From assembly GCA_026692845.1 (NCBI GenBank), contig JAPLNM010000087.1:1-64000 (forward strand): a DNA stretch of 64,000 bases, written 5' to 3'. Positions 1 through 64,000 of the stretch are shown here, one piece after another. The stretch is from Planctomycetota bacterium. Lineage in GTDB: Bacteria > Planctomycetota > Planctomycetia > Pirellulales > Pirellulaceae. Both the position numbers and the translations under genes were made by a program. The stretch's first letter is position 1, and each line of letters begins with the position of its first letter. The notes beneath the pieces were generated by a model that was not told where the DNA came from, searched no databases, and worked only from the letters and a program-made list of their open reading frames with translations.

Positions 1-1252
1 CGCTTTGGGCCGTCTCGACGATGCAACCATAGCGTTCGAGCAACGCATGGGCATCATTGCGTACACTCTCGTCGGAGTCGACGACCAAGATCCTGCGACT
101 TACGAGTTTCGCGTAGTGTTGGTTGAGTTCCCAATTGGAGGCTGGGTCGTGCGGGACGAGCGATTGACCGATGCTTTGAATCGACTTTTTGATGCTGCGG
201 GCTTTGCTCAAAACACTCCGAAGCTTCGCGACGCTCTCGGGGTCGTGTCCGATGTATTTCTCCATGAGGAAGACCGCATCGAGCAATAGATCGTCGAGGG
301 GAAGCGAGACGGCCGCATGGATCGCATCACAGCTTTGCTGCGCCGCATTGGTGCGCTGGGCGACGAGCAACTCAAGGGTATTGAGCGAAACGGCGACGTC
401 CCGGGCGAAAATCTCAAGAAACTGCTGGTCGCTCTCAGAGAATGCCGCAAGCTTAGGGCTCTCAACATTGATCGTACCGATGACGGCCTCGTGCAAGAGG
501 ATCGGGACGGTCAACGAACTGCGAGCTCCCTTAAAGGCCTCCAAATACATCGGATCGCTTGAGGTGTCTTTGCACAGATAGCTAATCGCATTGGCAGCCA
601 CCCAACCGGTAACTCCATTGTTCGAGGCACTGGCCATGAGCCTTCGATCCGCTGCGGCTTGGTCGATCCCCACCGATAGCAGAGGGATCAAGTTTCCGGT
701 GGATTGCTCGAGCAACCGGATCTCGATGACATCGATGTTCAAAAGGTCTTGCGTGTAATGTCGGATGTTGTCTTTGAGCAGATCGATTCGCTGCTCGACA
801 TCCATCGCGAAAATCTCGTCGGGCTTTAAGTCCGTCAACCGCGCGCCGGCTTGATGGATCGCTGCGAGTTTTTGCTCTTGAAGCACCTCGTCGGTAATGT
901 CCCGGACAATCACGACGATCCTGCTGTCGGATGGATCCGAGACGCCGACGGCTTGGACCTGGAAATACGACGGCTTGGCCGTTGTCTCGTTGGGCTCACG
1001 CTTGAGAATCGCACACGAAACCTGATGATCCTTGAGGCATGCCTCCAAGGGGCATGCCCCAGGGCCTTGGACCTCAGGGTATCCTAGCGCACTGAAGAAA
1101 TCCTCCCCGGCTCGATCGACTCCGCCAAACCAGTCGTTGAACCATTGATTCGCCCAAACAATGGTCCTCGACGGAGCCAGCACGGCGACCCCCTCAGGCA
1201 ATCGGTTGAGTATTTCTTGGGATGCAATCCCAGCCAAATTGATATCTGCCAC
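1..1252 (-). CDS. PAS-GAF-receiver signalling protein, 3' end outside window
   Basis: The minus frame is open from a GTG at 1252 to the left edge, with an in-frame TAA 24 bases upstream of the GTG and a GGGAG purine run about 4 bases before it. The N-terminal part (about 1250-830) reads like a PAS domain (RLPEGVAVLAPSRTIVWAN, then an RDITDEV linker). About 800-350 reads like a GAF domain (GVTGWVAAN, IGTINVESP, FSESDQQFLEIFA). From about 85 to the edge a receiver domain begins (RRILVVDSDESVRNDA) and is cut before its phospho-acceptor. No histidine-kinase core lies between GAF and receiver, so this is a sensor coupled to a receiver, with any output domain beyond the edge. It follows manC on the same strand after 192 bases containing heptamer repeats. 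Domain calls are by eye; the ligand is unknown. Confidence 0.75.
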   Translation of the reverse strand, partial: MADINLAGIASQEILNRLPEGVAVLAPSRTIVWANQWFNDWFGGVDRAGEDFFSALGYPEVQGPGACPLEACLKDHQVSCAILKREPNETTAKPSYFQVQAVGVSDPSDSRIVVIVRDITDEVLQEQKLAAIHQAGARLTDLKPDEIFAMDVEQRIDLLKDNIRHYTQDLLNIDVIEIRLLEQSTGNLIPLLSVGIDQAAADRRLMASASNNGVTGWVAANAISYLCKDTSSDPMYLEAFKGARSSLTVPILLHEAVIGTINVESPKLAAFSESDQQFLEIFARDVAVSLNTLELLVAQRTNAAQQSCDAIHAAVSLPLDDLLLDAVFLMEKYIGHDPESVAKLRSVLSKARSIKKSIQSIGQSLVPHDPASNWELNQHYAKLVSRRILVVDSDESVRNDAHALLERYGCIVETAQS

Positions 1253-1272
1253 ACGTATCTCCCGGCTCCCGG

Positions 1273-1321
1273 CTTACCGCTTACCGCTTACCGCTTACCG
1301 CTTACCGCTTACCGCTTACCG
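1273..1321. repeat. Seven tandem copies of a 7-bp unit (CTTACCG)
   Basis: Exactly seven perfect copies of CTTACCG lie in the 192-base gap between manC and the sensor gene, about 20 bases upstream of the sensor's GTG start. A heptamer array of this kind resembles the short tandemly repeated repetitive sequences described in cyanobacteria. The rest of the gap (1322-1444) shows no gene. Confidence 0.95.
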
Positions 1322-1444
1322 CTTCAAAAAACCGTCCACTGGGACTTCTGGGCAATCGTCAAAAAACTCATTCTTGATTATCAGTTCGTCTTACCAATAT
1401 AGGCTATGGTCGGACCGGATCAACCGCGATGGAAAAAACCGAGG

Positions 1445-2527
1445 CTATAAATACTCCCGAAGGCCCAGTTCCTGGAGCTGTTTGACCACCTCGCGAACCC
1501 TCTCTTCCTCGTGCTTGGGAGCCACCAAAGTCGCATCCTTGGTGTGCACGACAATCACGTCTTGCATCCCGATCGTTACGACCAAATGGTTCGCTTCGGT
1601 GCGAACGATAAGGTTCTTCGAGTCGATGCCCAAAAAAGGCCCCTCGACGGTATTTCCATGGGAATCGGGCTTAAGCAACCTGGACATCGCTTGCCAACTC
1701 CCGACGTCGTCCCACTGAAAAGGCGCTTCGATGACGGCGACTTTCGGATGCCTCTCCATAACCGCATAATCGATGGATTTCCCTTGGATCGCTTCAAAGT
1801 GCTCGACGAATTCCTTCCGGAAATTCGGGGTCCCAATCGCTTGGCCAATTTTCTCAATATGCTCGAACATTTCGGGTTCATAAGACCGCAGGGCATTGAG
1901 AATGGTTTTGGCCGACCATAGGAAAATCCCGCTATTCCAGTAAAAGGTCCCTGCTTGAAAAAACTCCTCAGCGAGCTCTTTTTTTGGCTTTTCACGAAAC
2001 CTCTGGACCTCAAAGGCCGCTACCCCATCGGCTCCGGCCAAGGCCTCGCCTCGCTCGATGTAGCCGAAACTCTCGGCCGCATAGGAAGGTCGGATCCCGA
2101 AGGTCACGATCCGCTCGGGGTCCTGCTCGATAAGCCGCACGCCGGCCTGAATGGCTCGGTGGAATTCGCTCCTGGGTTCAATGACGTGATCCGATGGCAT
2201 GACGATCATCATGCCATCTTTGTCGGCTGCTTGAACCAACGATGCGGCCACGCCGATGCAAGGTGCGGTGTCCCGCTTGACCGGCTCGCCTATGATGTGC
2301 TCGACAGGCACATCGGGCAACTGAGCAACGACCGCATCGACCAATTGAGCGTTGGTGGCTACCAACACATGCTGGTTAGATACCAACCCCGAAAGACGGT
2401 CCAAGGTCGTCTGAAGCATCGAGCGTGGACTGCCGATCTTCAAAAGTTGCTTGGGTACCTCTTGCCGACTGGCGGGCCAAAATCGTGTGCCAGATCCCCC
2501 GGCCATTATCACTGCATGCAGCGTCAT
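1445..2527 (-). CDS. manC: Mannose-1-phosphate guanylyltransferase
   Basis: This enzyme makes GDP-mannose from GTP and mannose-1-phosphate for polysaccharide and glycan synthesis in the cytoplasm. The nucleotide-binding signature is at residues 8-27: MAGGSGTRFWP followed by SRxxxPKQ. Further family blocks are KRDTAPCIGVAA, MPSDHVI, FGIRPSYAAESFGYIERG, FREKP and NSGIFLW. At 360 residues it is the single-domain form, without the C-terminal phosphomannose isomerase domain found in ~470-residue bifunctional enzymes. It starts 22 bases after the UDP-sugar pyrophosphorylase gene, so the two nucleotide-sugar enzymes are probably cotranscribed. Identification of the family is firm. Confidence 0.94.
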   Translation of the reverse strand: MTLHAVIMAGGSGTRFWPASRQEVPKQLLKIGSPRSMLQTTLDRLSGLVSNQHVLVATNAQLVDAVVAQLPDVPVEHIIGEPVKRDTAPCIGVAASLVQAADKDGMMIVMPSDHVIEPRSEFHRAIQAGVRLIEQDPERIVTFGIRPSYAAESFGYIERGEALAGADGVAAFEVQRFREKPKKELAEEFFQAGTFYWNSGIFLWSAKTILNALRSYEPEMFEHIEKIGQAIGTPNFRKEFVEHFEAIQGKSIDYAVMERHPKVAVIEAPFQWDDVGSWQAMSRLLKPDSHGNTVEGPFLGIDSKNLIVRTEANHLVVTIGMQDVIVVHTKDATLVAPKHEEERVREVVKQLQELGLREYL

Positions 2528-2549
2528 CGTTTTTAAGTCTACTCGAAAA

Positions 2550-3965
2550 TCAAGTGAAAAAAGTATCCGAATGGAGGCTCGCCGGCTGTTGAATCCTCGC
2601 TCGAACTTCCTGCTCGTCCCAAGCCCACATGGGGTGGATTTCTACTGAGCAACCATCGTCGACTCGAACTCCCGCATTCCTGAGCCATCCGCGATGGAGA
2701 TTTACCAACGCAGCCTTGCACGTCTCGGGGGTATCGCTGGCCGATCCTATCGCGTTTTTGACCGGAGCAAAGGATTCTGTAGCTAACGATTCGACGACCA
2801 AAGACTTGCTCGCAGCCGGTAGCAAATCGAACACGAATCGCTCAAGCTTGATCGCATTGGGCTTTTCTGGAACATGCGTATTTCCGAATTCATCGACGTA
2901 TCTGACGGCCTTGTGCGCCCGATGAAACGGAAGGGCTTGTGAACTCTGTCCGCACCGCTGAAGAAAGTCGACATCGAATACATGCACGGCGATGTTCCCT
3001 GCCCAAAGCTTCAGCGAACCATCGGAATTGGTTTGCTTGGCTAGCTGCTCTGGCAAATCGCTATACTCGATGATCTGCGTCTTGCCCTGAAGCTTGACCA
3101 CGTTTCCAACCTTTTCGGTCGCAAACCGTTTCTCGACGACCTGCGTGGTCGCTTGGGATTTCGCCAATCGATGCAACCCAATAAGCAACGGGTCGCACGC
3201 ACGGACTAAAGGATTGTCTACCTGCGCATAGAACAAATGCGTGATGCCCCGCTGCTCGGCCCGTTCAAACCAACCCGTTTTGGTCAAAGCTCGGACAATC
3301 CCCCCATGGCCGTCAGGACTCAGGGCGATACTCGAAGTCGATTCCATCAGGATTCGACCCGTCTTGGCATCGATCGCCGGCATCGTGCCTTGCTCAAAAA
3401 TCATCAACTCTTGGTCGTCGAGCCCCAAGTTCGCGTGCTTGGCGAAATACTCTCGGGTCGGCCGATCGGTCGAAGGACCCGTCATTACAAGCAACGGAAT
3501 CGACACCCCAAATTTCTTCATCGCCCCGCGAAGCGAGTCGACATGCATCTGAAAAAGCGTGCGACCCGATACCGGACCGATCGAGTACATCCCCTTGGGC
3601 TGGTCAAACCCTAACCGAGTCCCCTGGCCTCCAGCGACCAGTACCATCGCTACTTGCCCGGCAGCAATCGCACGCGATCCTTCTTGGATCGCTTGCGCAA
3701 GCAACTCCGGGGTTCTTTCAGAAAGCCGAACCGCCTCGGGCGCCTCGGCCAAGGAAGCCAATGGACTCGAATCGCAAAATTGTTGCTCAGAGCTTTCCTG
3801 CGACCCGAACTCTCGACGGATCGCTTCGAAATCGATCTGCGAAATCTGCTCGGCCAGCCCTGCGCGTTGCGACGCATCCAGAACGTCCCAATGCGCCAAC
3901 AAGGAATGATGCTCCGAAGGACACAACGAGCGAAGCGACTCGAGCGTTAGGTCTGTCTGAGGCAT
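2550..3965 (-). CDS. UDPGP-family UTP:sugar-1-phosphate uridylyltransferase
   Basis: A 471-residue nucleotidyltransferase of the eukaryote-like UDPGP/UAP1 family, not the short bacterial GalU type. The signature is at residues 107-125 (MVLVAGGQGTRLGFDQPKG), followed by MTGPSTDRPTREYF, FEQGTMPAID, SPDGHGGIVRAL and FYAQVDNPLV. The size and the FxQGxxPAxD and GxGG blocks fit a UDP-N-acetylglucosamine pyrophosphorylase or a broad UDP-sugar pyrophosphorylase; sequence alone does not settle the sugar. The ATG is two bases beyond the FKBP stop codon (3968) on the same strand, implying translational coupling. Likely cytoplasmic, feeding glycan precursors together with ManC. Confidence 0.88.
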   Translation of the reverse strand: MPQTDLTLESLRSLCPSEHHSLLAHWDVLDASQRAGLAEQISQIDFEAIRREFGSQESSEQQFCDSSPLASLAEAPEAVRLSERTPELLAQAIQEGSRAIAAGQVAMVLVAGGQGTRLGFDQPKGMYSIGPVSGRTLFQMHVDSLRGAMKKFGVSIPLLVMTGPSTDRPTREYFAKHANLGLDDQELMIFEQGTMPAIDAKTGRILMESTSSIALSPDGHGGIVRALTKTGWFERAEQRGITHLFYAQVDNPLVRACDPLLIGLHRLAKSQATTQVVEKRFATEKVGNVVKLQGKTQIIEYSDLPEQLAKQTNSDGSLKLWAGNIAVHVFDVDFLQRCGQSSQALPFHRAHKAVRYVDEFGNTHVPEKPNAIKLERFVFDLLPAASKSLVVESLATESFAPVKNAIGSASDTPETCKAALVNLHRGWLRNAGVRVDDGCSVEIHPMWAWDEQEVRARIQQPASLHSDTFFT

Positions 3966-3967
3966 CG

Positions 3968-4720
3968 CTATTTGACGTCGAGCAATTCGACTTCGAATAC
4001 CAACAACTCGTTAGGCCCAATGTCGGCCCCAGCGCCGCGCTCGCCATAAGCCAATCCGGGCGGAATGAACAACTTCCACTTGTCGCCTACCTTCATCCGC
4101 TGCAAGGCCTCGGTCCAACCAGGAATCACTCCATTGACTGGGAACTCAATCGGCTCTCCTCGTGCAATCGAGCTATCAAAGACCTTGCCGCTGAGCAACT
4201 TGCCCTCATAGTGAACCTTCACCGTGCTTGTCAACGTCGGGGTCTTGCCCTTGCCAGCCTGAAGCGAAAGATATTGCAGTCCAGACTTGGTCGTCTGGAC
4301 CCCTTCTTTGTCCTTGTTTGCCTTGAGATATTCATTAGCCTTCTCAAGATTCTTTCGGCTCTTGTCGATCATCCTTGCCTTGACCCGCTCCTGCAATCCA
4401 GTCATCGCCTGCTGGATCTGCTGCTCGTTGAGCTTGCCCTTTTCAGCCAGCCCATCGGTAAAACCGGCCATCAATTCCTGAATGTCAAAGTCCTCGACTG
4501 CCAGTCCACTCGAAGCCATGTCCTTACCAACTTGAAATCCTAATGCATAGCTTTTGGGATCTTTCAAACCGGTGTCTGCTTGAGCTGGCACGATGACCTT
4601 GGGTGTTTCTTGAGCAACAATTGGATTCGGGACATTGACGATAAAAAAAGCCGCAAACGATCCGAGCACACTGGCTCGAATCATGCGGGCTTGTTTGCGA
4701 TTCAAAGGCATGGCTTGCAT
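3968..4720 (-). CDS. Exported FKBP-type peptidyl-prolyl cis-trans isomerase
   Basis: A 250-residue protein in the FkpA/Mip layout. It has an N-terminal signal segment (basic MPLNRKQARMIRAS, then a hydrophobic stretch ending near VAQ, about residue 37), a helical FKBP-N dimerisation region (about 50-150, with YALGFQVGKDMA), and a C-terminal FKBP domain (about 160-250) with VHYEGKLLSGKVFDSS, GVIPGWTEALQRMKVGDKWKLFIPP and LAYGERG. It would fold proteins in the periplasm-like compartment. Met codons at 4720, 4711 and 4684 are all possible starts; the first two keep the full signal peptide. It is the first gene of the minus-strand run and is divergent from the dehydrogenase gene. Confidence 0.92.
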   Translation of the reverse strand: MQAMPLNRKQARMIRASVLGSFAAFFIVNVPNPIVAQETPKVIVPAQADTGLKDPKSYALGFQVGKDMASSGLAVEDFDIQELMAGFTDGLAEKGKLNEQQIQQAMTGLQERVKARMIDKSRKNLEKANEYLKANKDKEGVQTTKSGLQYLSLQAGKGKTPTLTSTVKVHYEGKLLSGKVFDSSIARGEPIEFPVNGVIPGWTEALQRMKVGDKWKLFIPPGLAYGERGAGADIGPNELLVFEVELLDVK

Positions 4721-4878
4721 GGTTTCCTTCCACCGATGGATTACAATGGCTCGGGCCGCGTTCCATTTTCTGGAAAACCCGCGATTCCCTCGAACAAAAG
4801 ACTAGCCGACTAAGCCCATTTTTTATAGTCCATTCCTATCAAAAACAGCTCGATAAGGCATCGAAAGGCATTGAAATT

Positions 4879-5910
4879 GTGAAGGCTCTCCTACTGACCG
4901 AAGTAAAAAAACTCCAAGTCGTCGAATTGCCCGAGCCGACCTGCGGACCCGGCGACCTTCTGGTCGAAGTCAAAGCCTGTGGTATCTGTGGCAGCGATAT
5001 CCACGGTTTTGACGGAAGTTCCGGCCGACGGATCCCCCCTCTGGTCATGGGACACGAAGCAGCCGGGATCGTCCAAGCCGTCGGTCAAGATGTACGAGGC
5101 TTCCATGTCGGTGACCGCGTCACCTTCGACTCGACGGTCTCTTGTGGTACTTGCCACTTTTGCCGCAAAGGCTCGATCAACCTCTGCGAAAACCGCCAAG
5201 TCCTAGGCGTATCGTGCAATGAGTTTCGTCGACAAGGTGCCTTCGCCGAACTCGTCAGCGTCCCCCAAAATATCGCTTACCATATCCCTGATTCGCTCCC
5301 ATTCGAACACGCCGCAATGATCGAAGCCGTCTCAATCGCCGTGCACGCAACGAACCGTACCCCAAGAAGCATCGGTGGCTCGGTCGTCGTCGTCGGTGCA
5401 GGGATGATCGGACTGCTTTGCATCCAAACCCTCAAAATTGCAGGGTTCTCCAAAATCATCGCCGTCGATCTCGAAGACGAAAAACTCCAACTCGCAAAGA
5501 CTCTCGGCGCAACGCACACCATCAACGCGCGAACCCAAGACCCCCTAAGCTTGGTCCTAGAATGGACCGACCAACGCGGGGCCGATGCGGCCATGGAAGT
5601 CGTCGGTGCGAATAAACCGGTAAATACTTGCTTCCAAGTCGTACGACGAGGTGGTTCGGTCACCCTGGTCGGAAATCTGACCCCCACCGTCGAACTTCCA
5701 CTGCAAACCGTCGTGACCCGCGAACTTTCTGTCTATGGATCCTGTGCCTCCAACGGCGAAATCCCTCAGTGCATCGAACTGCTCGCCTCGGGTGCTATCC
5801 GTGTCGCCCCACTGATCACCGCGACGACCGACCTGGAAAATACACCGAAATGGTTCGATCGCCTCTACGCTGGCGAAAAAGGAGCGATGAAGGTCATCGT
5901 TACGCCCTGA
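4879..5910 (+). CDS. Zinc-dependent medium-chain alcohol/polyol dehydrogenase
   Basis: A 343-residue MDR-family oxidoreductase close in layout to galactitol-1-phosphate, sorbitol or threonine dehydrogenases. The catalytic zinc ligands are visible as CGICGSD (Cys37) and GHE (His59, Glu60). The structural zinc site has four cysteines (89, 92, 95, 103) in CGTCHFC...NLC. A Rossmann NAD(P) motif follows (VVVVGAGMIGLL), with acidic D/E residues after beta-2 (VDLEDEK) favouring NAD. The start is GTG at 4879; the downstream residues match the usual MKALLL family start. It stands alone between divergent FKBP and convergent pheT. The substrate cannot be read from the sequence. Confidence 0.88.
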   Translation: MKALLLTEVKKLQVVELPEPTCGPGDLLVEVKACGICGSDIHGFDGSSGRRIPPLVMGHEAAGIVQAVGQDVRGFHVGDRVTFDSTVSCGTCHFCRKGSINLCENRQVLGVSCNEFRRQGAFAELVSVPQNIAYHIPDSLPFEHAAMIEAVSIAVHATNRTPRSIGGSVVVVGAGMIGLLCIQTLKIAGFSKIIAVDLEDEKLQLAKTLGATHTINARTQDPLSLVLEWTDQRGADAAMEVVGANKPVNTCFQVVRRGGSVTLVGNLTPTVELPLQTVVTRELSVYGSCASNGEIPQCIELLASGAIRVAPLITATTDLENTPKWFDRLYAGEKGAMKVIVTP

Positions 5911-5954
5911 GCCAACAAAAGCCCCGCTTGAATGCTCCTAAGGCAAGCAACCGA

Positions 5955-8021
5955 CTAACTGGCCAAGAGCTTGGCGCCCTGCTGGGCCGCACAAGCCGAT
6001 ACCACGCTCGTTACGACCGTATCGGCCTGCTCTCCCTTGAGCGTCTCGCTGTCGCTCTGGATCTTTAGGGTCAAAAGCACTCGCTTTTTTCCCTCCCCAT
6101 CCCGCTTGGTGTCCCGGTAAATCTCTCGAAACACCACCTCTTTGCAAAGCTCCCCAGCAGACTGCTCGATCGTCGCTCGGATCTGACCCCAACGCACGCT
6201 CTCGTCGACGACAAAGTTCAAATCGCGAAGGATGGCCGGGTAAGGACTCAAAGCTCGAAGCTTTGGTACCGATCGGGCCGAGGCGAGCAACAGGTCCAAG
6301 TCCAATTCGCCAACGGCTACCGGCCCATCAATCTTGTTGGCTTGCACCAACGCTCTGCTCAACGATCCTACCCAAGCGACCATCGATCCTTGGAGGAACC
6401 AAGCGATCGAACTTCCCTTGTCCAAGAAATCGAAGTCGACCAAACGCTCTTCGAGCACAGGTCCCTCATGGCCCCAGACCCGATCGATCATCTCCTCAAA
6501 AACCCCACGGACCACGCGAGGCTCAGACTCCGCGATGCAACCGAAATTGTATTGCTCCTTGGGCAGCGCGTCGCCTTGCGATAAATACACATTGGCCGTC
6601 TCGAATAACCTTACATCGCGATTCGATTGCGATTGGTTGTGGAGCCTTGCGGCAATCAAACTCGGGATCAACGATCGCCTAAGATTGCTGGCTCCTTCGA
6701 GCAATGGGACAAAGGTCCCGAGCGGATCTTGGTTCGTCCACGGAGAAATGCGATCGATTGGCGTTTTTCCAATCAAACTCGGATTGAGCGTCTCGCTGAA
6801 TCCCGACGCACAGGCGATCGATCGGACCGTGAACATCATCGTGTCCTTCGGGCGACGCGCCGAGGCGACCATCGGTACCATCGCATCCTCAGGGATCGCC
6901 TCGTAACCATGCACTCTGGCGATCTCCTCGATCAAATCGATCTCGCGCGTCAGATCCTGTCGGAACGACGGAGCCAGAGCCACAAGCGATTCCTCCTGGG
7001 ATTCGACCGTACAACCCAGCCGCCTGAGAATGTCCTGACTCTGGGCCCATGGCACCTCGATCCCAAGCACACGACTTACCCGCGATCGCCGCAATTCGAC
7101 CCTCGAAGGCAACCTCGGTTCAGGATGGGTGTCGATGAGTCCATCGAGCAATTCGCCTCCAGCGAACTGAAGAATCCATTGGCAGCAACGTAGCGAAGCG
7201 AAATCCAATCCGTCAGGATCGATGCGACGCTCGAATCGATGCGATGAAGCAGAATGCAACTTGAGCTTGCGGGCCGTCCGCCGGATCGACATCGGCTCAA
7301 ACGACGCAGCTTCGATCAGCAAATCCACCGTCGATTCGGTTACCTCACTGTCCAAACCTCCCATCACCCCACCTAGCGCCAAAGCGTTTTTGGTGTCAGC
7401 GATGACCACCATCTGGGGATCTAACACGTAGTTGCGATGATCGATCGCTTGGAAATTTTCTTTGTCGGCCGCAGGTCGTACAATGATCCGTCTAGATGCC
7501 ACGCGATCCAGATCAAACGCATGCAAAGGCTGACCGCACTCCATCATCACATAGTTGGTCGCATCGACCACATTGTTGATCGGTCGAATCCCAATCGTTC
7601 GCAATCGCTTAGCAAACCACTCCGGACTCGGGCCGATCTTCACGCCGCGCAGGACTCGAACCGTGTACCGAGGACAAGCCTCCGGAAAAAGATTCTCTAC
7701 CTCAAGCACCTCGCGCACTGTCTGCTTGGAAACCGGCTGCTTGGAAACCGGCTGCTTGGAAACCGGCTGCTTGGAAACCGGTAGATCAACCGATGGAAGC
7801 TTCAACGGGAGTGAATACAAAACGGCAGCCTCTCGCGCGATGCCGATATGTCCCAAGCAATCGGCGCGGTTGCTCGTAACCTCCAGGTCGATCACAGGGA
7901 CTCCTTCGACCCACTGAGTGCTCTCGTGATTGAGCCCCGACAAAGCCCAGCGTTCAACGACCTGTTCGATCGACGCATCGAGCTTTACGTAATCGGCAAG
8001 CCATTCCCAAGATATCAACAT
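5955..8021 (-). CDS. pheT: Phenylalanyl-tRNA synthetase beta subunit (short form)
   Basis: Partner of PheS in charging tRNA-Phe. At 688 residues it is about 100 shorter than the usual ~800. After the N-terminal strand (MLISWEWLADYVKL) it passes directly to the VIDLEVTSNRADCLGHIGIARE block, so the EMAP-II-like tRNA-binding domain normally inserted at about residues 40-150 is absent. The B3/B4 editing region (DATNYVMMECGQPLHAFD, LALGGVMGG), the B5 region, the synthetase-like core and the C-terminal FDX-ACB domain (SPYPAILRDLNFVVDESV) remain. A four-copy PVSKQ repeat sits between the first block and B3. It lies 19 bases downstream of pheS in the same operon. Confidence 0.95.
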   Translation of the reverse strand: MLISWEWLADYVKLDASIEQVVERWALSGLNHESTQWVEGVPVIDLEVTSNRADCLGHIGIAREAAVLYSLPLKLPSVDLPVSKQPVSKQPVSKQPVSKQTVREVLEVENLFPEACPRYTVRVLRGVKIGPSPEWFAKRLRTIGIRPINNVVDATNYVMMECGQPLHAFDLDRVASRRIIVRPAADKENFQAIDHRNYVLDPQMVVIADTKNALALGGVMGGLDSEVTESTVDLLIEAASFEPMSIRRTARKLKLHSASSHRFERRIDPDGLDFASLRCCQWILQFAGGELLDGLIDTHPEPRLPSRVELRRSRVSRVLGIEVPWAQSQDILRRLGCTVESQEESLVALAPSFRQDLTREIDLIEEIARVHGYEAIPEDAMVPMVASARRPKDTMMFTVRSIACASGFSETLNPSLIGKTPIDRISPWTNQDPLGTFVPLLEGASNLRRSLIPSLIAARLHNQSQSNRDVRLFETANVYLSQGDALPKEQYNFGCIAESEPRVVRGVFEEMIDRVWGHEGPVLEERLVDFDFLDKGSSIAWFLQGSMVAWVGSLSRALVQANKIDGPVAVGELDLDLLLASARSVPKLRALSPYPAILRDLNFVVDESVRWGQIRATIEQSAGELCKEVVFREIYRDTKRDGEGKKRVLLTLKIQSDSETLKGEQADTVVTSVVSACAAQQGAKLLAS
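7722..7781. repeat. Four perfect 15-bp tandem repeats inside pheT
   Basis: Four identical copies of a 15-bp unit (CTGCTTGGAAACCGG on the plus strand). On the coding strand they give PVSKQ four times, about residues 80-100 of PheT. The unit is a multiple of three, so copy-number change would not break the frame. The repeat lies in a linker between conserved blocks. Confidence 0.97.
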
Positions 8022-8040
8022 GTCTCAACCCGCTTAGCGA

Positions 8041-9099
8041 TCAGGTAGCAAACTGGCGCAAGAAACGAACGTCACTGCGGTACAAGTCCCGAATATCCGT
8101 AATCCCAAAGCGTCGCATGCATAAGCGTTCGACCCCCAGACCGAATGCAAAGCCTGACCAGACCTCCGGATCGATCCCCACGGCTTGAAAGACATTCGGG
8201 TCGACCATCCCGGCTCCACCAAACTCGATCCACTGACCATTCCACCAATAGTCAACCTCGACACTCGGCTCGGTAAACGGAAAAAACGATGGACGAAATC
8301 GAATGTTGACATCTCCCCCGAGATAGCTTGTAGCGAACAATCGCAAGACGCTCTTAAGCTGCGCCATCGTCACGTTGCGATCGACCCACAATCCCTCCAT
8401 CTGATGGAACATAGGAAAGTGCGTCGCATCGGGCGCATCGGGCCGGTATACCCGCCCGAGCGATATGATCCGCAGTGGCAACGGCTGTGTCTCCATGACC
8501 CGGATCTGGACGGTACTGGTCTGACTGCGTAGCAAGCGAGCCGGCTGCGCGCTTTGAGTCGTTCGCCCTGCCAGAATCGGTGCCGATGCTTTCGCAGTGG
8601 CCAAATAGAAGTTGTCCAGAGGATCTCGCGCCGGATGGTCCTCGGGAATGTTCAAGGCCACAAAGTTGTGCCAAGGATCCTCGATCTCCGGGCCCTCGGT
8701 GACATTGAAACCCAAACGACCCATAATCTCTTTGAGGTGCTCCAGAGATTGTGTGATCGGGTGGATGGTTCCTAGATTAGGTCGAAGCCCAGGAAGTGTT
8801 GGATCGAACGACGGTCCTATCGACTCCTGGACGCCCGAAACCCCGAGCCTCTGTGCGGCTTGCGCCAAAGCTTCTTCGATTCCGTCGCGAACCTCGTTAA
8901 AACGCTTTCCCGCAGCCGGCTTGTCCTTGCCCTCAATGCCCGCAAGCATCTTTTGAACCGACTTGAGTGCTCCGCTCTTGGCTCCCGTGTACTTGACACG
9001 CAACTGCTCGAGCGCCTCGGCCGAATCGACGGTTTCTAAGCACGCCCGGGCCTCGCCGAGCATGCTGTCTAATGCAGTTAGAAATTGATCCAGCGCCAT
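8041..9099 (-). CDS. pheS: Phenylalanyl-tRNA synthetase alpha subunit
   Basis: Catalytic subunit of the PheST tetramer, 352 residues, normal for the family. An N-terminal coiled region (about 1-85) is followed by the class II catalytic core: motif-2 region ([27 protein letters not shown]), [29 protein letters not shown], and motif 3 with the family C-terminus ([22 protein letters not shown]). It sits between rplT and pheT on the minus strand with short gaps (17 bases to rplT), the conserved order rpmI-rplT-pheS-pheT. Assignment is firm. Confidence 0.97.
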
Positions 9100-9116
9100 A
9101 AAGTCCGCCGGTGGTC

Positions 9117-9482
9117 TTAAGCTGACTTTTTGGCCAACGCGTCCCTGACGGCAACGACGACGACTTCAAAGCCGCTCGGATCGTGGATCGCCATCTCGGA
9201 AAGCTGCTTTCGATCGAGCTCGATATTGGCCAAGTTCAGGCCGTTGATGAATTGGCTGTAGCGAATACCGTGCAGACGAGCCGCTGCATTCAGTCGAGTG
9301 ATCCAAAGGCGGCGGAAGTCACGACGACGACGGCGACGGTCACGGTAAGCAAACCGACCTGCACGTACGAGATTCTCCTTGGCGGTCCGATAAAGCCTAC
9401 GACGGCCGCCGACGTAACCCTCGGCGCGTTGAAACATGCGCCGTTTCGCCTGACGGCGTGCTGAACCCTTACGTGTTCTCAT
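9117..9482 (-). CDS. rplT: 50S ribosomal protein L20
   Basis: A 121-residue, highly basic L20. Recognisable blocks include [20 protein letters not shown], the [23 protein letters not shown] segment and [24 protein letters not shown]. It binds 23S rRNA early in 50S assembly and in some bacteria represses its own operon by binding the leader mRNA. The 137-base gap to rpmI is long enough for such a control element, though I see no convincing L20-binding structure. Same strand as rpmI, pheS and pheT. Confidence 0.97.
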
Positions 9483-9619
9483 CGAAAATCACTATCCAAT
9501 CGGATGGAGCGACTCAGGTCATCGCGCTTCGATGATCTGCTAAAAGCAGTCTTCCCGCCGGCCTGACGGGCTTATCGCGCGATCGTTATTACCCAGACGC
9601 TTGGTGCTGAAAATGGCCG

Positions 9620-9823
9620 TTAGTAACTGTTGCCCCGCAAGGCATCAACGATGGCGCGGGTCATGCTCGGCTCGAGCACTCGCGTGCCTCGCAACTGACG
9701 AATCTTCTTGGCAGACTTGCCAATTGCCAAGTGACTCGTACCGCACTTGCGGTGCTTAACCTTGCCAGAAGCCGTCAGGCGGAAACGTTTTTTGGTCGAT
9801 TTGTGTGTTTTTTGTTTGGTCAT
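9620..9823 (-). CDS. rpmI: 50S ribosomal protein L35
   Basis: A 67-residue basic protein with the L35 pattern: KTHKSTKKRFRLTASGKVKHRKCG and the C-terminal LRGTRVLEPS. It is the first gene of the rpmI-rplT-pheS-pheT run. In many bacteria infC (initiation factor IF3) precedes it; here the upstream gene is an unrelated RND exporter, so infC must be elsewhere. The 167-base upstream region (9824-9990) should hold the promoter for the run. Confidence 0.96.
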   Translation of the reverse strand: MTKQKTHKSTKKRFRLTASGKVKHRKCGTSHLAIGKSAKKIRQLRGTRVLEPSMTRAIVDALRGNSY

Positions 9824-9990
9824 GGCGAAACGAACCTTTTGGCTAATTTGGACCCTAGCCAGGTTTTTCTTGCAATCCCGGCGGGGGCGAAAGTGTAGCC
9901 GGAATCCGGGGAAGATCCAAGGGGGAAAAAGGGGAAAGCTCAGGATCTTCTAGCGTTTCGGCCCCGGGTGCTAGAATCCCCGGGTGCCCT

Positions 9991-12930
9991 TCAGGCCGCA
10001 TTTTGAAACTCCGCTTCATTGCCCGGCTGGGCCGAATCGTGTTTGGTGTCAAAACGGCGCCGGACTTTGTGCCTGAAAATCAGGAAAAACCGCGACCATC
10101 GCGAGTGCTTTGTCGGTTTGGGATCGAAAACCGATCCCAAGGGACCGGCAAGGATGGCCGGCAAAAGGACCAGCTCGGCAATCACCCCGGCAATCAAAAT
10201 CGTCAGCATCAACCAGCCAAATCGCTGCGTCGGCGTAAAGGTACTGAAGGCAAACACCGAGAGCCCTAGCCCACTGATGCAAGCCGCCTGTAGGGTCGGC
10301 GTTCCGCATTGGCGGTAAGACGCGATGATCGCAGCGCGACGATCGCGGAGCTCTGTTACGTTGACCCTAAACCAGGACAAGAAGTGAATCGTGTCGTCGA
10401 CGGCAACTCCCAATGCAATGCTGGCGGTCATCATCGATCCGATGTCGATGGCAATCCCCATCCATCCCATGAGCCCAAAAATGAAAATCACCGGAACGAT
10501 GTTCGGAATCATCGCTACCATCCCGGCCCGGAAACTTCTTGAAACGAAGATCATCAACGGGGTGATAGTCAAAAACGACCAAAGGGTGCTTTCCATCAAG
10601 CTGGTCAAAAGCGCCCGCTGGGCTTTGTAAACAATCGGAACGACACCGGTGAATACCGACGATACCCAGTGCTTGGGTTGCAAAGGATCGGGACTCTCCA
10701 AATCGATGATCTTGCTCAATGCCGTTTCGAGTGTCCGAACTTCGTTGTTCGAAAAAGCCCCAGCCAAAACAATTGCGTCATAATCCTCGAGCTCCTGGAG
10801 CTGAACCAAAGGCATCGCTTTGGAGTCAATGCTCGCTCGTGCAACCTTGAGCCTAGCATTCTTGAGCAAATTGGAAATCTCGTCGGCCCGGGCTTTTCCG
10901 GCCGAAATGGTCTCTCCGGATCCCCCGTCTACAATCTCTGGATCCCAAAGAATCACTTTCTTGCCGACAAACTTCGTGTCGCCACTCCATGCCGAAAGCC
11001 TGCGAAGGATCTGAACCCTGTCGCTCTGGGCCTTCAACACCGGCTTGACCACGTCATGGAGCTCATGGACGAACTGACCGTAATCGACCCCGGCAAATGC
11101 AGCAACCCGGAGGCTGATCCGCCAAAGTTCATTGCCAGACTCCTGATCGACACGCAGGAACCCGGACTTCATGAAGTCCTCCCGCTTGGATTCTAACGTC
11201 GAGTTGTAAACGCTCCGCTCAATCATCTTCTTGGTGCTAGAACCATTCGTCGGAAGCGATGGTGCAAACGTCGCAGCCGAAAGGCTTCTACCTACCCAAC
11301 CAAGAGTGTCTTCTCCAAATCGCTTCTGAATCGCATCCTGGACTCTAAGCGTCGTTTCCATGCGCTCGAGGAAATTCAGCTTGCCGACTTCCTCGGGAGC
11401 AACGTCCTCGGAACTGCCACTGCCGGCCGGAATATTTGAAGCCAAACTCCCTTGGTCAAACTCCAGAACAATTTCCATCGGCACAAGCTTGCCAAGATGG
11501 TCCTCAAGCCAACGGTAGTCCTTGAGAATGCGAGCTTGGGAGTCGAACAGCTCGAGCAGATCGATGCTTGTGCGGATCCTTACAAGCCCCAGCCCAACGG
11601 CGCCGCAAAACACAAAACTTGCTATCGACACCCCCACGTGGTTGCGGACGATGAAACCCGAAAATGCACCCCAAAATCGCTCGCTGAAAGTCTCATGGAC
11701 CCCGGCACCTCCGCGAACCAACCCCTTCGAAGCAGTCCTGGCAAGCGTTTCCTCAGGACTCAACTCCCAACGCTTGGCATATCCGATCAAATGCAAGGCT
11801 GCCGGCAGGATCAAAAACAAAACCAAATTGAGAATCATCACTCCGGATGCGGAGTAAAAACCGAACTTGCGGATCGGAACCAATTCGCTCGAACAAAGCG
11901 ACAACAAGCCAAATGCCGTCGTCAAAGAGCACAGTACCGCAGGCTTCAAGGCGTGTATGACCGCTCGCTCGGTGGCTCCCTTGAGTCCACCCTCATGCAC
12001 CGCATCGCGGTAGTAGTTGATAAAGTGCACCGCTCCGGAAATCGCCAATACATAAACCAACGATGGCATCGACAAAACAATCGCATCGACCGTCTCGCCC
12101 GTTGCCCATATCATCCCCAAGGCCGCAGCGGCACTGGTGACCGAACAAAGAAAAACAATCCATGTCAGCACGAAACTGCGCAGAGACCACCAAGCCAAAA
12201 ACAATCCGAGTATCCCCGAAAAGCCAGCCAAGCGAACCAAGGTCCGCTCCCCTTCTTCGTCAATCGAAACATTGTCCACCGGCGGTCCACCAAGATGAAG
12301 ATCCGCGTCGGGAATCCCCGCTCGCTCGATCACTCGCCTCAAAACCCCAGGCGGAATGTTCGGACGGAAGATCCGCATCTGCCCCTTCCCAAGAACCGGC
12401 TTGAGCTTCCCAGACGTCGTCGGATCCAAAGAGACAATCACACAGGTCTGACGACCATCAGGCCCTAAAACCGCCCCCTTAAGCCGCTCGACAGCCTCCT
12501 CGGCTCCCAAGGCATGCTGACCCTGTGTCAACTGATCCAAGAAAGACCGGCCCGACTGCGCCGCCTTGAAGTACTTCTTGGCCTCGACTGCATCGATGTC
12601 GCTCGGGTCGATATGCTCGGGCGTTACCAATCCAATAAGCTTGGCAATCCTCGGATCGTCCTGCTCGGGCTTCGATGGGTCCTCCCCCAACTGACAACCC
12701 TCCCAACTGACGATGATGAATTGGTCGGACGGAAAGTTCTTCCGAAATCGAGCCAACTCGTCAGTCTCGCGATAGGACTTGGGCAACCAGTCCTCTACCT
12801 TGTTGACGTTGCTCTGAACCGCTTGGCCCGCACCGTAATAGGCAAAGGGTACACAAGCAAGACTGACTAGGAGGACCAGCCAACCCCATCGGTCGTAGAA
12901 CGTTTTGCCGCTGCTAGAGTAGTTCTGCAC
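9991..12930 (-). CDS. RND/MMPL superfamily exporter (HAE3-like)
   Basis: A 979-residue inner-membrane protein with the two-fold RND plan. The first TM segment (residues about 15-33, WLVLLVSLACVPFAYYGAG) precedes a large extracytoplasmic loop; a helical bundle lies at about 235-385 (LAWWSLRSFVLTWIVFL, MPSLVYVLAISGAVHFINYY); then a second TM start (about 430), a second loop, and a second bundle (about 775-930) ending before a basic cytoplasmic tail. AVDDTIHFLSWF in the second bundle is typical of the MMPL/COG1033 group. No membrane-fusion or outer-membrane gene is adjacent, which fits HAE3-type lipid or hopanoid exporters acting alone. The substrate is unknown. Confidence 0.85.
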   Translation of the reverse strand: MQNYSSSGKTFYDRWGWLVLLVSLACVPFAYYGAGQAVQSNVNKVEDWLPKSYRETDELARFRKNFPSDQFIIVSWEGCQLGEDPSKPEQDDPRIAKLIGLVTPEHIDPSDIDAVEAKKYFKAAQSGRSFLDQLTQGQHALGAEEAVERLKGAVLGPDGRQTCVIVSLDPTTSGKLKPVLGKGQMRIFRPNIPPGVLRRVIERAGIPDADLHLGGPPVDNVSIDEEGERTLVRLAGFSGILGLFLAWWSLRSFVLTWIVFLCSVTSAAAALGMIWATGETVDAIVLSMPSLVYVLAISGAVHFINYYRDAVHEGGLKGATERAVIHALKPAVLCSLTTAFGLLSLCSSELVPIRKFGFYSASGVMILNLVLFLILPAALHLIGYAKRWELSPEETLARTASKGLVRGGAGVHETFSERFWGAFSGFIVRNHVGVSIASFVFCGAVGLGLVRIRTSIDLLELFDSQARILKDYRWLEDHLGKLVPMEIVLEFDQGSLASNIPAGSGSSEDVAPEEVGKLNFLERMETTLRVQDAIQKRFGEDTLGWVGRSLSAATFAPSLPTNGSSTKKMIERSVYNSTLESKREDFMKSGFLRVDQESGNELWRISLRVAAFAGVDYGQFVHELHDVVKPVLKAQSDRVQILRRLSAWSGDTKFVGKKVILWDPEIVDGGSGETISAGKARADEISNLLKNARLKVARASIDSKAMPLVQLQELEDYDAIVLAGAFSNNEVRTLETALSKIIDLESPDPLQPKHWVSSVFTGVVPIVYKAQRALLTSLMESTLWSFLTITPLMIFVSRSFRAGMVAMIPNIVPVIFIFGLMGWMGIAIDIGSMMTASIALGVAVDDTIHFLSWFRVNVTELRDRRAAIIASYRQCGTPTLQAACISGLGLSVFAFSTFTPTQRFGWLMLTILIAGVIAELVLLPAILAGPLGSVFDPKPTKHSRWSRFFLIFRHKVRRRFDTKHDSAQPGNEAEFQNAA

Positions 12931-13385
12931 TTCGTAGCCTACTTGGATGTCGCCTACTGGAATGTAGTCTGATTGAACGCTTGACGGCTAAAGGTTGCTT
13001 GCGAACGCAAGAAACTGGCTGGCTTGTGACTCGACTTTGAGTTCCCAGAACAGCCGACAAGGTTTCCGAGTTTACAAAACCCAAAGCGATTTCCATAGTT
13101 TGAAAATCGTCAAAGGGGGACTTTTTCCCAAAGTGAGCAATTTAGGGGTCTGAGGTAAAATCGATCGATTTGCGATCCAGCAAGTCCCTAAACATCTTTT
13201 CCATCGGCTTACCCATGAGCCGAAGTCAAGCAAAACCGACCCGTCTCTCCCCCCTTGGCAATCAAATTGCTATTAGAATAACTTTTTCTCAGCTGACGCT
13301 GAAGAAATTCCATCCAAAACTCATTTGCTGCTCCGGATTGCTTGTTGAAATTCAGTCTCAATTAAGATAAGCTTGGAAGTCGATT
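12931..13385. other. Intergenic region between divergent transcription units
   Basis: This 455-base gap separates the 5' ends of the RND exporter (minus) and the feo genes (plus). The two short open frames here have no recognisable protein pattern and I take them as chance. It must carry both promoters. The stretch just before feoA is AT-rich compared with the surroundings. Confidence 0.6.
13258..13280. promoter_or_regulatory. AT-rich dyad upstream of feoA, possible iron-regulator site
   Basis: Two adjacent dyads occur about 105-130 bases before the first feoA: GCAAT-CAA-ATTGC (13258-13270) and TATT-AG-AATA (13271-13280). The position suits an iron-dependent operator for the feo unit, but neither matches a canonical Fur or IdeR box, so this is only a candidate. 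Confidence 0.25.
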
Positions 13386-13685
13386 GTGATTTCGGGACGA
13401 TTTCTCTGCCCAAACATCGAAAACCCTCCGTCTGCCATGGCTCTTCCCCACCCCCCACAAGCCGTTCCGGTTGAGTACCTCGCTCCACAAGCCGAAGGCG
13501 TGGTCGTCGACCTGTGCGGGGAGGAAAAGAACCTCCATAGGCTCGAAGAACTCGGTATCCGCTGCGGATGCAAAATCCGCATGCTAAGCCCCGGCGAGAC
13601 TTGCCTGCTTGCCATCGAAGGCAAGAAAATGTGCCTGCGACTCGGTTCGACAGCGGAAATCTTCGTCCAACCGCTGACCCCCTAA
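13386..13685 (+). CDS. feoA: FeoA-domain protein (first copy)
   Basis: A 99-residue protein with an SH3-like FeoA domain in the C-terminal two thirds (EEKNLHRLEELGIRCGCKIRMLSPGE, then LRLGSTAEIFVQ). It probably supports ferrous iron uptake by FeoB. The GTG start at 13386 has GGAAG eight bases upstream; an ATG at 13437 would remove a non-conserved leader and cannot be excluded. A second FeoA follows after 84 bases. The two copies differ strongly, so this is not a recent duplication. Confidence 0.85.
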   Translation: MISGRFLCPNIENPPSAMALPHPPQAVPVEYLAPQAEGVVVDLCGEEKNLHRLEELGIRCGCKIRMLSPGETCLLAIEGKKMCLRLGSTAEIFVQPLTP

Positions 13686-13769
13686 CCACTTGCCTGGCTC
13701 ACCCTGCCAGGTGCCAGCCAACGTCCCAACCCATGAGCCTCGGCAGGCCAACTTCTCGGGCGTCCCCCC

Positions 13770-14003
13770 ATGGCCGTGACTACTCTGAACGATCTACAAG
13801 CAGGCCAAAGCGGGACAATCCTCGATGTCGAAGGCAACGATTCGCTCGCAGCGAGGCTTCTAGAAATGGGGCTCATCCCAGGTGAACTCGTCGAGATGAT
13901 CGGCCAAGCTCCCATGGGCGATCCTGTCGAATTCTCCGTCGTTGGATATCGACTGAGCCTAAGGCGAATCGAAGCCCGACGCGTTCGGATCGAACGGACC
14001 TAA
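13770..14003 (+). CDS. feoA: FeoA-domain protein (second copy)
   Basis: A 77-residue, canonical-length FeoA: LNDLQAGQSGTILDVEGNDSLAARLLEMGLIPGE, then VGYRLSLRRIEARRVRIE. It closely precedes feoB (15 bases) on the same strand. It is thought to bind or modulate FeoB at the cytoplasmic face. The 84-base leader between the two feoA genes contains a small hairpin (13693-13711, CCTGGC/GCCAGG) of unknown meaning. Confidence 0.93.
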   Translation: MAVTTLNDLQAGQSGTILDVEGNDSLAARLLEMGLIPGELVEMIGQAPMGDPVEFSVVGYRLSLRRIEARRVRIERT

Positions 14004-14018
14004 CAGAGGATCGATCGT

Positions 14019-16265
14019 ATGGCCAACCGCGCAGCATCCGATCGCCCCCCGATCGTCGCCCTGATCGGGAACCCCAACACCGGGAAAAGTAGCCTTTTTA
14101 ATGCCCTTTGCGGGGGCCAAGCCCGCGTCGGAAACTATCCGGGCGTAACCGTCGAGCACAAAACCGGACGCATGCTTGTGGCCAACTCGGCCTTCAAGTC
14201 GATCGAACTTGTCGACCTGCCAGGCACCTATTCGCTTAGCGCTCGCTCAGCCGACGAAGCCGTATCGGTCGAGGTTCTCTGCGGCGAAATGCCTTCGGTG
14301 GCCAGGCCCGATGCGGTCATCGTGATCCTCGATGCGACCAACCTCGAACGCAATTTGTACCTGCTGAGCCAAGTTCTCGAATTGCAGATTCCAACCCTCG
14401 TGGCCTTGAACATGTGGGATCGACTCGAAAAGGAAGGCATGAGGCTCGACGCCGAAAAGCTCTCGGATTCCTTAGGGGTCCGGGTCGTGTGCACGAGCGC
14501 CTCGAAACGCATCGGGATCGCGGAACTCCAATCGGCATTGCTGGAACTCTTGGATCGAGGCCCCGGGGCCGATTCCCAAGGAATCCTCGAACGCAGTGCC
14601 CTTGCCTCGGCTACGTTTCCAGAAGCCTTCCGTAATTCGGTCGACGAGCTAGAGGCTTGGTTCGTTTCCCAGGGATGTCCCTTGCAGCGATTTCAAATCG
14701 AACGCCTACTGATCGACGATTCCCAGGCCCACTCGCATCGAGTGATCCCTAAGAGGATAGCCTCTGCGGTAGCCGATCGGATCGGACAGACTCGGGAGCA
14801 TTTAGCTTCGAACGGAGTCTCGATCCCGCTTTTTGAAACGCGTGCTCGCTACGGTTGGATCAAACAACGCGTCGCTGGAGTCGTCGAGCGCCAAGCTCGC
14901 GAGCAACGCGTATCGACGAGCGATCGGATCGATCGCTGGCTGACGCACCGATGGTTTGGTCTGCTATTCTTTATCGGCTTGATGTTTTTTATCTTCCAGT
15001 CGATCACCGGGATTGCGTCCTGGCCGATGGATGGGATTGGCTTTGCTTCCCAATGGCTTGGCCAGCAGGTCGAATCGATGATGGGACCCGGACCCTTGCG
15101 CAGCTTGCTCGTCGATGGCATCATTGCGGGCGTTGGGGCGGTTCTGGTTTTCTTGCCTCAAATCGCGATCCTGTTTTTCTTTATCGCGGTGCTTGAGGAC
15201 TGCGGGTACATGTCCCGCGCAGCGTTCATGATGGACAAATTCATGTCTGCACTGGGCATGAGCGGCAAGTCCTTTTTGCCCCTGATGTCTTCGTTTGCTT
15301 GTGCGATCCCTGGAATCATGGCAACGCGTACGATCGAGAACCGCAGGGACCGGATGGTGACCTTGCTGATCGCGCCGCTGATGAGCTGCTCGGCACGCTG
15401 GCCTGTGTATGTATTAATGGTAAGCGCTTTTGTTCCTAAGCAAGCTGTCTTGGGCGGATGGGTCTCGGTCCAAGGAGCCGTATTGTTTGCCATGATGTGC
15501 CTGGGGGCTTTGGTGGCCATCCCCGTGGCTTGGCTGCTCAAACGATTCGTTTTTCCAGGCGAACCCTCGACGTTCATCATGGAGCTTTCGAGTTACAAAT
15601 GGCCCAGCTTTCGTGTCGTTGCGATGCGAGTCTGGGAACGGGTTCTATCCTTCATCGCTCGGGCCGGAACGTTGATTTTCGTGACCTCCGTGCTCGTCTG
15701 GGCCGCTGCTTATTTCCCCGGTGACCACAGCCTGCTGGATCAAACCACTGCCAAACTTGAAACCGAACAAGCAAGTCCGAACGCCGACCCGGCCAAAATC
15801 CAAGCCTGGACATCGCAGGTCAATCAACTCAAGAGCGATCTGATCGCCAAAAGCTTTTTGGGCGTCGCCGGCCAGTGGATCGAACCGATCGTTCGACCGT
15901 TGGGCTGGGACGGCAAGATCGGCGTCGCCGTTCTGGCCTCATTCCCCGCCAGGGAAGTCATCGTTGCGACGCTCGGAACGATCTATTCGCTAGGAGGTGC
16001 ACAGGACGAAACGAGCGATGGACTCGCCGAGAACCTTCGCAGCGCGACTTGGCCCGACGGACGACCTGTCTACACGCTGGCCACGGCTTGCTCGATCATG
16101 GTTTTCTTCGCCCTGTGCGCTCAATGTGTTTCGACCCTCGTGACGATTCGTCGCGAAACGAACTCCTGGCGTTGGCCGATCTTCTCCTTTGTCTACATGA
16201 CGACACTGGCCTATCTAGGAGCCTGGATCGTCTACAACCTGATGAGCGCTTGGCTAGTTCCATGA
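14019..16265 (+). CDS. feoB: Ferrous iron transport protein B
   Basis: A 748-residue inner-membrane iron(II) permease with an N-terminal GTPase. G1 is GNPNTGKSSLFNAL (about residues 17-30), G3 is DLPGTYSLSARS and the G4 position is NMWD. A helical GDI-like region follows, then a core of about 8-11 membrane helices with the paired gate blocks (AAFMMDKFMSALGMSGKSFLPL and SFACAIPGIMATRTIENRRDR). The final helices end at LVP. Its TGA overlaps the ATG of the MFS gene (ATGA at 16262-16265), so the two are translationally coupled. Confidence 0.96.
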   Translation: MANRAASDRPPIVALIGNPNTGKSSLFNALCGGQARVGNYPGVTVEHKTGRMLVANSAFKSIELVDLPGTYSLSARSADEAVSVEVLCGEMPSVARPDAVIVILDATNLERNLYLLSQVLELQIPTLVALNMWDRLEKEGMRLDAEKLSDSLGVRVVCTSASKRIGIAELQSALLELLDRGPGADSQGILERSALASATFPEAFRNSVDELEAWFVSQGCPLQRFQIERLLIDDSQAHSHRVIPKRIASAVADRIGQTREHLASNGVSIPLFETRARYGWIKQRVAGVVERQAREQRVSTSDRIDRWLTHRWFGLLFFIGLMFFIFQSITGIASWPMDGIGFASQWLGQQVESMMGPGPLRSLLVDGIIAGVGAVLVFLPQIAILFFFIAVLEDCGYMSRAAFMMDKFMSALGMSGKSFLPLMSSFACAIPGIMATRTIENRRDRMVTLLIAPLMSCSARWPVYVLMVSAFVPKQAVLGGWVSVQGAVLFAMMCLGALVAIPVAWLLKRFVFPGEPSTFIMELSSYKWPSFRVVAMRVWERVLSFIARAGTLIFVTSVLVWAAAYFPGDHSLLDQTTAKLETEQASPNADPAKIQAWTSQVNQLKSDLIAKSFLGVAGQWIEPIVRPLGWDGKIGVAVLASFPAREVIVATLGTIYSLGGAQDETSDGLAENLRSATWPDGRPVYTLATACSIMVFFALCAQCVSTLVTIRRETNSWRWPIFSFVYMTTLAYLGAWIVYNLMSAWLVP

Positions 16266-17503
16266 TAACGCATGCGACGCATTACCCCGAGTTCCGATGG
16301 CTCCTAGGGGCCCACGGATGCGCCACGGTCTGCACACGGATCTTGTTCTTCTGGGCTCCCTATGCGCTGGTCAAATCATTTCCTGACGAACCGCTGTACC
16401 TTGGTCTCCTGGGCTTGGTCCAAGCGATCCCGGCGCTGAGCCTAGCTCTTCTGGGTGGGCATCTGGCGGACTTTCTCGACCGCAGAAACCTTCTGCGAGC
16501 ATCCTACTTGCTGCAGTGGCTTTGCGCGCTTGGGATGATCGGCTCGGTCTACACCGAAGGCTGGACTAAGCTCACGGTACTGATGGTTTGTATGTTCTTT
16601 CTGGGGGTCGCGCGAGGCTTTGCCGATCCGACGATGCCAAGCCTCGAAGCGCAGATCGTTCCCCGAACGGCGGCCCTGAGCGCCGCGACTTGGACGACCA
16701 TCGTCTGGCATGCATGCGCGGTGTTCGCTCCGCTGCTTGCCGGAGGTCTGATCCAATTCGCAGGAAACTTGGCACCGTTCGCTGCTGCCCTGCTCTTTTC
16801 GAGTTGCTCGATCGCGATGGTCACCTCGATCGCCCCGAAACCCCGGCCGCAGCGCCTAGAGGTCGAACCCTTTGGCCAAGCGATCACGGCCGGCTGGCGC
16901 TTCGTGATGAAACGACGGATTCTATGGAACTCCATGGCCCTTGATCTTTTCGCAGTGCTCTTCGGTGGGGCGATTGCGATGCTCCCAATGTACGCCGATC
17001 AAATCCTTCATACCGGACCGGTCGGACTGGGGGTCCTCAACGCTAGCCCCATGCTCGGCGCACTTGTCTGCTCGATCGCTTGCATCCGATTCCCTCCGCG
17101 CGCCCATGCTGGAAAAATCCTTCTGGTGAGCATCTTCGGCTTCGGCTTGTGCATGATCGTCTTTGCCCTGTCTCGCAGTTTAACCCTGTCGGTCATCGCT
17201 CTGTTTCTCAGCGGTGTTCTCGATGGGGTCAGTGTCGTGATACGCAAGTCCATTCTCAGGCTCTATTCCCCAGACGGTATGCGAGGACGAATCGCAGCGG
17301 TCAACTCTGTTTTCATCGGAGCATCCAACGAGCTCGGAGAACTCGAAAGCGGTTTGGCGGCCCACTGGCTAGGCTTAGTCCCTAGCGTCTTTCTGGGCGG
17401 AATCGCGACCCTGTGCATCGTCGTAACCGTGTCGCTCTTTGGCAAAGACGTCCGTCAATTCGATATGCGGACGGAATTGGAACGCCAATCAACCGACCCC
17501 TGA
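16262..17503 (+). CDS. MFS transporter, EntS-like
   Basis: A 413-residue major facilitator with about 12 hydrophobic segments. The A-motif region after TM2 reads GGHLADFLDRRNLLRASYLLQ. The fold and the C-terminal block (MRGRIAAVNSVFIGASNELGELESG) resemble the EntS/MFS_3 group of exporters. The open frame extends further upstream inside feoB, but the start at 16262 gives the classic ATGA overlap and a normal N-terminus. The coupling suggests a role in iron handling, for instance export of a chelator or excess metal; that is inference. Its last 15 bases overlap the end of the convergent beta-RFAP synthase gene. Confidence 0.82.
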   Translation: MITHATHYPEFRWLLGAHGCATVCTRILFFWAPYALVKSFPDEPLYLGLLGLVQAIPALSLALLGGHLADFLDRRNLLRASYLLQWLCALGMIGSVYTEGWTKLTVLMVCMFFLGVARGFADPTMPSLEAQIVPRTAALSAATWTTIVWHACAVFAPLLAGGLIQFAGNLAPFAAALLFSSCSIAMVTSIAPKPRPQRLEVEPFGQAITAGWRFVMKRRILWNSMALDLFAVLFGGAIAMLPMYADQILHTGPVGLGVLNASPMLGALVCSIACIRFPPRAHAGKILLVSIFGFGLCMIVFALSRSLTLSVIALFLSGVLDGVSVVIRKSILRLYSPDGMRGRIAAVNSVFIGASNELGELESGLAAHWLGLVPSVFLGGIATLCIVVTVSLFGKDVRQFDMRTELERQSTDP

Positions 17504-18523
17504 CAAACCCGATTCAATCATCGCCGGGCCTGCTACCTTGGCCACATAAGTCCAACCACCACGGTGCAATTCTCGACCGATCGTCTCGACCAACCAAGCC
17601 GCTTGCTGCTGGTCCTGTGCGATCGCAAAAACCACCGGGCCCCAACTCGATTGGCCTACCCCCTGGAAACCAAGCCCCCGGAGTCGATCCACCCAAAAAC
17701 GAATCCGAGCGGATCGATAAGCGTCTCCTACAGCCGGACGAAATATCTCCCCGGCCAACTCTCCGTAGCGACCAAGCCCCTGACAGGCCCCATGGTAATC
17801 TCCACCTAAGACCGAGGGCAGAATCTGCTGCTCGATAAGCTCGAGCATCCACCGGCGATTGGGATTGTGCTGCTTGGAACAACGATCGAAAATCGCTTGC
17901 TCGCTCTCCCCGAAGTCTCCTTGGTAGATGGCCTCATGGAACAATACCACCCGCCAATCGCCCGGAAAGGAATGCACACTTGTGCGTTCCTGTTCCTCCC
18001 GAAAAGCCGCTGGAAATTCGCCTCGGTCGACAATCAGTCCCCCTTGAAGGAATCCCCGCAAGCCAATATGCGAGCGCAAACCTCGGCCGCTATCGATCAA
18101 CCAAGTCTCTACGGGCGCATCGACCGATGGGTTCTGATCCATCGATCGATTCAACAAGGCTGCTGCCGAACAAGCAAACTGAGTGCCGGATCCCAATCCT
18201 ACATGGGCCTCGGGGGCAAACTCCAATTCCACAGGGGATCGCAAAGCCCCTGAGGTTCTTCTTCGCCAATTTCCATAGACACGTAAAAACCGATCCTTCC
18301 AATGCGCTTCGCTCCAGTCGGGACAAGGGTCCTGAATGCCGCCGGCAATAGGATCGCACGATCGAGTCAGGCCAAGTCGCACCGACGGCTTGTCGACCAT
18401 CAACCCGATCCCGCCGAAGCAATGGGGAGACTCAGGGTGGATTTCTAGCAATCCAAAATGAAGCCTCGAGAAAGCTTCGACTCGATACCAAAGATTCGGG
18501 TGCGGATTAACTTGGTGAGGCAC
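17489..18523 (-). CDS. Beta-ribofuranosylaminobenzene 5'-phosphate synthase-like GHMP protein
   Basis: A 344-residue GHMP-superfamily protein. The ATP/phosphate-loop motif is at residues 108-123 (VGLGSGTQFACSAAAL), preceded by the family's N-terminal block (AFSRLHFGLLEIHP, then GGIGLMVDKPS). This pattern is that of beta-RFAP synthase (archaeal MptG), the first committed step in methanopterin synthesis, where PRPP and p-hydroxybenzoate or p-aminobenzoate are condensed. Planctomycetes are known to carry tetrahydromethanopterin-linked C1 genes, which fits. Its start overlaps the end of the DUF2760 gene by 17 bases and its end overlaps the convergent MFS gene. Confidence 0.82.
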   Translation of the reverse strand: MPHQVNPHPNLWYRVEAFSRLHFGLLEIHPESPHCFGGIGLMVDKPSVRLGLTRSCDPIAGGIQDPCPDWSEAHWKDRFLRVYGNWRRRTSGALRSPVELEFAPEAHVGLGSGTQFACSAAALLNRSMDQNPSVDAPVETWLIDSGRGLRSHIGLRGFLQGGLIVDRGEFPAAFREEQERTSVHSFPGDWRVVLFHEAIYQGDFGESEQAIFDRCSKQHNPNRRWMLELIEQQILPSVLGGDYHGACQGLGRYGELAGEIFRPAVGDAYRSARIRFWVDRLRGLGFQGVGQSSWGPVVFAIAQDQQQAAWLVETIGRELHRGGWTYVAKVAGPAMIESGLSGVG

Positions 18524-19163
18524 TGTCTTTCAATCGGATCGGTGCGGTGGTGTCGACCTTTACCGGTGCGATCACCAACATGTTTTCTTCAGACCCCTTC
18601 CAATTAGGCAGCTTCAATTGATTCGCGACCCAACCCGGGTGCATCAGCCTGCCCCGTGCACCCGATAGATCACCCTCGATACTCCATCGGTTCGAAGATG
18701 CAGCATCAGGTATCTCAATGATCTCACCTTCGACCCCATCGACAATGGTCGAGACGATCAGGCACTCCTCGAGGCACTGATGCGCTGAGTTCAGTACTCC
18801 CCTGGCCATCGCTCCTATTTGTTCGTCGTTGAGGACTTCGAGATCCTCGTAAATCAAATCGACCAGACCCGCTCGACGCTGGAGCAACGAAAGCAAAGTG
18901 ATCGCCTCACTGCGACGAACCGATCGACCAGATCCCGAGGAGGACCCCTCGTTCGGATCATCTCGACTACTGCTGTAATAGCCTTTCCCAAGATTCTCAT
19001 TTGCAGGAATCGTCAACGTCGACTTCTTGTTGGAACGCTTCGAACGCCCCGAAGTGGTCCCCTTGGCCTGCGACTCAAGCTTGAGCACCTCGCGGACGCT
19101 CTGAGCGACATGACGATTGAATAAGGTCCCAAAAAAGGCTCGGAAAGCAAGCAGCAATCGCAT
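18507..19163 (-). CDS. DUF2760-family protein
   Basis: 218 residues from the ATG at 19163. An upstream in-frame ATG (19283) would add 40 residues unlike the family, so I prefer the inner start (MRLLLAFRAFFGTLFNRHVA). A low-complexity Ser/Lys-rich linker (about 35-90) leads into the conserved part: RRSEAITLLSLLQRRAGLVDLIYEDLEVLNDEQIGA, then a C-terminal half ending near VKVDTTAPIRLK. DUF2760 proteins have no settled function and are sometimes found near Hsp70 genes; no such gene is here. The gene overlaps the beta-RFAP synthase start, so the two are probably coexpressed. Confidence 0.75.
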   Translation of the reverse strand: MRLLLAFRAFFGTLFNRHVAQSVREVLKLESQAKGTTSGRSKRSNKKSTLTIPANENLGKGYYSSSRDDPNEGSSSGSGRSVRRSEAITLLSLLQRRAGLVDLIYEDLEVLNDEQIGAMARGVLNSAHQCLEECLIVSTIVDGVEGEIIEIPDAASSNRWSIEGDLSGARGRLMHPGWVANQLKLPNWKGSEENMLVIAPVKVDTTAPIRLKDSASPS

Positions 19164-19423
19164 GATGAAGGTGGGAGGTCCAAGTTGGAGGGTGTCAACA
19201 AAAGCACAACTGGCAGTGTACCAATGCAACCGTTCGATTGGAATAATTTCCCCAAGACATTTTCGACAAACCCAGGAGTTCAAGCCGATTTCGACGACAG
19301 GTTTCCGACAATCCGCAGCGTTTTCGTAAATCCTAAGTCCAACGCGCCACTACTGAAAATCCCCATCATCCGGTAAACTCCCATATCTCTGTACTCCTAC
19401 AAAACCCTCCCAAGCGCTCCTTC

Positions 19424-20449
19424 ATGAGAAGTCTCACCACGATCGACAGCAAGCCCGACGCCGAGGCCTTTGTCGCCTACCTCCTGACCTTGGGTATATC
19501 CACCCACGTCGAAGCGGCCGGGGATTCCTGGTCAAAAACCTCGACTGCCAGCTCGGCTGCCAATTCGACTGGCCAGGCACCCGATGTTTGGGAGGTTTGG
19601 ATCAAAAACGAAGACCGATTGCCCCAAGCCAACGAGGAACTCGCGACCTTTTTAGCCAATCCCAAAGACCCTAAATACGCCGCGGCCCTCAAACAAGCCA
19701 ACCATATCTTGCGCGACCAACGCCAAGAGGCTAAACTCCGTCAGCGAAATATTCAATCCCCAAACCTGGGTAACCAACGAACGTCGATGTTCAGCGGGAA
19801 ACTCCCTGCCCTGACCCTGACTCTCTTGATCCTCTGCTGCGTTTTTGGCCTAGTTACGGCCTTCTCAAGCCCAGCCGAGGAGAATCGATTGGGCCTGTCC
19901 ATCGTCAAACAACTCAAGTTCGTCGATATGGGGCTCTTGGCCAAAACCAACGATCCAACCGCCTCGCTCCGACGAGGCGAACTCTGGCGAATTTTCACCC
20001 CAGCGTTTCTCCACGGTTCTCCCCTGCACCTACTGATGAATATGCTCGCTTTGGCCTCCCTCGGTAGGCTCGTCGAACACCTGATCGGTATCCGTCGATA
20101 CGCAATGCTCTTGCTGCTGATTGCCGCCGGTTCCCATCTACCCCAAGGTCTCCTCGGGGAAAATATTCTGGGTATCCAAGGCCTTTCCGGATCCCCGGAC
20201 TTCGTAGGCATTTCCGGCGTGATCATGGGGCTCTTCGGATACATCGCTGTGAAATCAAAAATGAGACCCGACATGGGGTTTTCCCTCTCGGGCCAATCCT
20301 ACTTCATGGTAGGAATCCTACTTGTCATGGGCTTCGCAGGCGAAATCTTCGGAAAAGAAGGAAGCATCCATATGGCCAACTTCGCGCACCTGGGAGGACT
20401 TGTCACCGGCGCAGTCCTCGGCTTCCTCAGCGAAGCAAGGCGTTCTTGA
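19424..20449 (+). CDS. Rhomboid-family intramembrane serine protease (GlpG-like)
   Basis: A 341-residue protein. A soluble N-terminal domain (about 1-110) resembles the cytoplasmic domain of GlpG, with NEELATFLANPKDPKY. Six or so membrane helices follow. The catalytic dyad is visible: Ser264 in GISGVIMGLFGY and His322 in ANFAHLGGLVTGAVLGF. The HGSPLHLLMNMLALASLG block supplies the oxyanion-side His/Asn. It would cleave membrane proteins within the bilayer. Its last 23 bases overlap the end of the convergent receiver gene. Confidence 0.92.
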   Translation: MRSLTTIDSKPDAEAFVAYLLTLGISTHVEAAGDSWSKTSTASSAANSTGQAPDVWEVWIKNEDRLPQANEELATFLANPKDPKYAAALKQANHILRDQRQEAKLRQRNIQSPNLGNQRTSMFSGKLPALTLTLLILCCVFGLVTAFSSPAEENRLGLSIVKQLKFVDMGLLAKTNDPTASLRRGELWRIFTPAFLHGSPLHLLMNMLALASLGRLVEHLIGIRRYAMLLLLIAAGSHLPQGLLGENILGIQGLSGSPDFVGISGVIMGLFGYIAVKSKMRPDMGFSLSGQSYFMVGILLVMGFAGEIFGKEGSIHMANFAHLGGLVTGAVLGFLSEARRS

Positions 20450-20789
20450 TCGATTGGACCAACTCGGGAATCGAAAAAGGTTTTGGTAAAACCGCATGCG
20501 CCTGCAACTGACGAGCCCTAGCTAAAATCCCCTCGTCAAGCTTGGCCGACATTAAAATGCACGGAAGAGTCGGCAACGCCCTGCGAACACGCTCGAGGGC
20601 TCCAAGTCCATCTAGCCTAGGCATGTGAATATCAAACAACACCAAATGGATATTCCCACTCTCGATCGCTTCGATCGCTTCGAGCCCATCACATGCTTGG
20701 CACGTGCTGTAGCCACGACGCTGGAGTATCTCATCGAGCGTCATTCGAAATGCTTCGTCGTCGTCAGTAATCAGAACCCGGTGTTCCAT
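20427..20789 (-). CDS. Single-domain response regulator
   Basis: A 120-residue receiver domain with no output domain (CheY/Spo0F layout). All key residues are present: acidic pair Asp9/Asp10 (LITDDDE), phospho-acceptor Asp53 (VLFDIHMPRLDG), Ser81 (ILMSAK) and Lys103 (LPKPF). It must act through protein partners. No kinase gene is adjacent. It overlaps the rhomboid gene tail to tail and diverges from bioF; the 97-base gap 20790-20886 holds both 5' ends. Confidence 0.92.
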   Translation of the reverse strand: MEHRVLITDDDEAFRMTLDEILQRRGYSTCQACDGLEAIEAIESGNIHLVLFDIHMPRLDGLGALERVRRALPTLPCILMSAKLDEGILARARQLQAHAVLPKPFSIPELVQSIKNALLR

Positions 20790-20886
20790 AAGTTCCTAAT
20801 CGCGATGATGCTCCTACAATGTCCACGCTACATTATCACTATTTCAGGACCGTGAATCAATTCCGATTCCTAAGAGTTTACCAGCA

Positions 20887-22050
20887 ATGATCACCCCAAT
20901 GGACCTCTGGAGCTCGCTTTCAGAAGATTTGCAGCACCGAGAGGACCAAGGCCTTCGACGATTCCTCGTCCCGTGCCGACCCTCAAGTCCCACTCGGACA
21001 CTGCGTCAGGGGAAGTCTCTGCTGCATTTTGCATCCAATGATTACCTAGCCATGGCTTGGAATCCCGAGGTCCGACGGGAATTTACGCAATTCGCTGCCC
21101 AAAACAGCCTCGGTGCAACCGCCAGCCCCCTGATCCTCGGAGCCTCCGAGCCCTATGTCCACCTCGTCGACTCGATCGCTCAATGGCACCAAACCGAATC
21201 GGCTCTGGTGTTTCCCTCAGGCTACGCAGCCAACCTGGGAACCCTCCAAGCCCTGGTCTCACCAGACGATCTTGTCCTGTCCGACACCCTAAACCACGCC
21301 TGCCTGATCGACGGCTGCCGACTTTCCAAAGCCACCATCAAGGTCTTTCCTCATCGCGATACCCAAACCCTCGGCCAGCTGTTGTCGAATTTTCGACACC
21401 GCTTCCGTATGGCCTATGTCCTGACCGATACCCTCTTTAGTATGGACGGCCATATCGCTCCAATCCCTCAGATCGAATCTCTGTGCCGCGAATTCAACGC
21501 GCTTGCCATCGCCGACGAAGCCCACGCCTCTGGCGTCTTCGGCCAACACGGCCGCGGACTGCTCGATGCTTATCGAGCCGATCCTAGCGTCTGGATCAAA
21601 ATCGGTACCCTAAGCAAAGCCATCGGTTGCACCGGTGGCTATGTCGCTGGCACCCAACTGCTGTGCGATACCCTTTTGCACCGCGCCAGACCCCTGATCT
21701 TCTCGACGGCTCTACCTCCAGCAGTCTTAGCCGCCGCAGCACGGTCGATCCAAATCCTCCAAAGCATGGATGATCAAAGGCACAAACTACTGCATATGAG
21801 CGCGTATCTTCGCAAGGAACTTGCTCTGCGAGGATTCCGTACTTCCAGCGACTCGACTCCGATCATCCCTGTCTACGTCGATGATCCCCACGAGGCTCTC
21901 AGGCTCTCTAAAAAACTTCTCGATCAAGGGATATTCGTTCCTGCCATCCGCCCACCGACGGTTCCACCCAATGGCTGCCTGATTCGTATCAGCCTCAACG
22001 CCGCCCACACCCCAGAAGACTGCCAGCAACTCCTCGATGCCCTCGAATGA
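20887..22050 (+). CDS. bioF: 8-amino-7-oxononanoate synthase (BioF-like)
   Basis: A 387-residue PLP-dependent alpha-oxoamine synthase, normal length for BioF. Blocks: LLHFASNDYLAMAWNPEV, LGATASPLILGASEPYVHLVDSIA, FPSGYAANLGTLQAL, ADEAHASGVFGQHGRG, and the PLP lysine Lys244 in IGTLSKAIGCTGGYVAG. It would condense pimeloyl-ACP/CoA with alanine in biotin synthesis. Related enzymes (KBL, HemA-type) share the fold, but length and the LSKAIGCTGGY block favour BioF. No other biotin genes are nearby. Confidence 0.88.
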   Translation: MITPMDLWSSLSEDLQHREDQGLRRFLVPCRPSSPTRTLRQGKSLLHFASNDYLAMAWNPEVRREFTQFAAQNSLGATASPLILGASEPYVHLVDSIAQWHQTESALVFPSGYAANLGTLQALVSPDDLVLSDTLNHACLIDGCRLSKATIKVFPHRDTQTLGQLLSNFRHRFRMAYVLTDTLFSMDGHIAPIPQIESLCREFNALAIADEAHASGVFGQHGRGLLDAYRADPSVWIKIGTLSKAIGCTGGYVAGTQLLCDTLLHRARPLIFSTALPPAVLAAAARSIQILQSMDDQRHKLLHMSAYLRKELALRGFRTSSDSTPIIPVYVDDPHEALRLSKKLLDQGIFVPAIRPPTVPPNGCLIRISLNAAHTPEDCQQLLDALE

Positions 22051-22101
22051 TTCTCCGAACCCTTCGAGGATATTCAACTCCAAATGCCCCTCATGGAATG
22101 A

Positions 22102-24666
22102 TCAATGATTGAATAAGAACTCCCGAGAGGTCATCAAACTCCAAAGCAAATCCTCAATCGCCGTGTGTCGGTCCTCTGGGTTGCGTCTAAGCTCTTGGAC
22201 AATCGCTTGCTGCTGGCCATCGGTGGGCTCACGGCCCAATGTCCGCAAGTATGCTTGCTTGATGAGACCCGCGTCGTCTTGCGGGAATTTCTCGATCCAC
22301 TGATCGATAATCCCCCCTTTTTCAGCAAGCTTGTTATTGAGCGTCTCGCCATTGCTCAAATGCAACGCCTGAATGATGCTCGGCTCATCGCTTCGCTCGC
22401 ATTCACAAGTAATACGCCGTTGGTTTCGACCGAAGGTCTTCAAGAAATTGCTCTCGACACTCGAATCGAATAACTGAATCGCCTTGGTTCCCTTGGGATA
22501 AAATTTCGTGTCGTTTCTGTCCCCACCCAAAAAAACAATCTTGTTGAACTCGCTGGGCACCGAGGTGACACTGGCGATCGCATCATGGATCACCTCGGCC
22601 ATCAATCGTCTAGGATAATAATGCGAGAAATGCTTGCGATCTGCTTGGTTGCCCTCGATGGGAATACTCGAACGTTGATAAGTCTCCGAGTTCATGATCT
22701 GTCGCATCAAAGACCGCAAATCGAATTTCTGCTCGATCAAATATTGGCTCAAATACGACATCAATGCAGGGTTGCTCTCGGGGTTGCTGGCTCGTAAATC
22801 GTCCACCGCATTGACAATCCCGATGCCGAAATAAGCCGCCCAGACTCGGTTGACGATCGAGCGTGTGAAGTACGGATTCTCTGCGGAGGTCATCCACTCG
22901 GACAGAACCAAGCGTCGATCCTGAGTCGAATCGATGTCGATCGAAGGAGCGTCCAAGGGAGCCGGCACCTGGGGCTTGCCCCGCAAGGGCTGGATCAGAT
23001 CTCCTCGATCCACCACAAAGACCGTCCGGTCGGAATCGCCGTTGCGTACCTCGCCTCCCCACCCCTTGGCGCGGACTCTAGCAAACATATTGGCCATCGC
23101 ATAATACTGATCGTTCGTCCACTTCTCAAGCGGATGGTTATGGCACTTGGCACATCCAATCGATAGCCCAAGAAACGCCTGGCATGCATTCTCGGTCATC
23201 GTTTCAGGATCTTGATTGATGCCATAGAAATTCGTCGCGCCTTGGTCGAGCGAATTGCCCGTGGCCGTGAGGATCTCTTTTACCATCGCATCCCAAGGCT
23301 TGTTTTGCTCGACCCCGCTGCGAATCCATTGGTAATAAGCTCGCAGGCCGTCGGCTCGCAATAGATTGCTGTTGAGCATCAAAACATCGGACCAGCGATA
23401 GGCCCAATAGTCGACATATTGAGGACTGCTCAGCAAGCTGTCGATCCAGCGAGATCGCTTGTCCGGCGAACTGTCGGCTAGAAATTGCTCTATTTGCTCG
23501 GGAGTCGGAATGGTACCTGTCGCATCCAACGACGAACGCCGGAGAAACTCCTCATCCGTGCAGCGATCCGATGGAGGAATTCCTAAGGCAGCAAGCGCAT
23601 TGGCAACGTGCTGATCGATCGGATTGGCCAAGCCCAGTCGCGCCTGAATCGAAGCCAAAGTCAGTGCTCGATTCGCATCGAGCTCAAACGGAACTCGAAT
23701 GCGAGACGATGCGATTCGGCTCGAAAACCACGCAACAATCGTCCCCTCGCCAGGACCCAATACCTCGACGCGTCCCTGCGGATCGACCAACGCGATCGAC
23801 TCGTCGCTCGAAGTGAACTTGGCCCATCGCGTTACATCCTCACTGCGACCATCGGAATACCTCGCCACTACGGTCAATTGGTCTCGATCCGCCTTGCGCA
23901 ACGTCACAGCCTGCGGCAAGACCTCGACCGACTCGAGCTTGCTGTCCCCCTGGCCAACCCCCTGCGCACCGGAACCTATCCAGTCGAGCATGATGCGATA
24001 GTCGTCCGAATCGACAGGCAACCGCACCCCGCCTTTATGCGCGACCTGCCCCGAGGCCTTGAGCAATACCAGCGAACTCTCTGGCTGTGCAAGCTCGACG
24101 CGCCGCGCGCTGTCCTGTTTGACAAGGTTGAAATGATCGCTCGGTGGGTCGTAGCCCCGGAGCGATAGCCGAAAACCTCCCTTGCCCGCAAGTGCTCCGT
24201 GACAGGCCCCCATGTTGCATCCGCTTCGGGCTAGGATCGGCTCGATGTGATTGGCAAACTCCCAATCCGTTGCGCCCCCGGGCAAGCGTACCTCGAGGGT
24301 CGCTTGCGATTGAACCTCGACTCCCTGCGAAGTCTTGCGAAGGGCGATCAAGAGGGTCGTACCAGTCTTTTTGCCCTTCACGCGCCACATGCCATCGGAT
24401 TGCTCTACCAACTCGGCGATCTGGGGATCCTCGACCCTGAGCGTCAAACCATCCTGCTCTCGAAGGGGCTTGGATTGCGAGTTGCGATCGAATCCCTCGC
24501 GGACACTCACAAGATGCTCGGATTGGAATGCGTGCAAGTCGATCTTCGCGGGCACGATTTGCAAGGGCACGATTTGCAAGGGCATTTGGGCCTCGAGCCG
24601 ATGCGTCCAGAGCACCGAGCCAATTGCATAAACCAGCCACGCAGTCACAGTACTCAGGCGTTGCAT
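22102..24666 (-). CDS. DUF1549/DUF1553 protein with Ig-like (Big2) domain
   Basis: 854 residues from the ATG at 24666, which opens a signal peptide (MQRLSTVTAWLVYAIGSVLW...LEAQ); an in-frame ATG at 24732 would add an unlikely leader. Layout: a first bacterial Ig-like part (residues ~40-130), a CxxxxCH motif region (SGCNMGACHGALAGKGGFRLSLRGYDP), a second Big2-like part (~250-330), DUF1549 (from GLANPIDQHVANALAALGI) with GCAKCHNHPLEKW, and DUF1553 at the C-terminus (YFTRSIVNRVWAAYFGIGIV, DLRSLMRQIMNSETYQ, LWSLMTSREFLFNH). This is a planctomycete-type exported protein of unknown activity, often linked to glycan use. Unlike the one at 57.4 kb, it has no DUF1501 partner next to it. Confidence 0.88.
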   Translation of the reverse strand: MQRLSTVTAWLVYAIGSVLWTHRLEAQMPLQIVPLQIVPAKIDLHAFQSEHLVSVREGFDRNSQSKPLREQDGLTLRVEDPQIAELVEQSDGMWRVKGKKTGTTLLIALRKTSQGVEVQSQATLEVRLPGGATDWEFANHIEPILARSGCNMGACHGALAGKGGFRLSLRGYDPPSDHFNLVKQDSARRVELAQPESSLVLLKASGQVAHKGGVRLPVDSDDYRIMLDWIGSGAQGVGQGDSKLESVEVLPQAVTLRKADRDQLTVVARYSDGRSEDVTRWAKFTSSDESIALVDPQGRVEVLGPGEGTIVAWFSSRIASSRIRVPFELDANRALTLASIQARLGLANPIDQHVANALAALGIPPSDRCTDEEFLRRSSLDATGTIPTPEQIEQFLADSSPDKRSRWIDSLLSSPQYVDYWAYRWSDVLMLNSNLLRADGLRAYYQWIRSGVEQNKPWDAMVKEILTATGNSLDQGATNFYGINQDPETMTENACQAFLGLSIGCAKCHNHPLEKWTNDQYYAMANMFARVRAKGWGGEVRNGDSDRTVFVVDRGDLIQPLRGKPQVPAPLDAPSIDIDSTQDRRLVLSEWMTSAENPYFTRSIVNRVWAAYFGIGIVNAVDDLRASNPESNPALMSYLSQYLIEQKFDLRSLMRQIMNSETYQRSSIPIEGNQADRKHFSHYYPRRLMAEVIHDAIASVTSVPSEFNKIVFLGGDRNDTKFYPKGTKAIQLFDSSVESNFLKTFGRNQRRITCECERSDEPSIIQALHLSNGETLNNKLAEKGGIIDQWIEKFPQDDAGLIKQAYLRTLGREPTDGQQQAIVQELRRNPEDRHTAIEDLLWSLMTSREFLFNH
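24550..24579. repeat. Two 15-bp tandem copies inside the DUF1549 gene
   Basis: Two perfect 15-bp copies encode LQIVP twice just after the predicted signal peptide. The unit is in frame and resembles the repeats in pheT and the second DUF1549 gene. Confidence 0.9.
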
Positions 24667-24750
24667 AGGTGGGGATCTTGATGGGGAAAGTGGGGATGAA
24701 TTCCTGCCCAATTCGGCCCGGTATTGTACCACCAGCGGACCGCTCGGGCG

Positions 24751-25887
24751 CTAATTCCGAAGCGATTTATCCTCGATGTAAACGTCGACCTGCTGGCCGA
24801 CAATCGCTCGTAGCGACGACGGACTAATCGAGTAAATGACCTGCATAACCCGTGTGTCGACCCGCTCGGAAACCGTACCGGTCAAGTTCCGTTTTGGAAC
24901 CACCAATGGCTCGGTCCGTACATACTGTAGCTTGACCCCCGGAACGCTGCTGCCCCTGAGCGTCGCGGTGGCGACCGCATCAGCACGAAATCGCGGTATC
25001 TCCGACTCGTCGATGTCGACACGTATATGCAATGGATCGATCTTGCCCATCGTGATCAGCGGATTGGCCAAGATCGAAGCTGGGACGAACTCTCCTTGGC
25101 GAATTTTCACACTCAGGATGGTCCCTGCTTTGGGCGCTTTGATCGTGCGCAGCTCAAGGTTGGTCTGCGCCCGCACGCGGTTGGCTTGAGCCTGTGCCAC
25201 CGCCGCACGTTGCACTTCTAGACTCGCTGCGACTGGCTTGGCATCGAACATGTTCAAACTCGCTTGGGCTTCGCGCACTTTGGCTTGCGTCTCTCTGGAC
25301 TTGGCTTTCGCTGTCTCCCAATTCATGCGCCTCGTGTCCATCTCCTCCTGGGACAATGCGTTGGAAACACCGATCGCATTGGCGCGTTCTAAGTCCCGCT
25401 GCGCGTTGGTCTGTGCCGCAGTGGCCTGGTCCTGGATCGATTCGGCCGCTTCGACTCTGGCTCGCAAGGCTTCGACTTGTGCTTGCAACTCCAAAAGCTT
25501 CGACTCCTGAGCCACCAAATCGGCCTGCGCGACGGCCAAATCAGCCATGGAGCTTCGGGAGTCTAATTGCAAAAGTTCCTGTCCCTGCTGGACGATCGCG
25601 CCAGGCTCAACAAACACCTTCTCAACGACTCCAGATAGTTGGGAGCCGATCACGGTCGCTTCTCCCTGCGGCTCGACGATCCCAACCCCGCCGATGTAAG
25701 CAGCCTCGGCTTGCGGGCTGCCATCGCGGTTGGAAATCGGTGCCGTCGGTGGCAATGTCTTGACCTGTACCGCTTTTTGGCTGGGCGTGTTCTTTCCAAT
25801 CAAACGAACCGCTTGGAACAATAACAAGGCAGCTCCAAAAATCGACACGATCGCAAAAAACGTTTTTAAATAGCGTTTCATTGGCAT
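24751..25887 (-). CDS. HlyD-family membrane fusion protein of an ABC exporter (DevB-like)
   Basis: A 378-residue periplasmic adaptor. It has an N-terminal membrane anchor (residues 6-27, LKTFFAIVSIFGAALLLFQAV), a lipoyl-like half (GATVIGSQLSGVVEKVFVEPGAIVQQGQELLQLD), a long alpha-helical hairpin rich in Ala/Glu/Gln (about 110-240), and the returning lipoyl/barrel half (IKAPKAGTILSVKIRQGEFV). It links the FtsX-like permease and ATPase upstream to an outer-membrane channel not encoded here. The gene starts 8 bases after the ATPase gene. Permease-ATPase-adaptor order and protein types match DevBCA-type exporters. Confidence 0.88.
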   Translation of the reverse strand: MPMKRYLKTFFAIVSIFGAALLLFQAVRLIGKNTPSQKAVQVKTLPPTAPISNRDGSPQAEAAYIGGVGIVEPQGEATVIGSQLSGVVEKVFVEPGAIVQQGQELLQLDSRSSMADLAVAQADLVAQESKLLELQAQVEALRARVEAAESIQDQATAAQTNAQRDLERANAIGVSNALSQEEMDTRRMNWETAKAKSRETQAKVREAQASLNMFDAKPVAASLEVQRAAVAQAQANRVRAQTNLELRTIKAPKAGTILSVKIRQGEFVPASILANPLITMGKIDPLHIRVDIDESEIPRFRADAVATATLRGSSVPGVKLQYVRTEPLVVPKRNLTGTVSERVDTRVMQVIYSISPSSLRAIVGQQVDVYIEDKSLRN

Positions 25888-25895
25888 ATTTCCGA

Positions 25896-26594
25896 CTAAG
25901 CACTGTTTTTTCGAAACGATTCAATACGACCATCAGACATCGTCGCGATGGTATCGGCAAACGGAAAGATTCGATGGTCATGCGTCACGACGATCACGGC
26001 GCGATCGCTCCCTGTTGCGACCTGACGGAGCAACTCCATCACCTCGTGGCCCGTCTCGGCATCGAGTGACGCCGTCGGCTCATCGCTGACGACGATCTTA
26101 GGATTATGCACAAGCGCACGAGCGATCGCCACACGCTGCTGCTGCCCGCCCGAAAGCTGATTCGGATACTTTAACTTGTTGCTCTCCATCCCCAATCGAT
26201 CCAGCAAAACCGATGCTTGACGCTTGGCCGTCGCAAGCGTCACTCCTTGGACTACCAGCGACACGGCCGCATTCTCAAGAGCCGTTAAACTCGGAAGCAA
26301 ATTGAATTGCTGGAAAATAAATCCCAAATGATTCGCCCGAAAATTCACCACCCGACTGCGACGCATCTTGGTGATCTCCTGATCCAATATCCTCACACTC
26401 CCTTGCGTGGCGCTCAATAGACCCGCAATGATCGAGATCAAGGTCGTTTTGCCACAACCGCTGGGTCCTACCAAAAACGTCGTCGCTCCAATAGGAACCT
26501 GCCAATCGATCCCATGCAAAACCCTCTGCTTGACACTCCCGGTCCCGAAATCCTTGATCACCCCACGGCACTCGACAGCAAACTCGATCGGCAT
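25896..26594 (-). CDS. ABC transporter ATP-binding protein (DevA/LolD/MacB type)
   Basis: A 232-residue ATPase: Walker A GPSGCGKTT (about residues 41-49), Q-loop FIFQQFNLLPSLTALENA, signature LSGGQQQRVAIARAL, Walker B KIVVSDEPTASLD, and the switch histidine in VIVVTHDHRIF. This subgroup powers MacB/Lol/Dev systems whose permeases move substrate mechanically from the periplasmic side. It lies 21 bases after the permease gene and 8 before the adaptor gene. Confidence 0.95.
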   Translation of the reverse strand: MPIEFAVECRGVIKDFGTGSVKQRVLHGIDWQVPIGATTFLVGPSGCGKTTLISIIAGLLSATQGSVRILDQEITKMRRSRVVNFRANHLGFIFQQFNLLPSLTALENAAVSLVVQGVTLATAKRQASVLLDRLGMESNKLKYPNQLSGGQQQRVAIARALVHNPKIVVSDEPTASLDAETGHEVMELLRQVATGSDRAVIVVTHDHRIFPFADTIATMSDGRIESFRKNSA

Positions 26595-26615
26595 GACTAC
26601 CCCCTAGGTTTGCTC

Positions 26616-27767
26616 TCAACCACGAAAAACAATCGCCGGGTCGACAAATAACACACGGCGCATGGCGAGCATCGCGGCCAATACAATGATCGCTGCGGCC
26701 ACTGCACCCGATGCCGCAGCGACATACCATGGCAGATAAAAGCCTTGGAACGTCGGACTCTTGCCCGCCGTTTCAAAAAACATCGTCGCTCCAAAAAGCC
26801 CCAAACTAAAACCCACAAATCCAACCACCGCCGCTTGCAAAAACACCATCCCCATCAATCGAAAATTGCTCGTCCCTAACGCCTTGAGGACAGCAAATTG
26901 CTTGAGATTCTCCAATACAAATAAATTGAACATCAAACCGACGACCGCGATTCCCACGAGCACTCCTAAAGCGACGACCGTTCCAATGCTGATTGGAATC
27001 CCCGTGTTCTGAACGACATACATGATCGCCTTCCATCGGAAATCCTCGGCGCTCATGGCCTGCAATCCCGTCCTGGCGACGATGCTCCGTGCAACGTTTG
27101 CAGGGGTCGAATCCTCGGCACTACGGGCAACAATAAACGACATCTGATTGCGTCCGTTGTTGGTGTACCCCAAGGCCTGCGAATACCGAGTGAAAAAGGT
27201 GATCGACGAAGTGAACTTCGGCGAATCTTTAACGATCGCTACGACCACCGCGCGACGATCGTTGAGCTCTGCGATGTTCCCCAACGATAAAGGCCCATTT
27301 CGCCATATCTTACGATAGCCATCCATGCTCACTGCCACCGCATCCGGACGACGCAGATCATCGACATTTCCCAAAACCACCTCCGGTGGCAATCCAATCA
27401 GAGTGCTGTCGTCGACCCCGATGAGCAACGACGACTCCAGTTCACCATTTCCCGTCCGAATCGTCACATTGGATTTATAAAGAGGCACAGCCCAAGCCAC
27501 ACCGGGCACCCCGCGGACTCGCCCAAGCTCCGTGTCTCGAAGCGGGAAAATCGTATCGAGATTCTTGACCCCAGGGTCCATCACCCAAACGTCCGCCTGC
27601 GGCACATCCACAATCACCGCACCGGCTCGTGTGATCAAGCCGATAAAAATCCCCAACTGCTGATTGATCAATAATGTCGAAAACGCAACACCTAAAACCA
27701 AACCTAAGTACTTGGCCCGGTCATGAAATAACATCTTCAACGCGATGGAGTACATGCCGGCCACCAA
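26616..27767 (-). CDS. ABC transporter permease, FtsX/DevC type
   Basis: A 383-residue permease with four membrane helices: one N-terminal (about residues 20-42, YLGLVLGVAFSTLLINQQLGIF), then a ~230-residue extracytoplasmic domain (VPQADVWVMDPGVKNLDTIF...), then three C-terminal helices (IGTVVALGVLVGIAVVGLMFNLF onward) in the FtsX pattern. The DVPQADVWVMDPG region resembles DevC of the cyanobacterial glycolipid exporter. The first ATG (27767) overlaps the sulfatase gene by 31 bases; the ATG at 27755 also begins inside it. The cargo is unknown. Confidence 0.88.
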   Translation of the reverse strand: MVAGMYSIALKMLFHDRAKYLGLVLGVAFSTLLINQQLGIFIGLITRAGAVIVDVPQADVWVMDPGVKNLDTIFPLRDTELGRVRGVPGVAWAVPLYKSNVTIRTGNGELESSLLIGVDDSTLIGLPPEVVLGNVDDLRRPDAVAVSMDGYRKIWRNGPLSLGNIAELNDRRAVVVAIVKDSPKFTSSITFFTRYSQALGYTNNGRNQMSFIVARSAEDSTPANVARSIVARTGLQAMSAEDFRWKAIMYVVQNTGIPISIGTVVALGVLVGIAVVGLMFNLFVLENLKQFAVLKALGTSNFRLMGMVFLQAAVVGFVGFSLGLFGATMFFETAGKSPTFQGFYLPWYVAAASGAVAAAIIVLAAMLAMRRVLFVDPAIVFRG

Positions 27768-29095
27768 TTGTCGATTGCAGTTCCTAACTCCTCGACGACC
27801 TTCGGATAGTCCGTCGCTAGATTCTGTTCTTCCTGCGGGTCAGCGGCCAAATCATACAACTCCACGATACCCTCTTTCTCGATCGATGGATTCGGGACGA
27901 TCAACTTCCAGTTGCTCTGAATCGCCCATCGCCAACGCAAATTTTCCCCGGGTACATCGAGATCCTTGGCGTTGTGGGTAAAGCACTCCCCGAAAACGAT
28001 TTTTCGCGACCCTGTCGCCTCGCGATCCAACAAATCAAGCCCCGGTAGATCCTTGGGAACTTCGATCCCCACGGCCTTCAATACCGTAGGCATCAAATCG
28101 ATGCTGTGCGCAAAATCATCTGATTCCTTGGCCAAAATCTTACTCGGCCAACGTAGCATGATCGGTGTTCGCACTCCACCCTCATAAGGCGACTGCTTGG
28201 ACTTCGCAGCGTACTTCGATTGCTCCGGGTCTTGGATCCAACCGTTGTCGGTGACATAGACGACCAAGGTGTCTTTCGAAAGCCCTTTGGCCTCTAGCAC
28301 GCCCATGAGATCTCCGACCGTTTGATCGAACCACTCGACGTTCGCCCAATACTTGGCTACCGTTTCGCTCGAAGTAAGCGCCTTGGTGCGATCCAAATAC
28401 TTCGCCGGTGCATTGTGCGGATCATGCGGTAACATCGGTGCATACCAAACCATCCAAGGGCGTTTGTGCTCGGAGGCCATGTCGATGAAATCCTCGATCG
28501 GCTTGAGTGTCTTGCGGCCAATTTGCAAGCCCTCGTCTCCATGGCGTTCCCCACGAGTCATTCCATGCGTAAACCCACCATGCGAATAATGCCCCTGCCA
28601 AAACTTGCCCGTCTGCAACGTCAAATAGCCGTGCTCTTTGAGCAACCCAGGCAACGTCGCGACGGCTTGCATGTGCTGATTCATCCGCTCTCGGCCCAAC
28701 CGAAAAGCATCCGATTCCTGGAACGCTTTGCCCGAAAGCCCCGGTAGCATCGGCGGATCGTTGCTGGTGATCTTGTGCTCATGCGGATAGCGACCCGTCA
28801 AGATGGTCGCCAAACTAGGGCAACACAAACTCGACGGAACATAGCCTCGACGAAAGGTCAAACTATCCGCAGCAAGCCGATCCAAATGCGGCGTTTTTAT
28901 CTGCGGATGACCCATGAACCCGTAGTCGGTCCAAGCTTGATCGTCCGAGACGATCAGAACAATATTCGGCCTTGTCGCGATCGATTCGGCAGACCAAGCC
29001 ACCTGACAGATGCAGCAGGCGATGCACCCTACGAACAACCCAACGAGAAAACCAGCTTGACCAACCAGGTTTCGCAAGGATTGTCGAGGTCGCAT
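27737..29095 (-). CDS. Sulfatase-family protein with atypical active-site motif
   Basis: A 452-residue exported protein: signal peptide (about 1-36, hydrophobic GFLVGLFVGCIACCICQV), then the alkaline-phosphatase-fold metal site RPNIVLIVSDDQAWTDYGFMGHP. The modification site reads LCCPSLATILTGR: the cysteine that becomes formylglycine and the proline of CxPxR are present, but the arginine is replaced by leucine. Other sulfatase blocks (MLPHDPHNAP, TLVVYVTDNGW, PYEGGVRTPIMLRWP) are intact. Planctomycetes carry many sulfatases acting on marine sulfated glycans; the substrate here is unknown. Its ATG shares one base with the secA stop (TAATG). Confidence 0.88.
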   Translation of the reverse strand: MRPRQSLRNLVGQAGFLVGLFVGCIACCICQVAWSAESIATRPNIVLIVSDDQAWTDYGFMGHPQIKTPHLDRLAADSLTFRRGYVPSSLCCPSLATILTGRYPHEHKITSNDPPMLPGLSGKAFQESDAFRLGRERMNQHMQAVATLPGLLKEHGYLTLQTGKFWQGHYSHGGFTHGMTRGERHGDEGLQIGRKTLKPIEDFIDMASEHKRPWMVWYAPMLPHDPHNAPAKYLDRTKALTSSETVAKYWANVEWFDQTVGDLMGVLEAKGLSKDTLVVYVTDNGWIQDPEQSKYAAKSKQSPYEGGVRTPIMLRWPSKILAKESDDFAHSIDLMPTVLKAVGIEVPKDLPGLDLLDREATGSRKIVFGECFTHNAKDLDVPGENLRWRWAIQSNWKLIVPNPSIEKEGIVELYDLAADPQEEQNLATDYPKVVEELGTAIDNWWPACTPSR

Positions 29096-32000
29096 TACAC
29101 TTGCTTTCGCATGCAGCAGTTTTTGAATTTCTTACCCGAGCCGCATGGGCATGCGTCGTTGCGAGACGCCTTCTGACCGCGATTGCGGATCGTTACGGGC
29201 TCGGCAGAGACTGCCCCTGCTTGGTCGGCCGCTTTGATATCCTCAATCTGCTCTTCGGACATGAACTTCGAATCGTCGAAGGCATCATGCCGTGCACTGG
29301 TTTCAACAAATGAGCTTTCGACCATCCCCTCTTCGATGGCCTCCATTCGGAAGATCACATCCGTGATTTGTTCCCCAATCGAGAGCCACATCTGATCGAA
29401 CAATCGCATCCCTTCACGCTTGAACTCAACCTTAGGATCCATCTGCCCCATGCTGCGGAAACCGACGCTCGATCGGACATGGTCCATCGCCAGCAAGTGA
29501 TCCTTCCAACTGGAGTCCAAGGTTTGCAAGAGCACGGTGCGTTCCATCCGTCGAATCTCCGGATGGTAACGGTCTTCGAAGGCTTGGCTTAGCTTGGCTC
29601 GGCACTCGTCGCGCGTCATTCTGCTAAGCTCCGCTGCGCTGCCCTTCCATCCCAACTCGGTTTGCATCCACAGGGCCAACGACTCAGCAGAGTTTTGACC
29701 GGTGGCGAACTCAGACATCCGCCTCGATTCGTTGCGACCAAAGACTTCATCAAGCTTTGATAAGGCCGTCTCCCAAACCGAGTGCGATTTGATCGACTGA
29801 GTGCGACTGATTTCCATCAAAACATCGAAAGGATGATCCGGATCCACCCGCAGCTTGTCCAATACATTCGGGTCCTGGAAACGAGCCGATGCCCATTGCG
29901 CTAAGGCTTCGCCGTCGACGGTGAAACTATTCGGACCGGTTTGCTCACGGAAGCGATGGAAACCGACCAAGACCGGGAATTGAACCTCGCGATCGAAGTA
30001 AGCCTTCTCGGCCGCATCGAGCATGATCTTTTTGATCGACTCAGGCTCGGCTCCCTTGAGCTCGACCGGATCGACGCTGATCCCGAACTTGCTTTTCATC
30101 CAAGCCGACAACATGTTGTTGCCGTACTCAGGATCCAAAAAGCTATCCCCTTCACTCAGGTCGATCGCATCGATAAAGGTGTTCGCCTTGCCGATGAACT
30201 CTTCGTCCATGCGATCCCGCTCGACTTTCTTAAGCATCCCAACTGTGTAATGGGTGTTAAAGCGATTGTTGACCCACTTGGCCATCGCATCCCAATTCCA
30301 CTCCGATTGCTCCTCCTCGCTCGGTAAATTCTCGTCGATCGCGTCGAGGATCTGCGTCTCTGCAACGCGCTCGGCCTGGTCCTTGGCATACACAACGGCC
30401 ACCGAAGGCTCAATGCCACGGAAGTCTTTGGCCTCGAGTTGCACTCCGAGTCTCGGACCAGCCCAACGCGCATAGGACTCCGGACCGAACATCGGGTCGC
30501 TGAATTGGTCGACATTCGACTCGATTTGCTCACGGAGTTGTTGCATCACCAACTCGCGACAACTCTTGCCCTCGAGGACTTGTTGGCGATACGTGTAAAC
30601 CCGCTTTCGCTGGAAGTCCATCACCTCATCGTACTCAAGAAGGTTCTTGCGGGCCTCAAAATGCCGCTCCTCAACCTTCTTCTGAGCACCCGAAATCCGC
30701 TTGGATACATAGGGGCTCTCGATCGCCTCGCCATTGCCCATCCCCATGCGCTGCATCATGTTTCGAACCCAGTCGCCTGCGAAGATTCGCATCAGGTCAT
30801 CTTCGAGGGACAGGAAAAAGCGACTCGAACCGGGATCTCCCTGGCGACCGCAACGACCGCGAAGCTGAAGATCGATTCGACGCGATTCGTGACGCTCCGT
30901 CCCGATGACATACAAGCCGCCGAGGTCGCGCACGTAATCCCCCTGCTTCTCCATGTTTTCGGTTTCTTTGATCTGCTTGACCAACTCCTCCCACTCTTCC
31001 TTCGGAACATCCAGTCGTGTCTGGTACGTGTTCTGTAGTTGGGCCCAAGCCTTCGTTTCGGCGTTGCCTCCAAGGATGATGTCCGTACCGCGACCTGCCA
31101 TGTTCGTTGCGATGGTCACCGAATGGACTCGGCCCGCTTGCGCGATGATATCGGCCTCTCGCTTGTGAGCCTTGGCATTGAGCACCTCGTGCTTGACTCC
31201 ACGATGCTCAAGCAATGCAGATAGTTTTTCGCTTTTCTCGATAGAAACCGTACCTATCAAAATCGGCCGTCCGGCTCGTTCGATACTCTGAACCTCCGAC
31301 TTGGCGATTTCGACGACTTCCTGTGAGTCGGCCTTTTTGAACGACAAACTCGTGTCGGTCTCACGGGTGATGTTGCCAATAAGAGATCCCCGCTTGCGAT
31401 CCTTGAACTCGATCGTGTCGTGCTTGTTGACCCGATCGATCTCCTCGGCAACCGCTTCGTATTTCTCCTTCTCAGACAAATAAATCGCGTCTGGAAACTC
31501 AATCCGTTGCAAACGTCGGTTCGAAGGGATCTCGACAACACCGAGATTGTAGATTTTGCTGAACTCCTGCGCTTCGGTCATCGCAGTTCCAGTCATCCCC
31601 GAAAGCTTCTTGTAAAGCTTGAAGAAGTTTTGAAGCGTGATGGTCGCTAACGTCTGCGTTTCCTCTTTGATCTTGACCCCTTCTTTGGCCTCGACCGATT
31701 GGTGCAAACCATCGGACCATTGGCGACCCTCCATGAGCCGGCCTGTAAACTCGTCGACAATGATGATCTCACCGTCGCGGTTAACATAGTTCACGTCCCG
31801 ACGATACAGATGGTGGGCCTTGAGCGCGTTGTCGATCAAGTGAGGCCACTCCATGTTGCCCACCGTGTAGAAACTTTCCACACCGGCCAATCGCTCCGCT
31901 TCGCGAACTCCAGTGTCGGTCAAGTTGACCGTGTGGTCTTTCTCGTTGACGATGAAGTGCTCTTCTCGCACCAGCCCCTTGGCAACGCGATCCGCTTCGG

Positions 32001-32796
32001 TGTACTTGGCCGCGTCGCGCATCGCCGGGCCCGATATGATCAACGGCGTACGCGCTTCATCGATCAAGATATTGTCGACTTCGTCGATGATCGCATAGTG
32101 CAACGGGCCTTGGACCTGTTGCATGTAACTCGGGAATCGATCGTCCCCTCGGGAAGCCATACGCATGTTATCGCGCAAGTAATCGAAACCCAGTTCGTTG
32201 TTCGTCGCGTAAGTGATATCCGAGGCGTAAGCCTTTTGACGCTGATCGTTATCCATTCCGCTTTGGATGTTGCCGACGGTCAATCCCAAGCCCATGTAAA
32301 GCGGGGCCATCCACTCCATGTCCCGACGGGCCAAGTAATCATTGACCGTCACGACGTGGACCCCTTTGCCCTCCAAAGCATTCAGGTAGGCAGGAAGGGT
32401 CGCCACTAGCGTCTTGCCTTCGCCGGTGATCATTTCGGCGATGTTTCCACCATTGAGGACCATCCCACCGACGAGTTGGACATCGTAGTGCCGCATTTTA
32501 AGGAATCGCCGGCCACCTTCGCGACAAACCGCAAAGGCCTCGACCAAAATGTCATCGAGACTTTGGCCATCGACGAGCCGTTGGCGGAACCGAACGGTTT
32601 GTTCTCGAAGTTCCGCATCGGACAAGGCAGTCATACGCGGTTCGAGTTCCCCGATGCGTCGGGCCAATTCGCCGTAACGTTTGAGCTGACGGGAGTTTGC
32701 AGATCCGAAAAGGACCGTGATGCCACGGTCAAACCCAGTCAGAACCCCATTGACAGCATTGGTGGTGCCTTCCCAGAGTTTCTCGATAAATTCCAT
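29095..32796 (-). CDS. secA: Protein translocase ATPase SecA, enlarged
   Basis: The motor of the Sec export pathway. At 1233 residues it is about 330 longer than E. coli SecA (901). Walker A is at 124-129 (GEGKTL), followed by [16 protein letters not shown], the DEAD-type [17 protein letters not shown], the GYY-like [35 protein letters not shown] region and [13 protein letters not shown]. The C-terminal zinc-binding SEC-C motif ([13 protein letters not shown]) ends the protein. There are two extra segments: ~55 residues near 455-510 just before GRPILIGT, and a long expansion of the helical wing/scaffold region about residues 760-1060. It heads a same-strand chain with the sulfatase and ABC exporter genes. 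Confidence 0.96.
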   Translation of the reverse strand: [1233 protein letters not shown]

Positions 32797-33478
32797 GTTT
32801 CAAATGCCGAATGAAAGGACGAACCAAGGACCCTGCGACGTACGGACCTTGAGGATTGTAAGCAATATGCGTGTTTTTCCGAAGACCTAAGCCATCGAGG
32901 TTAGCGATTCGCATCGAGTGCGTCAATTGAAGCCCCCAATTGAAGCCCCCAGGGCCTGCTACGGACCGCTTGCAAATCCCAGCCTCGCGAGCGGCACTCT
33001 GGTGGAAGGCACCACGGCACTCAGGTGCCAGGCGCCCAGCATTTTCAAGAAAGTGTGGGTTTGTAGGCTAAGGATTTCGGTTCTTCAGGGGATTTAATGG
33101 CTATCCTCTGGAGAATCGTTGGGGACCAGAATGTCTGGCCAAGGCGCCAAGCTCGCAAAGCGAAACAGAATCCGTTGTTGCACCGAACCCTTTTTTCGCT
33201 AGCTGTTCCAAAGACTTGTTTCCTTGCGTGCCACCACCTAGAAACAGTTTTGTTTATGCAGCTATTCAGAATAGGCTGAATCCGCACCAGGAGTTTCTTG
33301 CCTAGCTCTTCAAAACAACTGGGGACAGTCCCCGAGTTTTTAATCGTAAAACGCTTGCAAATCGCAGCAGATGCCTGTAGGTGCCACAATGCCTTTAGAT
33401 GCCAGGCACAAAAAACCCGACCTGCTGCCGTAGGGGAGCTAATCGAAACACCGTGCGTCCTTAGTTGCCGTCCTTAGG

Positions 33479-33538
33479 TGCCGTCCTTAGGTGCCAGGCA
33501 CCAAACAGTGCCGTCCTTAGGTGCCAGGCACCAAACAG
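33479..33538. repeat. Two 30-bp tandem copies carrying the GTGCCAGGCAC palindrome
   Basis: Two identical 30-bp units (33479-33508 and 33509-33538), each with the core GGTGCCAGGCACC. Partial copies (CCGTCCTTAG plus GTGCC) precede them from about 33455. Isolated copies of the core occur at 33023-33036 and 33399-33409. Confidence 0.93.
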
Positions 33539-33603
33539 AGCCGACTTGCCGCAGTAAAATCTCTAATTAAAAGCAACTCAGGACAGCCCTCGGGTTTAAG
33601 GAT

Positions 33604-33667
33604 ACAACGTCTATAGGTGCCAGGCACTCGCTGTAACAACGTCTATAGGTGCCAGGCACTCGCTGTA
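33604..33667. repeat. Two 32-bp tandem copies carrying the GTGCCAGGCAC palindrome
   Basis: Two identical 32-bp units (33604-33635 and 33636-33667) with a different flank from the 30-bp pair but the same GGTGCCAGGCAC core, showing that the palindrome is the mobile or conserved part. Confidence 0.93.
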
Positions 33668-33881
33668 AGACTTACTCAGAAGAGGTTGATCCGCACTAGG
33701 AACTTCTTGCTTGGCTCTTCGACTTGGCGAACTTAGCGCCCTTGCGGTGAGTTTGGGACACTTTCCGACGCCGATTTGGCTTGGGAGCAGGGATCAGAAC
33801 AGGATCAGACCCAAAGAAAGGACGGGACCAAAGAAAGGAACCGGGTTTGCGAAGCACTCAGAGCAAGTTGCAGTAGAAGGG

Positions 33882-34196
33882 CTAATCTAGATTCCGGAGG
33901 GCTTCGTCGAGCTGATTAAGCGTCGATTCGACGCTAATGGCTGCATTGGCCTGTGGGCTGCCGATTGGTATGGAGATTTGCCCGCAAGCCATGGGCCTTT
34001 GGTAGCCCAGCGATCGGACCACCTCGAGAATCTCGCTGCAGGTAGGAAATTTCCTTCCGCTCGACTGCTTATAACGCTCCAAAGCCTGCATGAACTCCAA
34101 CTCGTCGGCGGTGTAGTCTCGCTCGCAGGTCGTCGGATCAATTTGCTTGCGCTTGGTGGATTTGTGGTACTTGCGACCGGCAGGAGCTTGGAACAT
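33882..34196 (-). CDS. Small conserved-looking hypothetical protein
   Basis: 104 residues, basic N-terminus ([14 protein letters not shown]) then a compact helical core, [28 protein letters not shown] and [13 protein letters not shown]. From memory, small planctomycete proteins with an RDYTxDExEFMxAxxxYKxxSGRxFPTxSExLEVxRSLGY pattern are common, so I take it as real; no function is known to me. An AGAGG sequence lies about 8 bases before the ATG. It stands alone, separated from secA by the repeat island. The C-terminal tail (after PMACGQI) looks unconserved. Confidence 0.65.
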
Positions 34197-34578
34197 CTAA
34201 AAACCTCTTTGACACGGAACTTGGATAGCAGTGTTTTGAATAGGAATAGGAAAGCTGGCGGTGCGATCCGCACAACCGTCGGCTTTTACCGACACGCTAA
34301 GGATGCCCGACAAGCTTTGCGCTGCGGGTAAAGTCTTGAGAAAAACGCTCAACAACCTCGACGATTTCTTTGACGGTTTCGGATGGTGCTACGTTTGACG
34401 ATCGTCGCGGTAGGAACCGGTGGGTCTTTGCCCAAAAACACCGGCGTCGAGCCCCTAAATCTGTTATAAACGTCTTATCCGATCGCCAAGCGACCTGATG
34501 GCCAGACGACCAGATGGCCAAGCCAAGCGCTCGAACTTAATTACCTAAATCTCTTTCCTCCCTTGAGGTTGATCAGAC
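34197..34578. other. Intergenic region upstream of the DUF1559 gene
   Basis: A 382-base gap holding the divergent 5' regions of the small hypothetical gene and the DUF1559 gene. Near 34489-34524 there are short imperfect copies of a CCAGA/GATGGCCA sequence. I see no gene or RNA here. Confidence 0.6.
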
Positions 34579-36204
34579 ATGCGACGACTTCTCAGCATTC
34601 TTGGAGCCCTGGCGATTTTCCAAATCGGATTTTTATTCCAGACCGGATCCTTGCTCATCGCCCAGCAGATCGCTCCCCCTGAGCGTTTCGGCGATATCCC
34701 GAGTGATTCGATCGGAGCCTTCTCGCTCGACTTCGGAAAGATGCGGTCGAACAAGGACTTTGAACTCTGGCCCTGGGAAGTTCTCGATATCGCCGCGAAA
34801 GAACAACTTGGAATCCAGTTGGATCAGATTGAGGCCATCGACGGAATGGTACTCATGCCGAGCCCCGATCCCGAGTTCGGTTTGTCGATCCGCACCAAGG
34901 TTCCCTTCGACATCGCGGATTTGCCTGATCCATTGCTCACTCCCGTCGAGCGTGCTGCCAAGGACGCACAAATGCGGTTCCGAGACTTTGCCGATAACCC
35001 CTTGATGCGGGTCATGCAGCGAGAGCCTCAACGCGTCTTGCTCGGGACCCAAGGAGCCTTGCGTCGAATGACAAGCACGCGTCTGCAACCGGGTGGCGAA
35101 TTCATCGGGCTTGTTCAAAAAAGCCCTGCGATGTTCAAGATGGCGATCAACCTCCAGAGCCTTCGCGATCTTGCCTCTGCATTGGTTCTTACCGAAGAGC
35201 TCCAGATCCCCCCTGAGCTGAATGAAGACATCGAGCAAATCATCGACCTGACCGACAATGTCTTGGTCGAATTCTATCGCGATCCGGCCAATGCCCTGCG
35301 TGCGAGCCTGGGAACCAGCGGCGCAGACAAGACCGAATTGCTCAGCAAATCGCTTTTGCGAATCCGTCGCCAATTGACCGATTTGGTCATGGAGCAAACC
35401 ACTCAGGAAATGCAGCTCGATGATTCGGTGTCGACCGAAATGAAGCAAGCGATCCGAAGCTACATGAATCGCATTCGCAAGTATATCGATAACGAGGCGA
35501 TGTGGAGCATCCAAGAGGATCGCTTGGTCATGCAATTCGAAAGCTCGATGCTAGTCAACTACCAAATCATCGGGGTTCTGAGCGGTTTGCTTCTACCGGC
35601 CGTCCAAGCCGCCCGCGAGTCGGCTCGCCGAATGCAATCATTGAACAACGTCAGACAGATCATGCTTTCGATGCACAACTACCATGATGCAAACGGCAAA
35701 TTCCCAGCCCAGGCTATCGCCCAGGGTGACGGCGATCCTTTGCTCAGTTGGCGCGTTGCGATCCTCCCTTATTTGGGAGAACAAGCCCTCTACAATCAAT
35801 TTCACCTTGATGAGCCTTGGGACAGCGATCACAACATCAAGTTACTCGAAAAAATGCCTGAGGTGTTCCGAAACCCTTCGGACCTTCTGGAAGCTGGCAT
35901 AACGACCTACCTAGTGCCCTTGGGCAAGGGGGTTGGCCTAAGCTCCGAGGGACTCAAGATGCGAGATATCACCGATGGAACCTCAAACACCTTGGCCGTC
36001 CTGGACGTCGATCCTGAACTGGGAGTGCCTTGGACCAAACCTGACGATTTAGACATCCGCCAAAACGATTGGTTGGATTGGTTGCGGGCCGAGGGATCCA
36101 ACGCAGGATTCTTCGACGGAAGCGCGCGCGTCATCGATTTGGAAACCGATCCGCAGATGCTCGGCGCTTTGATGACCTATGCCGGCGGCGAAGTCGTTCC
36201 GTAA
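34579..36204 (+). CDS. Exported DUF1559-domain protein
   Basis: 541 residues beginning with a signal peptide (MRRLLSILGALAIFQIGFLF...LLIAQQ). The N-terminal two thirds (about 30-335) is an unrecognised domain. The C-terminal third matches the DUF1559 (SBP_bac_10) pattern: SARRMQSLNNVRQIMLSMHNYHDANGKFPA, LSWRVAILPYLGEQALYNQFHLDEPWDSDHN, DGTSNTLAVLDVD and NAGFFDGSARVID. Most planctomycete DUF1559 proteins begin with a type IV pilin-like GFTLVE segment; this one has the domain without it, fused behind another domain. Function unknown. Confidence 0.85.
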   Translation: MRRLLSILGALAIFQIGFLFQTGSLLIAQQIAPPERFGDIPSDSIGAFSLDFGKMRSNKDFELWPWEVLDIAAKEQLGIQLDQIEAIDGMVLMPSPDPEFGLSIRTKVPFDIADLPDPLLTPVERAAKDAQMRFRDFADNPLMRVMQREPQRVLLGTQGALRRMTSTRLQPGGEFIGLVQKSPAMFKMAINLQSLRDLASALVLTEELQIPPELNEDIEQIIDLTDNVLVEFYRDPANALRASLGTSGADKTELLSKSLLRIRRQLTDLVMEQTTQEMQLDDSVSTEMKQAIRSYMNRIRKYIDNEAMWSIQEDRLVMQFESSMLVNYQIIGVLSGLLLPAVQAARESARRMQSLNNVRQIMLSMHNYHDANGKFPAQAIAQGDGDPLLSWRVAILPYLGEQALYNQFHLDEPWDSDHNIKLLEKMPEVFRNPSDLLEAGITTYLVPLGKGVGLSSEGLKMRDITDGTSNTLAVLDVDPELGVPWTKPDDLDIRQNDWLDWLRAEGSNAGFFDGSARVIDLETDPQMLGALMTYAGGEVVP

Positions 36205-36531
36205 GCACCTTTGTTTTCCCTGGGATGTTTTCCCTGGGATGTTTTCCCTGGAATGTTTTCCCTGGAATGTTTTCCCTGGGACTTTCGCAGGCAGGAAGAC
36301 CGCGCAGGATCCGACCGAGCGCGGGAACTATTGGGCGTTTGCCCAAGCGACCTGCGAGCCGACTCAGGACCCGCCCTGCTGCGGCTTAGTCAACGTCAGC
36401 TTTTGCAATTCTGTTGATTCGAGTGTCCTCAAAGGGCTCAATCTTGATTATATTAGAGGACCAACGCCGGCTGATTCGCCAGCACTGCTGTTGGTCCAGT
36501 TCCACTTTTCTTCGAAAGCACCGCAATTCTC
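36205..36531. other. Leader of the ExbB/ExbD gene cluster
   Basis: A 327-base region between the DUF1559 gene and exbB containing the 14-bp tandem repeat and then ordinary sequence with an AT-rich patch near 36440-36455 that could be part of a promoter. No gene is visible; overlapping open frames here are low-complexity translations of the repeat. Confidence 0.6.
36212..36281. repeat. Five 14-bp tandem repeats
   Basis: Five units of TGTTTTCCCTGGRA (three end GGGA, two end GGAA), starting 8 bases after the DUF1559 stop. The two variant units are adjacent in the middle, suggesting expansion after a single base change. Confidence 0.95.
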
Positions 36532-37251
36532 ATGCAAGTTCATGCGGAAGTTCTAAGTCGAGTCCCATTGTTTTGCACTCCGATCGGGGACGCCTCGGAA
36601 GTGTTCAACATCGTCGGCCAGTTGTCCTACGTCGCCCTGGCGGCCGTTGCTCTCTGGGGGATATACTACGTTTTCTTGGTTCTAACCCGAGTCAACGCCA
36701 AGCGGTTCAAGTCCGAAGCGTTGCAAGACGAGTTTGTCGGCTCGATCGAAGAAGACCTCCGACGCGGCAATTTCGACGCGGTCATCGGCAAGTGCGAAGG
36801 AAACCGCAAGGCCCTTCCGATGATGGTCTCCTACCTTTGCAAACACCGCTCGTTTGGCTTCAACAAAGTTCGTCAGTTGACTCTCGATCGATTCCAACGC
36901 GATGTCATCGCGGATCTCGATTACAGCATCGCTTGGATTGTCACCGTGATCAAAACCGCCCCGATGCTTGGGCTCTTCGGTACGGTCGTCGGGATGATGG
37001 GTGCGTTCGGTAAGTTGGCTTCTGCGACCAACGTCAATCCAACGGACCTTGCAGGTGACATTCGCGTTGCGTTGGAAACGACCGCCATCGGGCTTACTAT
37101 CGCCATCCCGATGGTTATGGCGATGGCCACCATCCACAACCGCATCCGGCACATGCAGGATCTGGTCGGATCGGGTTTGGCCCAAGTCCTCGAGGCTGCC
37201 AAGGTCGGGATGGCCCGCGAAGAGCAACGGAGCGTCCGCCAAAGCGCCTAG
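36532..37251 (+). CDS. exbB: MotA/TolQ/ExbB proton channel family protein
   Basis: 239 residues with three membrane segments: about 22-46 (VGQLSYVALAAVALWGIYYVFLVL), about 133-156 (AWIVTVIKTAPMLGLFGTVVGMM) and about 175-198 (ALETTAIGLTIAIPMVMAMATIH). The GLFGTVVGMMGAF and TTAIGLTIAIPMV blocks are diagnostic of the family. With the two ExbD proteins it should form a proton-driven motor in the inner membrane. It is the first of eight packed genes; the following gene starts 58 bases after its stop. Confidence 0.93.
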   Translation: MQVHAEVLSRVPLFCTPIGDASEVFNIVGQLSYVALAAVALWGIYYVFLVLTRVNAKRFKSEALQDEFVGSIEEDLRRGNFDAVIGKCEGNRKALPMMVSYLCKHRSFGFNKVRQLTLDRFQRDVIADLDYSIAWIVTVIKTAPMLGLFGTVVGMMGAFGKLASATNVNPTDLAGDIRVALETTAIGLTIAIPMVMAMATIHNRIRHMQDLVGSGLAQVLEAAKVGMAREEQRSVRQSA

Positions 37252-37309
37252 TCTAAGATCTGTGCGTCCCTCCGATAGCTTGAGCCAAGTCCAACAACCA
37301 CCCAACGCG

Positions 37310-37855
37310 ATGGATCCAACAGAAGACAACCTCGATAGCCAGTCCGGGTCAAACCATGCCTCGGACGTTCAAGCTCTCGCACCTCCGGTCCTCATCGATG
37401 ACGAGCCCGAAGAGGTCACGATGCGCGAGCGACCTCCCATGGACGATGAGATGGATATCACGCCCATGATCGACATGACGTTCCTGCTGCTGATCTTCTT
37501 TATCTTGACTTCCAAAATGACCGGCGAGAAGTCCTACGAAGTCCCCGCAGCGAAAAACGGAAGCTCGATTGCCACGAAGAACTGCGTGATGATCACCGTG
37601 CAACGAGGAAACGGCGATACCCCGTTGGTCACCAAAGAAGACGGTGGGATCTTTTCCGACGACCCCGAGCAGCAAGCCGCCGAGATCACTGAGTATGTTC
37701 AATTGCAACTCGAGACCGGTGGCAAAACCGAAGTCCTCATACGCGCCGAAGGCAACGTCACGGCCAAGCAACTCAAGAGGGTCGAGATGGCTATCGGCGA
37801 AGTCCTCGAAGAAGGCAAAATGATCAATTTGGCTGTCTCGGAGGTAGGCAAATGA
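37310..37855 (+). CDS. exbD: ExbD/TolR-family protein (first copy)
   Basis: 181 residues from the ATG at 37310; a GTG at 37262 in the same frame would add 16 residues. A 45-residue acidic cytoplasmic leader precedes the single membrane helix MDITPMIDMTFLLLIFFILTS, whose Asp55 is the proton-carrying residue of the family. The periplasmic domain follows (to residue 181) and ends in KQLKRVEMAIGEVLEEG, typical of ExbD. Longer than E. coli ExbD (141). It overlaps the second exbD by four bases (ATGA). Confidence 0.92.
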   Translation: MDPTEDNLDSQSGSNHASDVQALAPPVLIDDEPEEVTMRERPPMDDEMDITPMIDMTFLLLIFFILTSKMTGEKSYEVPAAKNGSSIATKNCVMITVQRGNGDTPLVTKEDGGIFSDDPEQQAAEITEYVQLQLETGGKTEVLIRAEGNVTAKQLKRVEMAIGEVLEEGKMINLAVSEVGK

Positions 37856-38358
37856 GCAATGTCCCTGTCCTCGATGACGAGGAAGTTCTCGAGCAGGTCA
37901 GCTTCAAGAAAAACGAGCTGCCCAAAGACGACATGGACATGACCCCGATGGTCGACGTGACGTTCCTGCTGCTGATCTTCTTCATGATCACCGCCTCGTT
38001 TTCCAGCGAAAAAGTCTTCGAGAAACCACCCCCGCTCTCGGATGCAACCAGCAGCAAACCACCCGATAAGCCACCCGATCAGTCCGATACGGTCCGGGTG
38101 CAAATCGACGAATTCAATGCTTATACAATCATCTTTTCAACCGGCGACGAACGCGAGGCAAGCAGCAAGCAAGACTTGCTCCTGGCCCTTGGCGAAGCCC
38201 GCGCCGAGGCCTCCAGCGGAAAAGAAGATGAAGTCCTAAAATTACTTGTTGATGCCCACGAAGAGTGCATCCATGCATCGATTGTCGCTGCGTTGGATGC
38301 CGGTCGCGAGGCTGGTTTTGGAAGTTTCAGTGTCTCGGTCGTCGAGGAGTTTGAGTAG
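37852..38358 (+). CDS. exbD: ExbD/TolR-family protein (second copy)
   Basis: 168 residues with the same plan: acidic leader, helix DMTPMVDVTFLLLIFFMITAS with the conserved Asp35, then a periplasmic domain (KPPPLSDATSSKPPDKPPDQ linker, then VRVQIDEFNAYTI...). It has diverged clearly from the first copy outside the helix. Two different ExbD proteins suggest a heteromeric stator. Its stop is three bases before the next ATG. Confidence 0.92.
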   Translation: MSNVPVLDDEEVLEQVSFKKNELPKDDMDMTPMVDVTFLLLIFFMITASFSSEKVFEKPPPLSDATSSKPPDKPPDQSDTVRVQIDEFNAYTIIFSTGDEREASSKQDLLLALGEARAEASSGKEDEVLKLLVDAHEECIHASIVAALDAGREAGFGSFSVSVVEEFE

Positions 38359-38361
38359 TCC

Positions 38362-41300
38362 ATGAGCGCATCGCAGTTCATCCAAATGCTCGAAAACAAA
38401 GGCCTCCTGGACCCCGAGAGTATCGTCGAACTTCAGAAAATGGTCGAGCAATCCAAGGTCCGTGTCACCCCGGAAGCCTTGGCCCGAATCCTCGTCGAAA
38501 ACGGTCAGCTCACGCGATTCCAAGCCACCAAGCTCGTCACGGAACTCAAAGATCAGCAAGAAGCCAATACGGCCAACAAGGCCGCATCGAGCCGACAACC
38601 AAACGCCACCAAGAAACCGACCAACACCGATTCGGTCGAAGACCTACTGCCTCCCGAAGAGATCGAGCAAGTCGTCGTCGAGGAGGTCCAAGAAGTCTTT
38701 GATGACTCTGTCGCTGAGGTCGTCGAGGTTGTCGAAGCCACCGAAACGCCTTCTTCAAAATCCAAACGAAAAAGCTCCAAGCAAACCGGCTCCTTACTCG
38801 ATGACGGCCTGAAGGATATCGCGGTTGCCAAAGCACCCGTGATGAAAACGAAACCCGAAAAAAGCCCATGGGAATCCTTCGGAATTCTCGGCATGGGATT
38901 CATTGTGCTGCTCCTGCTGACCCTCTTGGTGCCCCTCTATATTTGGTTCTCCCAAGGCAGCGCCAAGGAGAGTTGGGAAATCGCCGAGAACTTCTACAAA
39001 AACCGTGACTACGAACGAGCCTCCAAGCAATACGAACTTTTCGCTACAGGATTTCCAGCCGACGAAAATTCCAGCACCGCCAAAGTCAAAGGAACCTTGG
39101 CAAAAGTCCGAGAAGCCTCGGAAAAAAATGCCGACCCATCCGTCGGCCTCAAAGCCGCTCAAGAAGAACTCCCCAAAGTGGTCAACGAAGCGGGCATGTC
39201 CAACATGCGCGTCGAGATCACCGATGTGCTGCTGCGAATCGCCGAGAAGTTCATCTCCAAAGCCGACAACACGGGCGGAATCCAAGATCGCAAAACGCTC
39301 GTCACCGCGATGAACCAGCAGATGGATCTGATCCGCGACCCTCGCTACGTCGGTACCCAGGAACGCACCCAAAATGAACTTCGTATCCGACGCATCGAAG
39401 AAGACCAACAACGCGTCGTGCGAGAAATCCAGCAGAGCGAAGATCTCGATACGACCATCGCTTCGATGACCGGAACCCTTGAGGCCAAAGATGTCATCAA
39501 AACCTACGAACTCAGACGCGAACTGGTCAAGAAATATCCGATCCTCGAAGAAAATACCAAGCTTCGGGAACTCATGCTCCAAGCGACCGACGTTCAACGA
39601 ACCTCCGTCGCTAAATCCAATGCTCTCCCGGTAATGCAAGACTCTGTCTCTGCTTTCGCAGCACCCACGGCGCTGCTGACAAGCCGAGTTGGAAATCCCA
39701 TCGACTCGAATCCAGAGAATATCGCGATCCTTCGCGTCAAAGGCTCGGCGATCGCCGTAGCCGTGGCCAATGGACAAGTCCTGTGGCGCAAGTTCATCGG
39801 TCGGGATTGGACCGGCGAACCGAAACGACTCGCCGCTACGAGCGACTCCGACGCGATCGTCGCGGTCGCATCGCGTGGCACCGTCTCCCGCTTGTCCTCC
39901 AAAGAGGGTTCTGTCGTCTGGGAGTCGAAATTCCCAGAGCCAATCCTTGAACCTGCAATCGATGGCGATGATATCTTCGTTGCCACCACGGCCGGAAATG
40001 TCCACTGCTTGGACGCCATCAGCGGACAACCCCGTTGGTCCAAAAAAATCCCCCAATCGATCGATGTCGGTACCGGCGGATCACCCGGCAAACGCAAAAG
40101 GTACCTGGTCGGAAACCACTCGAACCTTTACGTCCTTAGCCGTGGGAATGGGGACTGCGATGAAGTCGTCTACCTCGGACACAACCCAGGCACCATCGCC
40201 GTTGCACCGATCTGGGTCCTGAATCAATTGATCCTCTTCGAAAACGCCGGACCCGACCACTGCTTGATGCGCGTCTACTCGACCAACGACGAAGGAACCG
40301 AACTGAAATTGGCGCAACCGCCGGTCCGCTTCCGAGGGCACGTCGTGGTCGAACCCCAAGTCGAAGGCCGCCGATTGGCAGTGGCCACCAACCTTGGAGA
40401 AATCGCAATCCTGGACGTCGAAGTGACTAATCCCAAGGAAAAAGTTACCAAAATGGTGAATCTGGTGTCTAACGAAGCGGCACCTAAGGTGACCTGGCCG
40501 CTCATGTCGGGCACCGACCTGTGGCTTGCATCGAACCGTTTGGCCTACTTCCAAATCCAAATCACAGGTCAAAAACTCAATTCGATCTGGCTCAAAGAAG
40601 ACCTCGACGAATTCACGGCGCGTCCGATGAAGCTCGGGGATGTGATCCTCCATTCTCGCGTCGTGCGAGGCAATGCAGGGGTACGCCTCGCGGCGATCAA
40701 CCCAAAGACCGGGGATGCCTATTGGGAAGCCGATATCGGTAATCCCGTCGCATCGCTGAGCCCAGGTCCCCAAGGTCTCGTAGCCGTTACGAGCCAAGCC
40801 GCGACTTTCAATGTTCCCGACGATGCCTTCGCAACCGAAAGCATCGGCCTCAAGCCGACCTTTTCGATCGAGAATATGGGACGAAACCAACGCTCGATGA
40901 CCTTCGCAAACCCGATCCGTCTTGCCGATGGCCGTAGCTTGATCCTAAACTCCGCCCAAGGAAGCCAAATGCTCCTGGTCGACCCGGCGCGCAAAAGCAC
41001 GTCGACCTCCAAGCTAGTGGTCCTGGATCTGGGCGGCTCCTACCCGATCGCCGAGTCGATTGCCGTGGGAACTTCGATTCTGGTCCCATTGGAAAACGCT
41101 CAGCTCATGATGCTCGATCCGGAAAATGGCAAACAGATCGGAACCGCATTCCAACCGACCATCTCGGCCGGTGAACGACCTGTTTGGATGAACCCGGTGC
41201 TCCTGAGCGACAAGCAATCGGTCGTCATCGCCGATCAACGCCGAAACCTCTATAAGCTTTCGACGGGCAAGCAGTTGCGACTCCTGAACGCCCAGCCGCT

Positions 41301-41823
41301 CGAGCGGGGCATCAAGGGCCGAATCGATGTGATCGACGACGTAGCTGTCGGACTCTCTCCGGGCCCCTCCGGGGACTTTTTGGATTTCTACGAATGCGGC
41401 GAGTTCAAGAAAATCGGAACCTTGAGTTTCGAGGGCCGGTTTGCTTGGGGACCCTATGCGGCCTCCAACAGCTCGCAGTCGATCGGATTGGCCCTGAGCG
41501 ATATCGAAGGTCTCGTGGCTTTCAACAGCCAAGGCAAGCAGCTTTGGAATATCCCGATGCCCCGCACGGTGCTAGTGGGCAAGCCCATTCTCGACGAGTC
41601 GGACATCCTGCTAGCGAGCACCACAGGAGAGCTTATCCGCGTCTCTATTGCAGACGGAAAAATTGTCGCCAAAACGACCGCTGGCGAACCGATCTCAGGC
41701 ACTCCACTGGTCACCCCTCAGGGCCTGCTGGTCCCGGGTGACGAAGGGACCGTGCTTCGCGTTAGGCTCCCGCTGGAAAATACGTTAATTGGAAACTCTG
41801 CAAACGGCGAGGCGAACCGATAA
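38362..41823 (+). CDS. Membrane-anchored PQQ-like beta-propeller protein
   Basis: 1153 residues. The N-terminal ~70 residues (SASQFIQMLENKGLLDPESI, ALARILVENGQLTRFQATKLV) resemble the small N-terminal module I recall from planctomycete Ser/Thr kinases. An acidic linker with many Glu/Val runs (about 90-150) leads to one membrane helix (about 174-196, LGMGFIVLLLLTLLVPLYIW). Then comes a helical, TPR-like stretch (about 205-420) and a PQQ-type repeat domain from ~450 to the end (VLWRKFIGRDW, SVVWESKFPEPILEPAIDGDDIFVAT, PRWSKKIPQ, GDAYWEADIG). It probably projects outside the membrane as a scaffold or sensor. Its TAA overlaps the next ATG by one base. Confidence 0.8.
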   Translation: MSASQFIQMLENKGLLDPESIVELQKMVEQSKVRVTPEALARILVENGQLTRFQATKLVTELKDQQEANTANKAASSRQPNATKKPTNTDSVEDLLPPEEIEQVVVEEVQEVFDDSVAEVVEVVEATETPSSKSKRKSSKQTGSLLDDGLKDIAVAKAPVMKTKPEKSPWESFGILGMGFIVLLLLTLLVPLYIWFSQGSAKESWEIAENFYKNRDYERASKQYELFATGFPADENSSTAKVKGTLAKVREASEKNADPSVGLKAAQEELPKVVNEAGMSNMRVEITDVLLRIAEKFISKADNTGGIQDRKTLVTAMNQQMDLIRDPRYVGTQERTQNELRIRRIEEDQQRVVREIQQSEDLDTTIASMTGTLEAKDVIKTYELRRELVKKYPILEENTKLRELMLQATDVQRTSVAKSNALPVMQDSVSAFAAPTALLTSRVGNPIDSNPENIAILRVKGSAIAVAVANGQVLWRKFIGRDWTGEPKRLAATSDSDAIVAVASRGTVSRLSSKEGSVVWESKFPEPILEPAIDGDDIFVATTAGNVHCLDAISGQPRWSKKIPQSIDVGTGGSPGKRKRYLVGNHSNLYVLSRGNGDCDEVVYLGHNPGTIAVAPIWVLNQLILFENAGPDHCLMRVYSTNDEGTELKLAQPPVRFRGHVVVEPQVEGRRLAVATNLGEIAILDVEVTNPKEKVTKMVNLVSNEAAPKVTWPLMSGTDLWLASNRLAYFQIQITGQKLNSIWLKEDLDEFTARPMKLGDVILHSRVVRGNAGVRLAAINPKTGDAYWEADIGNPVASLSPGPQGLVAVTSQAATFNVPDDAFATESIGLKPTFSIENMGRNQRSMTFANPIRLADGRSLILNSAQGSQMLLVDPARKSTSTSKLVVLDLGGSYPIAESIAVGTSILVPLENAQLMMLDPENGKQIGTAFQPTISAGERPVWMNPVLLSDKQSVVIADQRRNLYKLSTGKQLRLLNAQPLERGIKGRIDVIDDVAVGLSPGPSGDFLDFYECGEFKKIGTLSFEGRFAWGPYAASNSSQSIGLALSDIEGLVAFNSQGKQLWNIPMPRTVLVGKPILDESDILLASTTGELIRVSIADGKIVAKTTAGEPISGTPLVTPQGLLVPGDEGTVLRVRLPLENTLIGNSANGEANR

Positions 41824-44180
41824 TGCGGCGTTGTCTAATGGTTTGGCTCAGCATGAAAAACTCCATAGGCTTTGTTCTGCTTGCTCTGCTTGCAATACTT
41901 GCAACACAAGGAACCACACTGGCCCAGTTCGACCTCGAAAAGGCGCTTCAGGAGGTAGAAGTCCCCGGCTCGCTCATGGACGAAGAGCCCTTCGATATCG
42001 TCACGCTTAAACCCGAAGCCACGGGTCGAAGCGTCAAGCTCGCACCGATCGAGTTTGCCGATCGCAGGATTCCCACAAACGTCAAAGAGACCGACAAGCT
42101 ACAGGTCACTATTTTGCTCTTCCCAACCCGACGCTACGAAGTGGCCTGGAAGGACATCGGCAAGATATGGCTCTATGAGCAAATGATTCTCACAAGGGCC
42201 AAAAAACTCGTCGAAGAAAAGAACTTTGGCGAAGCCTTCGAGCACCTGAACTTTTTGTTCGTCAACTATCCGCAAACCCCAGGTTTGCAGATCATGCGCC
42301 AAGAATTCCTCTTCAAAAGCGCCGAGGAGATGTCTGGCCAAAACCGGCTCGCACACACCATGGCCGTACTGGAGGAACTCCAACGGTCCTTCCCAAACTT
42401 TCAACGCGAGAAGGTCCGAGGTCTGATCACTGATGTCTCCGGCAAACTCATCGAATCGTACTTTCAAAAGAAAGACCTCTCTGCGGCCCGCGCGATGATC
42501 AACAGGTTGGCCAAAGATTACAAAGACGACCCACTGCCGGTCGTCGAGCAGTGGAAGGGCAAGTTCCTTGAATTGGCCAACGAGTACAAAGCCAAAGCGA
42601 TTGAATACCGAGAGAAAAAAGAATACCTCGCCGCTCGCCGCGAAGCGACCAAAATGCTCGATATCGAGCCTCAAATCGAAGGGGGCAAGGAGCTTCTGCG
42701 GGATTTGCTCAAGGAATACCCGATCGTGAGGGTTGGAGTTTTCCAAACGGCAGATAAACCCGATACGGCTGCGATCGCCAACTGGCCAGCCTTTCGATCT
42801 GGCCAATTGATCTCCCGGCCACTTTTCGAGTTCCGAAGCACAGGGCCCGAGGGTGGCCAATACCGATTCTCCCTCGGATCGTTTCAGCAAAGCGATGATC
42901 GCCTTGAGCTCGATATGACGATCCAAAATCCAGGCCAAGTCGGGATCCCCAGCAGCCTCGATCTGTCCCAGTCCTTCCTCCGACGCGCGACGATCGGCAA
43001 GCCCGAATACGTTCCGGGTTGGGCCGCGATTTTCGATTCCGTCAGCGTCGCAGGCCCCGAACGACTCAAGATGCGCTTCCGCCGTCCCCACGTCTTGCCC
43101 CAAGCCTTCCTGCAATGGCCCATCGAAGCGATCGGCGAGGGCAATCTCCCCTTGGGCGTGCTCTACAAGCCGAAGTCCCAAGAAGGCAATACCCAACGCT
43201 TCGAATGGGCCCCAAGCAACCCCGCAGCAGACTTTCAACCCAAAGAGATCCACGAGATCCTCTACGAAGATCCCTCGCAGGCGATCAACGATCTGTTGCG
43301 AGGCGAGATCGAAGCGATCGATAGGCTATTTCCAGCCGATGCAAAAAAACTTCAAGCATCGATTGTCTCCAAAACCATCAATGTCGAATCGTATGCACTG
43401 CCCACAGTGCACATGCTCGTCCCGCGAACGTCGAACCCCTATCTCGATGACCGCGAGTTTCGACGCGCACTGCTCTATGCGATCAATCGCGAAGGGATCC
43501 TCAAAGGAGAGATTCTCGGAGGGGCTGACGCAGAGCAATCCCGAGTTATCAGTGGCCCATTCCCTCGAGGCGTCACGGAAAATGATCCCATCGCCTACGC
43601 CTACAACACCAGCGTCGAGAACCTGGCCTATGACCCGAGGCTCGCCAAAGTCCTGATGCTCATCACTAATAGCAAGCTCAAGACGCAGTATGAGAAACGA
43701 AAAGAACCTTTGCCGCCGATGCCCAAAATGACCCTCGGGGTTCCGAACTACGAAGCGGCCCGCGTGGCCGGCCAAGCCATCATCGAGCAGTGGAAGTTGA
43801 TCGGGATCCAAGCCGATCTTGCCGTGCTGGACAAAGTCCCAGAGCCCGGCCAGATGCCTAACATCGATATCCTCTACCTGACAGTCTCGATCTGGGAACC
43901 GGCTACCGATGCCGAACGTTTGTTCGGAATCGGCGGTCCTGCCCAATCGAACAACCAATTCATCGTGCAAGTCCTCGGCGGCTTGAGCAGCTCGCGCAAC
44001 TGGCGCGAAGTGCGGCAAAGCTGCCAAGACCTCCACGCCCTGGTCGCCGCCCATTTACCTGTCCTGCCCTTGTGGCAAGTCGGCGAATCCTTTGCCTATC
44101 GAGGAGAGATCAACGGCGTAACGAAAAAACCGCTGGGTCTTTATCAAGATCTCCAAAAGTGGAGGGTCCGCGCACCGTGA
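41823..44180 (+). CDS. Exported family-5 extracellular solute-binding-like protein
   Basis: 785 residues: signal peptide (about 1-35, core FVLLALLAILATQGTTLAQ; MKNS at residue 11 is an alternative start), a helical ~250-residue N-terminal part with tetratricopeptide-like spacing (AFEHLNFLFVNYPQTPG, EREKKEYLAARREATKML), then a region matching the SBP_bac_5 peptide/nickel-binding family: GVFQTADKPDTAAIANWPAFRSGQLI, LDDREFRRALLYAINREGILKGEIL and DLHALVAAHLPVLPLWQ. No ABC permease or ATPase is nearby, so it may bind or present a ligand to the ExbBD machine instead of an ABC importer. Confidence 0.8.
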   Translation: MRRCLMVWLSMKNSIGFVLLALLAILATQGTTLAQFDLEKALQEVEVPGSLMDEEPFDIVTLKPEATGRSVKLAPIEFADRRIPTNVKETDKLQVTILLFPTRRYEVAWKDIGKIWLYEQMILTRAKKLVEEKNFGEAFEHLNFLFVNYPQTPGLQIMRQEFLFKSAEEMSGQNRLAHTMAVLEELQRSFPNFQREKVRGLITDVSGKLIESYFQKKDLSAARAMINRLAKDYKDDPLPVVEQWKGKFLELANEYKAKAIEYREKKEYLAARREATKMLDIEPQIEGGKELLRDLLKEYPIVRVGVFQTADKPDTAAIANWPAFRSGQLISRPLFEFRSTGPEGGQYRFSLGSFQQSDDRLELDMTIQNPGQVGIPSSLDLSQSFLRRATIGKPEYVPGWAAIFDSVSVAGPERLKMRFRRPHVLPQAFLQWPIEAIGEGNLPLGVLYKPKSQEGNTQRFEWAPSNPAADFQPKEIHEILYEDPSQAINDLLRGEIEAIDRLFPADAKKLQASIVSKTINVESYALPTVHMLVPRTSNPYLDDREFRRALLYAINREGILKGEILGGADAEQSRVISGPFPRGVTENDPIAYAYNTSVENLAYDPRLAKVLMLITNSKLKTQYEKRKEPLPPMPKMTLGVPNYEAARVAGQAIIEQWKLIGIQADLAVLDKVPEPGQMPNIDILYLTVSIWEPATDAERLFGIGGPAQSNNQFIVQVLGGLSSSRNWREVRQSCQDLHALVAAHLPVLPLWQVGESFAYRGEINGVTKKPLGLYQDLQKWRVRAP

Positions 44181-46540
44181 TCCAAGCCATGAAAATCAAA
44201 GCTCTCGGACTGTTCCTGTTCATGCTCGTCGGATCGGCAAATATCTCCCGATCGCAAGAGAGCAAGCCCGCCAGCCCAGCAGCTAACCCAGCCAGCCCAG
44301 CCGAAGCGGCCCTGAAAATCCCATCCGGGGCTGACCAAGCCAAGTCGGCCGCATCGAGCAAAAACACGCCCGTCGAAGTTTGGGAATATTCGGCTTACAA
44401 AGCGCGCGTCTGGCTGAGCATTTCGCCAACGCTCGGCCTGAGCGAGAAGACCATGCAACTCATCGAGCGGAAAATCGCAGAGTTCGTCGATATCGAGTTC
44501 GGTGCGACCATGCAATGCGACGTTGTAGAAACTCCCGATGCGCTCTTCGGTTCGGTCCTCTACCACCTCGACGACTTGACCATCGACCAGCTCCTATCCC
44601 GCGAACTGGTGCTCATGCTCGCCAAAAGCGATGCGGCCAAAGAGGCCTTCATGGCCATGCATCCCAAGCCGAGAGTCGATCCGGCGATCGAGGAACTCAA
44701 ACAAAAAAAGAAACTCACCAAACAGCAAGAAGAGGAGCTCAAAGCCCAAGCCGAAGCACAGTCCCGCGCCGCGAGCCTCAATAGCATCCGAACCCTCGAC
44801 TCGGTCGTCGAACGGATCCCCACGATCGCCATGCTACCGCTTCAGTATGCGGCGATGCAACGCGATATTGTTCCTTACATGAACGAGGATAAATGGAAGA
44901 AGATGCAGGCGAAGCTCGATGCGAGCGAGGCCAATTCCGACGCGATTTTCGAAAACCTAAAGACCGGCAAGACCTTCGCGGCCTTGGTCCCCAAAAACGA
45001 AGCCAACCGGTTCAAAGAAGTTGCAAGATCTTTGCCAACGCGTTTCCCATGGCAACCCGAAGCGATGCTTCGCGATAAAGACAAGATCTTCTTGGTGGCC
45101 GTCGAGCAAGATGGCGAGCGAATCCGAATCCAAGTCAAAGAGCTCGATGCGTTTGTTCGCCGAATCGGACTCATGGAGACCACGACGGTTGCAAACGTAT
45201 ACGAAATACCCCACGCCGTGGCCTTCCTTCAACGCCGTTGCTTTACTCCGATGGCTCGCATCGAGGACAACGACAACAAGACCGCGGTCCTACGTGTACG
45301 CGCCAAGGGCTTGGCCACCTCCGCAGAATCCCCCGTGCATATCGGACCCGGAGATGTCCTTGCTCCCTATATCCGCCGCGACGATCTCAATGGAAACCCA
45401 ACCCAACTCCAAAATCTTGCCTTTACCTACATCGCGGTGACCGAACCGATCGATAACGCACGATTCTACGGAGCCATTTTTGCTGCAAGTCGAGGGGCAC
45501 TTGTGGCGGCCAAGAACCGTCGAACCAAACGCGTCGCGCTCAAGGTCCATCCGAACTATCCGACCACCGATCTGAAACTCGGAATACGAGCCCAGCCCAA
45601 CAGTGCCGTACCGGGTGCCGAGGTCTACCTGCGTACCCCCGGTTCCGACGACCTGAAAATAGTCGGTAGGACCGACTGGCGAGGGGTCATAGGAATTGCC
45701 AATACCGAAAATCCGACGATCACTTACGACCAACCAACCTCGAGTTCCGTCGAGATGATCGCCAGAGCCAGAGCCACAGCCATCCGACTTAAAAGCCTCA
45801 AAGAGAATCAAAGCGACTCAGGCGATTCGAACCCATCTGGCCAAGAGGATCCAGCCGTTGCGGCTGCCGCGGCCGACGATGCGGCCATCGCTGCTTCTGC
45901 CGAAGCCCTCAAGCGACGCGAACGCGCTCCCACGCGAACGATGCCGATCAAACTCCCGCTCTATCTTTACTACATCAAAAACGGTGAAACCCTCCTGGCT
46001 CGATTGCCAGTCATCACCGGCTATCGCGAACAAGAAAAAGCCGATTTGCCCGACGACCGACGTCGCTTGCAAGCCGAAGCATTCCTCAAGGGCTTGCAGG
46101 GCGAAGTTCTCGATTTGGTTGTCCGCCGCAAGATCCTCGATGCGAGAATCAAAAATAAGATCGAACAGGGAAAAAAGGATGAAGCCTTCGCGCTGCTCGA
46201 TGAGCTCAAGAAGGTCAAGAACTACGAAGGCCTCTCGTTGCAGATCCAAAACATCCTTCGACGAGCCACCTCGACCGAACAGGGACCGGTTCCTGCCCCG
46301 GTAGCAGAACGAATCGACAAGATGATCGATATGACACGGGTGCTCATGCAGCAGTATCTGCAGACCGACATCGTACGCGAACTAGAAGTCAAACTCCTCG
46401 GAGGGGCAGCTCCCTCAAGTTCCCCAAGCGAATCACCACCACCCGCACCAGCAGCTGCTCCGGCCGCACCAGCACCTGCACCAGCAGCTCCGGCGCCGCC
46501 TGCCAACAGTCCCGCAACTCCCGCACAACCAGGCGCTTAA
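44177..46540 (+). CDS. Large exported hypothetical protein with Pro/Ala-rich tail
   Basis: 787 residues from the GTG at 44177, which overlaps the previous TGA (GTGA) and has GGAGGG ten bases upstream; the ATG at 44189 would give nearly the same signal peptide (MKIKALGLFLFMLVGSANI). I recognise no domain. Features: a charged helical segment about 165-205 (EELKQKKKLTKQQEEELKAQAEAQ), a middle beta-rich part (VGRTDWRGVIGIANTENPTITY, resembling a carboxypeptidase-regulatory-like fold), a second helical region about 640-720, and a C-terminal tail of about 40 residues almost wholly Pro, Ala and Ser. Conserved position in the cluster suggests an envelope component. Confidence 0.75.
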   Translation: MIQAMKIKALGLFLFMLVGSANISRSQESKPASPAANPASPAEAALKIPSGADQAKSAASSKNTPVEVWEYSAYKARVWLSISPTLGLSEKTMQLIERKIAEFVDIEFGATMQCDVVETPDALFGSVLYHLDDLTIDQLLSRELVLMLAKSDAAKEAFMAMHPKPRVDPAIEELKQKKKLTKQQEEELKAQAEAQSRAASLNSIRTLDSVVERIPTIAMLPLQYAAMQRDIVPYMNEDKWKKMQAKLDASEANSDAIFENLKTGKTFAALVPKNEANRFKEVARSLPTRFPWQPEAMLRDKDKIFLVAVEQDGERIRIQVKELDAFVRRIGLMETTTVANVYEIPHAVAFLQRRCFTPMARIEDNDNKTAVLRVRAKGLATSAESPVHIGPGDVLAPYIRRDDLNGNPTQLQNLAFTYIAVTEPIDNARFYGAIFAASRGALVAAKNRRTKRVALKVHPNYPTTDLKLGIRAQPNSAVPGAEVYLRTPGSDDLKIVGRTDWRGVIGIANTENPTITYDQPTSSSVEMIARARATAIRLKSLKENQSDSGDSNPSGQEDPAVAAAAADDAAIAASAEALKRRERAPTRTMPIKLPLYLYYIKNGETLLARLPVITGYREQEKADLPDDRRRLQAEAFLKGLQGEVLDLVVRRKILDARIKNKIEQGKKDEAFALLDELKKVKNYEGLSLQIQNILRRATSTEQGPVPAPVAERIDKMIDMTRVLMQQYLQTDIVRELEVKLLGGAAPSSSPSESPPPAPAAAPAAPAPAPAAPAPPANSPATPAQPGA

Positions 46541-46542
46541 TC

Positions 46543-46926
46543 ATGCCAGTACGCTCCGTTCTCGATGTCGGCAATTGCAATCCGGACCATTCGGCCATCT
46601 CGGCGATGCTCCGCAAACATTTCGATGTCGAAATCCTCAGATCCGATCAATGGTCCGACACCCTCGCGATCCTCGAACGTCAGCCTGTCGACTTGATCTT
46701 GATCAATCGCAAGCTCGATATCGACTACAGCGATGGAATGGAGATTCTTCGCCAGATCAAGCAATCCGAAGCCTTCCGAGACATACCTGTGATGCTCATT
46801 ACCAACTATGCTGAGCATCAGCAGCAGGCCGTAGCCCAAGGTGCAATTCTTGGGTTTGGGAAATTGGAACTCCGTTCCCCAGAGACCCTCGAGCGCCTTC
46901 GGTCGATACTTGAACCAAGCCAATGA
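46543..46926 (+). CDS. Degenerate receiver-domain protein
   Basis: 127 residues with the receiver fold (DLILINRKLDIDYSDGMEILRQIKQ, IPVMLITNYA, GFGKLELRSPETLERLRSIL), but key residues are lost: the phospho-acceptor position is Asn55 and the N-terminal acidic pair is replaced in VGNCNPDH. Thr87 and Lys107 remain. It is therefore unlikely to be phosphorylated in the normal way and may act as a constitutive binding module. The ATG is two bases after the previous stop and its own TGA overlaps the fur ATG (ATGA). Confidence 0.85.
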   Translation: MPVRSVLDVGNCNPDHSAISAMLRKHFDVEILRSDQWSDTLAILERQPVDLILINRKLDIDYSDGMEILRQIKQSEAFRDIPVMLITNYAEHQQQAVAQGAILGFGKLELRSPETLERLRSILEPSQ

Positions 46927-47384
46927 ACACGAAAAAGAAAACCAACATCGACGACGTCAACGAAGCGCGCAAGATGCTCAAGGATGCTGGTCTGCGCAGC
47001 ACCCCAGCCCGCATCTCGGTGATCAACGCATTGAAAAAGTCGAGCCGACCTCAGACCCACGCGCAATTGGCCGATCAGCTTGTCCCCTTGGGGTTCGATA
47101 AAGCCACCGTCTTTCGCAATTTGACCGACTTGGCCGAGGCCGAACTGGTCTTGAGAACCGAGCTTGGGGATCACGTTTGGCGGTTCGAAATGCGGGACCC
47201 CAAGCACGATCGCAGCAGCCATCCTCACTTTGTCTGCGTCGATTGCGGCAGCGTCACTTGCATCGACGAGATGGCACTGCCAACACCGACGGTCCGGCGG
47301 AATCTGAATATTGCCAGGATCAGCGAAGTGCTTGTCAAAGGGCACTGCGGGGACTGCGACGCCTCGCGGGCCGTAAGCCGATAA
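46923..47384 (+). CDS. fur: Fur-family metalloregulator
   Basis: 153 residues: N-terminal winged helix (AGLRSTPARISVINALKKSSRPQTHAQLADQL, recognition helix DKATVFRNLTDLAEAEL) and C-terminal metal/dimer domain with SSHPHFVCVDCGSVTC and HCGDC, the two CxxC pairs that hold structural zinc. It could be Fur, Zur or PerR; the motifs do not decide. It is the last gene of the ExbB cluster and coupled to the pseudo-receiver gene, so it likely controls a metal-linked response that includes this cluster. Confidence 0.92.
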   Translation: MNTKKKTNIDDVNEARKMLKDAGLRSTPARISVINALKKSSRPQTHAQLADQLVPLGFDKATVFRNLTDLAEAELVLRTELGDHVWRFEMRDPKHDRSSHPHFVCVDCGSVTCIDEMALPTPTVRRNLNIARISEVLVKGHCGDCDASRAVSR

Positions 47385-47394
47385 TTCAAATCGT

Positions 47395-47446
47395 TGAGCC
47401 TACCGTCGGGCTTGTCCCGGCGGAGGCGTAACTAACAGCTACCGGC
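47395..47446. repeat. 52-bp direct repeat, copy 1
   Basis: A 52-bp sequence directly after fur, repeated at 47509-47560 with two substitutions. It contains a small CGGG/CCCG stem. The second copy runs into the end of the HisN-like gene. Confidence 0.93.
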
Positions 47447-47508
47447 GCCCAAGTAGCGGTGAGTCTTGGCCGCGCCGGCATGAAGCCGACGGAGGCCAAG
47501 AATGTGGA

Positions 47509-47560
47509 TGAGCCTACCGTCGGGCTCGTCTCGGCGGAGGCGTAACTAACAGCTACCGGC
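47509..47560. repeat. 52-bp direct repeat, copy 2
   Basis: Second copy of the repeat, 62 bases after the first, differing at two positions. Its last bases overlap the stop codon end of the HisN-like gene (47553), so it may also act as the 3' boundary for both convergent genes. Confidence 0.93.
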
Positions 47561-48454
47561 CCGCATAAGGCACCAGTGTCCGGAGCGCCTCTTCGTGGAC
47601 CAAGCCGTTGCTCGCCAAGCAGTGACCAGCCCTCAGATCGACCTGCCCGGACCACGAAGTGAATTTTCCTCCTGCTTCGATCACCACCGGCGCGACGGCC
47701 GCAACATCCCATGGGTTAACAATCGGATCGACCATCAACTCAGCCCGCCCGGTTGCGACCAACAAGTACCCATAGCCATCCCCCCACGAACGACTCACAT
47801 AGGCCGACGCTTGAAGAGACTTGTAAGCATCCTCGGCCCCCCTGCGTTCGAAGTTGTCGACTTGCGAGGTCAGAAACAATCCATCGCTGAGCGTCTCGAC
47901 GCTTGAGACCCGACACCGCTCCAAGACCACCGGATCATCAGATCCCGGCTCGGTTCTTCTCTGTCCGTACCAAGCTCCACCAGTACCAACTCACCGAGAG
48001 CAGGGATCGCGATAACCCCTAGGAGCGGTTGGCCACGGCAGGTCAATCCGACCAACGTCGAGTACAACGGCACCCCCGAGATAAACGACTTCGTCCCATC
48101 GATCGGATCGATGATCCACTCGAAATCGTTGGTACCCACAATCGATCCGAATTCCTCGCCCAGCAAGCTATCCTTGGGATACCTTTTGGCGATCGATTCG
48201 CGAACGGCTTGCTCGGCACCCTTATCGGCGGCGGTCACCGGCGATCGATCGCTTTTTCTTTCGACTTGGTAAGCCGACGTCCTGAAGAACTTCAAAGTCA
48301 CTTCCGAAGCGATGCCTGCGAGTTCCAACGCAAACTCGATCCTGGCAAGGTACTCGGCCCGGTCAAACCCAGAGCCCTCGGGCACCACATCCGACGGCTC
48401 AGGCACTGCGTTGCGGAAGCTCTCGGGTAGCGTGAATCGTGCAAATCGATCCAT
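47553..48454 (-). pseudogene. HisN-like inositol monophosphatase-family gene, one frameshift
   Basis: Two overlapping minus-strand frames make one ~300-residue phosphatase. The 5' part (from 48454) carries KSDRSPVTAADKGAE, LLGEEFG and the metal site EWIIDPIDGTKSFISGVP, which is typical of histidinol-phosphatase HisN or IMPase. At about 47975-47980 the frame is lost in a short G run (CTCCAC on the plus strand). Adding one G restores LVGAWYGQRRTE, after which the other frame carries RVSSVETLSDGLFL, SWGDGYGYLLVATGRAELMVDP and NPWDVAAVAPVVIEAGG to the stop at 47553. Every other motif is intact, so this is either a very recent mutation or a base-calling error in the assembly. Confidence 0.85.
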
Positions 48455-48538
48455 TGGTAAGGGTTCTCCTGTGTTTCGGGTCTAGATTCATTGGATTCCA
48501 GGCAAAGGGGCGACTAGGTCGACTACACTATTTTGCCG

Positions 48539-48572
48539 GATCGATAAAAATAAGCGATCGATAAAAATAAGC
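48539..48572. repeat. 17-bp tandem duplication upstream of the RND pump genes
   Basis: Two perfect copies of GATCGATAAAAATAAGC, 56 bases before the membrane fusion protein gene, in the divergent control region 48455-48627. The AT-rich units could change promoter or operator spacing. Confidence 0.92.
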
Positions 48573-48627
48573 TTACGAAATTTGCTGGCTAGACCCACCC
48601 CTCCATTTATCCCACCCAAAGCAAGTT

Positions 48628-49902
48628 ATGTCGACAGCCCCTAAGCTCGACGACGGCGATCCGGCGTTGAAGCCGGCCCATATCGAGACTTCAGTCCCCG
48701 CCGACTCCGAGCGAGCCACGAGCTCCTTAAGGGGAGCGAAGCCTTGGTGGTACCGCCTGGTTTCGTTCCTCCTGCTTGCCGGACTTGCCGTCGCAGGCTA
48801 CGCGACTCGCGATCGATGGGAGCCGGTCCTCGAGGGCTGGATTCGACCGGCTGCAGCCAATCGTCCCAAGCCTCGGCCGCCTGTGGTGTCGATCGCCGAA
48901 GCCAAGCAGGAATCCATCCCACAATTCATCAATTGCCTCGGAACCGTTACTGCCTTCAACAGCGTTACCCTCAAGAGCCGTGTCGACGGAGAACTCGTCG
49001 AGGTGGCTTTCCAAGAAGGTCAGATGGTCCAAGAGGGGCAACTCCTTGCCCGCATCGACTCGCGCACCTTCGATGCGGCATTGAATCAAGCCAAGGGCCA
49101 ATTGCAACGGGATCTTGCAGCCCTAGAATTGGCACGGCTCAATGTCGATCGATTGAAGAATCTGCCGGCCGGAGGAGCCCTCTCGGAGCAAGAGCGAGAC
49201 GAACTCCAAGCCGTCTACAAGCAGGCCCAGGCCTTGGTCGATGTCGATCGAGCGCTGGTCGCCAATGCCGAGCTCCAAGTCGCCTACTGCAACATCATCG
49301 CACCGATCAGCGGACGCGTTGGGCTCAGGCAAGTCGATCAAGGCAACATGATCCAGGCCAACAATCCCACCGGCATCGTGGTCATCACCCAACTCCAACC
49401 GATCTCGGTGGTCTTCTCGATCCCGCAAGATGAGATCCTCCGAGTCCAAAAGCAGCTTTCGGAAAGTTCGCTCGTTCCTGTCTTGGCCTTTGACCGTACC
49501 TTCCAAAATCAGTTGGCACAAGGAACCCTGACTGCAATAGACAACCAGGTCGATCAGACCACCGGAACCCTGAGGCTCAAAGCCACCTTCGAGAACCAAG
49601 AATCCCTGCTGTTTCCGAATCAATTCGTCAACATCCGATTGCTGATCAAGCAATGGAGCGACGCGATCGTGATCCCTTCCTCAGCGGTCCAACGCGGGGT
49701 GGACTTTCAGTATGTCTATGTGGTCCAAAACGACAATGAAACGGTCGATATCGCCAAGGTCCAAGTCGCCTTTAGCGAAGCGGGCCGTTCGGTGATCGCT
49801 CAAGGCCTCCAGGCTGGCGATCGCGTGGTCATCGAGGGAACCGACAAATTGCAACCCAAGGGGTCGATCTCGCTGCCGGGAGCAGGTCCCAAGTCGCGAT
49901 GA
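48628..49902 (+). CDS. RND efflux membrane fusion protein (MdtA-like)
   Basis: 424 residues. A cytoplasmic leader, a membrane anchor (about 42-62, WYRLVSFLLLAGLAVAGYA), then the lipoyl-hairpin-barrel plan: NCLGTVTAFNSVTLKSRVDGELVEVAFQEGQMVQEGQLLARID, the alpha hairpin (QAKGQLQRDLAALELARLNVDRLKNL), the returning IIAPISGRVGLRQVDQGNMIQ, and membrane-proximal segments ending in GDRVVIEGTDKLQPKG. These blocks match MdtA rather than AcrA. Its stop overlaps the start of the first pump gene by four bases (ATGA). Confidence 0.92.
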   Translation: MSTAPKLDDGDPALKPAHIETSVPADSERATSSLRGAKPWWYRLVSFLLLAGLAVAGYATRDRWEPVLEGWIRPAAANRPKPRPPVVSIAEAKQESIPQFINCLGTVTAFNSVTLKSRVDGELVEVAFQEGQMVQEGQLLARIDSRTFDAALNQAKGQLQRDLAALELARLNVDRLKNLPAGGALSEQERDELQAVYKQAQALVDVDRALVANAELQVAYCNIIAPISGRVGLRQVDQGNMIQANNPTGIVVITQLQPISVVFSIPQDEILRVQKQLSESSLVPVLAFDRTFQNQLAQGTLTAIDNQVDQTTGTLRLKATFENQESLLFPNQFVNIRLLIKQWSDAIVIPSSAVQRGVDFQYVYVVQNDNETVDIAKVQVAFSEAGRSVIAQGLQAGDRVVIEGTDKLQPKGSISLPGAGPKSR

Positions 49903-52900
49903 ACATCTCGAAGCTCTTCATCCTCAGGCCCATCGCCACGACCCTGCTGATGGCCGCGATCATCCTCAGTGGCTCGATCGCTTATCGCCAACTGCCCGTC
50001 GCTGCGCTTCCCCAAGTCGATTACCCAACGATCCAGGTCGTCACGTTTTATCCAGGTGCAGGGCCTGAAGTGATGGTCTCCTCGGTGACGGCCCCTCTGG
50101 AAAAACAATTCGGTCAAATACCAGGTCTGTCCCAAATGACCAGTTCGAGCACCCAAGGTTGCTCCGTCATTACGCTCCGATTTGTTCTGGATTTGGATAT
50201 CGATATCGCCGTCCAGCAGGTACAAGCCTCGATCAATGTCGCAGGAAACTTCCTACCGAGAGAGCTCCCGAACCCGCCGATCTATTCCAAGGTCAATCCG
50301 GCCGATGCACCCGTACTGACCCTGTCGCTGTCCTCGAGCACCATTCCGCTCCCAAAGATTCAAGACCTTGCCGACACGCGACTGGCTCAAAAGCTCTCCC
50401 AAGTCAAAGGGGTCGGTCAGGTCAGTCTCACCGGTGGGCAAAAACCCGCCATCCGAGTCCAAGCCAACCCGACGAGTCTTTCGGCCATGGGCTTGACGCT
50501 CGACGATCTGCGCACCGCATTGACGGCCGCGAATGTCAATCAAGCCAAAGGGAGCTTTGATGGCCCCAAGCAATCGATCATCATCGGAGCCAACGACCAA
50601 CTCTTCACCGCCGAGCAATTTCGCGAATTGATCGTGGCCTATCGCAACAATGCGCCGGTGAAGCTTTCCGAGGTCGCCAAGGTCATCGATGATGTCGAAA
50701 ACGTCCGACAGGCCGCTTGGAGAGACACCACACCGAGTGTCCTTCTGAACATCCAGCGTCAACCCGGAGCGAACATAATCGAAGTGGTCGATCGCATCCA
50801 GGCGATGCTCCCGCAGCTCAAGGAAGCCCTCCCTGCGGACCTCCGAGTGGATGTCCTGACCGACCGTACGACGACCATTCGGGCGTCGGTCGAAAGCGTT
50901 CAGCACGAGCTATTGCTGACCATCGGATTGGTCGTTTTGGTCATCTACTCGTTCTTGCACAGTTTTCGAGCCACCATCATTCCCAGCGCGGCCGTTCCTC
51001 TTTCGATTGTGGGAACCTTTGGGATCATGTACCTGATGGGCTATACGCTCAACAACTTGACCCTCATGGCTCTGACGATCTCAACAGGGTTTGTCGTCGA
51101 TGATGCGATCGTCATGATCGAAAACATCATGCGGTACGTCGAGGACGGCATGGACCCGCTCCCGGCATCTCTCAAAGGTGCATCGGAGATCGGTTTTACG
51201 ATCGTTTCCTTGAGCGTATCGCTTGTGGCCGTTTTGATTCCACTGCTGTTTATGGGGGATGTCATCGGCAGGCTTTTTCGCGAATTTGCCGTGACGCTTA
51301 GCGTGACGATTTTTGTATCGGCAATCGTCTCCTTGACACTCACACCGATGATGTGCGCACTGCTGCTCAAAACCATTCCCAAGCAAGTCGGCAGCAGTCG
51401 CGATCACGGTACGCAAGGCTGGCTATTCATCGCCTTGCTGCAGTTCTACGAAACCACCTTGAGATGGACCCTTAAACACCAAGGCTTGACCATGCTGGTC
51501 TTCCTGGCAACCCTGGCCTCGACGGTTTTTCTCTACATCCAAGTCCCTAAAGGGTTCTTTCCCATCCAGGACACCGGCGTGATCCTGGGCATCACTCAGA
51601 CCGATCAAGACACTTCGTTTGCACGAATGCATGCCAAGCAAGCCGCACTCAACGCGGTTCTATGTGCCGATCCGGCCGTCGAAAGCATCGCAAGTTTCAT
51701 CGGCATCGATAGCATCAACCTGACGCTCAACAGCGGTCGGATTCAGATCAACCTCAAACCCCACCACGAGCGTCACGAATCGATCCAAAAAGTAATGGCG
51801 AGGCTCTCGCAAAATGCCTCTGCGGTCGCAGGTATCCAACTTTTTATGCAACCCGTCCAGGACCTATCCGTCGAGTCCCGCGTTTCGCGCACCCAGTACC
51901 AATACTCCCTCGAAACACCCGATCCAGAGCAACTCAACGAGTGGGTTCCCAAACTCGTCTCGAAACTCAAAGACCGACCCGAACTCCAAGACGTCGCCAG
52001 CGATCAAGCCGTCTTGGGCCGCGAAGCAAAACTCGTCATCGATCGCGACAGTGCCTCGCGTCTGGGCGTTACACCCTTGGTTATCGATGATGCTCTCTAC
52101 AACGCCTTCGGACAGCGCCAAGTTTCGACGATCTTCACCCAGCTGAATCAATACCGCGTCGTTTTAGAAGTGGCTCCAGAGTTTCGCGATTCTCTGAGCG
52201 ATCTCGGAGCCCTCTACGTCAAAACCAACACGGGCCGACCAGCACCCCTGGAGTCGCTCACCAAAATCGAATACCAAAATGCGCCCCTGGCGATCAATCA
52301 CCAAGGCCAATTTCCTGTTGTGACGGTATCTTTCAACCTCGCCCCAGGAGTCTCGCTCGGCCAAGCCGTCGAAGCGGTCGAGGACACCGTCGGCGAGATC
52401 CAAATGCCCGCCGGAATCGTTCGCTCGTTTCAAGGCTCCGCCGAAGCTTATCAGCGTTCCCTCTCGACGACCCCATTGCTGATCCTAGCCGCGTTGATCA
52501 CCGTCTACATCGTCCTGGGGGTCCTCTACGAAAGCTTTGTCCATCCGCTGACGATCCTCTCGACGCTCCCATCGGCAGGGCTCGGTGCGCTGGTGGCCCT
52601 GATCCTGTTTCGCCTGGACTTGAGCATCATCGCTCTGATCGGAATTATCTTGCTCATCGGTATCGTCAAAAAGAATGCGATCATGATGATCGACTTTGCG
52701 CTAGAAGCCCAACGCAATCAAGGACTCGAAGCCGAAGATGCCATCTTTCACGCCTGCTTGCTGCGCCTCCGACCGATCTTGATGACCACCATGGCCGCTC
52801 TGCTCGGGGCCGTGCCTCTTGCCTTCAGCGGGGGCGTTGGCTCCGAAATCCGACAACCCCTCGGTATCTGCATCATCGGTGGCTTGATCTTCAGCCAAGC

Positions 52901-52979
52901 CCTGACGCTCTACACAACCCCGGTGATCTATCTTTGGTTCGATGCCCTAGGACGAAGGAAAGGAAAACCCGAGGCATGA
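49899..52979 (+). CDS. RND multidrug efflux permease (MdtB-like)
   Basis: 1026-residue HAE1-type pump with 12 predicted helices in two halves. The start (MNISKLFILRPIATTLLMAAIILSG) is the classic N-terminus. The proton relay is intact: GFVVDDAIVMIEN in TM4 (paired Asp) and GIVKKNAIMMIDFA in TM10 (Lys). Porter-domain blocks PVAALPQVDYPTIQV and SQVKGVGQVSLTGG are present. It is coupled at both ends to neighbours, and with the next gene probably forms a heterotrimeric pump like MdtB2C. Confidence 0.94.
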   Translation: MNISKLFILRPIATTLLMAAIILSGSIAYRQLPVAALPQVDYPTIQVVTFYPGAGPEVMVSSVTAPLEKQFGQIPGLSQMTSSSTQGCSVITLRFVLDLDIDIAVQQVQASINVAGNFLPRELPNPPIYSKVNPADAPVLTLSLSSSTIPLPKIQDLADTRLAQKLSQVKGVGQVSLTGGQKPAIRVQANPTSLSAMGLTLDDLRTALTAANVNQAKGSFDGPKQSIIIGANDQLFTAEQFRELIVAYRNNAPVKLSEVAKVIDDVENVRQAAWRDTTPSVLLNIQRQPGANIIEVVDRIQAMLPQLKEALPADLRVDVLTDRTTTIRASVESVQHELLLTIGLVVLVIYSFLHSFRATIIPSAAVPLSIVGTFGIMYLMGYTLNNLTLMALTISTGFVVDDAIVMIENIMRYVEDGMDPLPASLKGASEIGFTIVSLSVSLVAVLIPLLFMGDVIGRLFREFAVTLSVTIFVSAIVSLTLTPMMCALLLKTIPKQVGSSRDHGTQGWLFIALLQFYETTLRWTLKHQGLTMLVFLATLASTVFLYIQVPKGFFPIQDTGVILGITQTDQDTSFARMHAKQAALNAVLCADPAVESIASFIGIDSINLTLNSGRIQINLKPHHERHESIQKVMARLSQNASAVAGIQLFMQPVQDLSVESRVSRTQYQYSLETPDPEQLNEWVPKLVSKLKDRPELQDVASDQAVLGREAKLVIDRDSASRLGVTPLVIDDALYNAFGQRQVSTIFTQLNQYRVVLEVAPEFRDSLSDLGALYVKTNTGRPAPLESLTKIEYQNAPLAINHQGQFPVVTVSFNLAPGVSLGQAVEAVEDTVGEIQMPAGIVRSFQGSAEAYQRSLSTTPLLILAALITVYIVLGVLYESFVHPLTILSTLPSAGLGALVALILFRLDLSIIALIGIILLIGIVKKNAIMMIDFALEAQRNQGLEAEDAIFHACLLRLRPILMTTMAALLGAVPLAFSGGVGSEIRQPLGICIIGGLIFSQALTLYTTPVIYLWFDALGRRKGKPEA

Positions 52980-55900
52980 TGACCGGACATGGATCGAATT
53001 TTTCAGAAGCCTTCATCCGTCGCCCCGTCGGCACGACCCTCCTGACCGTCGCGATCACCCTCTCGGGCTTAATCGGCTACTTCCTGCTCCCGGTCGCGCC
53101 GTTGCCTCAAGTCGAATTTCCGACCATTTCCGTCAGCGCCAATCTACCAGGTGCCAGTCCCGAAACCATGGCCTCTGCGGTCGCAACACCGCTTGAACGA
53201 AGCCTGAGCCGAATCGCCGGCGTAACCGAGATGACCTCCAATAGCACCCTCGGGTCGACCTCGATCACCCTCCAGTTCGAACTCGATCGCGACGTCAACG
53301 CAGCGGCAAGAGAAGTCCAAGCCGCGATCAACGCGGCGCGCAGCCAATTGCCCCCAACGCTCCCGAACAACCCCTCGTACCGCAAGGTCAACCCCTCCGA
53401 CTCGCCAATCATGCTCCTGACGTTGGTCTCGGAGATTTACTCCAAGCCGCAAATGTACGAGTTGGCCTCTACCCTGATTCAGCAAAAGCTCTCTCAAATC
53501 AGCGGGGTCGGTCAAGTCTTCGCCACCGGAGCGTCGAATCCTGCCGTTCGCATCGAATTGAATCCCAACGTCCTGAATCAAATGCAGATCGGACTCGAAG
53601 ACGTCCGCGCAGCGATCGGCTCCTCGAATGCCAATCGACCCAAAGGAGTCCTCGAAGAAGGGCCAGTTCAGTGGTCGCTCAATACCACCGACCAATTGAT
53701 GACCGCCCAGGACTACCGCCCCTTGATGATCGCTTATCGCAATGGTGCTCCTGTGCGACTGGCCGATGTAGCCAATGTCACCGATTCGCTCGAAGACATT
53801 CGGAACTTTGCGCTAGCCGATGGACGACCCTCGATCAGCGTCCTGATCTTTCGACAGCCAGGCGCAAACATCATCGAGACCATCGAGAACGTCAAATCGG
53901 TCCTGCCCCAACTGCGAGCTCAGTTGCCAGCGGCCATCGACCTGGATATCGGAATGGATCGCTCCACGACGATCCGAGCCTCCCTATTGGAAGTCCAGAA
54001 AACGCTCCTGATCAGTATTCTGCTGGTGATCGTCGTGGTCTATGTATTCCTCAGAGACATCCGAGCGACGATCGTCCCGACGATCGCCGTTCCGGTCTCG
54101 CTCATCGGAACCTTTGGCGTGATGTACCTGCTTGGTTACAGCCTTGATAACCTCTCGCTCATGGCCCTGACAATCTCGACAGGCTTCGTCGTCGACGATG
54201 CGATCGTCGTGACCGAGAACATCAGTCGCTATCTGGAGAAAGGTCTCAAGCCCCTCGACGCGGCCATCAAAGGCGCCGGTGAAATCGGATTTACCGTCGT
54301 TTCGATCACTCTGTCGCTGATCGCCGTGTTCATCCCGATCCTGCTGATGCGAGGTGTTATCGGATTGCTGTTGCAAGAGTTCGCAGTGACGCTTTCGATC
54401 GCGATTCTCATCTCGCTGGTCATCTCCTTGACGACGACACCGATGCTCTGCGCTCTGCTGCTCAAAGCCCATCGAGTCAACGAAAACTCCAATCGCTATT
54501 GGATGGAAAATGCTTACGGGCGTGTGCTCGATGTGGTTTTGAAATTTCCAGGCTGGACCATGGTCGCCCTGGCCCTGATCGTGGCTTTCAACGGCTACCT
54601 CTACGTCAAAGTCGCCAAAGGATTCTTTCCCCAGCAAGACACAGGGCGACTCGTCGGCAACATCGTGGCCGATCAAGGAACCTCCTTCCAAGCCATGGTG
54701 AGCCTTTGCGAAAAATTCGCCAATGCCGTCGGCGACGAACAGGCCATCGATCGCGTGCTGGTCTCGACCGGCGGAGGTGGACCCGGGGGAGGCGGTACCA
54801 ACAACGCCCGAATGTTTGTGACCCTCAAGCCCCTAGACCAACGCAAACAAACCATCGATGAACTCATCGCAGCGATCCGCAAGAAAACCTCAGGAATCAG
54901 CGGCGCGAACCTGTTCATGCAAGCCGTTCAGGACCTTCGGATCGGCGGACGACCCTCCGGTGCCCAATACCAATACACACTTCGCGGCGGCGATCTGAAA
55001 GAACTCAACGAATGGACTCTCAAACTCATCTCCGCAATGAAAAAGCTTCCAGAAATCACCGACGTCAATACCGACCAACAAGACAAAGGCCAACTCTCCC
55101 GATTGGTGATCCAACGTGACCTAGCCGCGGTCCTAGGGCTCGATATCGCGACGATCGACAACACCCTCTACGATGCCTTCGGCCAACGACCCGTCTCGAC
55201 GATCTACCTCCCGATGAACCAACGGCGCGTCGTTATGACCCTCGATAGGGATTACATCAAAGGACCCGAGTCCCTCAAAAGCATCTACATCCGAACCCGA
55301 AACAACACCCAAGTCCCCCTGCAGGATCTCTACTCGCTCGAAAGCCGAAACACCTCCCTGTCGGTGGCCCACTCCGGACTGTTTCCATCGTCGACCATTT
55401 CCTTCAATCTCAGCCCCGGAAGCGCGCTCGGGGATGTCGTTCCTATCATCAAAACCGTCAGCGCAGAAATCGGGATGCCCTCGAGCATCCAAGGGAACTT
55501 TCAAGGCACAGCCCAAGCCTTCCAAGACTCGCTGTCCAACCAGCCCCTTTTGATCCTCGCGGCCCTCGTCGCTGTCTACCTCGTCCTGGGCATCCTCTAC
55601 GAAAGCTTGATCCATCCGATCACCATCCTCTCGACGCTCCCGTCTGCAGGCGTCGGTGCGATCCTCGGCCTGATCGTGTTTCGTATGGATCTGAATATCA
55701 TCGGAATGATCGGGATCCTCCTGCTGATCGGAATCGTCAAGAAAAACGCCATCATGATGATCGACTTTGCCATCGCGCTGCGCAAAGACCGAGGCTGGGG
55801 ACCCCGAGAGGCGATCCGCGAAGCCTGTTTGCGGCGTTTCAGACCCATCACCATGACCACGCTGGCTGCCATCCTCGGTGGAATCCCGCTGGCACTCGGA

Positions 55901-56110
55901 CGCGGCGACGGTGCCGAACTGCGCCAACCCCTGGGAATCGCAATCGTCGGCGGACTGATCGTCAGCCAATTCGTCACGCTCTTTACCACGCCGGTGATCT
56001 ACCTGTACATGGACGGCTTGTGGGCCTTTTTTCAATCGCGCAAATCGACCCGAACTGTGGTAGAATCCATTCCGCCTGCTTCTTATTCCCTCCCTTCCCA
56101 AGGAACGTAA
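52976..56110 (+). CDS. RND multidrug efflux permease (MdtC-like)
   Basis: 1044 residues from the ATG at 52976, which overlaps the previous TGA; an upstream in-frame ATG lies inside the preceding gene and adds residues unlike the family. N-terminus FSEAFIRRPVGTTLLTVAITLSG. The proton relay is present: GFVVDDAIVVTEN and GIVKKNAIMMIDFA. A Gly-rich loop (STGGGGPGGGGTNN) sits in the second porter half. Very similar in plan to the preceding gene. No TolC-like outer-membrane factor follows; the next gene, 4 bases on, is a Gfo/Idh oxidoreductase. Confidence 0.94.
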   Translation: MMTGHGSNFSEAFIRRPVGTTLLTVAITLSGLIGYFLLPVAPLPQVEFPTISVSANLPGASPETMASAVATPLERSLSRIAGVTEMTSNSTLGSTSITLQFELDRDVNAAAREVQAAINAARSQLPPTLPNNPSYRKVNPSDSPIMLLTLVSEIYSKPQMYELASTLIQQKLSQISGVGQVFATGASNPAVRIELNPNVLNQMQIGLEDVRAAIGSSNANRPKGVLEEGPVQWSLNTTDQLMTAQDYRPLMIAYRNGAPVRLADVANVTDSLEDIRNFALADGRPSISVLIFRQPGANIIETIENVKSVLPQLRAQLPAAIDLDIGMDRSTTIRASLLEVQKTLLISILLVIVVVYVFLRDIRATIVPTIAVPVSLIGTFGVMYLLGYSLDNLSLMALTISTGFVVDDAIVVTENISRYLEKGLKPLDAAIKGAGEIGFTVVSITLSLIAVFIPILLMRGVIGLLLQEFAVTLSIAILISLVISLTTTPMLCALLLKAHRVNENSNRYWMENAYGRVLDVVLKFPGWTMVALALIVAFNGYLYVKVAKGFFPQQDTGRLVGNIVADQGTSFQAMVSLCEKFANAVGDEQAIDRVLVSTGGGGPGGGGTNNARMFVTLKPLDQRKQTIDELIAAIRKKTSGISGANLFMQAVQDLRIGGRPSGAQYQYTLRGGDLKELNEWTLKLISAMKKLPEITDVNTDQQDKGQLSRLVIQRDLAAVLGLDIATIDNTLYDAFGQRPVSTIYLPMNQRRVVMTLDRDYIKGPESLKSIYIRTRNNTQVPLQDLYSLESRNTSLSVAHSGLFPSSTISFNLSPGSALGDVVPIIKTVSAEIGMPSSIQGNFQGTAQAFQDSLSNQPLLILAALVAVYLVLGILYESLIHPITILSTLPSAGVGAILGLIVFRMDLNIIGMIGILLLIGIVKKNAIMMIDFAIALRKDRGWGPREAIREACLRRFRPITMTTLAAILGGIPLALGRGDGAELRQPLGIAIVGGLIVSQFVTLFTTPVIYLYMDGLWAFFQSRKSTRTVVESIPPASYSLPSQGT

Positions 56111-56113
56111 TCG

Positions 56114-57448
56114 ATGAGCCAGTCCTCCCGCCGCAACTTCCTCAAGCACTCTGCTCAAACCACCGCCGCATTGGCGTCGGTCCCCTATTGGTCCTGGTCC
56201 GAACAAACCCTCGCGGCCAGCTCCCAAGATCGCATGAAGATCGGCTGCATCGGATTGGGCGGCATGGGCACCGGAGACGCCCACGATCACAACCGCTTCG
56301 GCGATATCGTCGCGGTCTGCGACGTCGATGCAAACCATCGCGAACGAGCCCGAAACGACGAGAGAATCGGTAAAGGCAAAGCCCAATCGGTCGAAGACTA
56401 CCGCAAAGTCCTAGACAACAAAGAGATCGAAGTTGTCAGTATCGTCACACCCGACCACTGGCATACCAAAATCGCCATCGAAGCCCTGCAAGCCGGCAAG
56501 CACGTCTTTTGCCAAAAACCCTTGACCCTGACCTTGGCCGAAAACCTCGCCATCCGCGCTGCATGCAAAGCCAACCCCAAACTCGTTTTCTTGATCGGTA
56601 CCCAACAACGCTCCGACCGGGGCCTGTTCATGCGAGCCGTCAATCTGGTCCATCAGGGGCTCCTCGGGGATATCAAGAAAATCACCTGCGGGATCAACGG
56701 TAGCCCCACCGGTGGCCCCTTTGCCAAAGCCGCCCCTCCTGCAAACCTCAACTGGGACATGTGGCTCGGACAATCTCCCAAAGTCGATTACATCCAACAG
56801 CGATGCCACAATGACTTCCGCTGGTGGTACGAATACTCCGGCGGCAAGTTCACCGATTGGGGGGCTCACCATATCGATATCGCTCTGTGGGCCACCAAAA
56901 TGACCGAACAAGGATCCGGACCAGTCGAAATCGACGGCACCGATTGCAAACACCCCGTCGAAATGAAAGACGGCAATACACTCTCCGACGACCGTTTCAA
57001 CACCTCAAACGATTTCAATATCGTTCATAAGTTCGACAACGGAATGGAAATCCACGTCACAAGCCGAGGCGATAACGGATTGCTTATCGAAGGCTCCAAA
57101 GGTCGCATCTTCGTCAACCGCGAACGGATCACCGGCAAGCCCATCGAAGAGCAGTGGGATAAGGATGTCTACGGCGATGAACAACTCCAAGCCCTCTACA
57201 AAGGCAAACCCCACGAAGGCCACAAAGCCAACTTCTACCGATGCATCCGCGAAGGTGGCTTGCCCGTCTCCGATGTCTACTCGCACCTCCAAACGATGAA
57301 TCTTTGCCACCTGTCGGCCATCTCCGGTCGACTCGCTCGCAAAATCCGTTGGAACGCAGCCACCGAGAAAATCGAAGGCGATGAAGTCGCCGCCTCGATG
57401 CAAGCCCGCGCCCAACGCGCAGGCTTTGAAATCCCCAAAGTCGGCTAA
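56114..57448 (+). CDS. Tat-exported Gfo/Idh/MocA-family oxidoreductase
   Basis: 444 residues with a Tat signal (SRRNFLKHSAQTTAAL, cleaved near residue 35). The NAD(P)-binding Rossmann start follows (MKIGCIGLGGMGTGDAHDH), then VVSIVTPDHWHTKIAIEALQAGKHVFCQKPLTLT with the family's (E/Q)KP motif as QKP, and the C-terminal beta-sheet domain (WWYEYSGGKFTDWGAHHIDIALWA). Planctomycetes have large families of such exported oxidoreductases acting on sugars or glycans outside the cytoplasm with a carried-along cofactor; the substrate is unknown. Followed four bases later by the DUF1549 gene. Confidence 0.93.
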   Translation: MSQSSRRNFLKHSAQTTAALASVPYWSWSEQTLAASSQDRMKIGCIGLGGMGTGDAHDHNRFGDIVAVCDVDANHRERARNDERIGKGKAQSVEDYRKVLDNKEIEVVSIVTPDHWHTKIAIEALQAGKHVFCQKPLTLTLAENLAIRAACKANPKLVFLIGTQQRSDRGLFMRAVNLVHQGLLGDIKKITCGINGSPTGGPFAKAAPPANLNWDMWLGQSPKVDYIQQRCHNDFRWWYEYSGGKFTDWGAHHIDIALWATKMTEQGSGPVEIDGTDCKHPVEMKDGNTLSDDRFNTSNDFNIVHKFDNGMEIHVTSRGDNGLLIEGSKGRIFVNRERITGKPIEEQWDKDVYGDEQLQALYKGKPHEGHKANFYRCIREGGLPVSDVYSHLQTMNLCHLSAISGRLARKIRWNAATEKIEGDEVAASMQARAQRAGFEIPKVG

Positions 57449-57452
57449 TGCC

Positions 57453-60400
57453 ATGAAACTTGCAATGACTTGCATATCTAACCTCGGCTGGCGCATAGGA
57501 GTAATCCTCTTGGCCAGCCTTCTGTCGCTTGCAAATGAGGTTTCTTTTGCACAAGAAGCTTCGCTTGCGCAGGAATCTGCAAAAGAGCCGGATTTCGCCT
57601 CGCAGATCAAGCCCATCCTGGCCAACCACTGCTGGAGCTGCCATGGCCCCGACGAGCAAGCTCGCAAGGCCGAGCTGCGACTCGACCGTCGCGACGATGC
57701 CATGGCCGCCGCCGCAATCCTCCCCGGAAAAGCTTCCGAAAGCTCCCTCATTGCGCGCATCGAATCGAACGATCCGCATGAGCTAATGCCCCCGCCAGAG
57801 TCGAAAAAACCCCTTACGCTCCAAGATCGCCTCCTGCTGAAAGCTTGGGTCGACGCCGGTGCAAAATACTCGCAACACTGGGCGTTCACGCCACCGAAAA
57901 GTACCACTCTAGCCAACTCTCCAGCCAACAGTAACTCTCTGGCCAACAGTAACTCTCTGGCCAACAGTAACTCTCTGGCCAACAGTAACTCTCTGGCCAA
58001 CAGTAACTCTCTGGCCAACAGCGCGTTGGCTGGCCCTACCGCAAATCGGATCGATGCGTTCGTCGCACGCGAACTTCAAAACCACGGCCTGATGCCCTCG
58101 GGACTTGCCAGCCCCGAGACCCTCCTGCGACGCGCCAGCTTGGACCTGACCGGATTGCCGCCGACGATCGAGCAACTCGACGCGTTGCTGAAGGACCCCT
58201 CCGAAGAAGCCTACGAATCGGCCATCGACAAACTCCTTCAAAGCGATGCCTATGCCGAGCGAATGGCTTCCCAGTGGCTAGACCTGTCTCGCTATGCCGA
58301 TACCAATGGCTACAACAATGACGAAGATCGCCAGATGTGGCCCTGGCGCGATTGGGTGATCCAAGCGTTCCGCAAAAACATGCCCTACGATCAATTCCTC
58401 ACCGAACAACTCGCAGGCGATCTACTCCCGGACTCCAATGTTCAACAGCAAGTCGCTACGGGGTTTCTCAGAAACCAAGGGCACAACACCGAAGGGGGCA
58501 TCATCCAAGAAGAATACCGCGTCGAGTATGTGGCCGACCGTGTCCACACCGTCGCTACGGTCTTCCTGGGACTCTCGATGCAGTGCGCCCGTTGCCACGA
58601 CCACAAAGTCGATCCGATCTCCCAAGCCGAATACTATCGCTTCTTCTCCCTGGTCAATAACCTCGAAGAGAAACAAGCCAGCTACAACAACTTCGTCGGC
58701 GCAGAACCCTTTGTACGAGTCCCCACCCCGGAACTCATCGAGCAAAAGAATCAACTCACCTCCCAACTCGAACCGATCCAAACCCAAATCGAGTCGAAGG
58801 AAAAGCAACTCGAACGCACCTGGTCGGCCTGGGTCGCTGCGAACTCCGATGCAACGATCCAAAAGAGTCTCGGAACCACCCAAATCGATTACGCCGATTT
58901 CGAACCCGCCTCGGAGTCCCCGGCGCAAACGACTTGGTCACAACCCGAATCGTTGACCCTCGGTCCCGGAAAAAGCGGCTCTGCTGCAACGCTCGATAAC
59001 GGTCGCTTTCTGATTTCCAAACCACTCGGAAAACTCGATTCCGATCGACCCTTTTCGATTAGCGTATGGGTCCATGTACCAAGCCTTGGAAGCATGGCGA
59101 TCCTATCGCGTATGGACGAGGCGATGAACTTTCGAGGCTACGATATGCTGCTGGTCAACGGCAAGATCGAAGTCCACCTAGTCGATCAGTGGCCCGGCAA
59201 TGCGATCAAAATCAGCTCCCATCAGGCGATCACGCCCAACCAATGGCATCACCTAACGCTCACCTACGATGGATCGAAAAAAGCGGCCGGTGCGAACCTG
59301 TTCATCGACGGCAAAGCGACCAAGTTCGATGTCCCAAACAACAACCTGACCGGCTCGTTGCTCACGGACAAACCGTTCCACCTAGGGCTGCGTGAAAAGT
59401 CCCTCCCCTTCACCGGTTCGATCGACGAACTGCGGATCTTCGACGGAGTGCTCACCGAATCCGATGTCCAACTCCTTGCCCAGTTGCAGTCCCCTGAGCC
59501 ACAGCTAACCTGGGTCCGCAAACCGTGGGCGGATTGGACCGAGGAACAACGCAATCTGGCCAAAGACTGGACTCGCAACAAAATCGATCCCGAGCACGCC
59601 ACGCTCCAGAAACAAGCTGCCGAGATCCAAAAGAAGATCCGCGACGTCGATCAGTCCGCACCCGCAGTCATGGTCATGCGAGACATGAACCCACCCCGCG
59701 AAACCTTCATCCTCAAACGCGGACAGTACGACCAACCGACGACCAAGGTGCAGCCGGGGATCCCAGAGGCTCTCCGAAGCGACCGAATCGAGCAACCGAG
59801 CAATCGACTCCAATTGGCCCAGTGGTTAACGCATCCGACGAATCCACTGACGGCCCGCGTCGCGGTCAATCGCCTCTGGGAACAGTGCTTCGGCACAGGA
59901 CTAGTCCGCACCAGCGAGGACTTCGGTGGCTCCGGTGAGTATCCTTCCCACCCCGAACTGCTCGACTTTCTGGCCAATGAGTTCATCGAAAGCCGTTGGG
60001 ATATCCGCCGAATGCTCAAACAGATCGTGATGAGCAAAACTTACCGGCAATCGTCTCGGCTGAGCCAAGAACTCAAACTCCAGGATCCCGAAAATCGATG
60101 GTTGGCTCGCGGACCTAGACACCGGCTATCTGCCGAAACCATCCGCGACAATGCGCTTGCCATCAGCGGAATTCTGAACCGCAAACTCGGTGGTCCGAGC
60201 GTCAAGCCTTATCAGCCCCCAGGGTTGTGGGAGGACGTTACCGTCGAACGCAGAGGGAAGTACGTTGCCGATACCGCAGAAGGCCTCTTTCGACGAGGCA
60301 TGTACACCTTCTGGAAAAGGACCTGCCCACCCCCGTCGATGGTCAGCTTCGATGCCCCAAACCGCGAGGTTTGCGTCGCTCGGCGATCGCGCACCAACAC

Positions 60401-60746
60401 ACCCACCCAAGCCTTGGTGCTGCTAAACGATCCGACCTATGTCGAAGCCGCTCGGGTCTTCGCAACCGACGTCCTGAGGGCCGGCGGAAACGACGATCTG
60501 GCTCGATGGAACTACGCGTATCGCAAAGCCATCGCGCGACAAGTTCTGCCCGAGGAGATACCCGCTCTGAAGCAACTCCTGGACATGGCCAAGTCGGAGT
60601 TTCACGACGATCCGCAACGCACCGCCGCATTCCTGAGTGTCGGCACACTACCGGCTGCCTCGGAACTCGATCCAAGCCAATTAGCCGCTTGGACCGTCCT
60701 GTGCAGCGCGATCCTGAATCTCGACGAGACGATCACCAAATACTAG
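57453..60746 (+). CDS. PSCyt1/DUF1549/LamG/DUF1553 planctomycete protein
   Basis: 1097 residues from the ATG at 57453 (signal peptide [33 protein letters not shown]); the open frame extends further upstream inside the previous gene. Layout: cytochrome-like PSCyt1 ([20 protein letters not shown], residues ~70-150), a Ser/Leu/Ala/Asn repeat linker (~155-190), DUF1549 (~195-420, with [19 protein letters not shown]), a LamG-like carbohydrate-binding fold (~520-680, [36 protein letters not shown]), and DUF1553 (~790-1080, [22 protein letters not shown]). Thought to act with the following DUF1501 protein in extracellular glycan use; the reaction is unknown. Confidence 0.92.
57924..58013. repeat. 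Five 18-bp tandem repeats inside the DUF1549 gene
   Basis: Five perfect 18-bp units (GCCAACAGTAACTCTCTG) followed by a partial sixth. They encode a SLANSN repeat forming the linker between PSCyt1 and DUF1549. The unit keeps the reading frame, so linker length could vary between strains. Confidence 0.97.
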
Positions 60747-60775
60747 TTTCTCGAACCCAAAAGCTGCCAAGCGTC

Positions 60776-62197
60776 ATGGAATCCGAACTATCCTCCGTTG
60801 CGTTCGATACACGCAGAGCGTTCCTCAAACACTCGGCGATAGGAACCGTAGCGCTGACGCAGTTGCTCGGAAAGAATTGCGCAGCGCGCGCCGCGCCCCG
60901 AGTCCCGATGGCCAAGCGAGTGATCTACTTGTTTCAGTCCGGAGGTCCATCGCAATTAGAGCTCATGGACTACAAGCCCAAGCTCAAGGAATTCCACGGG
61001 AGCGAGCTGCCCGATAGCATCCGAAACGGCCAACGACTCACCGGAATGACCTCCGGACAAAAGAACTTTTCAGTCGTGGCTCCCAAATTCCAATTTCAGC
61101 AGGTCGGAAGCAATGGGGCTTGGTTCAGCGAACTCCTACCCCACACCGGCGCGATCGCCGACGATCTGTGCATCGTCAGGTCGATCCACACCGAAGCGAT
61201 CAATCACGACCCTGCGATCACATTCATGCAAACCGGCTCCCAGCAACCCGGCAGACCTTCGCTCGGGTCCTGGCTCAGCTACGGTCTAGGCAGCGAGGCC
61301 GAGGACTTGCCCGCCTTCGTCGTGATGATCTCGCACGGCACAGGCAAAGATGCCAACCAAGGTCTCTTGGATCGGCTTTGGGGAAGCGGCTTTTTGCCAT
61401 CGAGCCACCAAGGGGTCAAGTTCCGAAGCGGCTCGGAGCCTGTGCTCTACCTGAGCGATCCGCCCGGGATGCGCCGGGGTCTGCGACGAGGGATGCTCGA
61501 TGAAATTTCCAAACTCAATGCGCTCGAGTTCCAACGGGAACAAGACCCCGAAATCCTATCGCGCATCGAACAGTACGAGATGGCTTTCAAGATGCAGATG
61601 TCCGTCCCGGGCCTTACCGATATTTCCGACGAGCCCGAGTCGACCCTGAAAATGTATGGTCCCGATGTCCTCAAGCCAGGCACGTATGCTGCGAATTGTC
61701 TACTTGCCCGAAGGATGGTCGAACGAGGGGTGCGATTCGTTCAGTTGTACCATCGTGGATGGGATCATCATGGCAGCCTGCCATCGAACATTCCCAAGCA
61801 GTGTCAGGACATCGATCAGCCGCAAGCCGCCTTGGTCCAAGACCTCAAGCAACGCGGATTGCTCGACGATACGATCGTCATCTGGGGAGGCGAGTTCGGG
61901 CGGACCGTCTACAGCCAAGGATCTTTGCAGGACGACTACGGGCGCGATCACCACGGCCGTTGTTTTTCGATGTGGATCGCTGGCGGAGGCTTCCGCGCCG
62001 GGGCTCTGATCGGCCAGACAGACGATTACGGATACAACATTACCGAGCAGCCGATCCACATCCACGACCTGCATGCAACTCTTTTGCATTGCCTAGGCCT
62101 AGACCACGAGAAACTCACCTATCGATACCAAGGTCGAGATTTTCGGCTCACCGATGTGCATGGCCAACTCGTGGCCGATCTTGTCCAAACGCAATAG
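60776..62197 (+). CDS. DUF1501-family exported protein
   Basis: 473 residues from the ATG at 60776, 29 bases after the DUF1549 gene. A Tat-like signal ([20 protein letters not shown]) is followed by [89 protein letters not shown] and [23 protein letters not shown]1501 belongs to the alkaline-phosphatase/sulfatase-like fold group and is the constant partner of DUF1549/DUF1553 proteins in planctomycetes. The first in-frame ATG further upstream would read into the preceding gene, so 60776 is preferred. A terminator follows. Confidence 0.93.
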
Positions 62198-62219
62198 CCC
62201 TTGCGGGTGTATGCCATAA

Positions 62220-62248
62220 ACTCGGGGTCTATCTCCGAGTATTTTTTA
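62220..62248 (+). terminator. Rho-independent terminator after the DUF1501 gene
   Basis: ACTCGG (62220-62225) pairs with CCGAGT (62235-62240) around a 9-base loop and is followed by ATTTTTTAT. It lies 23 bases after the DUF1501 stop and would end the unit that begins at the RND pump or the Gfo/Idh gene. Confidence 0.7.
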
Positions 62249-62251
62249 TGG

Positions 62252-62334
62252 AACCACGGACCACACCGAATTCACGGAAAGATGACATAACGGTGGGAGG
62301 ATTTGTTTCCGTGTGTTCGGTGTGTTCCGTGGTT
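62252..62334. mobile_element. 29-bp inverted-repeat element fused to the integrase relic
   Basis: Arms 62252-62280 and 62306-62334 are reverse complements at 26 of 29 positions around a 25-base loop. The arms carry the AACCACGGA...CACGGAAA sequence that, from memory, is scattered between genes in many environmental genomes; read through, it gives TTEHTEHTE-like peptides. No transposase is present, so a MITE-like or extragenic palindromic element is the likely nature. Confidence 0.6.
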
Positions 62335-62344
62335 AGAAAAACGG

Positions 62345-62818
62345 GATAGCGACTCAAACCCAGGATCACTTGCCAAACTGGGTTTGCCTTCTTCATAAGC
62401 TTGTCGACGACTTCGCGCGGTACAAACTCATTGACTTTAACGTTGCTTCGCTGCGTTCGAAACTTGCAGAATGAGTTCTCGTCGATGATCTTCCAATCGA
62501 CGGTATCGTGCATGAATTGCCTGGCGAATTGGATCCGTTTGTGGATTGTCGTCGTGGCCATCCCTCTGGCTTTGAGCTTCTCGTGAAACTCGCTCGCGTG
62601 CCCGCAGTGATCTGGTTGATCTTGATCCCTGCTGGCATGAACTCTTTAAGGTTCGCCACCACCTGCTTCCAAACCGCAACCGTCTCCTTCGCATCGAGAT
62701 GCTTACCCCAATTGCATCCCCGGGTGGTGTCCGTCAAGCTAAAGTCGAAGTTGCCGATCGCCCGAAGGAAATTTGCCCACGGTTCATCCTGAGATCGAAA
62801 TGTTTCCGTACTTGACAA
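62345..62818 (-). pseudogene. Truncated, frameshifted tyrosine recombinase (integrase)
   Basis: The N-terminal SAM-like core-binding part of a planctomycete phage-type integrase is readable in two minus frames. The first runs from 62818 with PWANFLRAIGNFDFSLTDTTRGCNWGKHLDA and ends around KINQITAG; a one-base loss near 62605-62615 shifts to HASEFHEKLKARGMATTTIHKRIQFARQF, VDWKIIDENSFCKFR and FVPREVVDKLMKKANPVWQVILGLSRY. There the match stops at the inverted-repeat element, and the whole catalytic domain (R...HxxR...Y) is gone. It is a dead gene. Confidence 0.75.
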
Positions 62819-62835
62819 AACACCCGGGTGTTTTG
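62816..62835. repeat. Perfect 20-bp palindrome
   Basis: CAAAACACCCGGGTGTTTTG is its own reverse complement and sits across the 5' end of the integrase relic. It could be an old recombination or regulatory site, or a hairpin acting as a terminator. The rest of 62836-62970 shows only a short TTTGTTGCTCGG duplication. Confidence 0.85.
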
Positions 62836-62954
62836 CTAGCTTGTCTGGGAAAATGCGCGTTGATGTTCCGGTTGCCTACTATTTTGTTGCTCGGCTTTGT
62901 TGCTCGGTTCGGTCCGGGTCGACCGAATATTCCAGAAAAAAACGGAACGTCCTC

Positions 62955-62998
62955 TTGATCCGAGGCCGATCTAGTGTAATACTAGTCTAGTGCACTAG
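62955..62998 (+). promoter_or_regulatory. Promoter with two palindromic operators for the GntR unit
   Basis: Two palindromes stand side by side: CTAGT-GTAAT-ACTAG (62971-62985) and a perfect CTAGTGCACTAG (62987-62998). A TTGATC (62955-62960) and TAATAC (62977-62982), 16 bases apart, could be the -35 and -10 boxes, with the first palindrome covering the -10. This arrangement fits autorepression by the GntR protein encoded 30 bases downstream. Confidence 0.6.
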
Positions 62999-63027
62999 TG
63001 GCGTACTTTAGCAACGGATTTAGCTCC

Positions 63028-63453
63028 ATGTTTTTTTCGATCGATCCAAACAACGGCATCTCGATCTACGAACAGATCGTTCGGCAGGTCAAGTTCGCCG
63101 TGGCCGATGGGGTGCTCATTCCAGGCCAACTCCTACCGAGCGTCCGAACGCTCAGCGTTCAACTGGCGATCAACCCCAATACCGTCGCGAAGGCCTTTCA
63201 AATCCTTCAGTCCGATGGGATCTGCGAAGCCCTTCGCGGACGCGGATTGACCATCCGGCAACAGGCCGTCGAGGCCTGCGGCCAAGCCCGTCGATCGCTC
63301 CTGGAAGAACGGTTGCGCTCGGCCATCGGCGAGGCCCTTCACGGTGGCCTTTCGACCAAGGAAGTCCGCCGGTTGATGCTCGAGCAACTCGGTCTGCTCG
63401 ACGGCAATGTAGCAACAGTCGCTTCGGCAGTCGAGCAAGTCGATTCGCCCTAA
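63028..63453 (+). CDS. GntR-family regulator, YtrA subfamily
   Basis: 141 residues from the ATG at 63028; a GTG at 62998 in frame would place the start inside the operator, so the ATG is preferred. N-terminal winged helix: GISIYEQIVRQVKFAVADGVL, LPSVRTLSVQLAINPNTVAKAFQILQSDGICEALRGRG. The C-terminal part is short (about 55 residues), with no ligand domain, as in YtrA. YtrA-type repressors control a neighbouring ABC transporter, and one begins 146 bases downstream. Confidence 0.9.
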   Translation: MFFSIDPNNGISIYEQIVRQVKFAVADGVLIPGQLLPSVRTLSVQLAINPNTVAKAFQILQSDGICEALRGRGLTIRQQAVEACGQARRSLLEERLRSAIGEALHGGLSTKEVRRLMLEQLGLLDGNVATVASAVEQVDSP

Positions 63454-63513
63454 ACTTGGCCGATTCCCATCGCTTGCTCACGGCGTTGATTTCCTATTCT
63501 CAATTCACTTCTC

Positions 63514-63562
63514 CCAACTTCCAACTTCCAACTTCCAACTTCCAACTTCCAACTTCCAACTT
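63514..63562. repeat. Seven tandem copies of a 7-bp unit (CCAACTT)
   Basis: Exactly seven perfect heptamers plus a partial CCAA, in the gap between the GntR gene and the ABC ATPase gene, ending 37 bases before the ATPase start. Same copy number and unit length as the 1273-1321 array, but a different sequence. Confidence 0.96.
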
Positions 63563-63598
63563 CCAAGCAACGGAATAACCATCCATCGGAGATTCTTT

Positions 63599-64000
63599 AT
63601 GAACGATGCGATCAAGATCCAAGGGCTCGAAATGCACTATCCAGGATGCGATGCCCTCCGAGGTATCGATTTGTCGGTCCGCCCAGGGACCGTCATGGCA
63701 ATCCTTGGGGAAAATGGTGCAGGTAAAACCACCCTGATTCGAATCATGACCGGCTTCCAAAAACCTTCCGCAGGGGCTTGCTCAATCCTCGGGCTCGATC
63801 CGACCCAAAGCGCCCAAGCCTTAGAACTGCGCAAGCGAATCGGTTACGTCTCGGACTCCCCAGCGCTCTACGACTGGATGACCATCGGCGAGATCGGTTG
63901 GTTTGCAGCTTCCTTTTATCCAGAGGGATTCAAGGAACGCTACCAGGATTTCATCCAACGCTACGAGCTTCCTGCGGGGCGCAAAATCAAGCAGTTGAGC
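63599..64000 (+). CDS. ABC transporter ATP-binding protein, 3' end outside window
   Basis: The first 134 residues are visible. Walker A is GENGAGKTT (about residues 37-45). The KIQGLEMHYPGCDALRGIDLSVRPG start and the GLDP, RKRIGYVSDSPALYDWMTIGE block (Q-loop region without the usual Gln, as in CcmA/YtrB/BcrA-like exporters) place it in the drug/lipid export ATPase group. The signature and Walker B lie past the right edge. Probably the ATPase of a YtrA-controlled exporter whose permease follows outside the window. Confidence 0.9.
   Translation, partial: MNDAIKIQGLEMHYPGCDALRGIDLSVRPGTVMAILGENGAGKTTLIRIMTGFQKPSAGACSILGLDPTQSAQALELRKRIGYVSDSPALYDWMTIGEIGWFAASFYPEGFKERYQDFIQRYELPAGRKIKQLS

Follow-up and report, generated by a model that had tools for sequence, protein, structure and literature searches.

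Organization of the gene cluster

Eight genes in the window (the whole 64,000-nucleotide stretch of DNA that was analyzed) raise the question of whether an ExbB/ExbD motor and the three large proteins encoded beside it form a single machine, and what such a machine would do. They occupy positions 36532-47384 as co-directional open reading frames on the + strand. All eight frames of the cluster proposed in a first-pass annotation are present at the same coordinates, and Pfam supports seven of the gene types that it had named:

36532..37251, + strand: exbB, 239 aa (Pfam MotA_ExbB, 4.6e-22)
37310..37855, + strand: exbD, first copy (exbD1), 181 aa from ATG 37310, motif TPMiD (Pfam ExbD, 5.3e-15)
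37852..38358, + strand: exbD, second copy (exbD2), 168 aa, motif TPMvDV (Pfam ExbD, 3.5e-18)
38362..41823, + strand: membrane-anchored PQQ-propeller protein, 1153 aa (Pfam PQQ_2, 1.5e-23)
41823..44180, + strand: exported TPR-like/SBP_5 protein, 785 aa (Pfam SBP_bac_5, 6.6e-18)
44177..46540, + strand: H787, exported protein of unassigned fold, 787 aa from a GTG start
46543..46926, + strand: pseudo-receiver, 127 aa (Pfam Response_reg, 1.8e-07)
46923..47384, + strand: Fur-family regulator, 153 aa (Pfam FUR, 1.3e-12)

The measured junctions agree with the tight spacing reported from the second gene on, with gaps of 3 bases or less and overlaps of 1 or 4 bases at four junctions. A 58-base gap separates exbB from exbD1. 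The two exbD genes overlap by 4 bases, a gap of 3 bases lies between exbD2 and the PQQ gene, the PQQ and SBP genes overlap by 1 base, and H787 begins at its GTG in a 4-base overlap with the SBP gene; 2 bases then precede the receiver, which overlaps the Fur gene by 4 bases. The 25 other ExbB homologues compared are 210-222 aa in length, compared with 239 aa here, so the true exbB start may lie further in.

Conservation of a six-gene core

The order exbB-exbD-exbD-PQQ-SBP-H787 is syntenic across much of the class Planctomycetia, in two orders. All six core genes are present at 26 of 32 loci. In the set of 43 named loci there are 29 with the full core, four of them with a cut or split gene, and 11 of the remaining 14 are cut by a contig end; among those without the full core, L074 and L075 have no adjoining motor and L071 has an exbD fragment only. 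An SBP match was found in 51 of 60 relatives and was absent from nine. Across a phylum sample of 392 genomes H787 is matched in 54, and in 49 of these (counted by eye) it lies directly 3' of the SBP gene. There are exceptions. G035 has the SBP-H787 pair with no PQQ gene within 5.9 kb upstream. Two members of family f23, G414 and G422, have divergent SBP and H787 matches that are not linked to each other, and G406 of that family gave no H787 match. Gene order that recurs so far outside close relatives indicates that the arrangement is not due to chance. In nearly all assessable loci, in both orders, the three large proteins are linked rather than scattered, and the single-machine idea of the first-pass annotation stands unrefuted by this comparison.

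A probable dedicated motor

The motor genes carry the residues expected of a 5:2 motor of the ExbBD/TolQR type, with the conserved Asp of ExbD and Thr of ExbB that we take to be the proton site and channel residues. TPM and D of the ExbD motif are conserved at at least 90% of 81 aligned rows, and T138, K141, P144, G147, T151, T183 and T184 of ExbB are invariant in all 20 aligned sequences.

Could this simply be a general-purpose ExbBD motor lying beside three envelope proteins, as two unrelated neighboring operons? The halves are indeed apart in four genomes (G021, G023, G054 and G386), where the exbB-exbD-exbD triad sits away from the effector genes. Yet the ExbBs of the moved triads score 184-260 bits, whereas no other ExbB in the nine genomes searched exceeds 91, and the moved ones fall inside the cluster ExbB clade with support of 100/99. 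Two further genomes, G055 and G367, retain the effector genes, but all their ExbBs belong to another clade, though these too are encoded within ExbB-ExbD-ExbD triads. This would suit independent operons; G055 also has a short PQQ protein. As the adjacency of the two halves holds beyond one order and the four separated motors remain within the clade, we consider two unrelated operons very improbable. In the ExbB tree the cluster sequences and those of the four moved motors make up a single clade, outside which lie 11 other ExbBs and Escherichia coli TolQ, and the motor therefore looks dedicated to the cluster, as judged from the sequences.

The ExbD tree splits by position in the cluster: one clade takes in 37 of the 38 genes in first position, and the 38 in second position all lie across the split from it. 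E. coli TolR groups with the second-ExbD side, so the tree does not demonstrate that the second lineage is exclusive.

On this comparative evidence the first six genes very probably constitute one dedicated proton-driven system. The proposal that exbB, two exbD genes and three large proteins make one proton-driven unit is upheld by the linkage in two orders, by the retention of the ExbB subfamily in the four genomes with moved motors, and by the lack of TonB_C in the genus described below.

TonB and Tol components

TonB was rejected as a hidden partner in the genus, since TonB_C was found in none of 27 genus genomes, including that of the window, some of which are only 76-90% complete; overall it is present in 17 of 60 relatives. 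No TonB receptor barrel was found in the window's own genome. A tonB/receptor pair encoded elsewhere, named at the outset as a competing partner for the motor, is thus not seen in the window's genome, and the single-machine idea again stands unrefuted. Membership of Tol-Pal was likewise rejected, with TolB_N in none of 60 relatives and a positive E. coli control. There was no match to TolA or Pal among the eight cluster proteins, and none to vWA in these or in 29 upstream proteins scanned.

These upstream proteins come from an extra gene lying directly 5' of exbB. Outside the genus it is present at 44 of the 49 loci that could be assessed, and inside at none of eight. The protein has a single transmembrane segment with TonB-like topology. 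It has no TonB family match in Pfam or NCBIfam, a PDB profile search gave no useful match, and the TonB-type Ser-x3-His occurs in L041 alone. A relationship to TolA was tried and rejected, the hhalign probability against the single E. coli TolA being 0.3%. Because most relatives encode this TonB-topology protein, the suggestion that large extracytoplasmic proteins stand in place of TonB is not supported as a general design.

The large proteins

The PQQ protein comprises a small cytoplasmic domain, a single transmembrane segment at residues 174-192 placed by hydropathy, a helical repeat region, and a propeller from around residue 460. PQQ_2 is present in all 18 homologues scanned, and a crude hydropathy scan called exactly one transmembrane segment in 60 of 91. 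The membrane helix was rejected as a TonB-type helix, the TonB/TolA-type His being missing in all but three of 91. The idea that the cytoplasmic domain is common with kinases was also set aside after a weak test, in which a 64-residue single-sequence search found no other copy in the same genome.

The propeller raises the possibility of an aid to secretion or outer-membrane protein assembly, in which a BamB-like propeller and BamD-like helices would guide exported proteins, energized by the motor. It is a PQQ_2/BamB match, and weak YfiO/BamD-type matches occur in three of 18 PQQ proteins. Propellers of the PQQ_2 type are common, however, and the score of 77.7 bits against the BamB model lies far under the equivalog cut-off of 285.2, making assembly aid improbable in our judgment. 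The pattern of bam genes in Planctopirus limnophila would fit it, in that bamA is given in an excerpt of the published account as the sole essential bam gene, with the others non-essential, not found or multiplied (PMC10632474).

Both the SBP protein and H787 have a hydrophobic N-terminal segment by hydropathy. The SBP protein has a TPR-like N-terminal part, and its C-terminal half is the SBP_5 domain. For H787 Pfam gives a low-complexity match only, and sequence and profile searches found no meaningful Pfam or PDB match; at 787 aa it is longer than many of the homologues from other genera, which measure about 440-540 aa.

Ordinary SBP_5 proteins serve import, and the second alternative is TonB-like nutrient import, in which the SBP-fold protein, periplasmic or surface-located, would capture a solute or oligomer that the motor would drive through an outer-membrane channel encoded elsewhere. 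The SBP_bac_5 domain is retained in 33 of 33 homologues, the TonB-topology protein adjoins exbB in most relatives, and a TonB receptor barrel is found in six of 20 relatives, two of which (G002 and G009) are among 13 genus genomes. Set against this, the upstream protein matches no TonB family and the window's genome has no barrel. Moreover, the residues that we take to be the peptide anchors of DppA (R355 and D408) and OppA (R413 and D419) are kept in none of the 33 homologues when these are aligned, at low identity, with MAFFT; there are no linked ABC permease or ATPase genes among the eight, and the module encodes no receptor. The genome has six PF00528 hits, none of them on the window's contig. 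With the anchors lost and permease and receptor genes missing from the module, uptake, which the first-pass annotation had offered beside envelope remodeling, is not supported as the favored role, and we consider nutrient import rather unlikely.

The pseudo-receiver and Fur

Among the loci fetched, the receiver and Fur genes are present only at those of the window's genus. The receiver matches Response_reg at 31.7 bits, against a cut-off of 30.2, and is degenerate. Where the phospho-acceptor Asp is expected, all 20 genus sequences, some of which share one genome, have Asn; the position was assigned from what we take to be the receiver motifs. In an alignment of eight genus loci no Fur-box palindrome is visible upstream. 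We regard the two genes as a local regulatory addition at the level of the genus, outside the core, and their membership of the system is not supported. With Fur seen only in the genus and no apparent Fur box, metal control is unsupported as a general feature.

A proposed envelope machine

The best overall explanation is, on balance, a dedicated, proton-driven, trans-envelope machine of six genes found in much of Planctomycetia. We would tentatively place its role nearer to the holding or remodeling of the envelope than to Ton-like solute import. An ExbB ring and an ExbD1/ExbD2 heterodimer would pass protons and so move the periplasmic domains of ExbD. The membrane-anchored TPR/propeller protein would receive the force, as would the upstream single-transmembrane protein of TonB topology in most relatives. 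Through them it would reach the exported SBP-fold/TPR protein and H787, whose target would be the outer membrane or the wall of the cell. We infer the ExbD heterodimer, complex formation, force transfer and the envelope target.

In Tol-Pal the periplasmic propeller and TPR parts are supplied by TolB and CpoB. The cluster is alike in having such parts and a TolQR-type proton motor, but differs in lacking TolB_N (60 relatives), in a propeller that is PQQ_2-type and membrane-anchored, and in having two ExbDs. It shares the ExbB/ExbD motor with TonB-ExbB-ExbD, together with the TonB-topology protein in most relatives, but the genus is without TonB_C (0 of 27) and the upstream protein does not match TonB. 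Its SBP protein resembles DppA and OppA in the SBP_5-family C-terminal half, and differs in the TPR-like N-terminal part, the replaced anchors and the absence of linked permease genes. It is a more doubtful speculation that many Planctomycetia have replaced Tol-Pal, with an ExbD heterodimer pulling an inner-membrane propeller and two soluble proteins, the SBP fold turned from ligand capture to force or cell-wall binding, and the whole switched by an input domain in the cytoplasm, which is FHA-like in some and small and helical in Pirellulales.

The planctomycete envelope is debated, and ftsZ is lost in the species studied, according to the same excerpt (PMC10632474). The widespread motor with its three effector proteins provides a concrete, testable gene set in relatives that yielded no TolB_N match and often no TonB_C match. 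We found no description of this gene set in the open-licence PMC literature, most hits being judged from their search listing. Salt-induced exbB and exbD genes are reported for Rhodopirellula baltica in part of one study (PMC2754498), and could belong either to this cluster or to another locus.

Force-transducer systems with vWA are known in the PVC group, as set out in an excerpt of PMC12204202. The cluster resembles these in pairing heterologous ExbD/TolR proteins with one ExbB/TolQ, and differs in having no vWA, with the propeller, SBP-fold protein and H787 instead. On contig 28 of the same genome there is a separate TPR/ExbB/ExbD/ExbD locus that resembles the vWA force-transducer arrangement.

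Conservation of the core genes

A sequence check of the window finds, on the plus strand, all eight genes that the first-pass annotation had placed at 36532-47384, with their junctions. These are exbB, two exbD genes, and the genes for a membrane-anchored PQQ-propeller protein (PQQ), an exported SBP_bac_5-domain protein (SBP), an exported protein of 787 residues (H787), a receiver and Fur. The labels agree with domain searches of the eight proteins, in which H787 gave no meaningful match. The genome is a 5.24 Mb draft, 96.2% complete, whose nearest named relatives are Pirellula MAGs, and Pirellula belongs to the class Planctomycetia.

The first six genes form a conserved core. The SBP gene is present in 51 of 60 relatives, and all six genes keep their order and strand at 26 of 32 loci (31 fetched plus the window). 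All six occur at 29 of 43 named loci, counting two where H787 is cut (L063 and L081) and two where the PQQ frame is split (L067 and L080). Of the remaining 14, a contig end truncates 11, L074 and L075 are without an adjacent motor, and L071 has only an exbD fragment.

Across the phylum, 392 genomes were sampled. The SBP profile matches 205 of them; most of the listed matches from outside the class are partial and weak, as would be predicted for ordinary members of the SBP_5 family. With 54 matching genomes, the H787 profile discriminates much better. H787 lies immediately 3' of SBP in 49 of these 54, from two listings combined by eye; the five exceptions (G414, G422, G120, G262 and G268) have weaker, partial matches. 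The first-pass annotation held that a single machine would be contradicted by large proteins scattered in related genomes. Since H787 directly follows SBP in 49 of 54 genomes, no such scattering is seen in the window's order or the other order sampled. Family f23 does show it: G414 and G422 each have divergent matches to SBP and H787 at separate places. A third f23 genome, G406, has no H787 match.

Linkage and phylogeny of the motor

Linkage of the exbB-exbD-exbD triad was counted wherever 5.1 kb or more of sequence precedes SBP, which gave 49 loci outside the genus of the window's genome and eight inside, L074 representing genome G021; L031, L052, L170 and L105 (cut upstream) and L118-L120 (SBP only) were excluded. 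The triad lies upstream of PQQ at 43/49 and 6/8 loci, respectively, and at L105 it is immediately 3' of H787. Among the eight loci without an adjacent motor, four genomes carry a triad elsewhere, with ExbB scores of 254 (G021), 260 (G023), 243 (G054) and 184 bits (G386); every other ExbB match in the nine genomes searched scored at most 91 bits. In a tree of 45 ExbB sequences, 29 of them a selection from the cluster rows, these four fall within the cluster clade (32 rows, support 100/99), which the long-branched L041 ExbB joins at 96/84. E. coli TolQ lies outside, as do 11 further ExbBs. Triads are present in G055 and G367 with ExbBs of the other clade. G046 has two copies, of which the motorless L038 is the second, and the eighth locus is that of G035.

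In a selection of 38 loci, 37 first-position ExbDs form one clade (support 96/96). All 38 second-position ExbDs lie on the opposite side of the tree. E. coli TolR is there too, as is a single first-position row, which fills only 31% of columns. It is natural to infer that ExbD1 and ExbD2 would form a heterodimer.

We consider it very probable that the core is one dedicated proton-driven envelope system, and it is widespread in class Planctomycetia. The closest precedent found is the vWA force-transducer systems of the PVC group (PMC12204202). The passages of PMC12505986 on the diversity of ExbBD-type motors do not contain the cluster's gene set, and a term search of the main text of PMC10632474 gives no ExbB, ExbD or Tol. 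Searches of open-licence literature listed no description of the core. The effector set of PQQ, SBP and H787 appears to be new among 5:2 motor systems.

Two gene families upstream of exbB

Two further families lie upstream of exbB in relatives, and both are new here. Examples come from one relative's locus:

L054, 2853-3626: first upstream family, conserved TonB-topology protein
L054, 1026-2720: second upstream family, toroid/HEAT protein

In a comparison of flanking genes at 36 loci, the first family (about 300 residues) is 5' of exbB on the same strand at 29, and the second (about 565 residues) lies above it at 16, some loci ending before its position. At assessable loci the first is found at 44/49 outside the genus (missing from L058, L111, L115, L121 and L161) and the second at 26/49; each is at 0/8 inside. 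The missing loci and the genus loci were also searched at lower stringency, with no hit.

First-family proteins begin with a short cytoplasmic N-terminus, followed by one hydrophobic segment in 65 of 68; a linker rich in Gly and Pro leads to a C-terminal domain that is conserved. A short N-terminus, single TM, linker and C-terminal domain make up the topology of TonB and TolA, which the family thus resembles. This topology is also set out in PMC12204202. Ser-x3-His, which we take to be a TonB-type motif, occurs only in the divergent L041 member. The family has no meaningful Pfam, NCBIfam or PDB match and no similarity to E. coli TolA. Most relatives thus encode a candidate for a transducer in the classical style, and the window's genus has none at the cluster locus.

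Four members of the second family scanned have an SQHop_cyclase-like toroid and HEAT repeats. Two other ExbD loci of the window's genome (L153:3774-6389 and L154:4051-5979) adjoin proteins with weak SQHop_cyclase-like matches, so such proteins may pair with proton motors more widely.

Other TonB, Tol and ExbD genes

TonB_C is found in 17 of 60 relatives and 0 of 27 in the genus. It occurs in 13/51 SBP-positive against 4/9 SBP-negative genomes, and thus the module is not distributed in step with TonB. A search for the TonB receptor barrel found it in 6 of 20 relatives, two of them in the genus (G002 and G009), and not in the window's genome. TolB_N is in 0 of 60 relatives. ExbD is encoded at four more loci in the window's genome. 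Contig 28 of this genome carries a second ExbB/ExbD/ExbD locus (L156) near a 1078-residue TPR protein, similar to the PVC arrangement in PMC12204202; a vWA scan covered part of its neighbours.

The extracytoplasmic proteins and possible function

In the window's PQQ protein, a single TM is combined with a region of helical repeats and a PQQ_2 propeller. By a crude hydropathy scan only 60 of 91 homologues have exactly one TM, so topology is not uniform on that measure. On the cytoplasmic side, Pirellulales proteins have a small domain that looks helical; that of G339, probable Planctopirus limnophila (Yop-YscD_cpl, 2e-4, below the curated cut-off), is FHA-like, as is, judged by eye, that of L114. 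The N-terminus of the second ExbD in the G339 cluster (L161:2952-3701) weakly matches a zinc ribbon.

A Tol-like role is our first choice, held tentatively. Import comes second and is rather unlikely. SBP_bac_5 is found in 33/33 SBP homologues, some with TPR matches. In a low-identity alignment none of the 33 has the DppA/OppA anchor residues; the positions that we take to be ligand anchors hold V/H/F/Y/T/L, A/S/other and Y/F/L. No permease gene is linked to SBP.

Regulation and flanking genes

Among fetched loci, receiver and Fur genes occur only in the window's genus. Because all 20 of 20 sequences have Asn at the acceptor position and conservation of the motif is high, the receiver looks like a maintained pseudo-receiver, judging by its sequence. 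When the regions upstream of exbB from eight loci are aligned, no Fur-box-like palindrome is visible, and a sigma-70 scan gave no match; a TTATATT stretch is present in seven of the eight. A CCCTGGGATGTTTT-like unit is repeated in tandem about four times at 36215-36285, upstream of exbB and immediately 3' of a gene for a 541-residue DUF1559 protein; the repeats are in none of seven relatives aligned. A FeoB ferrous iron transporter is encoded at 14019-16262, about 20 kb from the cluster, and downstream, at 48628-56110, are an HlyD-type adaptor and two successive AcrB-family RND pumps.
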